Virus record (IMG/VR): IMGVR_UViG_3300021138_000063
Location: 1 to 41,316 of that record
Source: a virus
Length of the DNA stretch: 41,316 bases
Direction: 5' to 3' (one strand)
In this document: one piece after another, positions 1 to 41,316 of the stretch
Position numbering within the stretch: the stretch's first letter is position 1
Layout of the letters: every line of letters begins with the position of its first letter
The notes under the pieces: model-generated
What the model saw: only the letters and a program-made list of their open reading frames with translations
Databases searched by the model: none
Told to the model about the DNA's origin: nothing
Made by a program: the position numbers and the translations under genes

Positions 1-105
1 GTATTCAATCTCGGTTTCAATACCCCAAGCGCAAGGGTTGTTAATCAATTCATTTAATTTGGCGATTTCCTCATCAATCCACGCTATAACTTCATCGTGT
101 GTCAT
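1..105 (-). CDS. N-terminal fragment of a small hypothetical protein (runs off the window)
   Basis: An ATG at 105-103 opens a frame that stays open for 35 codons to the window edge, beginning MTHDEVIAWIDEEIAKLN. The visible part is acidic and probably helical, with one Cys and two Trp. The ATG overlaps the TGA of the dNMP kinase gene by four bases (ATGA), the coupling seen between many gene pairs here, which is the main support for calling it a gene. I do not recognise the family, and the rest lies outside the window. Confidence 0.7.
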   Translation of the reverse strand, partial: MTHDEVIAWIDEEIAKLNELINNPCAWGIETEIEY

Positions 106-641
106 ATGGACGCCATCAATCGGACCTTAACTGCAAACTCTAAGTCCTCGAGTGTGGAGTTGTTGTGAAGGTATGCGTCAAAGTCCCAGTTATCTATATC
201 GTGTTCTGATACGTGAGAGTTAACTGCCTCAACACCGGTGCGCTCTACACGCCAAATCTGCCCGCCATTGGCCCGTACCATGTCAGCTTCATTAAAGAAT
301 CTAACATCTGTAATAACATATTTAAGGTCTAGTCTAGGTTCATCTAGCATAGTCTTCATTGCTTGATGTACCCAAAACCCTTCACCAAATACCTTGCGAG
401 CACCAACACCAAGCTCTTGAAGCAACCTACGAACTTCCGGAGTTTGTTTGGAAACCTCCCAACCATACTCATCAACCAAATCAGATAAACGTGAGTTGCC
501 TGAAATAAGTGGGTTGAGCGTATACAGCAATGTTCTAATTGGATCCGCAAAGGCAACCCTTGTAAACCCATGGTTTTCTACTAGATACTTAGCCACGGTA
601 TCTTTACCTGACTGTGCGTAACCTGATAGACCAATAATCAT
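102..641 (-). CDS. Deoxynucleoside monophosphate kinase-like P-loop protein
   Basis: A 179-residue P-loop kinase. The N-terminus has the Walker A sequence GYAQSGKDT (residues 7-15), followed by an FADPIR segment typical of phage deoxynucleoside monophosphate kinases (T4 gp1-like) and the related dephospho-CoA and adenylate kinase fold. A VITDVRFFNEAD segment near residue 110 matches the conserved D-V-R-x-x-N-E region of this family. It should phosphorylate dNMPs to dNDPs in the cytoplasm to supply phage DNA synthesis. It lies at the end of the replication cluster. Its ATG overlaps the stop of the tiny Cys-rich gene upstream by four bases, and its TGA overlaps the next ATG. The substrate range cannot be read from sequence. 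Confidence 0.85.
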   Translation of the reverse strand: MIIGLSGYAQSGKDTVAKYLVENHGFTRVAFADPIRTLLYTLNPLISGNSRLSDLVDEYGWEVSKQTPEVRRLLQELGVGARKVFGEGFWVHQAMKTMLDEPRLDLKYVITDVRFFNEADMVRANGGQIWRVERTGVEAVNSHVSEHDIDNWDFDAYLHNNSTLEDLEFAVKVRLMASI

Positions 642-781
642 TCTTCCCCCTTTGTTGCTCTACGCTTCATGCAGCATGTGCAATAGCTGTATGTATATCC
701 TGTAAATGGGCATTGGGTTCCAGAACCCTCAATATAAGAGTGCCCCCATATATAACACTCAAGCTTATCTAACAACTTCAC
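638..781 (-). CDS. 47-residue Cys-rich mini-protein, possible zinc knuckle
   Basis: A short gene between primase and dNMP kinase. A GTG at 781-779 overlaps the primase TGA by four bases (GTGA), and its own TGA overlaps the kinase ATG by four bases (ATGA). GGAGAGG lies about 8 to 10 bases upstream of the GTG as a Shine-Dalgarno sequence. The 47-residue product has C9, H14, C24, C34, C36 and C37, then a basic MKRR tail, so it could bind one zinc ion. The tight fit on both sides and the good ribosome site argue for a real gene. I do not recognise a named family. Its place suggests a role linked to replication, which is inference. Confidence 0.75.
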   Translation of the reverse strand: MKLLDKLECYIWGHSYIEGSGTQCPFTGYTYSYCTCCMKRRATKGEE

Positions 782-1746
782 GCAAAAGCCGCCTCTCCAA
801 ATACAGAATGCTTAGCAGTCTGTAGTCCCAGTATAACCGATTCCACACCCATATCGCCAATATCCTTGGCTTCGGTGGTATAGCTAAAGAACTTACACTC
901 AAGCCCGTTCTCTCGGATCTTAGCCAGCATCTCTTTAGAGGCTTTAAGACCGGCAGCATCTACCTTTGGATTATCAAAGGCAACAACTAAGCTGTCGGCT
1001 GAACGCATAAGATCTAACTGATCTTTGCTGAAGGAGGCTCCGTAGGTTGCGACACCTCCGGTGATTCCCAATGACAAGAGCTTTACGCAATCAAGTGGAG
1101 ACTCCACTATGATCATAGGGCCGTTGGAGTAGTTACCAAAACCAAACAAAGTCTGAGACTTCTTAACTCCAGTTGGTCGGTTGCGGAACAACCTACTCTT
1201 CTGCCCCTTCTCCTGCCAACCCATGAGCTTATTACTAAATGGCTCACGGATGGGCAGGATCCAGGATTCGGCATTAGTATCCCAAAGGACTCCGTAAGAG
1301 TTTGCGGCCTCTAGGGACAATCCTCGGGCTTCTAATGCCCATTCAGGAGGAGATGTAAAGACTGCGAGCCTAGCTTCGGACATCTCGATAACCCTTTGGA
1401 TAGGGATATAAGAGTTCTTAGATTCTTCAAGCTGCTTTACAAGCAGGTCAAAGTTAACCTCGATATTCTGACGCAACCAATCTTTGGCGGCATCAAAGTC
1501 CAAGCGTCCAAACTCTGTCTCAAACTCGTTAACCTCAGCTACAAGGGTAAACAAGTTACCTTTGTATCCGCAAGAGAAGCAGTGGTGTACACCGGTCTCA
1601 ACGTTAACTGACCATGATGGATTTGAATCTGGACGTCCTGTGCGCTCTAAGTGCATAGGACATAGACCCAAAAGCTCATCTCCTCGCTGGGTAGTCTCAA
1701 TACCCATGCGGAGTAAAGCACTCTCTACATCGCCCTCACGATACAT
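778..1746 (-). CDS. DNA primase (CHC2 zinc finger plus Toprim)
   Basis: A 322-residue DnaG-type primase that makes RNA primers for lagging-strand synthesis. The N-terminal zinc-binding module has C29-x2-H32 and C56-x2-C59 (CPMH and CFSC), the CHC2 arrangement. The Toprim domain follows, with the catalytic glutamate at E215 in VESPLD and an acidic motif AFDN near 256-259. It is about half the length of bacterial DnaG and lacks an obvious helicase-binding C-terminal domain, as in compact phage primases. A separate DnaB-type helicase is encoded upstream. The start follows the previous stop by one base with AGAGGA upstream. The TGA overlaps the GTG of the 47-residue protein. Confidence 0.9.
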   Translation of the reverse strand: MYREGDVESALLRMGIETTQRGDELLGLCPMHLERTGRPDSNPSWSVNVETGVHHCFSCGYKGNLFTLVAEVNEFETEFGRLDFDAAKDWLRQNIEVNFDLLVKQLEESKNSYIPIQRVIEMSEARLAVFTSPPEWALEARGLSLEAANSYGVLWDTNAESWILPIREPFSNKLMGWQEKGQKSRLFRNRPTGVKKSQTLFGFGNYSNGPMIIVESPLDCVKLLSLGITGGVATYGASFSKDQLDLMRSADSLVVAFDNPKVDAAGLKASKEMLAKIRENGLECKFFSYTTEAKDIGDMGVESVILGLQTAKHSVFGEAAFA

Positions 1747-1747
1747 A

Positions 1748-1966
1748 TTAGTCCTCTTCTAGATAGTCGTCCTTAGGCCTGTCATCTACACGTACATAAT
1801 CTTCTGGCATATCTACTGGGGTTGGGGCGGTTGCCTTAGTTCCACAGAGTACGCACTCCATCTCAAGCATATACATTGAGATCTCATAGTCTTCGAACAT
1901 ACACTGCACATTCCAAAGCATTGAACCGCAAGGGCAAACGTGTGTTGGCTCTCCTGTAATGTCCAT
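1748..1966 (-). CDS. Small zinc-ribbon-like hypothetical protein
   Basis: A 72-residue acidic protein with two Cys pairs: C-P-C near residues 11-13 and C-V-L-C near 38-41, with another Cys between them. This layout suggests a rubredoxin- or zinc-ribbon-like knuckle, but no family is recognised. The C-terminal third is very acidic (DDRPKDDYLEED). It sits between the WhiB gene and the primase gene with one base before the primase start, so it is likely co-translated with replication functions. The ribosome site is weak (AGAAG). The product is probably a cytoplasmic DNA- or protein-binding accessory; that is inference. Confidence 0.7.
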   Translation of the reverse strand: MDITGEPTHVCPCGSMLWNVQCMFEDYEISMYMLEMECVLCGTKATAPTPVDMPEDYVRVDDRPKDDYLEED

Positions 1967-1998
1967 TGCTTCTGAATAATCTGGCTTAGGGATATCTC

Positions 1999-2247
1999 TT
2001 ATATTTTTGATAATCGTAACCGCTTTCTTTCTCTAGGTGTTGTACCTCCCCAAATGCCCTGTAGCATCGGGGTCTGCATTGCGTAATCTAGGCACTTGCC
2101 TTTGATCCAGCAGTTGTCACAAACTGCTTTAGCTTTTTCGACCTGTGCTGTATCCGAGTAATACTCTGGAAAGAAAAGATTTGAGTCTTCTTCAATGCAG
2201 AGTTGAGTACCGTCAAACGGACTAGATCTGAGTACCAAAGGATCCAT
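1999..2247 (-). CDS. WhiB-family transcriptional regulator
   Basis: An 82-residue WhiB-like protein. It shows the four-Cys cluster, with one Cys near residue 17 and CDNCWIKGKC (C-x2-C-x5-C), followed by GIWGG and a basic RERKRLRL tail, the diagnostic order for iron-sulfur WhiB proteins that contact sigma factor. WhiB proteins are known from Actinobacteria and their phages, so this is the main host marker in the window. The chosen ATG at 2247 begins MDPLVLRSSPFDG and overlaps the helicase C-terminus by 26 bases; an in-frame start further upstream would only add residues read out of frame through the helicase gene. In mycobacteriophages a WhiB homologue blocks host WhiB2; a similar takeover of host transcription is plausible here. 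Confidence 0.92.
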   Translation of the reverse strand: MDPLVLRSSPFDGTQLCIEEDSNLFFPEYYSDTAQVEKAKAVCDNCWIKGKCLDYAMQTPMLQGIWGGTTPRERKRLRLSKI

Positions 2248-3457
2248 ACTCTTCAAAGCGTCCGCCCTCCCAGTCCCAAAGTAAGTCGCTAGTAGCTGGG
2301 CCGGAGTTACGGCTAGCCACGATGCGAAGTTCACGTGAGGAGTCATCTTCCTCGTCTTGCTTTTGAAGTCCCAAGATAACATCTGAGTCTTGGAAGAATG
2401 ATGAGGAGTAACCGATAGAGTCTGCGCTTACCTGGCCACGCTTCATCTTCCAAAGAAGAACCTGGGTTGAGATAACGATAGGGATGTTATGCCTTTGCGC
2501 CAAACGCTTTAGGTTACGAGTAATGCTGGTAAGTGCTCCCGGAGTATTTGACTCTCCGCTTGCCTCGTCCACCATCAAGTACACGCCGTCTACAAAAACA
2601 ATATCTGGACGAATCTTTTCGATCTTTGCTTGAAGTCCTGAGACAGTCATAGCAGAGGAAGAATCCGTAAGATAGAACTTCTGCATGGAGTCCATCTTCT
2701 TAAGCGCCTCTTTGTACCGGCGTTCTTCGTCAAGGTTGAGGTTTCCACGAACAAGTCGAGAGTGGGCAATCTTAGCTCGCATTGCATCGTGACGGTGTTG
2801 CTGCTCAATGTTGGTCATCTCAAAAGACTGGAACATAGGGACGTAACCATCTTCGTGCACGTTAACAGCAATCTGCATAGCTAGCACAGACTTACCTGTC
2901 TTAGGAGGAGCAATGATAGTAATTAGCTGACCTGGCTGTAACCCGGCAGTAGCTTCGTCAATAGTCTTGAAGCCGGTGCGGTAGCCAAGCAGACCCCCAT
3001 CACGAGTCTTGATAGACATGTACTCATCAAAGCGCTTTTCAGGCGCCTCAGTAAGATCTATATCAGAGGTCTGTGCGATGCCCTCGTCAAAGATTGTAGA
3101 GATACCTTGAGCCATCTCTGCGATGGCCTTCTCGTGATCTCCAGAAGCAATGGACTCTGCAGCGTTCTGCACAACCTCAATAGTCTTCTGGCGCTTACGG
3201 TAGTCAACTAGTTGATCTACAAGGTACTCAAGCGAATCCTCTACGGCAAGCAAACGATAAGTAGGGAAGTTATCCTTAACCGTTACGGCTGTTGGGACCT
3301 CTTCGTACTTTGTCCAGTGCTGCCTAATAAACTTCCAGACAGCTCGGTTCTCCGCATTGTAAAACCAGTTGTCTTCTAACCCGGCCTCTAAGGCAGGTAT
3401 GATCTCACGGGTACGTACTACCCTAGAGATTAACCTCTCTTCGTTATCTGCCGCCAT
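2222..3457 (-). CDS. dnaB: Replicative DNA helicase, DnaB type
   Basis: A 411-residue RecA-fold helicase. Counting from the chosen start, Walker A is APPKTGKS (about 183-190) and Walker B is FVDG (about 288-291). An ISTQVL segment follows, as in the H3 region of DnaB/gp4-type helicases. The N-terminal region is helical and matches the DnaB N-terminal collar domain in size. It unwinds DNA as a hexamer at the fork and should work with the DnaC-type loader and primase nearby. I chose the ATG at 3457 (MAADNEERL) because GGGGG lies about seven bases upstream; the longer frame from 3517 would add 20 residues and a 74-base overlap. It overlaps the upstream gene by 14 bases. Confidence 0.9.
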   Translation of the reverse strand: MAADNEERLISRVVRTREIIPALEAGLEDNWFYNAENRAVWKFIRQHWTKYEEVPTAVTVKDNFPTYRLLAVEDSLEYLVDQLVDYRKRQKTIEVVQNAAESIASGDHEKAIAEMAQGISTIFDEGIAQTSDIDLTEAPEKRFDEYMSIKTRDGGLLGYRTGFKTIDEATAGLQPGQLITIIAPPKTGKSVLAMQIAVNVHEDGYVPMFQSFEMTNIEQQHRHDAMRAKIAHSRLVRGNLNLDEERRYKEALKKMDSMQKFYLTDSSSAMTVSGLQAKIEKIRPDIVFVDGVYLMVDEASGESNTPGALTSITRNLKRLAQRHNIPIVISTQVLLWKMKRGQVSADSIGYSSSFFQDSDVILGLQKQDEEDDSSRELRIVASRNSGPATSDLLWDWEGGRFEEYGSFGTQI

Positions 3458-3860
3458 TGTTTGCCCCCAAGTCCATATACCAGTGCCCATAACGTAACCC
3501 ACGTTCGGGTATATCAATCACATGCTTTACTTCTGGCCTGTAAGGTAATTCTGCCACAAGGTCTGCCACAACGTTATACGCACTGGCATAATTAAATGGA
3601 TTAGTTCCTAGGTTATCTAGGTCCTCAAGCACCTCATCCATTTCTTTCTGACTATACTCAAAGCCAACAAGCTCTAACGTATACTCGTAACTATCTTTGA
3701 ATCTCCAAAACGTGGCCAGAGCTAAGCGGTTATATGTAACCTCTTCTTCTGCAACCATTAACCCCAATACTTTTTTCAAAGAGGGGCGGCGATCTATAAT
3801 GCAGTCAAGAGTAACTAGGACTCTTTGGGGAATTTCATTTGATATGTCGCCCCCACGCAT
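3444..3860 (-). CDS. Hypothetical protein in the replication cluster
   Basis: A 138-residue soluble protein, mostly helical by eye, with no Cys beyond a single residue and no catalytic motif I recognise. It contains an acidic segment (MDEVLEDLDNLG) in the middle and ends in LGANNGGR. It starts two bases after the stop of the SWIM-like gene and overlaps the helicase start by 14 bases, so it is translated in the same unit as loader and helicase. A role as a replication accessory is suggested only by position. Confidence 0.75.
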   Translation of the reverse strand: MRGGDISNEIPQRVLVTLDCIIDRRPSLKKVLGLMVAEEEVTYNRLALATFWRFKDSYEYTLELVGFEYSQKEMDEVLEDLDNLGTNPFNYASAYNVVADLVAELPYRPEVKHVIDIPERGLRYGHWYMDLGANNGGR

Positions 3861-3862
3861 AT

Positions 3863-4162
3863 CTAGAGAACCTCTACCCGACCATACTTTACAAGAAACT
3901 GTCTAAAGTTTTCAGGATCTTCTTTTGCAATAGACGACTCTTCCCTAGAAGCTTTGTTAGAAACTTCTACCGGATAGATACCATTGTTTGCTAACATCTT
4001 TTTTTGGACAAACGAGGTATGCTTACAACGAGTTCTAGAAGAGTGGCCGGGACAGTCGCAACGAAGGCGAGCAGTATCTAGGTTAATCTCTACGCTGTGA
4101 ACTCCGGTGTCGGACAAAAAGATCTGCGTTGCCTGCCATTCTTTCATAGTCATATCCTTCAT
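3863..4162 (-). CDS. SWIM-like zinc finger protein
   Basis: A 99-residue protein with the core CDCPGHSSRTRCKHT: C35-x-C37-x8-C46-x-H48. This C-x-C-x(n)-C-x-H order is the SWIM zinc-binding signature, a motif linked to DNA or protein binding. Here the finger stands almost alone, between an N-terminal strand-rich stretch and a polar C-terminal tail, which is shorter than most SWIM proteins. The ATG overlaps the TGA of the loader gene by four bases (ATGA). Its place between helicase loader and helicase suggests a DNA-binding replication or recombination accessory; that part is inference. Confidence 0.75.
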   Translation of the reverse strand: MKDMTMKEWQATQIFLSDTGVHSVEINLDTARLRCDCPGHSSRTRCKHTSFVQKKMLANNGIYPVEVSNKASREESSIAKEDPENFRQFLVKYGRVEVL

Positions 4163-4833
4163 TTACGTCGGTCCCCCTTAGGTGCAATTATCGCAAGATT
4201 CATAAAAGCTTCACGGGCAAAACTCTCCATAGATTCTCCGTAGATGTACCAATCCTTGAGAGGAACGTTTGTCGTAACAATCGTTGGTAGACCTGCGTTG
4301 TATCTGGAACGTAGCAGAGCATCAAACTGATTCTCTGACCACTTAGAGCCTGTGCGATATTCCTTGCCTAGGTCGTCCAGTACAAAGACTGGAACGTTGT
4401 TGGACTTGTCAGCGTCTCCGTAGATGCTATCAAGCTTAAGTTGGACATTTTCGTCCATTTCGTCAAACTGAGACTTCTGAAGCCGTAGAAGCTTTGGATA
4501 GTCCATAAAGACCCCTACACGCTTTGGAAGCTTTCCTGGAGTTCCTAGTGTCTCTCCTGAGATACCCCTAATAAGGCTTTGAAGGGCCGTAGAAGCCAGC
4601 GTAGTCTTCCCGTGACCTGGTTCCCCTACTAGCAGTACACCAAGGCCGCATTTAGGGCTCCCAACCTTTTTAATGACCTCTCCAGCTAGAACACTGTCCA
4701 CCCATTTCTTGACGGCCAAAACTTCTGCTGTCTGGTCTAGATCTGAGAACTCTTTGCCGATTGACTTTAGTGGGACTCCGGAGTTGAGAATCTGCTTCTG
4801 GATTGTTGGAGACTCTTTGGTGATATCAAACAT
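4159..4833 (-). CDS. DnaC/IstB-type AAA+ helicase loader
   Basis: A 224-residue AAA+ ATPase. Walker A is GEPGHGKT (70-77), Walker B is FVLDDLGKE (150-158), a TTN sensor-1 lies at 188-190, and an arginine in SFARE (about 207) fits the arginine-finger region. The DDLGKE form is typical of DnaC, DnaI and phage helicase loaders. It should load the DnaB-type hexamer onto single-stranded DNA at the origin, together with the initiator-like protein encoded immediately upstream. Its ATG directly abuts the upstream TAA, with GAGGGGGAGTAA as ribosome site, and its TGA overlaps the next ATG. Confidence 0.9.
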   Translation of the reverse strand: MFDITKESPTIQKQILNSGVPLKSIGKEFSDLDQTAEVLAVKKWVDSVLAGEVIKKVGSPKCGLGVLLVGEPGHGKTTLASTALQSLIRGISGETLGTPGKLPKRVGVFMDYPKLLRLQKSQFDEMDENVQLKLDSIYGDADKSNNVPVFVLDDLGKEYRTGSKWSENQFDALLRSRYNAGLPTIVTTNVPLKDWYIYGESMESFAREAFMNLAIIAPKGDRRK

Positions 4834-5766
4834 TTACTCCCCCTCTAGTAGTTGCATCATCTTTTCTTGCTGGGCTAAGAAGTCTTCATCTACGTAAACC
4901 TTCTTAGTAGTTCCTTTAATCTGTGCTTGGGTTGTTTGGTAGTAAGCAAAGAACCTCTGCCACAAAGGCTTGCCGCTTCCTACATCGTGTAAGTTGCGAG
5001 GATCTGCAAAGAACATTCGGATGCCCTTTAGGATAACTACACGCTCAGTGCCTTCGCCAACCTTCTTGTTGATCCATGTGCTGAGAGTCTGGCTGTTAAC
5101 CTGATCGGACATTCCGTGATTGGCTTTGTCTGAGAGGTCGTAAAACTCTGAAACAAGATCGCTAGTGGACCAAAGCTCCTCTGGAGTGTTGATCCTGTCC
5201 TTGCCGTAACGTTGGGCTTTGACTGGCTTCTTGTATTTTGCGTTCAGACGAGTCTGACGGTCTTCAAGCTTTCCTACAGATCCAACAACATCATCGCCCT
5301 TCATAGCCTCTAGGCGACGAAGTTGGCTCTTGGTTAGCGGGGTTTCTTCTTCCCCATCAAGATTCCACGCCACTGTTTCCTCCTTAAGAGGCGCTTGCGC
5401 CTCAATAGATACAGTTACGTTAGTAACTGTATCTATGTTAGTACTAGTAGTTATATCACTAGTAGTTGCATAGTTGTCTATATACAGGTGCCCTGAAAAC
5501 CCGTTATTCAGAGACATGAGCTTTACAGCCTCGTCCGTGAACTTAAGTTGAGATACCCACTGGTTGTTGTTCCGTACCCGGACAGTCTTGATGTACCTAA
5601 AGTCCTTGAGTTCGTTGATGGCAGCCTGAAGAGCGTCACGGCCTTCCATGACGTCTTGACTTGCCCTGAGTTCATCTGCTGAAATTACTCTACCCTTTTC
5701 CGCAAAATGGTAGAACAAAGCTTTAGCCCTAAGCGAAAGCTTAGGATTTGAAATTGGTTTTAACAT
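4834..5766 (-). CDS. Replication initiator-like protein with N-terminal winged helix
   Basis: A 310-residue protein. Residues 1-85 look like a winged helix-turn-helix (LSLRAKALFYHFAEKG, then a paired helix and a strand pair ending in KFTDEA). Residues about 95-130 are a low-complexity Thr/Ser/Asn/Val linker, and residues 140-310 form a polar helical domain containing NTPEELWSTSDLVSEFYD. This two-domain plan, with a DnaC-type loader next door, resembles phage initiators of the lambda O or DnaD-like kind, though I see no family-defining motif. A strong AGGAGGG site precedes the ATG at 5766. The DNA encoding the linker holds a perfect inverted repeat and direct repeats, described separately as a candidate origin. 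Confidence 0.7.
   Translation of the reverse strand: MLKPISNPKLSLRAKALFYHFAEKGRVISADELRASQDVMEGRDALQAAINELKDFRYIKTVRVRNNNQWVSQLKFTDEAVKLMSLNNGFSGHLYIDNYATTSDITTSTNIDTVTNVTVSIEAQAPLKEETVAWNLDGEEETPLTKSQLRRLEAMKGDDVVGSVGKLEDRQTRLNAKYKKPVKAQRYGKDRINTPEELWSTSDLVSEFYDLSDKANHGMSDQVNSQTLSTWINKKVGEGTERVVILKGIRMFFADPRNLHDVGSGKPLWQRFFAYYQTTQAQIKGTTKKVYVDEDFLAQQEKMMQLLEGE
5405..5436. repeat. Perfect 14-bp inverted repeat inside the initiator-like gene
   Basis: The left arm ATAGATACAGTTAC (5405-5418) and right arm GTAACTGTATCTAT (5423-5436) are exact reverse complements, separated by GTTA. It lies in the codons for residues 111-121 of the initiator-like protein. The arms are AT-rich. It could form a cruciform or mRNA hairpin, or be a binding site for a dimeric protein. 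It is not followed by a T-tract on either strand, so it is not an intrinsic terminator. Confidence 0.9.
5443..5467. repeat. Direct repeats ACTAGTAGTT next to the inverted repeat (iteron-like)
   Basis: ACTAGTAGTT occurs at 5443-5452 and again at 5458-5467, a 15-bp period. The shorter GTTAGTA occurs at 5419-5425, in the loop and right arm of the neighbouring inverted repeat, and at 5437-5443. All lie in an AT-rich stretch that encodes the Thr/Ser linker of the initiator-like protein. The spacing and location recall origin iterons placed within phage initiator genes; the functional reading is inference. Confidence 0.6.
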
Positions 5767-5786
5767 ATTACCCTCCTGGTTATAGT

Positions 5787-6062
5787 TTACCGCCTAGGTA
5801 TACGGTTTGGCAAACCGCGAGCCGTTCTAGGATTCACTCCCGTAAAAAGTTGCTCGACAAGGTATGACAAAGTGAGCCCCACGAATGTGGAGGCTAAGGA
5901 GTAGACGAATAAATATTTTGTCCGTGTATCTAAGTTTAGACAAAACAAAGTAGAAAGTACAAGAGCTGTTAAGCCCCTCCACTTACCGAGATTGATTAAC
6001 AATCCCTCCACAGCCGTTAGTAAACATGCTGTGGCAAGTCCCGAGATAATTACTAGTGTCAT
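5787..6062 (-). CDS. Small membrane protein with about three TM segments
   Basis: A 91-residue hydrophobic protein starting MTLVIISGLATACLL. Three hydrophobic stretches are visible (about residues 2-24, 29-43 and 49-72), ending in a basic tail (RTARGLPNRIPRR). I chose the ATG at 6062, four bases after the stop of the large tail gene, rather than a codon at 6110 that would overlap it by 44 bases. No strong ribosome site is visible, so it probably relies on coupling. Size, topology and place at the end of the tail module would fit a holin, but no endolysin gene adjoins it, so this is only a possibility. Confidence 0.7.
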   Translation of the reverse strand: MTLVIISGLATACLLTAVEGLLINLGKWRGLTALVLSTLFCLNLDTRTKYLFVYSLASTFVGLTLSYLVEQLFTGVNPRTARGLPNRIPRR

Positions 6063-6066
6063 GGCA

Positions 6067-9000
6067 TTAGTATACGGGGCGAAGAACCACCCTGTCAATT
6101 CCGAACGCAACAGTGTTGCTGTTGCCTCCTGTTGGAGTACACGTTACACTTATAACTGCATAAGCTGCGCCCACTAAGTTAGATGTGTAGAACGTAGTTC
6201 CTAAGTATGCCCAACGGTTTGTTTGAGTAACCGTTGCAGTAACAGGTGTGTTAGTTGGAGAACCTGTAGTTGCAGTCCATATCGCAGTTCCCGCAGCATT
6301 GTAAAAAGTAGTTGTAAGAGTAAACGTTCCGACAGCTGCAGTCTCTGGTCGTACTGCTACAGCTAGATAAAGTTTTGTGTTACCTGGAATATAAACGTTT
6401 CCAGTTGTAATACCAAAACTAGATCCGGTACCGGCGCTTAACACTCTTGCGTATGCTTGTCCATGAGAAACGTTATCACCAAACAACATACCTCTAGATA
6501 CTTGTCGAGTAAGAGTTGCAGTTACTCCGCTCCAGTTACCTAAGCTTGATTCAAAAGAAGAGTTAGGTACAAGTGACGAAGTTAGATCAGAATAGCCAGG
6601 GGTACTAACTCCAGAGTCAATCCTCCATGAGTTACCTAAGGCAACTAAAGAACCAAGACTGTTCTTAAGACGAGATGCTTTAACACTGTAGTTATAGAAG
6701 TAACTTCCTTTTCCACTACCAATGCTGGCTCGTCTTGCAGACCAAATTGTCTTTGCCGTGTTTAGCGGGTTAGGTACAGAGACCGTAGGGCTTGAGGTAA
6801 CCAAGAATTGATTAGGTACCCGGCCGTATTCCACCTGAACAGCGTCAATGTGGAAGTATGTGTTACCTGTTCCTGTTATTGTAAAGGTTGGTGCAGTTGC
6901 GCCAGCCGCCAATGTTTGCACGGTGCTGATCCTAGTCCAGTTAGACGACTGTGCAGCAGGTACAGTAAATGTGCTTGAGCCAATAGTGTATGTGTAAGCG
7001 ACACCTGCAGGTCCACGGACGTAAGCAGAGATTACAACGTCTTCTCCACCCAAAGCTGCTCCAGGAAGATAATAGGTTCCCGTAATTGTTCCAAGAGTGG
7101 TGTAAGTTACCTTACCCCAAGATGTTCCGTCATAAGCCAATGTGTAGCCGTTGTCACTAGAACTTTTTGTAATGGTTGTTCCGGTACCAGCAGACCAATC
7201 TGACGTGTCTGTTTCAAACGAACTGTTGGACATAAAGTTAGAGATAACCTTAGTCTCCCAAAGACAGTTGTTGATATTGTGGTAAGGGGCTTCGGTTGGA
7301 TCTGTTGGAGTAACTCCGCCGTTTCCAGAGTAATAGTTGTTAACTGTAGAAGACGGTTCTAACATTGCTGCGTCTACCCAGAACGTTTGGCCGGTAGTTG
7401 CGTTAGGGAAGTACACAGAACACTTAGCTAACGGCATGCCTGAATCTTGGTCATACTGCGGAGCAATAGCTGTTACACCAAGCTGCGTAGTAGTTGTACC
7501 AATGGTGGCATTATTTGTTTGGGTATACACAGTAGTTGGGTAGTACTGACCATTAGCGTCAGAGTAAATAGTTCCAGTACTTACTGGAATAATTGAGTTA
7601 CCATTGCTTGAAGTTTGGTAGCTAGGTTGATTAGAAAATTCAATCTGAACATAGGCAGGTTGAGAGGTGCCTGCGGTTATGTAAGCACTAAAGGTAAACA
7701 AAGTTCCAGGATCAACAGGAACCCAATCAGTTACATAGCCTACATATACGCTGCTACTTGCGTTAGCCGTAGATGTCAGTTTAGCTGAATAAGTTCCGTG
7801 GACTACGTTTGTAGTATCTAGTGCAAGAGTTCCATTTAAACCTGCCCAAGAGTGCAAGCTTCCTGTAGAGACTAATGTAACTGAAGAAGCAGGGCTTTCA
7901 AAGTCTGGGTTAGGAAGGTAGTTCTCACCCTCACCCTTAATACCGACGTGAATAGTCCTTGAGTCTTCAAAGTAAAGCGACTGGTTAGCTACCTTAAGTT
8001 GGAAGTAATCAAAAGCGTAGTTGGTTGCAGTGGCTGCTGATGGGGTTATTGTAAGAATGATCTTAGCAAACGATGCGTTAATAGGTGCGGTGCTTCCTAC
8101 CAATCCAGCATACGTACTGAATCTTTGCCACGCAGTTGAAGAGGTTGTGGTAGGGCCGGCAGCGGTAGTGCTGATATACAAACCTGTGTAGGTGTACCAA
8201 GCAATCTGGGCGGTGGTGGTTGCTGAAACCCCACCAGTCTGATGTGTGATATATCCACTAAAGATATAGTTAGTACCGGCATCTACGGGAATACCGTAGG
8301 TGGTGATGTCTGCTGCCGAAGATGGCAACGACATGGTTATAGCAGTTGTTGCAGCAGTGGCAAGCTTGGCATAGCCTACGCTTCTAGGAAGAAACGCAGT
8401 GTCATAAACCATAGTTGTTGGGTACAGAGTAGCGGGGAAAGTCCCGGTATAGTTTCCGTTAATATCCTTGGTATAAGTGTTCTGCGTAAAAGTTCCGCTG
8501 CTTACGTTCCAAGCCCCAAGAGATTCTTCAAAAGAAGAATCGTTATAGGTTAACATTAGGTTAAGGCCTGTAGTAACGGTGTTCTCTAGGTGGGTAGATG
8601 AAACCGTATAGTTCTTAAGTCCAAGAGGTTGACCTTTGTATGAAGAGATGACGTTTCCTGCAGATGCCAATGATCTATGGTAGCTATCTCCCAAAGATGG
8701 TTGGTAGGTAAATCCAAAGTCTAAGATCTTAGGGTATAGGAATGCATTTGGTGTGTAGGCAAAGTTATTAGATTTGGCTAAAAGCTCGCCTTCAGTTCTA
8801 AACAGGTCGTACATAAAGGCAAACTGCTGCATTACTTTATAAAAGGTAGCGTTGGTATCTCCAGTATTACCAGAATTTGGTACGCCTGTCTGATCTAGAG
8901 ACTCAGCATCGTTAAACCAAACCCTTGGAAGCCAAGAAGAGATTTGAATTAGTGACTCTTTATCTTCTACAATTTTTGCATAGCTGTCTCCGCAGAAGTG

Positions 9001-9360
9001 CCAGATAGACCCATCAAAAACCCAAATAGAGTAGCTTGCTTCTTTTCCAACAGAGTCATAGTTAATGTCTATATAGTTTGAGCCATAGCCTGTATAAGTA
9101 ACACCACTAGATGAGTAAGGTCCGCCAGCAAGCCTGATACCATCATTAGGGTTATCAAGAGTACTGGTGTAGCTTTTAACTAGCATCCAGTATGTAGGTG
9201 CAGAGTCAGAAGACGGCCATGTAATGGTGGTCCAACTAACCGATACAGTTCCGTATGTGGTAGCCGTAGCAACTACATTAGCATTGTAGTACGCTGTTGT
9301 GTTAGACGCTGTGCCGTACTTAAACCCTGAGTTATATATCGAGGTATTATACTTAGCCAT
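6067..9360 (-). CDS. Tail protein I-like baseplate protein with four lectin-like repeats
   Basis: A 1097-residue protein encoded directly after baseplate J. The N-terminus (1-130) is strand-rich and fibronectin-III-like. Residues about 135-270, including SSWLPRVWFNDAESLDQ and FRTEGELLAKSNNF, resemble P2 gpI / T4 gp7-type wedge proteins, which join J in the baseplate. The rest has four similar modules, each opening with a short Asn/Ser-Phe-Glu...Trp motif: near 274 (NDSSFEESLGAW), 484 (NPDFES), 712 (NSSFETDTSDW) and 933 (NSSFESSLGNW). These look like jelly-roll carbohydrate-binding modules. The protein would therefore anchor in the baseplate and bind host surface glycans. AAGGAGG precedes the ATG. 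The wedge assignment rests mainly on gene order; the glycan role is inferred from the module type. Confidence 0.75.
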   Translation of the reverse strand: MAKYNTSIYNSGFKYGTASNTTAYYNANVVATATTYGTVSVSWTTITWPSSDSAPTYWMLVKSYTSTLDNPNDGIRLAGGPYSSSGVTYTGYGSNYIDINYDSVGKEASYSIWVFDGSIWHFCGDSYAKIVEDKESLIQISSWLPRVWFNDAESLDQTGVPNSGNTGDTNATFYKVMQQFAFMYDLFRTEGELLAKSNNFAYTPNAFLYPKILDFGFTYQPSLGDSYHRSLASAGNVISSYKGQPLGLKNYTVSSTHLENTVTTGLNLMLTYNDSSFEESLGAWNVSSGTFTQNTYTKDINGNYTGTFPATLYPTTMVYDTAFLPRSVGYAKLATAATTAITMSLPSSAADITTYGIPVDAGTNYIFSGYITHQTGGVSATTTAQIAWYTYTGLYISTTAAGPTTTSSTAWQRFSTYAGLVGSTAPINASFAKIILTITPSAATATNYAFDYFQLKVANQSLYFEDSRTIHVGIKGEGENYLPNPDFESPASSVTLVSTGSLHSWAGLNGTLALDTTNVVHGTYSAKLTSTANASSSVYVGYVTDWVPVDPGTLFTFSAYITAGTSQPAYVQIEFSNQPSYQTSSNGNSIIPVSTGTIYSDANGQYYPTTVYTQTNNATIGTTTTQLGVTAIAPQYDQDSGMPLAKCSVYFPNATTGQTFWVDAAMLEPSSTVNNYYSGNGGVTPTDPTEAPYHNINNCLWETKVISNFMSNSSFETDTSDWSAGTGTTITKSSSDNGYTLAYDGTSWGKVTYTTLGTITGTYYLPGAALGGEDVVISAYVRGPAGVAYTYTIGSSTFTVPAAQSSNWTRISTVQTLAAGATAPTFTITGTGNTYFHIDAVQVEYGRVPNQFLVTSSPTVSVPNPLNTAKTIWSARRASIGSGKGSYFYNYSVKASRLKNSLGSLVALGNSWRIDSGVSTPGYSDLTSSLVPNSSFESSLGNWSGVTATLTRQVSRGMLFGDNVSHGQAYARVLSAGTGSSFGITTGNVYIPGNTKLYLAVAVRPETAAVGTFTLTTTFYNAAGTAIWTATTGSPTNTPVTATVTQTNRWAYLGTTFYTSNLVGAAYAVISVTCTPTGGNSNTVAFGIDRVVLRPVY

Positions 9361-9371
9361 TTACTGCCTCC

Positions 9372-11210
9372 TTAGGATGTAATACCGCCACTGGCGTTAA
9401 TAACTAGGTTTGTAGCCGTTAAGAACGGAATCTGATTTGCTGCCAAAGACAAGTCGCTTGGTAGAACTCCCGCAGATGGGGTAGAGCCGTCTGTGCTAAA
9501 TTGAGTTGGTACTACCGACACTACTCCGTTTACAGCCTGCAGTGTGCTAATAAGCTGGGACACGGGGATGCTTGCGCCAAACGTATTATTGTTATATTCA
9601 AATAAACCACCTGCTCCAAGAATAGCCTGGTAGATACCTAAGACAACATCCGAGTTTTTATACGCAGGGTTTACTTTTACGGTTAAGGTTAGATAAACAG
9701 GTGCATAAACTGGTGGAAGAATAGTAAGTGTGGTTCCTAACATAATCTTGTCAGCCATATAGCTAGCTACAGTTGACTTTAAAGAATTAGATAAGGAAGT
9801 GCCCGATACAGATCCCCAAGCACTAGTAGGTGTTAGGTTAACTACAGTTCCTGAAACAAAAGGATCCAGTCCTCCTGTGGTTAACGTTCCTGTTACAGTA
9901 CTGGCAATAGTAAAAGTATTTGTTCCAGTAACTGTAATAGCCTGGCCTTGTAAGTTGTAAGTGTACGGACGAATTCCAGAGATGTTTACTAGATCTCCAG
10001 TTGCAAAGTTGTGGGCAGACTTAGTTGTATATGAAACAAGAGATCCTGTTCCACCGCTGCCAGATGTTCCGACATCGGTAATTACTGCCGAAGGAAGGCC
10101 CGGGGTTGGTGAGGTAGATCCCGCAGAGATTGGCTGCACATAAAGGTTGACTGATGTAAAGACGTTTGCAGTTGCAGCCGCCTTTCCTACACCAAAAGCC
10201 TTTAGAGCAATGTTTCCATAGTCATCTAAAGTCACAGCCCTATTTCTAGACCTGATAGTCGCTTGTACTTTTGTTCTAATCTGTGTGATGCTATCCCCAT
10301 CAGCACCGCCAGATGCTGTAAGAGAGTTAGTAACAGTAAAGTATGTAGAGACCTGTGGGTCAACGTTTCCAGGAACAAAAGAAATTTCTGCAATAGCTCC
10401 AGCCAAAACGTTTCCAGAAGAACCTACGCTATTCCTATATAGGGAGCTGATAAGTTGTCCAGACAAAGGTACTGCGCCATTAACTCCATCACCAAACTGA
10501 ATGTTAAGGGTTCCGTCAGCATTCCTAACAGTAGTAAATACTGTGTCCTTAGGTCCTGATTCTAATAGGTTGTCTAAGTATGTCCAAGTATTAAAAGCAA
10601 CGCCCTGTCCTACGTACACGTAGATAGAACTGTCAATCACACCAAGATCAATAATTGTATAGGACTGGTTAGCACTTCCATCAGAAGTGCCCAAGCTTAG
10701 AGGAAGTGCCTGGTTATATGTGCTGTCAATCAAGTCAGGACGGTCAGTGTTTACTGTCTTTCCTTCAGTAGCTGTTACTGTAACTTGAGCGCCAGGCTGA
10801 ACTGCTGTAGCTGCTTGAGTTGTTTCAAAGTACGCCAAAGAATAGGGACCGTATGTAAGTGGGGCAATGACCTGAGTTCCAACCGGAAGCGTAACTGTGT
10901 TGGTACTTGTGTTAGTAAAGGTTACAGATACCGTTGCAGGTACCGGACCACTTGGGTGGTAGTCGTAAAGGGTAGCAAGGTTTAAAAGACTCTGTGTTTG
11001 AATAGCTGTTTGAATGGATGTTTCATTAGCTGCTCGGTCAAGGTAGTGTGACATGATGTCACCCATGTAAGCAAAGGTTTCAACCAAGACGTTACCCAAA
11101 TCTGAGTAATCTGTAGGGTTCCACTGAGTACCGGTAGCGGTAGAGATCAGGTTAATAAGGTCCGACTTTAAAGCATTAAAGTCTCTGGAGGTGTAGTCAA
11201 TTTGAGTCAT
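9372..11210 (-). CDS. Baseplate J-like wedge protein
   Basis: A 612-residue baseplate wedge protein of the J / T4 gp6 family. The N-terminus carries the family hallmark: TSRDFNALKSDLI followed by WNPTDYSDLGNVLVETFAYMGD and a YLDRAANE segment. Further on it has VTLDDYGNIALKAFGVGKA, the conserved core seen in J proteins. It lies between gp25-like and I-like genes, the standard order. It builds the ring that holds the fibres and triggers sheath contraction. A roughly 80-residue strand-rich insertion near residues 375-455 (around SYTTKSAHNFATGDLVNISG) resembles a segment in the sheath protein here (VSFTTSTAHGFSVGQTVSITG), so both carry the same type of inserted domain. Confidence 0.93.
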   Translation of the reverse strand: MTQIDYTSRDFNALKSDLINLISTATGTQWNPTDYSDLGNVLVETFAYMGDIMSHYLDRAANETSIQTAIQTQSLLNLATLYDYHPSGPVPATVSVTFTNTSTNTVTLPVGTQVIAPLTYGPYSLAYFETTQAATAVQPGAQVTVTATEGKTVNTDRPDLIDSTYNQALPLSLGTSDGSANQSYTIIDLGVIDSSIYVYVGQGVAFNTWTYLDNLLESGPKDTVFTTVRNADGTLNIQFGDGVNGAVPLSGQLISSLYRNSVGSSGNVLAGAIAEISFVPGNVDPQVSTYFTVTNSLTASGGADGDSITQIRTKVQATIRSRNRAVTLDDYGNIALKAFGVGKAAATANVFTSVNLYVQPISAGSTSPTPGLPSAVITDVGTSGSGGTGSLVSYTTKSAHNFATGDLVNISGIRPYTYNLQGQAITVTGTNTFTIASTVTGTLTTGGLDPFVSGTVVNLTPTSAWGSVSGTSLSNSLKSTVASYMADKIMLGTTLTILPPVYAPVYLTLTVKVNPAYKNSDVVLGIYQAILGAGGLFEYNNNTFGASIPVSQLISTLQAVNGVVSVVPTQFSTDGSTPSAGVLPSDLSLAANQIPFLTATNLVINASGGITS

Positions 11211-11212
11211 GA

Positions 11213-11605
11213 TCAGATTCCCGTTGGTCCGTAGTAGTTGAAGGTAGCAAGGTTAGCGGTTAAAGAGGCAATGTCGTCGTTAGGAAGCACAATACTTATA
11301 GACACAGTATCTACTCCTTGATAGTCTACCCCGGAGGTAGTGACCGTAACATCTTTGATATCTGGCAACCAGGTCTTGATGGCTGTCTTGATGGCTTGTG
11401 GAATAGCAAGTTTAGCATCATTATCGTTTTCAAACAAGGCGGATGCCCAGTTGACCCCGTAGTTAGGCAGCATAGGTCGTTGACCAATGTTGGTACTTAA
11501 TAGGGTAAGAATCCTATCCAGATAAATTTTAACTAGGCTTTGGGCCTGGTTTACTACTCCAGTGTTTGGATCAACACTGTAAGGGTAGCTTAAAGCTGCT
11601 GTCAT
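11213..11605 (-). CDS. gp25-like baseplate wedge protein
   Basis: A 130-residue protein of the T4 gp25 / P2 gpW family. It has IGQRPMLPNYGVNWASALFEND, the conserved central stretch containing the pattern of the EPR-like lysozyme-fold core, followed by an alternating strand/helix end. It forms the inner wedge and nucleates sheath assembly on the baseplate. I chose the ATG at 11605 (MTAALSYPY), which overlaps the upstream TGA by four bases and has GGAG about nine bases before it; a start at 11623 would add six residues. The J gene follows after two bases. Confidence 0.9.
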   Translation of the reverse strand: MTAALSYPYSVDPNTGVVNQAQSLVKIYLDRILTLLSTNIGQRPMLPNYGVNWASALFENDNDAKLAIPQAIKTAIKTWLPDIKDVTVTTSGVDYQGVDTVSISIVLPNDDIASLTANLATFNYYGPTGI

Positions 11606-12234
11606 GACTGTACTCCAATCCATACTGGGTATTCAGGATCTCCCGCAACAAACATAACCCACACCAGCTGACCCACTTCAGGTACAGAACGGTGGAAGGT
11701 ATGCTCAGGGCTGTTTGGGCTAGGTGCTGTGCCGGCTACGGTGCCCGGTGCAGATATCCCACTAGCAGAAGTATAGGTACTTATTTCTTTAGCGTCCGTA
11801 GAACTAGCGTTAGAGTATGGAGATGATGAAACTACGCTAGTGCTTGCTTTGTACATTGGGTGGGTAGTTTGATGGGCATGGTTAAGCTGTTTGGTAGCAT
11901 CTTTTGCAACTACCGTAAGAGCTGGAATGCTGACCGTTACCGTACCGCCTTGAGGATCCGAGCCTGATGCACTAGATGTGGAGGTTGTAAGAAGTGCTGC
12001 AATCTGGCTAGCTGTATGCGGGTTATGGTCCGGGTGATATGAGTTATCAGTAATAGGAAGACATGCCAAAGCCCAGTTAGTTACTTCCCCGCCGGTTGGT
12101 TGTGGGATTTGAACTTGAATTCGGTTTCTTCCGGTAGGGTCTTGGTTATTAATTACCTTGGCAGAGTAGATACCGTAAAACCGTGTCCTACCCATGAAAT
12201 CCATACCATAGTCTGTCTCGTTTGGTAGCGCCAT
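11602..12234 (-). CDS. OB-fold baseplate spike protein (gpV/gp5 N-terminal type)
   Basis: A 210-residue protein. Residues 10-60 (RTRFYGIYSAKVINNQDP, then RIQVQIPQ) match the OB-fold domain of gpV/gp5 and VgrG-type spikes. A long low-complexity Ser/Thr/Ala stretch follows, and the C-terminus (VPEVGQLVWVMFVAGDPEYPVWIG) completes the OB fold typical of Phage_base_V proteins, so the fold appears split by a loop of about 110 residues. It would cap the tube and form the central spike. The ATG at 12234 shares a base with the upstream TGA; a GTG three bases earlier is an equal alternative. No tapering beta-helix tip is evident. Confidence 0.8.
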   Translation of the reverse strand: MALPNETDYGMDFMGRTRFYGIYSAKVINNQDPTGRNRIQVQIPQPTGGEVTNWALACLPITDNSYHPDHNPHTASQIAALLTTSTSSASGSDPQGGTVTVSIPALTVVAKDATKQLNHAHQTTHPMYKASTSVVSSSPYSNASSTDAKEISTYTSASGISAPGTVAGTAPSPNSPEHTFHRSVPEVGQLVWVMFVAGDPEYPVWIGVQS

Positions 12235-12851
12235 CACTTCACAACCTTACTGTTAGTTTTAGACGACCATTGTACCGTCCTTTTAACATTGCTGTTATTC
12301 GGTGCCCTTGTAGCGTTAGGGCTTACCCCTGCAACAGCGGGGACTGCGGTAGGCGACTGAGAAACTACAGCGCTGTTTGGTACGGCTGTTGTTTGAGGAC
12401 TCAAAGAGTTTAAGTTAGGACTGGTGTTATATTGAGACAATGCCGCCCCTGAGGAACTCAAAGATTGTCCAGATAGGTCGCCTTGGATATCCCGTTGTTG
12501 GGCTCTTGTTGCCGCATCAGGATCTACTTCCCCAATAACATCTGTACCTACTTCTATCTCCATAATATAGTTAGCCGTAGTTCCACCAAAACTATGTGTA
12601 ATAGATAATACAGTCCAGTATCCGGACATGTTATTAGGAAGGCCATCTAAGTAAATAGGGTCAAAAAGTTTTAATGTAGGATCGGGAAAGAGAGTCACAA
12701 TAGCCCTGTGTTGATACCTATGGTTCTCAGCAAAGTTGGCTGCAATTGTTTTAGACTCTGTTAAGCTAGTAGCTACCTCGTGTACATGGTGTTTTTTAAA
12801 TACAGATGTAGGGGCGCTCTTAGGGCTATTGTTAGAGAAGTTACTGGTCAT
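12234..12851 (-). CDS. Baseplate hub-associated protein
   Basis: A 205-residue protein. Residues about 20-110 (VTLFPDPTLKLFDPIYLDGLPNN and WTVLSITHSFGG) resemble the C-terminal hub domain found in gpD/gp27-like proteins, where a segment describing the bound-axis domain ends in H-x-F. The second half is a disordered Ser/Ala/Pro/Asn-rich tail with a basic end. Together with the gene upstream it seems to make up a hub protein split into two chains. The ATG overlaps the upstream TGA by four bases, so the two are made together in equal amounts. The split-hub reading is inference. Confidence 0.65.
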   Translation of the reverse strand: MTSNFSNNSPKSAPTSVFKKHHVHEVATSLTESKTIAANFAENHRYQHRAIVTLFPDPTLKLFDPIYLDGLPNNMSGYWTVLSITHSFGGTTANYIMEIEVGTDVIGEVDPDAATRAQQRDIQGDLSGQSLSSSGAALSQYNTSPNLNSLSPQTTAVPNSAVVSQSPTAVPAVAGVSPNATRAPNNSNVKRTVQWSSKTNSKVVK

Positions 12852-13735
12852 GGCGCACCTGTAGGAGAACCAAAGGACGGCGACTTAAAGTACTGCGGAT
12901 TAGGGATGACCACGCCAGACGTACTTGTATTAGGGGCTTTGTATTTGTGCGTGCTATTCAATATCGCACTTGTTTGATGGTTTGTTCCAGCAATAACACG
13001 GTCTACCCTAACACCTGCTTCAGGAGCCTGGTCTGAGATAATAGGGTGGAAGGATAGGATGTCCCCAAGAACTTTTCTTTCTCTAGGGATTGCTCCAGCA
13101 TTTTCATCATTAAGATACTTAAAGTAAGGGGCAGAGTTCTTCTTGCTCTGATAGATCTTATCCTTAGATACAAAGTAGATAGTTGTATTTTCAGATAACA
13201 AAGTAAAGCCGGTCTGCTTTGCTAGGCGGCGAAGCAGTTGCCAAAAGCTTTCTCCCGAATGTACGATGGCAGAACGTTGACGTGGGTGACGCTGGGTTAC
13301 AGCTTCAAATCCAAAACGTTGGCACACCTGTGTTACAACCTGGTCGGCTGTTACATTCTTGTATACCTTTTGGTCCGTATCTTTTAACACCCAGGTAGCT
13401 CCTACACATACCATGTCTGTATTTCCACCTTGGTACGTATTTGTTTGGTCTATGTGGTTTACATACCCGTTCCATGTAGTCTTCTTCTTACCGGAAACAA
13501 TGGTAAAGATAACTGGATCTCCTGAGACAATAGCCGCTCTTTTTAGAAAAGGGTTTCCTTTAAAGTGCAGCACTAAACGGTCATGCTGCTCTATGCCTTG
13601 ATGAAGTTCAGCTCCCAATAAAAATAGATCCATGTCAGGGGCTTTTGGAAAAGACACAGTAAAAGAAGCCTTGTAGCTTTCAGCTCTCCATACAAAAGAC
13701 TGAAGCGCAGGTGAGCTAGAGTAATCAGCTGCCAT
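12848..13735 (-). CDS. Baseplate hub protein, gpD/gp27-like
   Basis: A 295-residue protein. Features fitting the late-control D/gp27 hub family include VIFTIVSGKKKTTWNGYV (first barrel), then VTADQVVTQVCQRFGFEAV and SFWQLLRRLAKQTGFTLLSE, the classic segments in which a short helix precedes a second barrel. It would form the trimeric ring between tube and spike. It follows the LysM gene with an 11-base overlap and precedes the second hub piece with ATGA. The C-terminal end (SGVVIPNPQYFKSPSFGSP) looks like a flexible tail. Confidence 0.82.
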   Translation of the reverse strand: MAADYSSSPALQSFVWRAESYKASFTVSFPKAPDMDLFLLGAELHQGIEQHDRLVLHFKGNPFLKRAAIVSGDPVIFTIVSGKKKTTWNGYVNHIDQTNTYQGGNTDMVCVGATWVLKDTDQKVYKNVTADQVVTQVCQRFGFEAVTQRHPRQRSAIVHSGESFWQLLRRLAKQTGFTLLSENTTIYFVSKDKIYQSKKNSAPYFKYLNDENAGAIPRERKVLGDILSFHPIISDQAPEAGVRVDRVIAGTNHQTSAILNSTHKYKAPNTSTSGVVIPNPQYFKSPSFGSPTGAP

Positions 13736-14006
13736 AAGGAACCCTTAGAACAGTTCCAGGAGATATATGAAATGGGTTCAATATCTCTGGATTGATGTCC
13801 ATAATTTCCCACCAAAAGTTTGCACCTAAGCCATAAGCATGCGCTAGTGCTGCTAAGCTATCTCCTTCTCTCCAAGTATAGTTAACGTAACTAATAGCTT
13901 GAGCACCGGGCCAGCTTCTAAATACAGAGATTTCATAGTCCCCAGTATACTTATTAGGTGTTTGGGCCAAAGGACCGTCGTAATAACGTGAGATTCTTTC
14001 TATCAT
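13725..14006 (-). CDS. LysM-domain baseplate/tail protein (gp53- or gpX-like)
   Basis: A 93-residue protein with one LysM domain at about residues 43-91 (YTWREGDSLAALAHAYG, WWEIMDINPEI, SPGTVLRVP). In contractile tails, small LysM proteins of the gp53/gpX kind sit at the tube-hub interface or wedge; the domain may bind glycan strands or simply serve as a structural fold. It lies between the tube-initiator-like protein and the hub. The ATG overlaps the upstream TGA by four bases. Confidence 0.85.
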   Translation of the reverse strand: MIERISRYYDGPLAQTPNKYTGDYEISVFRSWPGAQAISYVNYTWREGDSLAALAHAYGLGANFWWEIMDINPEILNPFHISPGTVLRVPYGS

Positions 14007-15907
14007 GATGAAACTCCAGTAGCAACTCCATTAGCAGCGTCTTGAGCAGCCTTAACGTTTGCAGCCTTTGTTCCTTTTGTATATGCATTTTTTGCCACAT
14101 CAAAGCCGAGAGCAGGGATTCTAGAGAACGTAATACTTACAACGCTTAGAATAGGCACCATTCTGGCATCAAAGATTACGTGGTTAACACTAAAGCTTGC
14201 CATAGATCCGTAGTATCGCATATTGTCGTTAAGCCATAGCCAACAAGGCACAGCCGTAGTGTAACCAAAGTCTGAGCTATCTCCGCCATAGTTTGAGTTA
14301 AACAGTAAAGGGTTAGAGTCTGGATCTCCATTAAGTACTCTATATAAGAACTCAATATCGTATTCAGTACCTCTATACGCTAAACCTGAACGCTCTTCTG
14401 TCCTAAGCTCTCTTCCGTAAACTGCAGACTCAGAAAGATCATTAGCTGGGTTGTAGTTAAGCAAGTAACGCATATCAGGGATACGGTTAATATAGATCTC
14501 AAAGCTAACCTGGGAGTTTCCAGCAAGCAACGCTGCAGAATTTTTTGGTCCCATAGTCCAGTCAATATTGTTAAGGGTAGAAGTTTGATACATAAAGCTT
14601 GTAGGGTTATACATAAACCTAAAGCCCCATTGATTTACGGTACCTAAAGTCTTACCCTTACCTGGGCTAATCTTGTTTAAAATTTGAGCGCCGTTACTAT
14701 CTTGGAATAGTCGGCCCCTTTCAAAAGAAGTCCCAGAATCAAAAAGACCTGCTAATGCATTAGGGTTGTTTACAGTCCAGCCATTGTTGTTAGCAACTCT
14801 TTGGGCATACTGAGTATCTCTAGCAAACTTATGAGGAGGAGGGTTCCACCTAACATCTCCTGATGGGGGATTATAGGTAACTGCAACGTTTTTATTATCT
14901 CCGCCAGCAGGTGGTGGGGTTGTACCCCCGCCTCCGCTACCTCCGCCTCCACCAGGAGGTTTTGGACCAACTTGATTGTGCGGATCTGCGCAATTTGCTC
15001 TGGTGTAGTTAAGGAATCCTGTTACAAGTGCTTTATATTTACTACCGTCTTTGTCGGTAATAAGTCCGCCTACCTTTGTAGGCTTACCACTTACTGTGCA
15101 CTCGTATTCTTGATAGACAACTGTTTTTACGCCAGCTAAGTTGTTATTTGGAGCTTTATATACTCCGTGCCATTTCTGGTTGCAGTAATCCCATACATAG
15201 TCTCCTGGAATTGGGGAGGTATATCCCGAAGGCGTAGAGCTAATAACATCTAAAAATGATTGAGGAACATGCGGGGTTACTGGAACCTTCTGACCTTTTG
15301 GAATAGGGGTACCTAAAACTGTAGGGTTAACGTTTAACAATGCCACGTTTGATGATGAAATAGAGTAGGTGACGTTATCGCCATTTAAACCATTAGCATT
15401 GATAGTTCCGCTTAAAGTAAATGGGGTAGTTGAGCTGGCCACATATGCTTTAGGGCTAATAGTAAACCAGAAAGTATCCCCAACGCCTTGGTGTGAGATA
15501 TTAGGTCCGGCAGCAAAAGCGTTGTGGTCGGTGTTGACTTTACCCAGGGTAAATCCAGATACGCTTGTGGCATTGTGCACAGTAACGTAGCTATTTGTCA
15601 ACCAGTAGTATGTACCACCAAATAGTTGATAGAATCTAATTCTATACTGGACTTGATATCCAATAGGAAGAGTAAAGGTTGTAGCAGCAGGCGCAGTTTT
15701 ACTTGTAGCTTTTGTGCTAGATTCTCTATACAAGCAATAAAATGATGGAGGTTGTGTTGCCAAATCTGTCAAGTTATTTAAAGCAGTGGTATATACGCCA
15801 GCATGAGTAGTATTGTCTGCAGTAGGTTGATCAAGATTAATATCTATATAGCTCCAGTTCATCCAAGCTTCTATAGTGTAAAAATACTGGTAGGTAGGTG
15901 TAGGCAT
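14003..15907 (-). CDS. Large tail protein, tube-initiator-like C-terminus with Ig-like N-terminus
   Basis: A 634-residue protein made of three parts. Residues about 1-310 are strand-rich with Thr/Ser/Asn bias and include a bacterial Ig-like stretch (FTLSGTINANGLNGDNVTYSISSSN). A Gly/Pro linker (GGGGGSGGGGTTPPP) follows near residue 320. The C-terminal 250 residues (WGFRFMYNPTSFMYQTS, then LSVVSITFSRIPALGF) resemble proteins encoded just before the LysM gene in other actinobacterial myophages, probably linking tube to hub as T4 gp48/gp54 do. The start shares a base with the upstream TAA (TAATG). The N-terminal half could decorate the tail or bind the host; that is inference. Confidence 0.65.
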   Translation of the reverse strand: MPTPTYQYFYTIEAWMNWSYIDINLDQPTADNTTHAGVYTTALNNLTDLATQPPSFYCLYRESSTKATSKTAPAATTFTLPIGYQVQYRIRFYQLFGGTYYWLTNSYVTVHNATSVSGFTLGKVNTDHNAFAAGPNISHQGVGDTFWFTISPKAYVASSTTPFTLSGTINANGLNGDNVTYSISSSNVALLNVNPTVLGTPIPKGQKVPVTPHVPQSFLDVISSTPSGYTSPIPGDYVWDYCNQKWHGVYKAPNNNLAGVKTVVYQEYECTVSGKPTKVGGLITDKDGSKYKALVTGFLNYTRANCADPHNQVGPKPPGGGGGSGGGGTTPPPAGGDNKNVAVTYNPPSGDVRWNPPPHKFARDTQYAQRVANNNGWTVNNPNALAGLFDSGTSFERGRLFQDSNGAQILNKISPGKGKTLGTVNQWGFRFMYNPTSFMYQTSTLNNIDWTMGPKNSAALLAGNSQVSFEIYINRIPDMRYLLNYNPANDLSESAVYGRELRTEERSGLAYRGTEYDIEFLYRVLNGDPDSNPLLFNSNYGGDSSDFGYTTAVPCWLWLNDNMRYYGSMASFSVNHVIFDARMVPILSVVSITFSRIPALGFDVAKNAYTKGTKAANVKAAQDAANGVATGVSS

Positions 15908-18786
15908 TAGAGGGCGCTCGCAATCTTATCTAGAACTCCCTTAGAAGTTAATCTCTGTGACACGGCTCTAACTAACCTTTCAGTTTCTTCAATGCTTCCT
16001 TGAGCGATATGAACATTCATATCCAGCTTAATTGTAACATTAGACCTTGCGTTAAACGTTGCGCTACTTCCTGACGAGGAGTGCACAGATGGTGCATCCG
16101 GAGTAGTGCTAATGCCTAAACCTTCTGGGCCTCCACCTTGTCCAATATCGTGGGCAGCAGTCTGAGCTTCTTTAAGGTACTTGACAAAAGAACCGCTTGT
16201 GTAGGTAGACCAAGGATTAAAGTTACGTCCTTTGCTACTAATGGTATATCCAGCAGCAGCGTTAAAGCTAGGGTTACGAAGGCGAGAGCCGTCTCTATAA
16301 GGTTCGCTATATGCCTTCCAATCTTTAAGAGAACGAACCTGGAATAAACCATAGCTTGGACCCCACTTAGCATCTTGCAACTCTACATCGCCTACTGCTC
16401 CAGGACGTCCACTAGACTCTGCTAAAGTAATAGCAAAAGCTGTTTGCAAAGCTTTACCCGAGAATCCTTTAGCACTAAGGGTTCTCATTAACCCATCTTT
16501 ACCACCAGGAATCATCTTTTCATCCACCTGTGGTCCAGAAATACCGGCCATAATATCTGCAGCCTTGCTTGCTCCGACCTTCGTAACAAGATCAGAGTAT
16601 GTCATTGCCTTACCAGTAATTGAGTTGCTTAATAGAGACGAAATATCTGTAGATGCGTATTGACCAAGATTAGAGGTCCCATCAGTATTTAGGAAGTTAG
16701 AAAAACCATTAGATCCAGCTTGTGCTGCCTGATGTGATCCTACAGATGTACCTAGAGGTATAGTTGCTTGAGACGTACTTGCGCCAGTTAAGAAAGGCTT
16801 TGGATCAACCCTAACGCCCTTGCTATTCATAACTTCTAAGTGAAGGTGTGGACCTGTAGAGTCTCCAGCTCCAGGAGTTCCTGGCTTACCTCCAGAACGA
16901 CCAATAATTTGACCGGCTTTTACTTTTTGCTTTCTTGTAACCACAATAGCAGACAAGTGAGCATAGCGAGATGAATGATCTCCGTGGTCAATAACTACAT
17001 AATTACCCCAACCTCCACCTTGACCAACAGTAGCAACCACGCCATCTCTAATAGCATATACGGGACTTCCTTCGCTTACGCCAAAGTCAATACCGCTGTG
17101 CATACTGCGGCCACCGCCACGCTTACCAGGAACAGAAGGTGTTGGTCTCATTCCATAAGGAGAAGTAATTGGGGTAGATTTTGCTACAGGCAAGGTGTAC
17201 TTAGTAGGGGTTAGTAAACTCTTCTTACTTCCAGTACCTAAGTTACCGTGATCTGAAGAACCACCGTGAGCAGCACCCACAGCAAAGTCTTTTGCAATAG
17301 AGGCGTCTTGAGCCGCAACACCCGCTTCTTCAGCAACAACAGCTGGAGTAGCAGCTCCGCCACTAAATACTTCTTCTCCAGCAATGCCCGCTTCTTCAAC
17401 AGCTGTAGCGCCCAGCTTAAAAATGTCGCCAGGATTCTTAAGAACATTCTTAACTCCACCAAACAATCTGCCAAATAGAGATGGTGCTGCTGCTTTAAGT
17501 ACGCTCTTTTCAGCAGTCTTTGCTGCAGATTTTGCTACGTCCTCTTCTAAGACCTTGGATTCCTTACCAAACATCTTTTCTATGGACTTCATAAGCAGCT
17601 TATTATTTACGGCATTTACGCCTCCACCCAAAAGACCGCCGCCAAGTTGTGAAAGAACACTTGCAGGTCCGCTTGCTTGTGGGAATGTCTCAAGTATTCC
17701 CTTAAGCTTCATTAAACCCTTTGTAACACCTGGGAACTGTTCGGCCATCTTTGTAAGGCCTTCAGTAACGGCAGCAGAAGCGTTAGTTGCAGTATCGTAT
17801 CCAGATACTAACCCCTCTTGGGTAGCTCCAAGAAGTTTATTCTGAGCTGAGTTATTTCTAAAGTTAGCGGCAAAAGGATTGTCTTTGCCCATTCCACCCA
17901 TAATACCTAGGGTGGTATTAACATTGCTAAGATCTGATGCTGCTAAATTTGAGCCCTTTTTAGCACGAAGAACCATAGCATCTTGCAACACTGACATGAG
18001 TTGCTGATTGCCGCCTGCCAAAGCGCTTAAGCTTTCATAGCCGGTAGAGTTCTGGTTCATAAAGGTGCCCATAGCATCGCTGGCGTTCTTTACGTGCTTA
18101 CCCAAACGGTTATAGATAGCATTGATAATCGTTGTTGGGTTTTGCAAATCACCGTTAGCATCACGGATATCGCTACGCTTAATACCGCCACGAATCATAT
18201 TCATGCCGTTAATGCCGGCAAAAGCGCCAGCAGCTTGCTCGTTGCTCATTCCGGTCATGGCACTTAAGCCACCGACCTGACCCATAATTCTTTGAGAGGT
18301 TGCTGTGTTGGCCGCATAACCTTGGGAGGCAAGGGCAGCTTGAGCCATAACTGGGCTCATAGCACTTGTGGCTCCGCCGCCTGCCTGCTTGTTAGCCATA
18401 GCAATTGCTTGGTTAACACTCATGCCTGAGTAACCGGCATAGGTAGCTGCACCCATATACTGGGTGACAGCTGAGCCCACACTTGGTGCGGCCTGCATCA
18501 ACGCAGCACCGCCTGTAACAACGCCCATACCTAACGCACTGGCTGCAGACTTAGCAAAAGATCCTAAGCCAAGTTTGCTACCGCCGCCGCCATTATCGTT
18601 AATGGAGTTGGCAACCTTCTTTGCGTCTTCGCCTGCTTTGCCCATGAGGGAAGCAATCTTTTCAGCAATAGTCTCTACTTTTTCAAATAGCTTTAGGAAA
18701 GAGTCTTCAAACTCCTCATATTGCTTTTCTTTAATAGCAAAGTCGCCAAGACCGCCCTCTTGATCTTCTGGGCTAAACAGGTTCAT
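15907..18786 (-). CDS. Tape measure protein with M23 peptidase and lysozyme-like domains
   Basis: A 959-residue tape measure. Residues 1-510 are Ala/Gly/Met-rich and helical, with many GG and AAG segments, as in tail length rulers. An M23 zinc endopeptidase follows at about 535-665: H563-x3-D567, H610, and H647-x-H649 in GPHLHLE. A lytic-transglycosylase or lysozyme-like domain lies at about 765-875, with the candidate catalytic glutamate E790 (ITLAESSGRPG) and GPSYGLFQV at 809-817. Both should cut peptidoglycan during DNA injection. AAGGCGGTG precedes the ATG. The C-terminal 50 residues include a coiled-coil-like stretch. If about 0.15 nm per residue applies, the tail would be roughly 140 nm. 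Confidence 0.9.
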   Translation of the reverse strand: MNLFSPEDQEGGLGDFAIKEKQYEEFEDSFLKLFEKVETIAEKIASLMGKAGEDAKKVANSINDNGGGGSKLGLGSFAKSAASALGMGVVTGGAALMQAAPSVGSAVTQYMGAATYAGYSGMSVNQAIAMANKQAGGGATSAMSPVMAQAALASQGYAANTATSQRIMGQVGGLSAMTGMSNEQAAGAFAGINGMNMIRGGIKRSDIRDANGDLQNPTTIINAIYNRLGKHVKNASDAMGTFMNQNSTGYESLSALAGGNQQLMSVLQDAMVLRAKKGSNLAASDLSNVNTTLGIMGGMGKDNPFAANFRNNSAQNKLLGATQEGLVSGYDTATNASAAVTEGLTKMAEQFPGVTKGLMKLKGILETFPQASGPASVLSQLGGGLLGGGVNAVNNKLLMKSIEKMFGKESKVLEEDVAKSAAKTAEKSVLKAAAPSLFGRLFGGVKNVLKNPGDIFKLGATAVEEAGIAGEEVFSGGAATPAVVAEEAGVAAQDASIAKDFAVGAAHGGSSDHGNLGTGSKKSLLTPTKYTLPVAKSTPITSPYGMRPTPSVPGKRGGGRSMHSGIDFGVSEGSPVYAIRDGVVATVGQGGGWGNYVVIDHGDHSSRYAHLSAIVVTRKQKVKAGQIIGRSGGKPGTPGAGDSTGPHLHLEVMNSKGVRVDPKPFLTGASTSQATIPLGTSVGSHQAAQAGSNGFSNFLNTDGTSNLGQYASTDISSLLSNSITGKAMTYSDLVTKVGASKAADIMAGISGPQVDEKMIPGGKDGLMRTLSAKGFSGKALQTAFAITLAESSGRPGAVGDVELQDAKWGPSYGLFQVRSLKDWKAYSEPYRDGSRLRNPSFNAAAGYTISSKGRNFNPWSTYTSGSFVKYLKEAQTAAHDIGQGGGPEGLGISTTPDAPSVHSSSGSSATFNARSNVTIKLDMNVHIAQGSIEETERLVRAVSQRLTSKGVLDKIASAL

Positions 18787-18789
18787 ACA

Positions 18790-18930
18790 TCACCGCCTTA
18801 TACGATCAATAGCTTTATTTATCCAGTTTATTCGTTCCCTAAAAGAAAGGGTACGAATCTCGTTGTAAGTCCATCCTGGATATTGAAGCGATAAAGCTTC
18901 ATAGACATCCATGAGGGACTCATAGTCCAT
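18790..18930 (-). CDS. 46-residue second reading frame of the tail assembly chaperone
   Basis: A frame from ATG 18930-18928 to TGA 18792-18790, beginning MDYESLMDVYEALSLQYPG and ending in a basic AIDRIRR. It starts one base after the TGA of the chaperone gene and ends three bases before the tape measure start, filling the gap. A frameshifted extension of the chaperone is expected at this spot in tailed phages. The ATG has no good ribosome site. It is therefore more likely reached by a +1 slip at UUU-CGG-UGA (18940-18932) than translated alone, giving a fused product of about 320 residues. Re-initiation is the alternative. Confidence 0.7.
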   Translation of the reverse strand: MDYESLMDVYEALSLQYPGWTYNEIRTLSFRERINWINKAIDRIRR

Positions 18931-18931
18931 T

Positions 18932-19756
18932 TCACCGAAAGATATCCGCCAGGGTTAGTGGCAGCTTTACCTCCTGATTACAAGAGGTACATTCCTTAGT
19001 TAGTTTGTCGAGTTGTGGGCCTGGGTTGCGGTCTGATATCTGTTCTAAAATTTCTCTACGATCTTTTAGGCTAAGGTTCCTTACCTCATCTGTGGTAAGT
19101 ACCGGCCTGCCATTAATAGAGATAATGCAATGCTTGAGGAGAATTGTATCCAACTCAGCACTAGTTTTTGAGGTTGAAGCCACAATGGCTTTTTGAGCAG
19201 AACCCTTAGGCAAGGAGATAACTACTTCTCCGGCCTTACAAGTCATGCTGAATTCCAAAGGACTTTCAAGCTTCTTTAAAGGAACGTCTTGCTCAAGATC
19301 AATTTCAAAAACCTGCTCTTCACCACATTTTGGGCATGCGCCTGGCCCAAGCTTGATTACAGAACCGAAGGTCTTATTTCTAATCTCTAAAAGAATAAGC
19401 TCCCTATCAGCAGCATAGAGCTGATCTAGCAAGCCAGGGGTGGCCGCTTCGTCACCGATCTTTACTGTAGCTCGTTCTAAAATTTCCATAAGAGACTTTC
19501 CAGGATCTGAGATCCTAGCTAAAGCCTCTTCATCTGCCCCATTAAGTTCTCTAACCTCAACGGAGTCTATAGTCATTCCGGTAAACGGATCTACTATTCC
19601 AATCATGAGGTTAACTTTTGGGTTAGGAGGAGGGGCCATCTTAGTAGACGGCCTCTTCTCCTCAACCTGTTCCGATTGATTTAAAGCCTCCTGAACTAGC
19701 CTGTTAGCTAGCTCAGGATTGGCTTCCGCATTTATAGTCTTTGTATCTGTAGCCAT
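18932..19756 (-). CDS. Tail assembly chaperone-like protein with zinc ribbon
   Basis: A 274-residue soluble protein between tube and tape measure, the standard place of the tail assembly chaperone. It has an acidic N-terminal half, then a split four-Cys zinc ribbon: CPKCG near residue 140 and CTSC near residue 259. This resembles baseplate/tail chaperone proteins of T4-like phages that contain a zinc ribbon. It would coat the tape measure before the tube polymerises. AAAGGG lies about nine bases before the ATG. The stop is preceded by UUU-CGG, a candidate +1 slip site leading into the next frame. Confidence 0.75.
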   Translation of the reverse strand: MATDTKTINAEANPELANRLVQEALNQSEQVEEKRPSTKMAPPPNPKVNLMIGIVDPFTGMTIDSVEVRELNGADEEALARISDPGKSLMEILERATVKIGDEAATPGLLDQLYAADRELILLEIRNKTFGSVIKLGPGACPKCGEEQVFEIDLEQDVPLKKLESPLEFSMTCKAGEVVISLPKGSAQKAIVASTSKTSAELDTILLKHCIISINGRPVLTTDEVRNLSLKDRREILEQISDRNPGPQLDKLTKECTSCNQEVKLPLTLADIFR

Positions 19757-19781
19757 TTTGTTTACCCTTTAGTTAGATTGT

Positions 19782-20414
19782 TTAGCGAGTGATTTCTGGA
19801 GCTGTGGTTGCCAAGCTTGGAGCATAAGATACTTCAAAGCCTTCATGAACCAAAGTCATCTCTTCCACCATAAGTGTGTTAGAGCCTGCATCAAGGTTGC
19901 TGTAAGCAAGTGATGTAATCCAGGCATTGTATACCTTGAAACGAAGTGAAGTGTGCTGGGTTGAGCCGCCAAGAACAGCTTGAGTTCCACTCTGACCTGT
20001 TGAGGCTCCTACGTTAGGGTGTGATAGGACCTGAATGTCCAAATCAACACGGAACTCAGAACCAACATCGTTTGTTCCAGCTGTAAGGGTTGGGGTCAAG
20101 ACTGAGAACAGACGTGACATCCAATCCCAGCTACCTGACTGACCGATCATTGAACCACGGGTAAGCGTGATTGGGGTAAATGCGGTCTGACCAGGAATCT
20201 GGTGAACGTTGGTGTTGAAGCCACCTTCACGGTATGCGATTGTTTCTGTGGCGATGCTTAGACCGGAAACAGAGACAAATCCCATAGTTCCAAAGATTCC
20301 GCTACTTGATGAGCTTAGCTTGCCAGCCGGATCGCCTGGTGAGCTAAATGTCACAAGAAACTTAAAATTACGGATTGGATCTGTCTGAACCGTAGATAGT
20401 GAGTATGCTGTCAT
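19782..20414 (-). CDS. Tail tube protein (gp19-like)
   Basis: A 210-residue tube protein that stacks in hexameric rings inside the sheath. DPIRNFKFLVTF at the N-terminus, GFVSVSGLSIATETIAYREGG and the C-terminal VYNAWITSLAYSNLDAGSNTLMVEEMTLVHEGFEV match the T4 gp19 / phage tail tube family, including the strand-rich I-T-S-L-x-Y-S-x-L-D-A stretch. It directly follows the sheath gene with 14 bases between, as expected. AAGGAG precedes the ATG. Confidence 0.95.
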   Translation of the reverse strand: MTAYSLSTVQTDPIRNFKFLVTFSSPGDPAGKLSSSSSGIFGTMGFVSVSGLSIATETIAYREGGFNTNVHQIPGQTAFTPITLTRGSMIGQSGSWDWMSRLFSVLTPTLTAGTNDVGSEFRVDLDIQVLSHPNVGASTGQSGTQAVLGGSTQHTSLRFKVYNAWITSLAYSNLDAGSNTLMVEEMTLVHEGFEVSYAPSLATTAPEITR

Positions 20415-20428
20415 TTTCTATATTCTCC

Positions 20429-22189
20429 TTACGCTGTTGCGCTTCCGGTTAGTTGTGACAACTTGACCACAACAAACTCTGCTGGATATTCGAGTGCAAC
20501 GCCTACTTCAATATTTACATAGCCATTTTGGATGGAAGTAAATGAGTTGATAGTAGAGTCACAGATTACATAGTAAGCCTGCGAGGAATTTGTTCCACGC
20601 AAACCACCTTGCTGCCAATAAGTAAGCAAGAAGCCACCGATAGCAGACTTGAGCTGAGTCCAAAGATTAGCATCGTTGTTCTCGAAGACAGCAAACTGTG
20701 AAAGCTGTGCGATCTGCTTTTCGATGTAAATCAATGAGCGGCGTAGGTTGATATAGCGGTTGCCTGGGTTATTAGTAAGAGTACGACCACCCATAATAAC
20801 AATACCTGCACCTGGGACGTTGCGGATAGTGTTGACAGGGTTGATAGATGAGTTGAGGCTGTTCAGGTCAGCATTTGTAAACTGGTACTCTGTAGAGAGT
20901 GCGTTTGCGAGCTGGTTCTGAAGACCTGCTGGAGTCTTCTGAGGTCCACGGAGGATATCGGTTGCAATGTATTGTCCTACAACCATTCCGCCTGGAGCCT
21001 GTAGAGAAGTAGTTCCCTGAGACTTAGTTGCGTCTGGGACGTAAACCCATGGCCAGTATGCGGCTGCAAGGTTTCCGTAGTTACCGCCAATGTCAGCAAC
21101 AGTGTTAACAATCTGGTTCTGAGCAGCTGTAGCTGAACCAAGTCCAGATGGGGTATCAACGACTGCAAATGCATCTGTGCGTGTAGATGCATAGCTGATT
21201 GCATCAGCGTGCATTTGAGCAGCAGCTGATGCTGTGCTTGCATATGAAGCATCTGGAGCATAAAGAACCAAAGAGCTTCCTACGCTGTCAAAGTTAGTCC
21301 ATGCTGTCTTGTAAGCAGCGGTGTTAGGTGTTGAACCGTCTGTGCCGCCTGCAAGAGTAACTGCTGCGCCACCTGTGTATGGGAACTTAGCATTGTTAAT
21401 GTTTGATACTACACCCAAGGTAGCAGAAGTAGCATTGACAATTGAAGCAATATAGTTAGGGTCTGAAGCATTCATGCTGAGATCAGTAAACTGCTCTACA
21501 ACAGCGGTACTTGTGTTTCCGTTAACTGTCACATTCTGAGTTACAGTGATACCAAAACGGTTTGAAGTTCCGCCAGGAACAATCTGAACCTGGTAGTTCT
21601 GTGACCATGCGCCTGCGTTATCAGCAGTTAAAGTAAAGCAAACGCCTGGAGTTACAGTAGCTGTGGCAGAAGCGCCGGTTACTGCTGTACCTGTTGCAGC
21701 GTTTGTAACTGTGAAGCTAGTGGTTGTTGGAACTGTTCCAATTAGCACACCGCTCAAGTTAAACGCAGTGGTGCTAAGACCAGTAATGCTTACAGTCTGT
21801 CCCACAGAGAATCCGTGAGCAGTTGAAGTTGTGAAGGATACTACGCCGCCTGCAGCAGATGCCGCAGTAACGGTTGCTGTAAGGGTTGTAGATCCGTCAG
21901 TAAACGATGCAGAACCGGCTGTTGCGCCTGTTCCTAGAACACGGTTTACATAAAGGTTACGGCCACCATTTGAGAAGTAGTGATACGCAGCCCATGTTGT
22001 TGGGTAGGAGTTGTTTAATCCACCATAAATATTTTGGAAGTCACGCCAGGTTCCACAAAGTGTTGGAACAACTGGACCCTGTGGTAGGGTACCTGAGAAA
22101 GCACCACACGCAGCACTGAAGTCTGTTGGTGTAATAGCTTGCTGTAATGCGACTTCTTGGATATACACTCCGGGACGTTGGTATGTCAT
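20429..22189 (-). CDS. Tail sheath protein
   Basis: A 586-residue contractile sheath protein. The N-terminus MTYQRPGVYIQEV is the sheath signature, and the C-terminal third (VPGAGIVIMGGRTL, then RYINLRRSLIYIEKQIAQLSQFAVFENND) matches the conserved core that forms the sheath mesh. Residues about 110-180 look like an inserted strand-rich domain (VSFTTSTAHGFSVGQTVSITG) that would project from the tail surface, similar to one in the J protein here. The ribosome site is AAGGAG. The presence of sheath defines a myovirus. Confidence 0.97.
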   Translation of the reverse strand: MTYQRPGVYIQEVALQQAITPTDFSAACGAFSGTLPQGPVVPTLCGTWRDFQNIYGGLNNSYPTTWAAYHYFSNGGRNLYVNRVLGTGATAGSASFTDGSTTLTATVTAASAAGGVVSFTTSTAHGFSVGQTVSITGLSTTAFNLSGVLIGTVPTTTSFTVTNAATGTAVTGASATATVTPGVCFTLTADNAGAWSQNYQVQIVPGGTSNRFGITVTQNVTVNGNTSTAVVEQFTDLSMNASDPNYIASIVNATSATLGVVSNINNAKFPYTGGAAVTLAGGTDGSTPNTAAYKTAWTNFDSVGSSLVLYAPDASYASTASAAAQMHADAISYASTRTDAFAVVDTPSGLGSATAAQNQIVNTVADIGGNYGNLAAAYWPWVYVPDATKSQGTTSLQAPGGMVVGQYIATDILRGPQKTPAGLQNQLANALSTEYQFTNADLNSLNSSINPVNTIRNVPGAGIVIMGGRTLTNNPGNRYINLRRSLIYIEKQIAQLSQFAVFENNDANLWTQLKSAIGGFLLTYWQQGGLRGTNSSQAYYVICDSTINSFTSIQNGYVNIEVGVALEYPAEFVVVKLSQLTGSATA

Positions 22190-22251
22190 TTGAGGTTTCT
22201 CCTTAAGAGATTAGGTTGTTAGAAAGGGTTAGGAATAGTAGGCTGGGTAGT

Positions 22252-22851
22252 TTACGAGGTAAAGGTTGATGTCTGAGTTGTGAACGTGATGTGTGGGTTG
22301 TGTAGTACTTCGTACATTTGGTCTAGCGAATTCTCAAAGATCTCTGCGCTAATGCGAAGATTAAAGACGTTACTAAACAGGCGCTTATCCTGCTCAGTGC
22401 TATCTCTCTTTGAGAACCCTAATACATCAAGACGACGAACAGTGTTGTCTTGAGGTACGTGTAGCTGGCCAAATCTAAGGGGTAGTCTACCAAAGGAAAG
22501 CAAAGATGCGATGATCTGGCGATCATGGCGGGGCTGACGAGCCCAGGTGCTTACCTGGTAGATGAGGTCTACTGGGATAGGGTATCCAGTATTGTATTGA
22601 GTGTTTGGGTCTAGGGTAACCCCAGTATCAGGCAGATAGCTGATTGGGATGTAACCACGGTGGGCACGAGAAGTATCTTCTCTGATCCCTACAAGATCCA
22701 CAGTAATATATGGGTAAGACTGCTGACGGAGTTCCTTATCAGGTTGTCCATAGTAGACAGCTACAGGGCGTGAGGTATTGCCGCCATCTGAAACGGTAAT
22801 CCCAGACAGTAGGCTCTTTAGAGCAGCGTCTTCATTTAAAATAAAAGGCAT
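22252..22851 (-). CDS. Probable tail completion or terminator protein
   Basis: A 199-residue protein just upstream of the sheath gene, where tail terminator and neck proteins are usually encoded. It begins MPFILNEDAALKSLL and has SYPYITVDLVGIREDTSRAHRGYI. I see no decisive motif. The mixed alpha/beta pattern with a YPYITVDL strand fits tail terminator-type folds (T4 gp15-like). Its ATG lies one base after the upstream TAA. The gap of 62 bases between its stop and the sheath start holds only the sheath ribosome site. Confidence 0.65.
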   Translation of the reverse strand: MPFILNEDAALKSLLSGITVSDGGNTSRPVAVYYGQPDKELRQQSYPYITVDLVGIREDTSRAHRGYIPISYLPDTGVTLDPNTQYNTGYPIPVDLIYQVSTWARQPRHDRQIIASLLSFGRLPLRFGQLHVPQDNTVRRLDVLGFSKRDSTEQDKRLFSNVFNLRISAEIFENSLDQMYEVLHNPHITFTTQTSTFTS

Positions 22852-22852
22852 C

Positions 22853-23119
22853 TTAGCTCCCCATCATAAAAGTGCGCATGGCAGGATTTGGGGGAGTATC
22901 TTGAGTTCCATACTCCAGAGTAAGGATCTGATCCTCTAGGTGCTCTGGGTAGGTAATCTTATGTTGCTTACCGTCATGCTTGAGGGAAACCTGGGAGACG
23001 ATGTGCGAAGGCCAACCATAGTCAGATAGATGGCTGCGAAGTTTATTGGTGTAAGCAGGAGTAACTGATTTCTCTACACGCCTAATTGAGTCTTTAAAGA
23101 TAGATGAGAATTTAGCCAC
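22853..23119 (-). CDS. Small neck-region protein, GTG start
   Basis: An 88-residue protein starting MAKFSSIFKDSIRRVEKS from a GTG at 23119. It overlaps the preceding mini-gene by eight bases. It is basic in its first half and contains GWPSHIVSQVSLKHDG and a strand-like ITYPEHLEDQILTLEYG. It ends PNPAMRTFMMGS, a tail often seen in short head-tail connector proteins of actinophages, but I cannot name the family. It is likely a virion neck component by position. Confidence 0.65.
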   Translation of the reverse strand: MAKFSSIFKDSIRRVEKSVTPAYTNKLRSHLSDYGWPSHIVSQVSLKHDGKQHKITYPEHLEDQILTLEYGTQDTPPNPAMRTFMMGS

Positions 23120-23276
23120 GATTGCTGAGTACCTTCGAAAGCAAGTAGCCTACCGCAACAGATGAGAGAACCTTTTTGGTTCCTGATCCCGGCAATAGTC
23201 CCGATGCTCCACGAATGAACTCAATCTTATCGGCGTCTGTCTCTTGTTCGAGCAGGCGCTTAGCAAGGTAAATCAT
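23112..23276 (-). CDS. 54-residue neck-region mini-protein
   Basis: An ATG at 23276-23274 with a strong AGGAGGA site six bases upstream opens a 54-codon frame: MIYLAKRLLEQETDADKIEF near the start, then a Gly-rich turn, and a hydrophobic end (VLSSVAVGYLLSKVL). It stops at TAA 23114-23112 and overlaps the following GTG-started gene by eight bases. The ribosome site is among the best in the window, so this is almost certainly translated. The C-terminal stretch could be a short membrane or amphipathic helix. The function is unknown. Confidence 0.8.
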   Translation of the reverse strand: MIYLAKRLLEQETDADKIEFIRGASGLLPGSGTKKVLSSVAVGYLLSKVLSNRG

Positions 23277-23351
23277 CAGATCCTCCTAAAGAGGCGTAGG
23301 GGTACTTCTGCAGGGTTCCAGATCTCTCTGGCGTCAAGGCAATAATAAAGG

Positions 23352-23374
23352 AAAAAGCCCCCTCGTGGGGGGCT
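23352..23374 (-). terminator. Rho-independent terminator before the tail operon
   Basis: On the minus strand AGCCCCC-CACGA-GGGGGCT forms a 7-bp GC-rich stem with a 5-base loop, followed by TTTTTCC. It starts a few bases after the stop of the Lys-rich mini-protein and ends transcription of the small-gene cluster, or attenuates it before the neck and tail genes. Confidence 0.87.
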
Positions 23375-23380
23375 AAATCT

Positions 23381-23560
23381 TTACTTCTTTTTCTTAACCT
23401 TTTTGGCCAAGGCCTTATCCATCTTTTCATCTTCCTTGCGAGAAGGCTTCTTCTTGTCCATCTTCTTATCGGCTGCTTCAAATTTCTTCTTTTGAGCCGG
23501 TGTCATACCTTTTTCAAGCTTTTTATCTTGTTCCTTATCAGACATCTTCTTTTTAGCCAT
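23381..23560 (-). CDS. 59-residue Lys-rich basic protein
   Basis: A frame from ATG 23560-23558 to TAA 23383-23381. The product begins MAKKKMSDKEQDKKLEKG, has MTPAQKKKFEAADKKMDKKK in the middle, and ends AKKVKKKK. About two fifths of residues are Lys, with regular acidic residues, so it is highly charged and probably helical. AAGGAT precedes the ATG at good spacing. It could bind DNA in the capsid or condense nucleic acid; that is inference. It overlaps the stop of the upstream Cys-rich mini-frame by eight bases. Confidence 0.8.
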   Translation of the reverse strand: MAKKKMSDKEQDKKLEKGMTPAQKKKFEAADKKMDKKKPSRKEDEKMDKALAKKVKKKK

Positions 23561-23612
23561 TATTATCCTTTTTTCCGCAGTTACAGTTTTCGCACTTGCA
23601 TTCTGGGGCCAC
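23553..23612 (-). CDS. 19-residue metallothionein-like micro-protein (candidate)
   Basis: A GTG at 23612-23610 opens a 19-codon frame, MAPECKCENCNCGKKDNNG, ending at TAA 23555-23553. It contains C5-x-C7-x2-C10-x-C12, the C-x-C-x2-C-x-C pattern seen in bacterial metallothioneins such as SmtA. It starts one base after the stop of the 30-residue Cys-rich gene, with AAGGG about 12 bases before the GTG. The frame is open upstream to 23744, but that part only shadows the neighbouring gene. Translation of so short a gene is unproven. Confidence 0.45.
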   Translation of the reverse strand: MAPECKCENCNCGKKDNNG

Positions 23613-23613
23613 T

Positions 23614-23706
23614 TTACTTGCCCTTTTTAGTAGTAGGCTTGCCCTTTTTCTTGCAGGCGCCCTTGCAGTTTGGCTTAGAGCAGCCACATCCACATGCTTT
23701 GCACAT
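23614..23706 (-). CDS. 30-residue Cys-rich micro-protein
   Basis: An ATG at 23706-23704 opens a 30-codon frame: MCKACGCGCSKPNCKGAC, then a Lys/Gly-rich tail ending TTKKGK. Six Cys occur in the first 18 residues (2, 5, 7, 9, 14, 18), a density that implies metal binding. GAAGGGA lies about eight bases before the ATG, and the start follows the upstream stop by one base. It lies in a run of tiny basic proteins. The function is unknown; a zinc, copper or iron chelating role is inference. Confidence 0.6.
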   Translation of the reverse strand: MCKACGCGCSKPNCKGACKKKGKPTTKKGK

Positions 23707-23707
23707 A

Positions 23708-23905
23708 TTACTTTCCCTTCTTTTTCTTGTGAGTCTTGTGCCACTGACGGCCAGCGGCAATACCATCTTTTACAGTCTTAATCTTAGCATCCTTTTTGGT
23801 CAAGTCCATAGTAGGACCTCCACCATCTGGATGGCTTACTATAACGTCACCTTTTTTGTTCTTAACAAATTTATGGGTTTTACCGTCAATTTTTACTTTA
23901 GCCAT
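23708..23905 (-). CDS. 65-residue basic protein
   Basis: A product of 65 residues starting MAKVKIDGKTHKFVKNKKGD, containing SHPDGGGPTMDLTKKDAK, and ending in a basic HKTHKKKKGK tail. The first half looks like a small beta-sheet (VKIDGKTHKFV, GDVIVSH). It begins one base after the stop of the next upstream mini-gene. No family is recognised. Its high charge and its basic neighbours suggest a nucleic-acid-associated or virion-internal role, which is inference. Confidence 0.75.
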   Translation of the reverse strand: MAKVKIDGKTHKFVKNKKGDVIVSHPDGGGPTMDLTKKDAKIKTVKDGIAAGRQWHKTHKKKKGK

Positions 23906-23906
23906 A

Positions 23907-24077
23907 TCAGACCTTCTTAAGTCTTGGGTTCTTCTTCTTGGCTCCCTTTGAAGCTCCTCGTGAAGATGCTGCTAAAATAGCGTCTGCTTGCTTTTGGGAT
24001 ACACCTTCTTTTTTAGCAATCTTAGCAGAAGCTTTTTCAAAACCTGGGTGCTTCTTACTTGTCTTTTTTGCTGCCAT
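23907..24077 (-). CDS. 56-residue basic conserved phage mini-protein
   Basis: A frame from ATG 24077-24075 to TGA 23909-23907. The product begins MAAKKTSKKHPGFEKASAKI, then has an AKKEGVSQKQADAILAAS helix pair and ends KKKNPRLKKV. From memory, closely similar short proteins with the H-P-G-F and K-N-P-R-L-K-x-V motifs occur in many actinobacteriophages, usually near the tail genes, with no known role. It lies nine bases after the stop of the neck-candidate gene, with AAGGAAATACC as ribosome site. Confidence 0.8.
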   Translation of the reverse strand: MAAKKTSKKHPGFEKASAKIAKKEGVSQKQADAILAASSRGASKGAKKKNPRLKKV

Positions 24078-24086
24078 GGTATTTCC

Positions 24087-24662
24087 TTAGTAGGTCGTAG
24101 GGTCAAAAGCAGAGTAGTTTGCATAGTGCTGGAACTGAGGATCGTTTACCAACTCTTCTGCGTTCACCTGCTCACAGATAACTCTAAGCAAGGTGTAGTT
24201 AGCCCCGATTATACCTTCGGGCAGCACCCTAGTAGGGGTAAATACTTCATTACGGAATATGATGCGGTCACGTAGATAGAAGTCAGGGTTAAGCTCTACG
24301 TTGGCTAGCTCTGGCACATTGTTTGCGTTGGCGCCGTAGAAGTTCAGGCTATTCTCAATAACGTCTACGTTAATAATAAGGGTAAGGCGGTCGGTGTTAT
24401 AGAAACCACGATCTGACTGTACGGTAACGCCCTGCTCTAGTTGGGCGCTTACTACAGGAATAGTTAGTGGGTTCTTCCAGACACGTCCGCCGCTTACTGC
24501 ACCTGTGTCATAAACCGGGTCCACCACGGTATTGGCAGAGTCAAAAAGCCACCAAGCTACGCTAGTGCCTACAGTCTTCTGAAGCTCTACGGTGGTTCCG
24601 GACACGAAAGAGGCACGTTCGGACAGAACGCTAAATCTACCTTGCCTATTTTCTCCACGCAT
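24087..24662 (-). CDS. Probable neck or head-tail connector protein
   Basis: A 191-residue protein starting MRGENRQGRFSVLSERASFV. It is strand-rich with several aromatic residues (VAWWLFDSAN, DFYLRDRIIFRNEVFTPTRV) and ends HYANYSAFDPTTY. It has no motif I recognise. It lies between the glycosyltransferase block and the small basic genes, upstream of the tail module, so a connector or stopper role is likely. It is the first likely virion gene after the accessory block. Confidence 0.6.
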   Translation of the reverse strand: MRGENRQGRFSVLSERASFVSGTTVELQKTVGTSVAWWLFDSANTVVDPVYDTGAVSGGRVWKNPLTIPVVSAQLEQGVTVQSDRGFYNTDRLTLIINVDVIENSLNFYGANANNVPELANVELNPDFYLRDRIIFRNEVFTPTRVLPEGIIGANYTLLRVICEQVNAEELVNDPQFQHYANYSAFDPTTY

Positions 24663-24691
24663 AGGAGTAGTCTACCTCTCGGTTAGGGGGA

Positions 24692-25681
24692 TCACCTATT
24701 AAACTCTTTAGGGATGTACCCCTCTTTAAATGGCCCGTACTTAAGGTTGATCTTTGTGTACCTGCAGAACCGGTCAACCTTGGCCTTGTTAGCCGGATTA
24801 GTTACGTACTTTACCCAGTTGTCCCTAATACTGTTGTAGTACTGCTCATTAGGAAGTATCTTAGGGTTGGCTCCACTTACCCTGTAGGTTGGGTGCAGTA
24901 CTTGATCAAAGTCTGTATTATTTTGAAATAGATGAGATAGCGGAACGGTCATGTTTGGAAACACTAAAGAAAAACCAGCCTCTAGCAAACTCATAGTTTG
25001 AATGATCTCTTCTTCCCAAAAAATAGTGTCTATATCTAAGCCGGTATTACCAAAATAGTGCTTGTTAGAGAAGACAAACTGAGCGTTAAACTTAACAGCA
25101 GGTACATATAGATCGTCTGACCTGTACATGTGCGAATCAGGACCGGCCAACGGTTCGTCTTTCCAAGCAGGAATTCCTGTATTTACCCATGTCCTAAACA
25201 ACATGATGGGGTACTGGGCAAGCTTATCGTGCCTTAAAGGAACACGCTCACCGTTATCTAGATGTTTAAACCCAGGCAAATAAGCTGTCATAATTGTTTT
25301 TGGATTTTGAGTAGCTTCTAGGGCACCCTCGTACATCTTAATAAGCTTAGTATCCCAATTTCTTTCAAAGAGTGTATGGGAATCTACTTGAAGAATATAG
25401 TCTTCCCCATCATACATAGATAGGGCTTGATCTCGACCAAAACCAATAGACGGCTCATATTCTCCTACCTTAAACCTCTTAAACTTAACTTGGGAGAATT
25501 CAAGTAGCTTCTCAATCTTATCTTTATAGTAGAACTCATAGTCTACATTTGAATGGGCAGTCTCCATAAGAACAAGGCCTATAGTTAAGTCGTCTGGATT
25601 AGCGGCGCTTTGGATAGCCTCAAATACGGTAAAGGGAACCTGGTTATCATACATGGTTGGGATAGCAATATAGATAGACAT
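24692..25681 (-). CDS. GlcNAc-type glycosyltransferase
   Basis: A 329-residue GT-A fold glycosyltransferase. It begins MSIYIAIPTMYDNQ (nucleotide-binding strand), has GFGRDQALSMYDGEDYILQVDSH with the metal-binding D-S-H at D100-H102, and then FERNWD. This order (GR...a..Y.gE.y.LqxDSHx.F...WD) is the hallmark of the GlcNAc-transferase family related to Skp1-modifying enzymes (PF11397 type). It should transfer a sugar from a nucleotide donor in the cytoplasm, with phage structural proteins or host wall glycans as possible acceptors. AGAGGATTAAT precedes the start, one base after the stop of the mini-protein upstream. Confidence 0.85.
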   Translation of the reverse strand: MSIYIAIPTMYDNQVPFTVFEAIQSAANPDDLTIGLVLMETAHSNVDYEFYYKDKIEKLLEFSQVKFKRFKVGEYEPSIGFGRDQALSMYDGEDYILQVDSHTLFERNWDTKLIKMYEGALEATQNPKTIMTAYLPGFKHLDNGERVPLRHDKLAQYPIMLFRTWVNTGIPAWKDEPLAGPDSHMYRSDDLYVPAVKFNAQFVFSNKHYFGNTGLDIDTIFWEEEIIQTMSLLEAGFSLVFPNMTVPLSHLFQNNTDFDQVLHPTYRVSGANPKILPNEQYYNSIRDNWVKYVTNPANKAKVDRFCRYTKINLKYGPFKEGYIPKEFNR

Positions 25682-25682
25682 A

Positions 25683-25844
25683 TTAATCCTCTAGGTCTAC
25701 AAAGGTTGGATTATTTAAAAACAGGGACGCCAATCTAGCACTGTTTACTGCAAAGACTTCTACAATCTCTCCGTCTATTACTATACCTAGACGTATAGAC
25801 CTTACCTCAGCAACTGGCTCGGCTTCCTTTTTCTTTTTAAACAT
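25683..25844 (-). CDS. 53-residue mini-protein, shortest of three paralogues
   Basis: A frame from ATG 25844-25842 (or the adjacent ATG at 25847) to TAA 25685-25683. After a basic MFKKKKEAEP start comes a hairpin-like core, IRLGIVIDGEIVEVFAVN, then FLNNPTFVDLED. This core is shared with the proteins at 31877-32263 (LAIVLDGIVVDVMNVQ) and 32973-33308 (VAMVINGVVHTVFNLD), each followed by a (N/G)P(T/S)F motif. It overlaps or abuts the upstream TGA. The function is unknown, but the constant pairing with the protein upstream suggests they act together. Confidence 0.8.
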   Translation of the reverse strand: MFKKKKEAEPVAEVRSIRLGIVIDGEIVEVFAVNSARLASLFLNNPTFVDLED

Positions 25845-26527
25845 CATGAATACTCCTTTGGCTTACGCCATAGTTTTTTATACACACCTGTTGCAGAACG
25901 AAGATAGCTACTTCTTTCTACTTGATGGTCCGTTTCAGTGTAGTCTTGGACGGATACCCACTTATCTCTTTTAATAGGGATTAGCTGGGCAATGGGTGTT
26001 CCTGCAGGTATTGTACCTGTCCAACCCTCTCTTATGAAAAAGGGTACGTTACCCCAACCAGTAAACTCTTCGCTGTCAACAATCCCAGACATAGTAGTGA
26101 AAGGTAGGTCAAATCTATTTATTGGGTGCGTTAAAAGTGCGCTATATCCTGGAGGAACTTTCCAACCCCATTGACAGTTCCATGCAAGGTGGTTGTGGGC
26201 ATGTCCGGCAGGACGTGGGATAGTATGGCCTGTCAAACCAAGGCGTTCGGTTAGCACCGGAAAGCCTGTCTCTTCCCAGCTTAGTTTAGATCTACCCTCT
26301 TCGTCTAAAGTTACTTCTACATCAACGGGGGTAACCAACATATAACCAGAAATCATGGCGTCTAGAAAAGGTACACAGACTTTTAAGCCGTCGTATTTGA
26401 CGCCATGCTTATCATAGTAATGACGCTCAGCATTTTTATACCAGTCTGGGACTTCGCTCTTTGCTGGTACTGGCGGTTTATGTTCTTTTTTTACACCAGG
26501 ACTAGGTACAAACCTAAAGACCTTCAT
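25844..26527 (-). CDS. Conserved phage protein of unknown function, paralogue A
   Basis: A 227-residue protein paralogous to the one at 32263-32955. Shared blocks are MKVxRFVP at the start, P-x-W-Y near residue 28, a WGWK-x-P-x-G segment, THPxNRxDLPFxTMS, and IREGWTGTIPAGTPxxQxIPxKR near the end. The last block, with its turn-rich I-P-A-G-T-P, recalls jelly-roll or dUTPase-like strands but I cannot name the fold. It follows the Tyr-rich lectin-like gene with a strong GGAGGAG site. The paralogue follows the other Tyr-rich lectin-like gene, so the context is duplicated too. Confidence 0.8.
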   Translation of the reverse strand: MKVFRFVPSPGVKKEHKPPVPAKSEVPDWYKNAERHYYDKHGVKYDGLKVCVPFLDAMISGYMLVTPVDVEVTLDEEGRSKLSWEETGFPVLTERLGLTGHTIPRPAGHAHNHLAWNCQWGWKVPPGYSALLTHPINRFDLPFTTMSGIVDSEEFTGWGNVPFFIREGWTGTIPAGTPIAQLIPIKRDKWVSVQDYTETDHQVERSSYLRSATGVYKKLWRKPKEYS

Positions 26528-26546
26528 GCGCTCCTCCGTAAACTTT

Positions 26547-27815
26547 TTAACCTGTGATCGTGGCCGTAAAGTAACCTAAGGTACTTCCCTGAGCTTGATC
26601 CGACGTAGTCAAAATTATACCAGCTTTTGTTGCGGTAGGAGAACTGCCTAAAGTGGTTGTGGCGGTGCCTACGCTAGTGGTTTGTGAATTATCGCTAAAC
26701 GCTGTGGCGGTAACTGAAGTACCATGAACTACAACCTTTAGAGAAGCTAAAATACCACTTAGGGTGGTGGTGGCAAGCGTGGAAACTGTTCCGGCCACTG
26801 ATTGGTAAATTTTAAGCAAATACTGGATGTTCGTAGTTGTGGCAGACCCTGTTGCTGTATAGGTAGAGGGAACCGTGTAGCTGTCTGTAGACGAGTAGGT
26901 TCCGGAATAGTATGGAGAGTAATTTGTGTAGGATCCTAGTGAACTATAAGAGGTGTAAGTTTGTGCTGTATATGGGGTGCTTACATCGCCAGTATGAGCT
27001 ACAGCGTTGTTATATGAGGTGTAGGTTGGTTGAACATACGTGCTGTAGGTACCGTATTGAACTACATACCGCTGTGTACCGGCATATTGTCCGCCACCTA
27101 TGTAACTATATGGTGCTCCGTATGCACCTGGGTTTGCAATGTAATACTGGTAAGTTCCATGATCCCAAAAACCTGCAGTAGCATACTGATAATGGGTGGA
27201 GTATACGTATGCTCCGTCCCAAGAATAGTTGGTTCCTGAAACATAGTTTCCTGTACCTTGATAAACAGTAGAGTAGTAGTAAGTGGTTCCGCTTGCATAA
27301 TAACCTAGTGGTGTACCTGAGGTATATGGGGTGGCGTAGGTGTATGGGGCTGTATATGTGTACGGGGCAGTATAAGAATATGAGTACGTAAAGTAAGTAT
27401 CGCTCTCAACACCCACAGCAGCAAGCCAGTTATTAGAGTCTGTTACTAAGAATGATATGCCAGAACCTAAGCTTACGTTTTGAGCGGTAGCGGTTACGTT
27501 CGGGTTACCCATATCCGTAGCAGCAATAGGGTATGTAGATGGGCTAGTAGCAGTTGTAGCCACGCCGTTATTAGAGGACCAGATGCCAGAGATGGCGTTC
27601 CATACTCCGCCGCTAGAAGATGTCCCTAACGAACCAGAGGTAAGTCTTGCAAAAGTATCAGCAAATTGTCCAGTAAACCACTGATGCCAAACGCCACCAA
27701 TTTTAACCCAACCAGATGTTACAGAGTGCCAGCTTTGAATACCGCCGGTTGTCACCTTAGTTAGAATACTACCAGCTGTACGCCAAACCCCGCCTACTTT
27801 GACTTGACCACTCAT
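26547..27815 (-). CDS. Lectin-like fibre protein with Tyr-rich insertion (paralogue A)
   Basis: A 422-residue protein. Residues 1-50 hold two short Trp repeats (VGGVWRTAGSIL, IGGVWHQWF). Residues about 51-140 and 325-422 form the two halves of a ConA-like jelly roll: FADTFARLTSGSLGTSSSGGVW, then VTDSNNW, and later LLKIYQSVAGTVSTLA and GIILTTSDQAQG. A 180-residue insertion at 141-320 splits the domain. It has about 44 Tyr with Ser, Thr, Gly and Ala, no Cys, and few charges. The same split domain occurs in the protein at 33320-35023. It is probably a fibre tip with the insertion exposed for receptor binding. It starts by sharing a base with the upstream TAA (TAATG). Confidence 0.75.
   Translation of the reverse strand: MSGQVKVGGVWRTAGSILTKVTTGGIQSWHSVTSGWVKIGGVWHQWFTGQFADTFARLTSGSLGTSSSGGVWNAISGIWSSNNGVATTATSPSTYPIAATDMGNPNVTATAQNVSLGSGISFLVTDSNNWLAAVGVESDTYFTYSYSYTAPYTYTAPYTYATPYTSGTPLGYYASGTTYYYSTVYQGTGNYVSGTNYSWDGAYVYSTHYQYATAGFWDHGTYQYYIANPGAYGAPYSYIGGGQYAGTQRYVVQYGTYSTYVQPTYTSYNNAVAHTGDVSTPYTAQTYTSYSSLGSYTNYSPYYSGTYSSTDSYTVPSTYTATGSATTTNIQYLLKIYQSVAGTVSTLATTTLSGILASLKVVVHGTSVTATAFSDNSQTTSVGTATTTLGSSPTATKAGIILTTSDQAQGSTLGYFTATITG
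26856..27395 (-). repeat. Tyr-rich low-complexity coding stretch, paralogue A
   Basis: These codons encode residues 141-320 of the lectin-like protein. On the minus strand TAT/TAC, ACN, TCN and GGN codons alternate in short irregular units such as TAPYTYTAPYTYATPYTS. Roughly one residue in four is Tyr. It is a coding repeat, not an intergenic element. Confidence 0.85.
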
Positions 27816-28750
27816 TATACATACACCAACCAGACGTCGCCTTCAATGCCTTGTCCAGAGGTTGGGGTAGAAGTGCTTACCCACGTATTGCGTACCACGT
27901 TAGAAGATGCTGTTACTGTAGATGCTGTTGTGACTGATCCGTTAGTCTGAGAGACGTATGAGGTTGTAGGTGTCTGCCAAGCAGGTAGGCCAGCAACCAC
28001 TGTAAGAACTTGTCCGGTAGATCCGATACCCAAGCGTGTGTTTCCGCTGCTATAGGTTAGAAGGTCGCCGTTTGTTGTCAAAGTGCTTGTAGGAAGATAT
28101 GAAGGTAGAGTAGACCAGGTTGGGATACCCCCAGAAACGGTCAGATACTGCCCTGTAGAACCAATACCTATGCGGCCTACAGTAGATGACCCAGTACCGT
28201 AGATAAGGTCTCCAGCGGTCGTTACAGTCGAAAGAGGGACCTTTGTAGCGATGGAGTTAGGCAGGGTTGTTGTAATAGATGTGTTTAGGGAGTTGTAGTC
28301 AGTGCTGCCCACATAGAGAACGTTGCTTCCGCTTACCTGTGGAATACCCAAATAGCTTAAGGTAAACCCTGCTGTAGTAAGAAGGTTATTGGTTCCAGAA
28401 CCAGTAGTTAGGGTGAGACCCACACCGCCAGCAGAACTGGTAAGGATGGTGCTGCCGCCAGTTTTAGATACATACGGAGCGTTACCTACGCCATAGATCA
28501 GACCGTTTTCAATGTTTGCAAGACGCTGAGCTAGGGTAGTCCAGGATGTTGTACCTGTGCTAAAAGCTGTAGATGATGTGAAGTTAGATACAAGAACGCC
28601 GCCTGCAAAGCCGTCAGAAGGAACTCCGAGGCCTGTCTCAATAGCTCTGACTTCTTGCTGCAGAGAGTTTACGTCATTAGCTACAACAGTATCCTGAAGA
28701 TCTACACGAGCTGTGTAGGGATAGACTGCACTAGGAAAACCGACTGTCAT
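27815..28750 (-). CDS. Tail fibre protein with GSTGQ repeats
   Basis: A 311-residue protein rich in Thr, Ser, Gly and Val. The N-terminus (PYTARVDLQDTVVANDVNSL, then QEVRAIETGLG) is a short coiled-coil-like attachment region common in phage fibres. The shaft holds a repeat, TTAGDLIYGTGSSTVGRIG / TTNGDLLTYSSGNTRLGIG, each followed by IGSTGQxLTVxxGxPxW (near 185-215 and 226-256). The C-terminus ends GIEGDVWLVYV, as in trimeric fibre shafts. It is translationally coupled to the Tyr-rich lectin-like protein downstream, so the two may form shaft and tip. AAGGAG precedes the ATG. Confidence 0.8.
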   Translation of the reverse strand: MTVGFPSAVYPYTARVDLQDTVVANDVNSLQQEVRAIETGLGVPSDGFAGGVLVSNFTSSTAFSTGTTSWTTLAQRLANIENGLIYGVGNAPYVSKTGGSTILTSSAGGVGLTLTTGSGTNNLLTTAGFTLSYLGIPQVSGSNVLYVGSTDYNSLNTSITTTLPNSIATKVPLSTVTTAGDLIYGTGSSTVGRIGIGSTGQYLTVSGGIPTWSTLPSYLPTSTLTTNGDLLTYSSGNTRLGIGSTGQVLTVVAGLPAWQTPTTSYVSQTNGSVTTASTVTASSNVVRNTWVSTSTPTSGQGIEGDVWLVYV

Positions 28751-28806
28751 ATAAACTCCTTCGCTTAATGCCCCCCACGATACCTGAAAACTACGGGATT
28801 GTCTGC

Positions 28807-29241
28807 CTAGCCAACTAGGTACTTGGTGCAGACCCCGTAGATACCCTCAAAGATACTTAAATCTGTAGGCTCAGTAAGTACCACTATTGACTTGTTTGTC
28901 AAAGCCCTACCAGGGTAAGTCCAGATATATCCGTTACTTGTCAGGGTGTGGTCGTCATTCTGGTGCCAGAAGAACCTGGCATCCGGGATGTTGTTAGAAA
29001 AATAGCCAAGGGCTTCTATGTTCTTGCAGTGGAACCAGGTTTTATCTTTAATAGAGTTGATAAACTCCTCGTCAATCTGGTAGAAGGGTTCGTCATGTCC
29101 TAGGAACATACCTTCCGGATTCATCCAGACATCAACCTCTACGTCATAGCCTTGGGCAATAGCAGAGACTACGTCAACAGGATTGTTCTCCCCGTCCTTG
29201 TTTTCTCCCCTAATCAAACCTCTATGGGCAATCTTAAGCAT
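28807..29241 (-). CDS. Minimal GDPD-like phosphodiesterase
   Basis: A 144-residue protein with the glycerophosphodiester phosphodiesterase core: H6-R7 (AHRG), E35-x-D37 (VEVDVW) and H49-D50 (LGHDEP). These are the metal-binding and catalytic residues of that TIM-barrel family. The length is only about 60% of a normal GDPD barrel, with no later conserved strands evident, so it is a cut-down or divergent form. It overlaps the stop of the HAD-nucleotidyltransferase gene by eight bases. It could act on glycerophosphate groups of host teichoic acids or lipids, or on a phage glycan; that is inference. Confidence 0.75.
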   Translation of the reverse strand: MLKIAHRGLIRGENKDGENNPVDVVSAIAQGYDVEVDVWMNPEGMFLGHDEPFYQIDEEFINSIKDKTWFHCKNIEALGYFSNNIPDARFFWHQNDDHTLTSNGYIWTYPGRALTNKSIVVLTEPTDLSIFEGIYGVCTKYLVG

Positions 29242-30595
29242 TGTTACTCCTAAGGTAGTTGTTTAGATCCTCTGGAGTTCCCACTCCCCACATCTTATTA
29301 ACATGCATAGCATATACACGCTTCCCATCATTAATAGCTTCATTAAATACTGGGGCGGTATAGAACTCTCCGTTAACTGTGATGTTCTTTTCCATCATCT
29401 GCTCAGCGTACTTAACAAAGTCTGAGCCATGCTTCCAATAGTAAATGCCCACAGTTGCATGATTGCTAATAGGCTTCTTCTCAGCAACTTCTAAAACAAG
29501 GCCTGTATCAGATGCGATTCTTGCATAAGACCACTTAGGGTGGGTAGAGGTGAATGTTGCAATGCCGGCATCAGCATTCTTTACGTTCATATGATACATA
29601 AAGTCTCTGCTGTCCCAGTCAACGATTTGATCTGAGTTAGCTATGATCAGAGGCTCATCATTATTAATAAGCTCTCTTGCAAGTAAACAGGTCTGGGCCG
29701 CACCGCCTGTAAGCACTGGGGTGCTGATCAAATGGCATCCAGGGGTGATCTTGTCTAGCATGAACATCAAGTTGTATTTTTCTACATGCTCCTGCATAGA
29801 AACATAGATGTAGTTTGCCTCTATACCAAGGCTCTCTACTACACGCTCGATCATAGGCTTACCGTTAACTTCAATAAGAGGTTTAGGGAAGCTATAGCCA
29901 GCATCCGCAAAACGACTCCCTAGTCCTGCCATTGGGATCAAAACATTCATCTTCTTATCCCTAAATGAAGAGGCTTTAGATAGGTGCTCTAGAGCAAGAT
30001 CAATCTTTTCTTTAGTAAGATCTTCCCTATTCTTAATCTCAATAAGATGAGCCCCACTATCCCTAGCAGCAAGTTTTCCAACAAAGCTGTCTTCAAAGAT
30101 AACAACATTTGTTGGAACAGTCTTGAAATAGTTCATGATAGACCAATACATTTCTGGGTGGGGCTTAGAGTTTGCAACTCCGCCATTAGATATGGCTACA
30201 TCCACGTATGGAAGTATCCCCAGTTTATCTAGGCAGGTCTCTACAGTCTTGGAAATACTGTTACTGGCAACGCCGATACCAATGCCCTTTGATGCAATGT
30301 ACTTAAAGTGCTCTACAAGATCCCTATCTTCTACTACGTTCTCAAACATCTCTGCAGTGTACTTTTGCTTAAGTTCCCAAATTACTGGGTGCAGCTCTTG
30401 AACAAGCCCCTTACTCTCAGAGAGAATAAACAGCTTCTCCTTAGTAGGCAACCCCTCATATATATTCTTGTGGTCAAAAGTACTAATTACAAGCTCAGGA
30501 GAAACATCTTCCAACGCCATATTCAGAGCGGTAAAATGAATGTCCTTGCTGTCAATCAAGACCCCATCAAGATCAAAGATTATAACTTTTTTCAT
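29234..30595 (-). CDS. HAD phosphatase fused to sugar nucleotidyltransferase
   Basis: A 453-residue bifunctional protein. The N-terminal half is a HAD hydrolase of the phosphoglycolate phosphatase/phosphomutase group: nucleophile motif FDLDG (D8, D10), a Ser-Asn motif at about 111-112 (ASNS), Lys in NSKPHPEM (about 144) and EDS (168-170). The C-terminal half is a nucleotidyltransferase: MNVLIPMAGLGSRF (216-229), then FPKPLIEVNGKPMI (236-249). It would dephosphorylate one sugar or polyol phosphate and activate another with NTP. The ATG at 30595 overlaps the upstream TGA by four bases (ATGA); a start at 30607 is possible. It likely feeds the glycosyltransferases nearby. Confidence 0.87.
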   Translation of the reverse strand: MKKVIIFDLDGVLIDSKDIHFTALNMALEDVSPELVISTFDHKNIYEGLPTKEKLFILSESKGLVQELHPVIWELKQKYTAEMFENVVEDRDLVEHFKYIASKGIGIGVASNSISKTVETCLDKLGILPYVDVAISNGGVANSKPHPEMYWSIMNYFKTVPTNVVIFEDSFVGKLAARDSGAHLIEIKNREDLTKEKIDLALEHLSKASSFRDKKMNVLIPMAGLGSRFADAGYSFPKPLIEVNGKPMIERVVESLGIEANYIYVSMQEHVEKYNLMFMLDKITPGCHLISTPVLTGGAAQTCLLARELINNDEPLIIANSDQIVDWDSRDFMYHMNVKNADAGIATFTSTHPKWSYARIASDTGLVLEVAEKKPISNHATVGIYYWKHGSDFVKYAEQMMEKNITVNGEFYTAPVFNEAINDGKRVYAMHVNKMWGVGTPEDLNNYLRSNNA

Positions 30596-31599
30596 GCTGA
30601 TAACCACGCTTTCAAGAAAGGATCGTTTTCAATAGTATTAATTACCTCGTCCGAACTTCTATTTAGATTAGGAATAGAGACGTAGCGGTGACCCAATCTT
30701 GCGGCCATTAAGTGATAGAAGTGGTGCATCTCTTCTGTGCCTACAGAGGCAGGCTCAGTAACACCGTTACCAACACTAGTAAAAGAAATAAGCGGAGTAG
30801 TCAGCTCAAGCACGGCAGACCCAGGCGGCATAAATGCAGCGTTTACAAGACCAGAGCTAGTTGTTGATGCTACCAACTTAGCCTTGCTAAAGTAGCTGAT
30901 CTGTGATTCAAAGGTCTTAAATTCATCGGGGGCTACAATATCAAACCCTAAAGATGCAAAGTAGTTCTCTACCTTGCCTTCATCATCCATGCGGTCATCA
31001 TCCTCATATGGAAGCCGCCCTTTGATCAGAGCTTTAAGGGACCTGCCCTTGTAATTCTTTCTAGTTAGGTAGACTTTCTTACCATCTGCCACGTTTACAT
31101 CCGGGGTAATGAACTGCTTAGACATTTCGTGGATCTTTGGCCAAGGGTTGTTTACCTCATACGACTCTACTAACAGGTCTCTAAAATAGAGGTTATTGAT
31201 GTTGAACTTATTTATGACCCTAAGATCTACCGGCGCATAGTCTACGCCGTTCTTATTAAGGAACTTAAAGAAGTTCTGAATGTAGGTTGGAAGCGGATCT
31301 CTATCTACAACCCCAGTGATATCAATAATAAACAGGGCATCTGGAGTTAAAGCGTATTGAGCTAAAAACTCACCTAGATCCTCATGCATAAAGTGGTAGA
31401 AAGATCCCCCCAGATAAACAAATACCTTCATCTGGTCTGAGATGAAGTCTTTTACATGCTTCTCTTTCTTTCCAAACTTTGGGTGAACCTGAAACATGTT
31501 GATATTGTTGCTTGCAACCAGACCTACTTCCTCTGGAGCAAAGCGGTAAGACGTTTGATATGACGTATGATTGAGCGTAGTGGTGCTAGTAGACTTCAT
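30592..31599 (-). CDS. GT61-like glycosyltransferase (DUF563 type)
   Basis: A 335-residue protein. The C-terminal half matches GT61/DUF563: KKVYLTRKNYKGRSL, then VENYFASLGFDIVAPDEF, ISYFSKAKLVASTTSSGLVN and AAFMPPGSAVLELTTP, the usual order around the catalytic pocket. GT61 enzymes commonly transfer pentoses or other sugars to glycans. It lies upstream of the HAD-nucleotidyltransferase gene and overlaps it by four bases, so the donor-making and donor-using enzymes are probably made together. GAGGGAT precedes the ATG. The acceptor is unknown. Confidence 0.82.
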   Translation of the reverse strand: MKSTSTTTLNHTSYQTSYRFAPEEVGLVASNNINMFQVHPKFGKKEKHVKDFISDQMKVFVYLGGSFYHFMHEDLGEFLAQYALTPDALFIIDITGVVDRDPLPTYIQNFFKFLNKNGVDYAPVDLRVINKFNINNLYFRDLLVESYEVNNPWPKIHEMSKQFITPDVNVADGKKVYLTRKNYKGRSLKALIKGRLPYEDDDRMDDEGKVENYFASLGFDIVAPDEFKTFESQISYFSKAKLVASTTSSGLVNAAFMPPGSAVLELTTPLISFTSVGNGVTEPASVGTEEMHHFYHLMAARLGHRYVSIPNLNRSSDEVINTIENDPFLKAWLSA

Positions 31600-31601
31600 T
31601 G

Positions 31602-31877
31602 TTATCCCTCGATTATTTTAGTTAAATCATCCTCTGTAAGTTCCCTATCAAAAGGGAGGTCTGGAGTTACCCACTTGTTTAGCGGGCACCTGGCATCTTG
31701 AAGCTTAACTTTAGCATTCATTATGCATCCGCATTCACGGCACTGGTGGGTTAGCTTTATGAAGCGCTCACAACCTTTGCAGGTTTTAAGCCTATTCTCA
31801 GCAATAGCTGGGAGAGCACGCTCCATATTTTTGTTCAGCATATCCCACGGTTTTACTTCCCTAGGGGTATCTGACAT
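31602..31877 (-). CDS. Zinc-ribbon protein of the glycosylation block
   Basis: A 91-residue protein with six Cys: CKGC (about 33-36), CRECGC (about 46-51) and one in ARCPLNKW (about 64). The sequence C-x2-C...C-x2-C-G-C-x-M-N-A-K-V-K-L and ending C-P-L-x-K-W is a conserved short phage/bacterial zinc-ribbon protein often found with glycosyltransferase or fibre genes. Its ATG shares a base with the upstream TAA (TAATG). The role is unknown. Confidence 0.8.
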   Translation of the reverse strand: MSDTPREVKPWDMLNKNMERALPAIAENRLKTCKGCERFIKLTHQCRECGCIMNAKVKLQDARCPLNKWVTPDLPFDRELTEDDLTKIIEG

Positions 31878-32263
31878 TATTGTGATCCACGCCTTGTAAC
31901 TCCGTGGATGCCAAATGGTTCAAACTTGCCATCTTTATGGACAGATCCAACAGGAGGGCGTGGGTCTCCATCATTAATCTTAACAAATGATGGTCCCTTT
32001 AAAAGAAGTTCGCTAAAACCCTTTTGAACGTTCATAACATCTACTACGATACCATCTAAAACGATAGCCAAGGATACGACTTCTACTCCGGCAGGAGGCT
32101 CGTTTACCGCACATTCTGGGCCATGAACATGTTCTGCAGGGGCATGCTGATGATCGTGGTCATGTTTTTTAGCTGCACGCTTTCCCTTTAAGTACTTAAC
32201 AAACTCTTTAGTACTCATAGGCCTTACTTCTGGAACATCGTAGTTCCTAATAACCTTATCCAT
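31877..32263 (-). CDS. His-rich mini-domain protein, second paralogue
   Basis: A 128-residue protein. Residues 32-51 (KKHDHDHQHAPAEHVHGPEC) contain six His and one Cys in 18 residues, a likely metal-binding stretch. Then comes the hairpin core shared with two other proteins here, LAIVLDGIVVDVMNVQ, followed by KGPSFVKI and PRPPVGSVHKDGKFEP. The end of the paralogue at 32973-33308 (DPGFLYTDGAFTPP) resembles this last stretch. Its ATG shares a base with the upstream TAA. The His-rich insertion is absent from the paralogues, so it is an addition in this copy. Confidence 0.75.
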   Translation of the reverse strand: MDKVIRNYDVPEVRPMSTKEFVKYLKGKRAAKKHDHDHQHAPAEHVHGPECAVNEPPAGVEVVSLAIVLDGIVVDVMNVQKGFSELLLKGPSFVKINDGDPRPPVGSVHKDGKFEPFGIHGVTRRGSQ

Positions 32264-32955
32264 TACTCGTAATCCTTCTTAACCCACTCGACGTTTTTAT
32301 ACTTATACTGCTCAACACGTACGTTTACAGACTTAACTCTTCCAAGAGCAGTCAAACCAACATCTACAAAAGATCTCCATGAAGCTCTTTTAACGGGTAT
32401 GATTTGTACAAAAGGTGTGCCAGCAGGAATAGTACCTGTCCAGCCTTCCCTTATATGAAAAGGAATGTTGCCATTAGTAAAGAATTTGTCGCTGTCAATA
32501 GTAGCAGACATAGTTCTAAATGGAAGATCGCTTCTGTTAAATGGGTGGGTAACAATAGTGCTCCAACCACGTGGTGTTTTCCAACCCCACTTAGAAGACC
32601 ATATCAAATGGTTCTTGCTGTGACCGGCAGGCACAGGGATTGTGGCTCCAATAGCACTAGGGCGTTCACCAACAAAGCCTTGCCATGCATCTGGCCCATC
32701 CCACCTTATATTCATTTTTCCGTCTTCATCACGGGTGACGTGGATGTCAAAAGGTATAAGGAGAAAATACCCGCCGATCATCACATCAATAAAGGGCTTG
32801 CAGGTCTTTAAGCCCGGATTGTTATTCCCGTTTTCATCAACCCAGTGATACTCGCCATCTCTATACCATTGAGGTACGTACTTTTTACACGGCTCTGGCT
32901 CAAGGAGCATGAGCTCTTTATCTTCAATTTCTGGAACAAATCGTATTACTTTCAT
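32263..32955 (-). CDS. Conserved phage protein of unknown function, paralogue B
   Basis: A 230-residue protein paralogous to the one at 25844-26527. It starts MKVIRFVPEIEDKEL and keeps P-Q-W-Y, SKWGWKTPRGWS, THPFNRSDLPFRTMS, and the 17-residue HIREGWTGTIPAGTPFV. Outside these blocks the two have diverged strongly, so the duplication is old. It is followed by the His-rich paralogue and preceded by the third hairpin paralogue, a richer version of the arrangement around copy A. GGGAGGG precedes the ATG. No catalytic motif is recognised. Confidence 0.8.
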   Translation of the reverse strand: MKVIRFVPEIEDKELMLLEPEPCKKYVPQWYRDGEYHWVDENGNNNPGLKTCKPFIDVMIGGYFLLIPFDIHVTRDEDGKMNIRWDGPDAWQGFVGERPSAIGATIPVPAGHSKNHLIWSSKWGWKTPRGWSTIVTHPFNRSDLPFRTMSATIDSDKFFTNGNIPFHIREGWTGTIPAGTPFVQIIPVKRASWRSFVDVGLTALGRVKSVNVRVEQYKYKNVEWVKKDYE

Positions 32956-32972
32956 AGTCGCCCTCCCGAATA

Positions 32973-33308
32973 CTATGCTTGTGGTTCTGGAGCTACCGAT
33001 GGTGTTGCAGGTACCTCTTGTGGAGTAGACGCTACTGGTGCAGCGTTTTGTGGGTTTGCAGGAATAGCATCAACGGCAGGCGGTGGTGTGAAAGCCCCAT
33101 CAGTGTATAAAAATCCTGGGTCAACATAAAGTGTCTTAGGGATTTGAATAAATGTAGGGTTTGAAAGGTAGCGTGCTGCGTCTGTGGTATCTAGATTAAA
33201 AACAGTGTGAACAACCCCGTTAATAACCATTGCAACCCTATAACGACCTGATGTCTCAGGTGGTGTTGGCACAACAAGGGGTGGAACTGGTAGCAAATCG
33301 TCAGCCAT
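32973..33308 (-). CDS. Hairpin-core protein, third paralogue
   Basis: A 111-residue protein with a Pro/Val-rich start (PVPPLVVPTPPETSG), the shared hairpin core VAMVINGVVHTVFNLD, LSNPTFIQI, and DPGFLYTDGAFTPP, then a Pro/Ala-rich tail (PANPQNAAPVASTPQEVPAT). The Pro/Ala tail may be an extended linker. It lies 12 bases after the Cys/Tyr-rich lectin-like gene and 17 bases before paralogue B, with AAGGAGAT before its ATG. A structural or fibre-associated role is likely by context only. Confidence 0.7.
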   Translation of the reverse strand: MADDLLPVPPLVVPTPPETSGRYRVAMVINGVVHTVFNLDTTDAARYLSNPTFIQIPKTLYVDPGFLYTDGAFTPPPAVDAIPANPQNAAPVASTPQEVPATPSVAPEPQA

Positions 33309-33319
33309 GTATTATCTCC

Positions 33320-35023
33320 TTAGTTTGACTGGGAATTGAAGTCGTCTAGTTGATTACCTTGAACGTAATCAGAAGGTCCTAGGACGATTCCAAACTTAGT
33401 GGCTATTGTAGCACCTGTTGCTGTATATGTGAGGTCGGAACCTATTTGGGTGGTCAAAGCGGTATTTGAGTATGGGCGGATGGTAATAACCTTAGTTACA
33501 GCATTGGTAATTACCTTAAACGCTGCAGCAAGCTGGGATAGGCTCCAACGGGTAATCTCAGATACAACGTTACTTGAGGACTGGATAAGGCGAATATATC
33601 CAGGGAAACAGGTCTGGCAGTTACAGGAGGTATAGCCATATTGAGGGGAAGAGCAGTATGGGGCATAGGTGGCGTAGTAAACGGTACATACTGGGCCATA
33701 GTAGTTATTAGTAAAAGAGTTGCAGTTAGGGCCAGAATAGCTTGAAATTCCGTAGTTGGCGTTTGGTCCAGAGTAGGAATTAGCTCCATATCCGCCACAG
33801 TTAGGGCCAGAATAGCTTGATACGCTATATACCTGGTGAGTTCCATAGCTTGATACACCGTATGAGCTACAAGTAGAGCCTGCATAAGCTGAGCAGCTGG
33901 AGCCTGAAGTAGAGTAGCTTGAACAGCTGTAATAAGTGCTGAAAGACAAGCAGCCAGAAGAATAGCTAGCGCATGGGTGCCCACTCACGGCATAGCTAGT
34001 GCAATCTGGAGCGCGGATGTAGTAGCTTCCACCTTTATAGTAAACGTTTCCGTAGGCTAAACAGGAGTAGGAGGTTCCATAGGATGCACAAGATCCTGAA
34101 TAGTATGAGCTACAAGAAGATCCGGAAGAGTATCCACTACATCCATAGTTGTTAGCGTAGGCTACACATGATGGAGTATAAGAAGCACATGCGTAGGTGG
34201 AGTAGTATGCGTAGTTTGAATTATAGTTGGTTGCATAAGAGTAGCCTCCAGTACAGCCGTATCCAGATACAGCATATGAATAGCTTACAACTCCATAGTT
34301 GGTTGCATAAGAGTAGCCACCGGTACATGATGCACTGCTATAGTAGGCGTAGTTTCCGCAATAAGTTCCGGTTACATATGGGGTATACGCAGCACAAGAG
34401 TAGGTTGCACAGGTGGAGCAGTTACAGGAAGTATTGGTTGAGCGACCATAAGTTACTCCCCACCAGTTGCCCGAATCAGTAACCCACATAGCAACACCAG
34501 CACCACCATCGTTATTGCGGGTGGCCACGTTAGTAATGCTACCTGTAGTTGGGGCTGAAGAGGCCTGAACCTCAAGAGTGATCTGGCTAGAGCTATCTAC
34601 CGAAACAATCTGAATATCAGTATCTGTTCCAAGAGATCCAGTTCCAGGTGTAGCTGAGATCCATTGACCTGCGCCAAGACCTGCTGTGGAGCTAAGTCCG
34701 GTAACAACAACGGTATACCCACTAGTTGTTGGGGTTACGGTTGAGATTGTTCCAGAAGCAGAGAATACAAAGGTAGAGCCCACAGAAATTGAAGAGGTAT
34801 TGCTTTGGGAGGTCATGTTTACGTCAGCAAGTGGGTATGAAGATGCTGCTGTGGCAGTAGTAGCAGAATATCCGTTGGCGCTCCAAACGCCACGCTCTGC
34901 TTTCCAAGCACCGCCTGAGCTAGATGTTCCTAGCGAACCTGAAGTGGTTCTATTGAAGTTATCCGAAAAGGAGGCAAAAGCCGTTTGGATAAAGTTCATT
35001 AACCCTTGAAAAATACCAGACAT
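33320..35023 (-). CDS. Lectin-like fibre protein with Tyr/Ser/Cys-rich insertion (paralogue B)
   Basis: A 567-residue protein built like paralogue A. The ConA-like domain is in two halves: FSDNFNRTTSGSLGTSSSGG (19-38) to MWVTDSGNWWGVTYGR (179-194), then GYIRLIQSSSNVVSEI onward (475-567). The insertion spans about 200-472, has about 55 Tyr and all 26 Cys of the protein, and is bracketed by C-N-C-S-T-C (200-205) and C-N-C-Q-T-C (467-472). A roughly 80-residue strand-rich piece near 85-165 (STVTPTTSGYTVVVTGL) is missing from copy A. It shares a base of its start with the TAA of the long fibre upstream. It is probably a fibre tip with a disulfide- or metal-clamped surface. Confidence 0.75.
   Translation of the reverse strand: MSGIFQGLMNFIQTAFASFSDNFNRTTSGSLGTSSSGGAWKAERGVWSANGYSATTATAASSYPLADVNMTSQSNTSSISVGSTFVFSASGTISTVTPTTSGYTVVVTGLSSTAGLGAGQWISATPGTGSLGTDTDIQIVSVDSSSQITLEVQASSAPTTGSITNVATRNNDGGAGVAMWVTDSGNWWGVTYGRSTNTSCNCSTCATYSCAAYTPYVTGTYCGNYAYYSSASCTGGYSYATNYGVVSYSYAVSGYGCTGGYSYATNYNSNYAYYSTYACASYTPSCVAYANNYGCSGYSSGSSCSSYYSGSCASYGTSYSCLAYGNVYYKGGSYYIRAPDCTSYAVSGHPCASYSSGCLSFSTYYSCSSYSTSGSSCSAYAGSTCSSYGVSSYGTHQVYSVSSYSGPNCGGYGANSYSGPNANYGISSYSGPNCNSFTNNYYGPVCTVYYATYAPYCSSPQYGYTSCNCQTCFPGYIRLIQSSSNVVSEITRWSLSQLAAAFKVITNAVTKVITIRPYSNTALTTQIGSDLTYTATGATIATKFGIVLGPSDYVQGNQLDDFNSQSN
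33608..34426 (-). repeat. Tyr/Ser/Cys-rich coding repeat region, paralogue B
   Basis: These codons encode residues 200-472 of the lectin-like protein. Exact DNA repeats are visible: a 22-bp copy at 34225-34246 and 34297-34318 (72 bp apart, in frame, encoding GGYSYATNY) and a 23-bp copy at 33723-33745 and 33798-33820 (75 bp apart, in frame, encoding SSYSGPNC). All spacings are multiples of three, so recombination between copies would keep the frame. Confidence 0.85.
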
Positions 35024-37326
35024 TACGTAAGCCCATTTCCACTAATCATCCAAGTAGTTGCAGCAACTTTTAAGAGAGTTGCCATTCCGTATGGTGCTAA
35101 GGTTCTAGACCCTGTAGCCCCGGTTCCTGCTTGCATTAGTATATCAGATGTGATAGAAACCGTCACAGTCACGCTAGAAGCTGCTACCAAGGCTATAGAC
35201 GTGCCTACAGGAAAGGCGACCGATGCATTTGCTGGAACGGTAAGTGTGCAGTTTGCGTTAAAGTAGATGTGCTTTCCAGCATCGCTGGCTATTAAGGTAT
35301 ATGTTGATCCCACTGCTGGCTGTAAATTTTGAGGCATTCCTGTATAGCCAAGACCAGAGGCGGCGCTTGTAACAGATGCTGCCGTAGGCACAACGCCAGT
35401 AGATAGAGAGCCTGCCGCAATATTTGCTGCAGGGAATGATCCCGAGGTAATAGTGCCTACAGTAGTGATAGAAGAAGATCCGGCAATAGGTGAGTATGTA
35501 GAGGCAGCAGTACCGGTGGTTAGGTATGTAGATGAGTCTAGAGAGCCATCTCCCTTAACAAACTGTGAAGATGTACCGCCACTGGTTATGTGAGAGGTTG
35601 CAGTTACAGATGTTAATCCAGAGAGTGTTAGGGTAGTTCCGCCCAATGAAACAGAGGTTGTACCCAACGTAATAGATGAGTTGGTAAGGCTTGAGTTAGC
35701 AATGTTGGTAAGGGTGTTAGAAGACCCAGAGATTGCCTTATTTGTAAGAGTCTGGGTGGCGTCAATAGTGGCAATATCGCCCCCTGTCGTTCCACCTGGG
35801 GTGCGACCTAGAACCTGTGTAGGGGTAAGAACTGTGGTTCCAGCAATATGGTAGGTTTTACCGGATGCAAGATCAAAGTGCTCAGATGAAAGCCATGAAC
35901 TGGTTGAAGACTGCCATTGAAGAGTTTTGTTAGTGGTACCGTATAGAAGCATACCTCCACCATTTGCGGTGGAATCAGAAGGTGTAGCAACCTTGCCAAT
36001 TTCTATATTCTTATCTTGAACCAGTAGGGTAGAAGAGTTGATAGTTTCGGTTGTTCCGGTAACGGTAAGGTTACCGTTAATGGTTACGGTACTGTTAGTG
36101 TTACCAATATTGATTGTGTTGGCACCGGTTCCAACAGCGGCAATGTTTACCGTACCTGTAGTAATACCGGCACCGATAGCAAGGGCTCCAGTTGTTACGT
36201 TAGGAAACAGGGTTGCTGTAGTTCCGGTTGCAGATGCTGCGTTAATGTTATCAATTACCGGTACAGTTAAGGTCTTATTTGTAAGGGTCTGGACGCCGGT
36301 TAGTGTTGCAACAGTAGAGTCAATAGCTACGGTTACAGCACCAGAACCGTCATAGGATGAGCCGCTAAGGCCTGTGCCTATTGTAAGAGCATTTGGATTG
36401 ACCGCTTTAATTGTAATATCGGCAGAGCCATCAAACGAAACGCTGTTAATCAAACGAGCAGTTTGCAGCTTAGTTGCGGTAGCTGCATTGCCATCAATGC
36501 TAACACCGGTTAGAGATTGAGAAGCAGACGCACGGTTTAAGGCAATAGATGTAGTACCGATATAGTGCGTAGAGTTGCCTAATACAGTTGAGGGAATAGT
36601 TCCAGTAAGATTACCCGCTGTTAGGTTGGTTAGATTGGCTCCAGATACGGCACCAAACAAGCCTGACCAAGTACCAGTAGTGATGGTTCCGGTAGTGGTC
36701 AGTGACGAGGATCCAGCAATAGGGGAGTAAGTAGATGCCGCTGTTCCTGTAGTTAAATATGTGCTTGAATCTAGGGTTCCATCACCCTTAACAAACTGAC
36801 TTGATGTGCCGCCAGAAGTTATAAATTTTGGAGCTGTAAGATTTCCTGTAAAAGTATTGTCTACACCGAGCCGTGGAACAACAGTAGTATCAATAGCCAA
36901 TGTTCCGGAAGAGGTTATTGTTCCTCCAGTAAGACCAGTACCTGCAGTGATAGAGGTTACTGTTCCGCTACCGCCAACAGAGGCCCACTGTAACCCAGAA
37001 CCTGTAGATTGAAGTACTTGACCTGACGTACCGGTTGTTCCTCCAGCAGAGATTTTAGGTACGCTTAAAACACCGGCATCCGTAAGGTTGAAGATGTTTG
37101 CGCTATAGGCATCGTTGATGATCTGAAGATCACCTGTGCTGTTAACACGAAAGTTTTTGCTAGGGTTGGTGGCACCCGAGTAGGTGTTAGTAACGATGAG
37201 AAAATCATGATACCCGGTACCACCACGATTTGCATAACCTACTAGCTGTAAAGCCTGACTAATACCTGTCGTATTAATGACAAGCGTACCTGCTACGTTA
37301 GCCGAGGATAAGAAAGCCCTTGTCAC
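35023..37326 (-). CDS. Long tail fibre protein with repeated shaft modules
   Basis: A 767-residue fibre rich in Thr, Ser, Gly and Ala. It starts from GTG at 37326, with AGAGG upstream. It has GTVTSITAGTGLTGGTITSS, a common phage fibre shaft motif, near 121-140, and two copies of a module, ITSGGTSSQFVKGDG followed by LDSSTYLTTGTAASTYSPIAGSSS (near 169 and 580). Two LTNKxLxxPVI/LTNKAISGSS segments mark further repeats. The last 100 residues resemble a jelly-roll-like cap (YTLIASDAGKHIYFNANCT). It is coupled to the Cys/Tyr-rich lectin-like gene by a shared base, so the two may form shaft and tip. Confidence 0.85.
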   Translation of the reverse strand: MTRAFLSSANVAGTLVINTTGISQALQLVGYANRGGTGYHDFLIVTNTYSGATNPSKNFRVNSTGDLQIINDAYSANIFNLTDAGVLSVPKISAGGTTGTSGQVLQSTGSGLQWASVGGSGTVTSITAGTGLTGGTITSSGTLAIDTTVVPRLGVDNTFTGNLTAPKFITSGGTSSQFVKGDGTLDSSTYLTTGTAASTYSPIAGSSSLTTTGTITTGTWSGLFGAVSGANLTNLTAGNLTGTIPSTVLGNSTHYIGTTSIALNRASASQSLTGVSIDGNAATATKLQTARLINSVSFDGSADITIKAVNPNALTIGTGLSGSSYDGSGAVTVAIDSTVATLTGVQTLTNKTLTVPVIDNINAASATGTTATLFPNVTTGALAIGAGITTGTVNIAAVGTGANTINIGNTNSTVTINGNLTVTGTTETINSSTLLVQDKNIEIGKVATPSDSTANGGGMLLYGTTNKTLQWQSSTSSWLSSEHFDLASGKTYHIAGTTVLTPTQVLGRTPGGTTGGDIATIDATQTLTNKAISGSSNTLTNIANSSLTNSSITLGTTSVSLGGTTLTLSGLTSVTATSHITSGGTSSQFVKGDGSLDSSTYLTTGTAASTYSPIAGSSSITTVGTITSGSFPAANIAAGSLSTGVVPTAASVTSAASGLGYTGMPQNLQPAVGSTYTLIASDAGKHIYFNANCTLTVPANASVAFPVGTSIALVAASSVTVTVSITSDILMQAGTGATGSRTLAPYGMATLLKVAATTWMISGNGLT

Positions 37327-37338
37327 TTAAAGGACCTC

Positions 37339-39096
37339 TTATCCGAAGACTACTACACGTATTTGGTTTGTTGTAGGTGCTGTTGAGAAGGCAACTGTAA
37401 CAGTATTTGTAGTAGAGTGTGTAACGTCTGCAAAGTACTCAACGTTAGTTGAATTGTCGTATAAGGTAACCTGAACATCCGTGGTAGCCAAGTTGTGGGT
37501 TACTGTGTAAGAAAGCGATGCGCCATCACCGATTGAGGTAGCGTACTTGCGTACTACTACGTCGGTGTTGATAGCTACCTGGTTAGTGGTTGCTGCTCCA
37601 GCAGCACCCTGGCCAGAGATGGTGATACCAAGACCTGGAGTTACTGCCAAACCGCTGGTTGTTGTAGCCAAACCAGAGGTGCTGTTGAGCAAGATCAAGG
37701 CACCAAATGAGTTGGTTGTCAAACCACCGGAGGTAGTTGGGTTAAGAGCAAGACCTGAAGAGGTAGTTGTCAAACCTGATGCTGAAGGCAAGAGGATAGA
37801 TGCTCCGCCAGAATCTGCTGCCAAACCGCCAGTTGAGGTTGGGGTGAATGAGAAGGTTTCTCCAGTAAGGTTAAGTCCGTTACCAGCTAGGTAAGTTCCA
37901 GCACCAGAGAACTGGGTGAAGGTGATCGCATCGGTGCCAATCTTAATTCCATCATGTGGAGTAGATGAAGATCCAAGGTTAGACTGTACCCAACCTGTGT
38001 TAGCCTGTCCACCCGAACCAACAAAGACGAAGTCTCCAGCAACTACTTGACCAGCAACGTAGTTATCATAATCGGTTGCACGAGTCAAGACGGTTGCAAC
38101 ACCGGAAGTTCCAGCAGTTGTTACTAAGTAGATACCGTTTGCCTCGCTAGATGTTCCTGCGTCTGCAGTAACACCGTTCTTAACAAGAATACGGTCGCCA
38201 GATGCAAGTGTGTAAGAATCAACAACTGTTGTTCCTGTTGAAGAGAAGGTAATTGTTGCGCCTACGCCAGTACCGCCATCAGCACCTGATGTACCAGCAG
38301 AATATGTAGCTGCAAGAGTTGTTGCGGTTGCTACAGATACAGAACCGTGTACGTTAAGTGAGCTTGCAGTTGCGTCAACGTATGCTTTGTTAGCTGCATC
38401 AGTTCCTGCAGTTGGTGTGGCAAGGTTTGTGATCTTATGGTTGTTTAGAGAAACATCTGCTGCTGGAGCGCCAAAAGTATCAAGTGTAAAGTTAGAAGGA
38501 GTAAATGCGTGAACGTGATCTTCACGAGCAGGAGCAGTACCAGTACCTACTCCAGCAGAAGCTGCTGTAATTGTAGACGGTGTTACAGATGTAAGTGAAG
38601 GCGTACCGTGGGTGTGGTCTGAGTGGGCTACGGTTGTAGCTGAACCATTTGAAGATCCAAGTCCATAAGATGTAGCAGCTGTTACCGCACCAAAACCAGG
38701 ACCTGCGTGGGTATGATCTGCACGAGCAAAGTTGGTAGATGTTCCGTCTGCGGCTGTTCCAGCAATTGTTAAAGTAGTGCTAGCTCCGGAACCAAAAGCG
38801 TTGGTCTGCTGCCAAGTGGTTCCGTTAGAGTAGTAAACTAAGAAGTTATCAGTAGCATAATAAAAAGTACCTGATGCTACGGCAGTCGCAACTGGACGAG
38901 AAGCAAGTGCACCTGCGCTAATTCCGTCAGCAGAACCCCAAGCAGTACCATTCCAGATATACAAACCGTTAAGAGCAGTGTCGTAGTAGATCTGACCTAC
39001 TACTGGAGATGAAGGTGCCGTTGCAAGGTTTTGAATTCGAGCATTTTGAAGCTCAAGCTTGCCTAAATCAATTGGGGTTAAAAACTTACGTGCCAT
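37339..39096 (-). CDS. Tail fibre or appendage protein
   Basis: A 585-residue protein. It begins MARKFLTPIDLGKLELQNARI, then has GQIYYDTALNGLYIWNGTAW, a common module at the N-terminus of phage fibres. DFTxARADHTHAGP/DHTHGTP and EDHVHAFTP are His-rich fibre shaft repeats (about residues 125-200) that could bind metal ions. KAYVDATASSLNVHGSV with the following block is a further fibre module. The C-terminus (YTVTHNLATTDVQVTLYDNS) belongs to the same H-N-L domain type as the gene just upstream. AAGGAGATAGTAA precedes the ATG. Confidence 0.85.
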   Translation of the reverse strand: MARKFLTPIDLGKLELQNARIQNLATAPSSPVVGQIYYDTALNGLYIWNGTAWGSADGISAGALASRPVATAVASGTFYYATDNFLVYYSNGTTWQQTNAFGSGASTTLTIAGTAADGTSTNFARADHTHAGPGFGAVTAATSYGLGSSNGSATTVAHSDHTHGTPSLTSVTPSTITAASAGVGTGTAPAREDHVHAFTPSNFTLDTFGAPAADVSLNNHKITNLATPTAGTDAANKAYVDATASSLNVHGSVSVATATTLAATYSAGTSGADGGTGVGATITFSSTGTTVVDSYTLASGDRILVKNGVTADAGTSSEANGIYLVTTAGTSGVATVLTRATDYDNYVAGQVVAGDFVFVGSGGQANTGWVQSNLGSSSTPHDGIKIGTDAITFTQFSGAGTYLAGNGLNLTGETFSFTPTSTGGLAADSGGASILLPSASGLTTTSSGLALNPTTSGGLTTNSFGALILLNSTSGLATTTSGLAVTPGLGITISGQGAAGAATTNQVAINTDVVVRKYATSIGDGASLSYTVTHNLATTDVQVTLYDNSTNVEYFADVTHSTTNTVTVAFSTAPTTNQIRVVVFG

Positions 39097-39107
39097 TTAC
39101 TATCTCC

Positions 39108-39464
39108 TTATGATAGGTAAGCGTGTCCACTAAAAGCTGAAGTAAATGTTAGCACAAGACTACTGGGGTTTAGGTAGCTAACTTCACCTTCTACTTGACT
39201 ACCCCCAGAGTCTACAACAGTTATGTTCGGATAAAAGTTTAAATTGTGGGTGATTGTCCAGATAGCTGAGGGGCTGTTTTGTGTATAGGAATAGGCTACA
39301 GCCTGTACTGGGTTATCTAAGTTAGTTAGAGTAATTGGTGGGTTCTCTGTAATGGATATAGCGGCATTACAGTTCCCGCATGTACAGGTGTCCGAATTGC
39401 TACATTGGTAGATTACCGTAGGAAACGGCGCTAAGTTGTTTGGGGTCCATACTGTAGGGCTCAT
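39108..39464 (-). CDS. Short fibre-associated protein, H-N-L domain
   Basis: A 118-residue protein with a Cys-rich start (TCTCGNCN near 27-34) and a C-terminal domain containing WTITHNLNFYPNITVVDSGG and SLVLTFTSAFSGHAYL, a small beta domain widely found in phage fibre and tail proteins. Its ATG overlaps the TGA of the structural protein upstream by four bases. It may cap a fibre or join it to the virion. The Cys cluster is unusual for this domain type. Confidence 0.75.
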   Translation of the reverse strand: MSPTVWTPNNLAPFPTVIYQCSNSDTCTCGNCNAAISITENPPITLTNLDNPVQAVAYSYTQNSPSAIWTITHNLNFYPNITVVDSGGSQVEGEVSYLNPSSLVLTFTSAFSGHAYLS

Positions 39465-40558
39465 ACAACACCGTATCCTGAAGAGTTAGTCACTGATGGG
39501 AAGGTATATACCTTCCCTCCAAAGTAGGTCTTTACTTTACCTGTTTGATCGGTTAGGCGTAAATCATAGTAAGCAGTCTTTGGAAGGGTCTCTGTAACGC
39601 TTCCTGGAAGACTTAGGGTCAAAATACTAGGGTAGGACTGGCCTTGGGCATTTACCTTACCTACTGTAAAGGAGCCAAGAACAACCGGCCCAACCTGAGA
39701 GAATTCGCTGTTTTGGTAAAGAACAATTTCAGATTTAGCCGTGTAGTTAGTAAGATCAAAGTTGAACCCAAAGTCTTGTACAAAATCGTCTCCGGAGTAC
39801 ATTTCGAGATCCTGTACCAGGATAGGCTCTGGAGGAGTCTGATCCCCGTAGGTAGGTACTGGAAGCATAACTCTTTGTGGGAGAGACCAGTCATCAATTT
39901 CTTGTGGCTTGTAGATAGGGATGTAGCGGTTTGTAAGACGGCTGATACGTCGAAGACTTGATACCTCAATACGGTAAAGTCCAATACCTAGCATTGAGCA
40001 TATCTCACGGTATTGTTGCTGACGAGTAGTCATCATGCTCATAAGCTGGCTGTAACGTTCAGAACGTGGGATACTGACGCCATCTGGAGACATGATATTG
40101 ATATCAAAAGCGGAGTCATTGGCTAAAGTATAGAGGGCCAAGGTAGTGGCTAAAATAACCACTGGATATTCTTCTACAGCAGGTAGGAAAGCAAGCTGGG
40201 TTATTGAGCTGCCCAAGCTAGTTGTCTCTCCACGAGTATGCTGGGCAAAAGCTGTGTTGACATAGTAGGCAACTTCAGAGTCAGTAAAGTAACGATACGC
40301 CTGTCCAGCAACAGTGACGATTGCGTTGTTTGCTGGGGCTGTAGGAAGGGTTAATACACCGGTTCCTTCTTCAACGATGGCGGTTGAGGATACGTCGGTT
40401 GAGCCAACTTTAACAACAAGGGTAGAACCTTGAATAGGCGCTTGTGAAAGTTGATAGCGCACAGTAACACCGTCACCAGTGTAGGTATCCACAAAGGTTC
40501 GTGCTGTGTCGCCAAGTTCTGCCCGAAGTCGGTCAGAGAGTGCTTGTAATGTTGCCAC
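39461..40558 (-). CDS. Structural protein with BppU-like C-terminus
   Basis: A protein of 365 residues from a GTG start at 40558 (MATLQALSDRLRAELGDTAR), preceded by GGAGGA four bases upstream. An ATG at 40588 would add ten residues but has no ribosome site. A strand-rich N-terminal domain (DGVTVRYQLSQAPIQGSTLVV) is followed by a helical middle (about 100-190) and a C-terminal domain (YDLRLTDQTGKVKTYFGGKVYTF) like the Ig-type module of baseplate upper proteins. Its exact place in the virion is unclear; position suggests a head-proximal or fibre-carrying component. It is the first gene after the capsid terminator. Confidence 0.7.
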   Translation of the reverse strand: MATLQALSDRLRAELGDTARTFVDTYTGDGVTVRYQLSQAPIQGSTLVVKVGSTDVSSTAIVEEGTGVLTLPTAPANNAIVTVAGQAYRYFTDSEVAYYVNTAFAQHTRGETTSLGSSITQLAFLPAVEEYPVVILATTLALYTLANDSAFDINIMSPDGVSIPRSERYSQLMSMMTTRQQQYREICSMLGIGLYRIEVSSLRRISRLTNRYIPIYKPQEIDDWSLPQRVMLPVPTYGDQTPPEPILVQDLEMYSGDDFVQDFGFNFDLTNYTAKSEIVLYQNSEFSQVGPVVLGSFTVGKVNAQGQSYPSILTLSLPGSVTETLPKTAYYDLRLTDQTGKVKTYFGGKVYTFPSVTNSSGYGVV

Positions 40559-40615
40559 AAATCCTCCATCAGATAGTGTGCTAATCATCTAACAAATCTT
40601 GAGATTAGTCAGGTT

Positions 40616-40658
40616 AAAAAAGGCCCCCATAGACAGGAGGGCGGGTGTCTATGAGGGC
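40616..40658 (-). terminator. Strong rho-independent terminator after the capsid genes
   Basis: On the minus strand GCCCTCATAGACA pairs fully with TGTCTATGGGGGC (13 bp, one G-U pair) around a 10-base loop, and is followed by CTTTTTT. It lies 16 bases after the stop of the 122-residue capsid-adjacent protein and separates capsid genes from fibre genes. Confidence 0.9.
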
Positions 40659-40674
40659 GGCCACGGGGTGCGAC

Positions 40675-41043
40675 TTAGAGGCGGTCGTACAAATAACCTT
40701 TTTCTTGTAAGTGAGTCGCTACATGCTTTGGAACTTTGTACTTTTTACCTGTTTGGAATGAATAATTGTTTCCAGCGCCAATAGTAACCATGTCTAGGTT
40801 CTCTGCTACTCGAATGACAACCTGGTCGTCTGCAAGGCTTACGCCCACGCTTTCGATCTCGTCAATTACTGTTGGGTTTTCTGGGTTCTGAGTAAGGTCA
40901 ACAACTTCAGTCTCATCTTTGTGAGCCTTTGTTTGTGTTGCCATTGAGATTTCATTAGCACGTTCTGCTAATACCTCTGCGTTAGCTGCTAGTAGAGCCT
41001 CACGCTGACGCCCTGTAACGTCTGTAACTTTTGCTTTTGCCAC
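40675..41043 (-). CDS. Capsid-adjacent small protein, GTG start
   Basis: A 122-residue protein directly after the major capsid gene. It starts from GTG at 41043 with AGGAGA ten bases upstream. The first half is helical and acidic (EVLAERANEIS, KDETEVVDLTQNPEN). The second half is a compact domain ending YSFQTGKKYKVPKHVATHLQEKGYLYDRL, seen after capsid genes in other actinophages of the same capsid type. It may be a decoration or head-completion protein. A terminator follows. Confidence 0.7.
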   Translation of the reverse strand: MAKAKVTDVTGRQREALLAANAEVLAERANEISMATQTKAHKDETEVVDLTQNPENPTVIDEIESVGVSLADDQVVIRVAENLDMVTIGAGNNYSFQTGKKYKVPKHVATHLQEKGYLYDRL

Positions 41044-41075
41044 GATATTTATTCTCCTGTTAGATTAGTTGGGGT

Positions 41076-41101
41076 GGGGGAGGGTTTCAAGGCCCTCCCC
41101 C
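41076..41101 (-). other. GC-rich stem-loop between capsid gene and the next gene
   Basis: On the minus strand GGGGGAGGG and CCCTCCCCC pair perfectly (9 bp) around an 8-base loop CCTTGAAA, 11 bases after the capsid stop. There is no T-tract, so it is not a classic terminator. It could be a stability element or partial terminator that keeps capsid mRNA more abundant than downstream mRNA. Confidence 0.75.
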
Positions 41102-41111
41102 CGGTATTAAA

Positions 41112-41316
41112 TTAGTTGGTTTCTGCAATAACTACAGACTGATCGGTGATAAGACCGAGGCCGTAGATAGCGTACCATGCAAGAGCGTGCTCACGACCGA
41201 AGTCAAGAATACCGCCGTCACGAAGCTCAACTGGAAGTGAGATAGCGTGACCGAATGCGTTGTCTCCAATGAAGATAGCTGAGTAGCGATCGTTTGAACC
41301 GTTACCTGTAGCTGTT
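41112..41316 (-). CDS. Major capsid protein, C-terminal part (runs off the window)
   Basis: A partial frame of 67 codons ending at TAA 41114-41112. The C-terminus reads AIFIGDNAFGHAISLPVELR, then DFGREHALAWYAIYGLGLIT and ends VVIAETN. This D-F-G-R-E-H-A-L-A-W-Y ending is typical of HK97-fold major capsid proteins of the N4-gp56-like group. The N-terminal part lies outside the window, so length and domains cannot be judged. Confidence 0.88.
   Translation of the reverse strand, partial: TATGNGSNDRYSAIFIGDNAFGHAISLPVELRDGGILDFGREHALAWYAIYGLGLITDQSVVIAETN

Follow-up and report, generated by a model that had tools for sequence, protein, structure and literature searches.

Why would one phage encode two proteins that resemble each other at both ends and differ entirely in the middle? 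The question is raised by a 41,316-nucleotide stretch of viral DNA (IMG/VR record IMGVR_UViG_3300021138_000063, positions 1 to 41,316; hereafter the window), in which the original prediction described a second copy of a lectin-like protein split by a loop. We call this second copy A and its counterpart B. The position of the A reading frame, its length of 422 residues and its Tyr-rich, Cys-free insert at residues 141-320 (44 Tyr) were all as predicted, and the gene lies on the minus strand. Cys is absent from the whole of A, and each of the 26 Cys of B is inside the loop. The two genes and their parts are as follows.

26547..27815, minus strand: protein A, 422 aa, scaffold of lectin/CBM type, loop rich in Tyr and free of Cys (ORF, alignments, AlphaFold2 model)
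27411..27665, minus strand: N-terminal half of the A sandwich, residues 51-135 (homology to B and the family N-flank HMM)
26826..27410, minus strand: A loop, residues 136-330, Cys-free, with a Tyr period of about 6 (residue counts, Tyr lag analysis, DNA tandem unit)
26550..26825, minus strand: C-terminal half of the A sandwich, residues 331-422 (flank profiles, alignment)
33320..35023, minus strand: protein B, 567 aa, paralogous to A in its scaffold, loop rich in Cys and Tyr (ORF, alignments)
34448..34969, minus strand: N-terminal half of the B sandwich, broken by a second insert (flank alignment)
34529..34798, minus strand: the second insert, a module within the N flank of B, about residues 76-165 (~90 residues), not present in A (alignments)
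33602..34447, minus strand: B loop, 26 Cys with palindromic spacing (Cys-spacing test, residue counts)
33323..33601, minus strand: C-terminal half of the B sandwich (flank alignment)

With the loops masked, the flanks of the two proteins proved homologous. The N-flank alignment, from which the second insert of B was excluded, scored 215 against 40 ± 8 for shuffled sequences (z 22.6), and the C flanks scored 112 against 34 ± 6.5 (z 11.9). The loops themselves gave 128 against 120 ± 13 (z 0.6); both are Tyr-rich, and their alignment is at the level of composition. The insertion site is common to the two proteins, the loop starting a few residues past the VTDSxNW block and the chain re-entering before the strand YLLKIYQS in A or YIRLIQSS in B. 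Neither flanks of separate origin nor differing sites were found, and the original prediction of one scaffold carrying unrelated loops at one position stands for this pair. With 34% identity between them, A and B are, to judge from the alignments, old and diverged paralogues. The second insert of B, which the earlier description had not mentioned, is unrelated to the main loop. No third copy of the scaffold was found in two relatives of ~93-100 kb (E<=1).

The genes surrounding A and B also correspond.

35023..37326, minus strand: tail-fibre-like gene immediately upstream of B and overlapping it at the end (phrog_1833, tail fiber)
27815..28750, minus strand: fibre-like gene immediately upstream of A and overlapping it at the end (phrog_23837, virion structural protein)
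32973..33308, minus strand: small conserved protein downstream of B (relatives' profile, E 3.7e-15)
32263..32955, minus strand: DUF6065-like protein of the B cassette (relatives' profile, E 1.5e-87)
25844..26527, minus strand: DUF6065-like protein of the A cassette (relatives' profile, E 7.6e-86; the match to Pfam PF19541 falls below the cut-off)
1999-2382, outside both gene groups: WhiB-like gene, which suggests that the host is an actinobacterium

Gene order and profile matches indicate that a fibre / adhesin / DUF6065-like cassette occurs twice in the window. At family loci with room downstream, the small protein was present in 80 of 123 cases and the DUF6065-like gene in 72 of 123. The two DUF6065-like genes of the window are paralogous, one behind each adhesin. 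Glycosyltransferase-type genes lie between and beside the cassettes (GlcNAc-type at 24692-25681, GT61-type at 30592-31599), with a HAD plus nucleotidyltransferase gene at 29234-30607; the products of these three genes may act on the virion or on the loops. Elsewhere in the window, 15907-18786 encodes a 959-aa protein with a stretch resembling a peptidase M23 domain, by our reading perhaps the tape measure. Thioredoxin was considered as a general partner and rejected: it was present in 6 of 17 contigs and was not found in two close relatives.

Viral contig scans and flank profiles brought together 139 distinct proteins with both flanks, mostly from actinobacteriophages. WhiB, a regulator of actinobacteria, was found in 26 of the 34 family contigs tested, and among the control genomes it matched only in Corynebacterium. 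Inserts at the shared site run from 15 residues (L227) to 415 (L237) and may be Cys-rich, Tyr-rich, both or neither. That the scaffold accepts very different loops at a single site is strongly supported by this collection of sequences. The original prediction had gone further and proposed interchangeable loops, and here it held in part: very different loops do occupy one site across the 139 homologues, but a clean whole-loop swap between near-identical scaffolds was not caught among the family comparisons. At the lower extreme of loop length, L026:8001-10064 (the same in L227-L229) encodes a near-empty loop of 15 aa and a long C-terminal tail with poly-Pro stretches and Cys-rich segments; the L227 protein, with its nearly empty site and Pro/Cys-rich tail, is 688 residues long.

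Neither A nor B was assigned to a Pfam or PHROGs family. AlphaFold2 predicted a confident beta-sandwich both for A (sandwich pLDDT mostly >90) and for the relative L188. When AlphaFold2 models were superposed with VIA-align, the best fold match of the scaffold was CBM66 (Z 17.1 over 148 residues, rmsd 2.4 Å, 13% identity), and high scores were also obtained with the central-fibre tip (gp20) of mycobacteriophage Douge (Z 17.0) and with the receptor-binding domain of TM4 gp23 (Z 15.3). The L188 model matched residues 115-310 of a Douge baseplate chain (Z 16.2), which is the range that PMC13033339 gives for BppU-CBM. The scaffold is therefore predicted to be a two-sheet jelly-roll sandwich of ConA/CBM66 type. 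In that study, Douge CFP-tip-CTD and BppU-CBM bound mycobacterial glycan fragments. A fold match by itself shows no function, and we infer from the models that A and B may bind glycans.

Searches by sequence gave a different outcome from the superpositions. Family profiles run against PDB chains found no Douge/TM4-type relative at E<=1 and returned chance-level matches only; among these, the hits to alphavirus E1, the strongest of them with an E of 0.015, fell mostly in low-complexity loop columns and were rejected as chance. There was no match in a tblastn search of 50,697 phage records and no relative on any contig in two bacterial genome scans, and searches of the open-access literature returned no description of the adhesin family or of DUF6065. 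The scaffold is of a known kind; the arm that we propose below is undescribed as far as open-access searches reach.

We consider it probable, taking the proposal as a whole, that A and B are paralogous receptor-binding proteins (adhesins) of a tailed actinobacteriophage, with a CBM66/lectin-like body, a hairpin arm and, in B, nested disulfides. Each sandwich is probably fixed to the fibre encoded by the gene directly upstream. The chain would leave the body between two adjacent sandwich strands as a long arm and then return, the outgoing and returning chains pairing with one another. In B, the two chains would be joined by nested disulfides, formed after the particle exits the reducing cell, while A would rely, instead of Cys, on a beta-ribbon base and on Tyr recurring every ~6 residues. 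The tip and surface of the arm would contact host-surface glycans or other receptors. Arms would diversify on the conserved body through repeat gain and loss and through recombination, and two such adhesins would give one phage two binding options.

The number of Cys per loop is the most regular property of the family. All 124 Cys-containing loops, or 49 of 49 clusters at 40% loop identity, have an even Cys count, a tally that includes loops fetched after the rule had been noticed. Among other ORFs of the same contigs with at least four Cys, 69% are even, and loop residues other than Cys follow no even-number rule. Given ~70% even controls, a cautious estimate of the probability of such parity by chance is ~0.7^49 rather than 0.5^124. 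Where the whole-protein total is odd, the extra Cys is not a loop residue and in most cases belongs to the leader that precedes the sandwich. The B loop, with its 26 Cys, follows the rule; the A loop has no Cys, and parity is thus inapplicable to it. The simplest reading of these counts is complete disulfide pairing. The Cys might instead bind a metal, zinc or iron-sulfur, and the CNCxTC motifs at either end of the loop in the B class would suit such a site. However, many loops have counts of 2 mod 4 (6, 10, 14, 18, 22, 26), a pattern at odds with four-Cys metal sites, and Cys disappear in nested pairs, as described below; we regard metal binding as very improbable.

The order of the gaps between Cys suggests how disulfides could be arranged. 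In the first family set, gaps mirrored about the loop centre were correlated at 0.51, against 0.115 ± 0.038 after shuffling. In B, the gaps read 2, 3, 5, 12, 11, 24, 22, 7, 9, 9, 8, 9, then 20 at the centre, then 10, 7, 9, 10, 8, 24, 25, 12, 11, 10, 2, 3, a palindrome with p ~2e-5. At p<0.05, 26 of 68 loops are palindromic, B belonging to this large class, in a test in which loops of constant spacing cannot score. Read as nested pairs, the B spacing would join residues 200-472, 202-469, 205-467, 210-457, 222-446, 233-434, 257-409, 279-385, 286-377, 295-367, 304-358, 312-351 and 321-341. Homologues of B shift matched spacings on both sides: 46/50 in L003, 24+22/24+25 in B itself and 34/35 in L006. 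Between close pairs of proteins, a Cys was lost together with its nested partner 24 times against 6.6 expected, related pairs not being independent in this count. Symmetry is also visible in two 4-Cys loops, L213:3968-4870 and L238:2652-3581, with mirrored distances of 40, 19, 40 and 46, 19, 43; the two arms of L238 also have a similar peptide unit, YAGQSAIPPVA, in common.

Even counts would also follow from full pairing of any topology, and the loops could be compact, small disulfide-rich knobs with local pairing. Parity is universal in the family and palindromic spacing is not: as a set, the later-fetched loops gave a mirror correlation of 0.03 against a null of 0.114 ± 0.086, that is, no signal, so at least one class must pair its Cys another way. 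Moreover, in short loops with CPSGG...C units, the Cys pairs that were lost are not nested partners. Local pairing would nonetheless hardly produce the palindromic spacing and matched spacing changes of B and its relatives, nor the division of Cys in the split genes described next, and we think it unlikely, if worth keeping in mind, that knobs are the general answer.

In two contigs (L047/L333 and L058/L334), the adhesin gene is broken at what would be the arm tip (L047:7890-8980, L058:6905-7929). At the break a stop codon is followed by GGGAAAGG, a ribosome-binding-like stretch, then by an ATG and the second half of the gene. Each half carries 10 loop Cys, with mirrored gaps, and it is this 10+10 division that is hard to obtain by local pairing. 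Between the two contigs, the first halves differ at ~41 synonymous and 13 nonsynonymous positions (pN/pS ~0.1) and the second halves at 16 and 1 (pN/pS ~0.02); with so few nonsynonymous differences, both halves look translated and constrained by purifying selection. An adhesin of this lineage would need to be assembled from two chains, brought together by the sandwich and by the pairing of the arms.

For the arm of A, which has no Cys to pair, the model of the protein offers a different starting point.

27360..27431, minus strand: strand 1 of the predicted A beta-ribbon base, residues 129-152 (AlphaFold2 model, DSSP)
26796..26867, minus strand: strand 2 of the predicted A beta-ribbon base, residues 317-340 (AlphaFold2 model, DSSP)

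The two strands have 24 residues each, and in the register, taken from the secondary-structure table rather than from coordinates, the residue numbers of facing positions sum to a constant 469, which fits an antiparallel ribbon prolonging a sandwich hairpin. Past this base, AlphaFold2 leaves the arms of A and of a Cys-rich member unfolded, with pLDDT 20-40 (25-40 in A). Cys-free loops occur in A, in its relative in L003/L187 and in the L143/L160/L116 group. Tyr recurs in such loops every 6-7 residues (z 4.1 at lag 6 in A, z 8.1 at lag 7 in L245), the period being weaker or absent in some of them, and it is similar to the interval of 7 residues that separates Cys in some ladder loops. Mirror symmetry of Tyr gave no signal in the Cys-free loops, which makes the arm of A the least supported part of the model: that it forms a hairpin is suggested by the predicted base and by the homology of the site.

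The low pLDDT of the loops, their Ser/Thr/Tyr-rich composition and the GT61 and GlcNAc-type transferase genes of the window would all fit a simpler idea, namely that the loops serve as decorations of low complexity and, for the most part, no structure, for example glycosyltransferase substrates, in which any sequence is tolerated and which have no role in recognition. Strict Cys parity, palindromic spacing and Tyr periodicity, however, bespeak structural constraint, and the split gene has pN/pS values well under 1 on either side of its break. We judge this explanation improbable and retain the paired arm as our preferred reading.

How do the arms come to differ so much? In most close pairs, the loops diverge far faster than the flanks. 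Between L213 and L238, identity is 0.97 in the N flank, 0.55 in the loop and 0.94 in the C flank, and dS rises from 0.19 in the N flank to 1.26 in the loop, a value that misalignment of repeats can inflate; for several loops, synonymous saturation left dN/dS without an estimate. The excess of loop divergence extends to synonymous sites, which points to exchange or import together with repeat turnover, not to point mutation alone. Short tandem DNA units are present inside both loops of the window (27340-27374 in A, 34090-34141 in B). Compared with its L003/L187 relative, the A gene shows an identity of 1.00 over codons 1-45, 0.5-0.7 over codons ~46-121 and mostly 0.8-1.0 thereafter. This single sharp tract is best described as flank recombination ending near the loop base, not as a loop swap.

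A diversity-generating retroelement that mutates the loops would be another source of variation, and two features recall such systems: a variable region rich in Tyr, Asn, Ser and Cys on a phage lectin-like domain, and an Mtd_N domain on the upstream fibre in two relatives. A reverse transcriptase was rejected as the mechanism, since none of 22 contigs, two relatives of 93-100 kb included, had a PF00078 match that passed the family cut-off, in records that may be incomplete. Furthermore, the loops vary in length, in repeats and at synonymous sites, and the variable part is internal and placed on a ConA-type sandwich. This explanation is already largely refuted, and we hold it to be the most improbable of those considered.

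Host recognition by the phages of freshwater actinobacteria is little known; both the bacteria and their phages are abundant. A broader formulation, which we offer tentatively as a real possibility, is that freshwater actinobacteriophages have a retroelement-free adhesin system consisting of a sandwich and an exchangeable arm of up to ~400 residues, zipped by nested disulfides or, in the Cys-free members, by Tyr repeats, which would act as a rigid, fast-evolving probe and would be made of two chains in one lineage. If the arm model is true, a large unannotated family uses a single fixed scaffold, and no diversity-generating retroelement, to make binding surfaces that are hypervariable; disulfide topology could be read from sequence through the symmetry of the spacing; and phage adhesins, proteins made in a reducing cytoplasm, would contain extensive disulfides.

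Among known systems, the predicted scaffold superposes on the Douge gp20 tip and BppU-CBM and on TM4 gp23 (Z 15-17), which belong to the adsorption apparatus of actinobacteriophages. The comparison draws on the fold match and on the fibre-gene neighbourhood of A and B, known here from genes and models. Unlike members of our family, these domains are not described with a long Cys/Tyr-rich insert in the accessible part of the published account, and they have no detectable sequence homology to the family. CBM66, a carbohydrate-binding module of Bacillus subtilis, shares the scaffold fold but is a bacterial enzyme module of 161 residues with no arm. Mtd of Bordetella phage, a retroelement adhesin, likewise determines phage tropism and varies on a scaffold that stays fixed, and the Mtd_N-type fibres mentioned above lie upstream in two relatives; our family differs in having no reverse transcriptase in the 22 contigs searched, another predicted fold, and variation of length and repeats in an internal insert. 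An arrangement that would work alike is found in an unrelated protein. In bovine antibodies with an ultralong CDR H3, a beta-sandwich bears a Tyr-rich beta-ribbon stalk and a Cys-paired hypervariable tip at one hairpin; in the B class, by comparison, pairing seems to run along the entire arm, and A would build its arm without Cys.

Follow-up and report, generated by a model that had tools for sequence, protein, structure and literature searches.

The window analysed here is the whole stretch of 41,316 nucleotides, a 41-kb fragment of a virus record that encodes tail sheath, tube, baseplate and replication genes together with WhiB. Its baseplate protein is closest to those of GiJojo, BRock and other Streptomyces phages, and the gene content points to a phage with a contractile tail whose host is probably an actinobacterium. 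The gene of interest encodes a protein of 567 residues on the minus strand, its ATG overlapping the stop codon of an upstream fibre gene (TAATG). The features of this gene and of its surroundings are as follows:

33320..35023 (-), whole gene, lectin-like protein with a Cys-rich insert, 567 aa
34973..35020 (-), N-terminal helix, residues 2-17, a helix in the AlphaFold2 model with a possible role in fibre attachment
34820..34972 (-), first part of the N half of the sandwich, residues 18-68, from aligned relatives and AlphaFold2
34520..34819 (-), extra Cys-free beta module, residues 69-168, a second insertion, in the N half
34427..34519 (-), second part of the N half, residues 169-199, with the signature WVTDSGNWWGV
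34061..34426 (-), N-arm of the insert, residues 200-321, 13 Cys, starting with the bookend CNCSTC
34409..34426 (-), bookend CNCSTC, residues 200-205
34004..34060 (-), apex, residues 322-340, LAYGNVYYKGGSYYIRAPD, proposed tip hairpin
33608..34003 (-), C-arm of the insert, residues 341-472, 13 Cys, mirroring the spacing of the N-arm and closing with CNCQTC
33608..33625 (-), bookend CNCQTC, residues 467-472
33323..33607 (-), C half of the sandwich, residues 473-567, from AlphaFold2
35023..37326 (-), fibre-like protein directly upstream, with the stop/start overlap, matching phrog_1833 (tail fibre) and phrog_6002 (virion structural)
37339..39096 (-), second virion/fibre-like protein upstream
32263..32955 (-), phrog_7084 protein, downstream
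30592-31599 (-), GT61 glycosyltransferase of the fibre cluster
29234-30607 (-), HAD and nucleotidyltransferase fusion of the fibre cluster
26547..27815 (-), paralogue sharing the lectin-like halves, its insert Tyr-rich and Cys-free
25844..26527 (-), second copy of the phrog_7084 protein, after the paralogue
24692-25681 (-), another glycosyltransferase of the fibre cluster

A preliminary description of this DNA had reported a Cys/Tyr insertion of about 270 residues, and this is what we find. Every one of the 26 Cys of the protein lies within residues 200-472, a 273-residue insert that also contains 55 Tyr, 60 Ser, 32 Gly, 24 Ala and 18 Asn, and just 3 charged residues. The protein has only two CxCxxC matches, the bookends CNCSTC and CNCQTC at either end of the insert. 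The loop is rich in Tyr in the window, but Tyr is not constant in the family of relatives described below, falling to 0-1% of the insert in members L037, L105, L122 and L192; the constant feature across the family is Cys with small polar residues and some aromatic ones.

AlphaFold2 models the flanks of the insert as a confident beta-sandwich plus the N-terminal helix, while residues 196-472 have a pLDDT of 20-30 and the insert is not folded. The sole segment of the insert with predicted strands away from its base is 329-336, inside the apex. A model of L033, a member with six rungs, was poor (mean pLDDT 40, from 5 sequences); the insert of this family resists structure prediction as run here, with AlphaFold2 and the alignments at hand. 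The nearest PDB structures to the flanks by Foldseek are L-type (legume, ConA-like) lectins, which dominate the matches, at a weak E of 0.014 with a probability of 0.90 and a target TM-score of 0.24. Searches of the flanks against Pfam and PDB by sequence gave no match. The earlier proposal of a lectin-like domain split by a Cys-armoured insertion is supported, with the ConA-type assignment a weak one. Much closer structural matches were found in BFVD, namely the uncultured Caudovirales proteins A0A6J7WYT9 (E 2.5e-19) and A0A6J5KM36 (E 1.3e-11). Both are uncharacterised and undescribed, and by this structural likeness they and others in BFVD probably belong to the same family as the window protein.

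Using scans of IMG/VR and profiles of the two halves, we assembled a family whose members, at least 93 distinct ORFs, all carry both halves and come from IMG/VR phage contigs. The insert ranges from ~70 to 410 residues and from 0 to 46 Cys, and sits between two Cys-free halves. In a first set of 22 homologues the flanks had no Cys in 22/22, with 14-32 Cys in the insert; in the full family the halves lack Cys in 90/93, the three exceptions being near-identical proteins with one Cys in the halves and a Cys-free 15-residue loop replacing the insert. The signature WVTD-x-x-NWW precedes the insert, and C-x-TCYPQYIR follows it in the nearer members. The extra beta module at residues 69-168 is shared by L008 and the window's close group and is missing from the other relatives aligned; it has no match in PHROGs. 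A copy of the window protein at 100% identity is present in a 93-kb record. Two candidate relatives, L016 and L017, matched by chance, through the string QGNQLDDF of a tail-tube-like protein, and were discarded. Two departures from the common build were also seen. L097 (4866-6932), L102 and L104 have an empty 15-residue loop and carry C-terminal Cys-rich modules instead (44 Cys), separated by proline runs of 10-24. In the subgroup of L175, L178, L189 and L193 the middle of the insert holds compact Cys modules, which in some members resemble CPSGCYYSSFFGQC and may form a knob on the arm; several of these four are only weakly mirror-symmetric.

No profile of Pfam, PHROG or NCBIfam matched the window protein or its family above chance. 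A search of PDB sequences returned nothing convincing for the full protein and nothing for a profile of the joined flanks, while tblastn against 50,697 phage records, with the window protein, L012, L009 and the paralogue as queries, gave no match. We found no description of such a build in open papers, and the novelty claimed here rests on those papers and on the libraries named; within them, the earlier statement that no described phage fibre family has this build stands. Since two scans of 84,980 bacterial and archaeal species genomes yielded no relative at the sensitivity used, prophages provide no link to a host. The carriers of the family are uncultured viruses, for the most part of ~100 kb, and actinobacteria look to be the hosts of many; WhiB scores above cut-off in 19/30 related records, among them the majority of those of ~100 kb.

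In the loci inspected, the family gene lies directly after long, low-Cys, fibre-like genes. Most of the eight upstream genes tested match tail-fibre, minor-tail or virion-structural PHROGs, and several have a C-terminal phrog_8780 part. Downstream in the window are glycosyltransferases, a sugar nucleotidyltransferase and the phrog_7084 proteins, and it is possible that the glycosyltransferases of this cluster glycosylate the Ser/Tyr/Asn-rich fibres. The phrog_7084 protein, a candidate assembly partner or modifier, has a motif like P-x-WY, and proteins resembling it were recognised by eye after the gene in most of the other loci read. The insert of the paralogue comprises 193 residues, rich in Tyr, Ser, Thr and Pro, with no Cys; between two ~100-kb records it is more conserved than its flanks, the reverse of the Cys-rich gene. 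For L053 (in the record of L021), two Cys-rich copies lie ~5 kb apart in one phage, at 6551-7594 and ~12000-13044.

The Cys of the insert are even in number in 93/93 family members. On a tree of the flanks this number has changed at least 46 times, each time by an even amount, an outcome with a probability of 2^-46 (~1e-14) if odd and even changes were equally likely each time. As controls, other residues are even in number in 44-56% of inserts, and Cys counted in the first half of the insert are even in 46%. Repeat units of two Cys were considered and rejected as the sole cause of this parity, given that repeats of the L098/L110 type have one Cys each, that single Cys are gained on both arms, and that the first half is even no more often than stated above. 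The most extreme Cys numbers are 42 in L341 and 46 in L114. The compact member L012 carries 18 Cys in an insert of 92 residues, and L098 has 10 Cys.

The spacing of the Cys along the insert is mirrored about its centre. In the window, the spacings of the N-arm are 2,3,5,12,11,24,22,7,9,9,8,9, followed by a centre of 20, and those of the C-arm, reversed, are 3,2,10,11,12,25,24,8,10,9,7,10. In L004 they are 2,3,5,12,11,34,7,18,7 and, reversed, 3,2,10,11,12,35,8,18,7 on either side of a centre of 20; in L059 they are 2,15,22,5,8,5,8 and 3,14,27,5,8,5,9 on either side of 14. Over 34 clusters, formed at <60% flank identity, the mean log difference between mirrored spacings is 0.42-0.44, against ~0.68 +/- 0.025 for shuffled spacings (z 9-11), and a signal is retained when the bookends, the two outermost spacings per side, are left out (z 4.8-6.2). 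The fit is best at register 0 (0.436, versus 0.59-0.70 at shifts of -3 to +2), and the signal is gone when the halves are compared unreversed (0.674). A cumulative form of the test gives a Fisher p of 1e-18, with 16/34 clusters individually <0.05. Among the clusters that fit no better than chance are those of L344, L335, L124, L323 and L076, suggesting other or mixed connectivity in some inserts. L341 appeared unmirrored in the single-spacing test (p 0.997), an artefact of rungs that set CC against CxxC: counted outward from the apex, the first seven units of two Cys measure 11,9,11,9,11,9,9 on either arm. In this protein CC on one arm faces CxxC on the other, and the apex CTGYGYNGRYGYGC is itself nearly palindromic.

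The two arms also match in what lies between the Cys and in how they grow. Within the window's group, Cys-free Tyr blocks are of matched length on either side: 22-24 versus 24-25, with 46 versus 50 in L002 and 34 versus 35 in L004. Where bookends are repeated, the copies are matched: six CNC face six CxxC in L033/L091, with three on each side in L014 and in L071 and two in L080 and L084. A further 32 members, including the window, have one on each side, a single member has 0:1, and the motif pair is missing from 53. It is important to note that the rule for counting rungs was drawn up after the sequences had been seen, so that these counts are supportive rather than independent. Single Cys are likewise gained on both arms together, as seen between L079 and L063, and between L110 (6:6 repeats of 11 residues) and L098 (5:5). 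The preliminary description had placed a clamp of disulfides or metal at the neck of the loop; the base does carry clamping Cys motifs, but the clamp appears to span the whole arm rather than the neck only.

That the loop varies more than its flanks while its Cys are kept had also been predicted, and is seen for example in L045/L058, where pN is 0.005 in the flanks and 0.129 in the insert and all Cys are retained. Most close pairs with equal Cys number keep all Cys, with other insert residues 65-90% identical and an insert pN several-fold above that of the flanks; more distant pairs have both gained and lost Cys. The divergence of the segments between Cys is mirrored in 7/8 groups (r 0.60-0.98; r -0.02 in the remaining group), the variable segments of the L009 and L060 groups being the middle rungs of either arm, between a conserved base and a conserved apex. 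L011 is a mosaic whose flanks match L010 (91-100% in most 90-base windows) and whose insert matches L013 (99-100%), a sequence pattern that indicates movement of inserts between phage backbones. The breakpoints are near the edges of the insert, but the whole region is mosaic, so they may not be special. The apex, taken as the segment between the two middle Cys, is often turn-like (NG, SG, GG, NGR) and is enriched in Lys/Arg, with 21 observed where segment length predicts 6.3. The share of Lys/Arg drops from 6.7% there to 0.8% at a distance of four segments, a trend not seen for Asp/Glu.

The simplest account of an even Cys number, mirrored spacing, matched rungs and mirrored divergence is a nested antiparallel arm. 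We consider it probable, if well short of certain, that the window protein is an adhesin of the tail-fibre tip, with a lectin-like base and a long antiparallel arm zipped by nested disulfides. The conserved base would consist of the short N-terminal helix and the lectin-like (ConA-type) beta-sandwich, and the two-stranded arm would be anchored in a turn between two adjacent sandwich strands. The chain would run out along the N-arm, turn at the apex and return along the C-arm, and disulfides nested as Cys(i)-Cys(n+1-i) would zip the arm from base to tip. In members with many rungs, CNC-type motifs on one side would stack against CxxC-type motifs on the other. Such a covalent ladder would fix the shape of the arm, leaving the residues between rungs free to change; the arm could then be altered through substitutions, through rungs gained or lost in matching numbers, or through whole inserts passing from phage to phage. 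We infer from the position of the gene directly after a tail-fibre gene that this is an exchangeable receptor-binding arm, as in T-even gp38, and variability and analogy point to the same role. The Lys/Arg-enriched tip and the variable middle rungs would be the probable receptor contacts, and the protein would presumably be attached to the fibre tip, with its disulfides formed in the virion. Because the bacterial cytoplasm is reducing, the ladder would have to close on release or be otherwise held until then. The wider proposal, that the insert constitutes a new single-chain architecture, in which as many as ~23 disulfide rungs are nested and added in step on both strands to give a rigid, exchangeable binder that can be re-surfaced, we regard as evenly balanced.

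Several other explanations must be weighed against this zipped arm. The arm might serve as a rigid spacer or whisker, either holding out some other element or making contacts between fibres, and might vary through weak constraint rather than receptor choice. The low-complexity repeat composition, the expansion and contraction of repeat units and the variability of the neighbouring fibre genes would all fit, yet we think this unlikely, given that the variability is patterned, with base, apex and Cys kept in some groups and the middle rungs varying on both arms, and that preservation of an even Cys number through at least 46 changes is a strong constraint. Less likely again is that the Cys are ligands for metal (Zn, Cu or Fe-S), grouped in CxC/CxxC clusters that clamp the loop or store metal. 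CNC and CxxC do resemble metal-binding motifs, the cytoplasm is reducing, and matched rungs could be four-Cys sites. Four-Cys sites alone are insufficient, however, to account for Cys numbers that are 2 mod 4 in 46 members and 0 mod 4 in 41, a split in the sequences that speaks for pairs over such sites; in addition, many rungs have one Cys per arm (the L098 and L110 groups, with a period of 11), and His is scarce in the window insert (2/273). Of the two clamps in the preliminary description, disulfides are thus favoured over metal.

An arm that is active on membrane or wall, like a giant beta-hairpin antimicrobial peptide, would share with those peptides an antiparallel hairpin closed by disulfides (PMC13001179), and the Lys/Arg enrichment of the apex recalls their cationic character. 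We regard this as very improbable, as the arms are far larger, almost uncharged (1-8% charged) and hydrophilic rather than amphipathic-cationic. A lectin-like frame bearing a variable region rich in Tyr, Ser and Asn also brings to mind the targets of diversity-generating retroelements (DGRs). We give almost no credence to a DGR as the source of variation in the insert: reverse transcriptase (PF00078) was found in 0/30 records, several of them fragmentary, and the variation takes the form of length changes and whole-insert exchange, not of substitutions at fixed adenines.

The window protein can be compared with several known systems. Gp38 of Salmonella phage S16 is encoded by the gene after the fibre gene, has an N-terminal helical attachment part, and extends the turns between its beta-strands into an unusual domain of stacked polyglycine-II helices on a beta-helix, with variable segments in a constant frame (PMC6851490). 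The window protein resembles T-even gp38 in following its fibre gene, here by an overlap and in several loci after genes with tail-fibre or minor-tail matches, in its helical N-terminus, in drawing out a turn between beta-strands into an unusual domain, and in placing variable segments on a constant frame. It differs in having a lectin-like sandwich with a proposed Cys ladder and no sequence match to gp38; the window insert is only ~12% Gly and has no glycine-rich motifs, so that the polyglycine-II feature is absent. The ultralong CDR H3 of bovine antibodies is likewise a very long insertion in one turn of a beta-sandwich, carried on a beta-ribbon stalk, and its disulfide-rich variable part differs in the number and positions of its Cys (PMC5994613). 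This likeness is one of analogy only: the bovine loop reaches 70 residues, compared with ~70-410 in the phage family, and has its disulfides in the knob, whereas those of the phage family apparently run along the arm. The window protein is a member of neither class.

The cystine ladders of beta-hairpin antimicrobial peptides and theta-defensins are likewise antiparallel hairpins with cross-strand disulfides, but in the families covered they span 17-25 residues with up to ~4 disulfides (PMC13001179), as against up to 23 predicted rungs inserted in a lectin-like domain. If the ladder is real, we have found no precedent for a Cys-rich scaffold of this size, and it would offer a virus a hitherto undescribed means of changing the surface of a binding arm without loss of rigidity. 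This reading predicts its own pairing, the first Cys with the last, and the scaffold would help to flag likely receptor-binding proteins in uncultured phages whose hosts are probably actinobacteria. Phages would then have a second route to a changeable surface on a rigid frame, beside glycine lattices and DGR-varied lectins.
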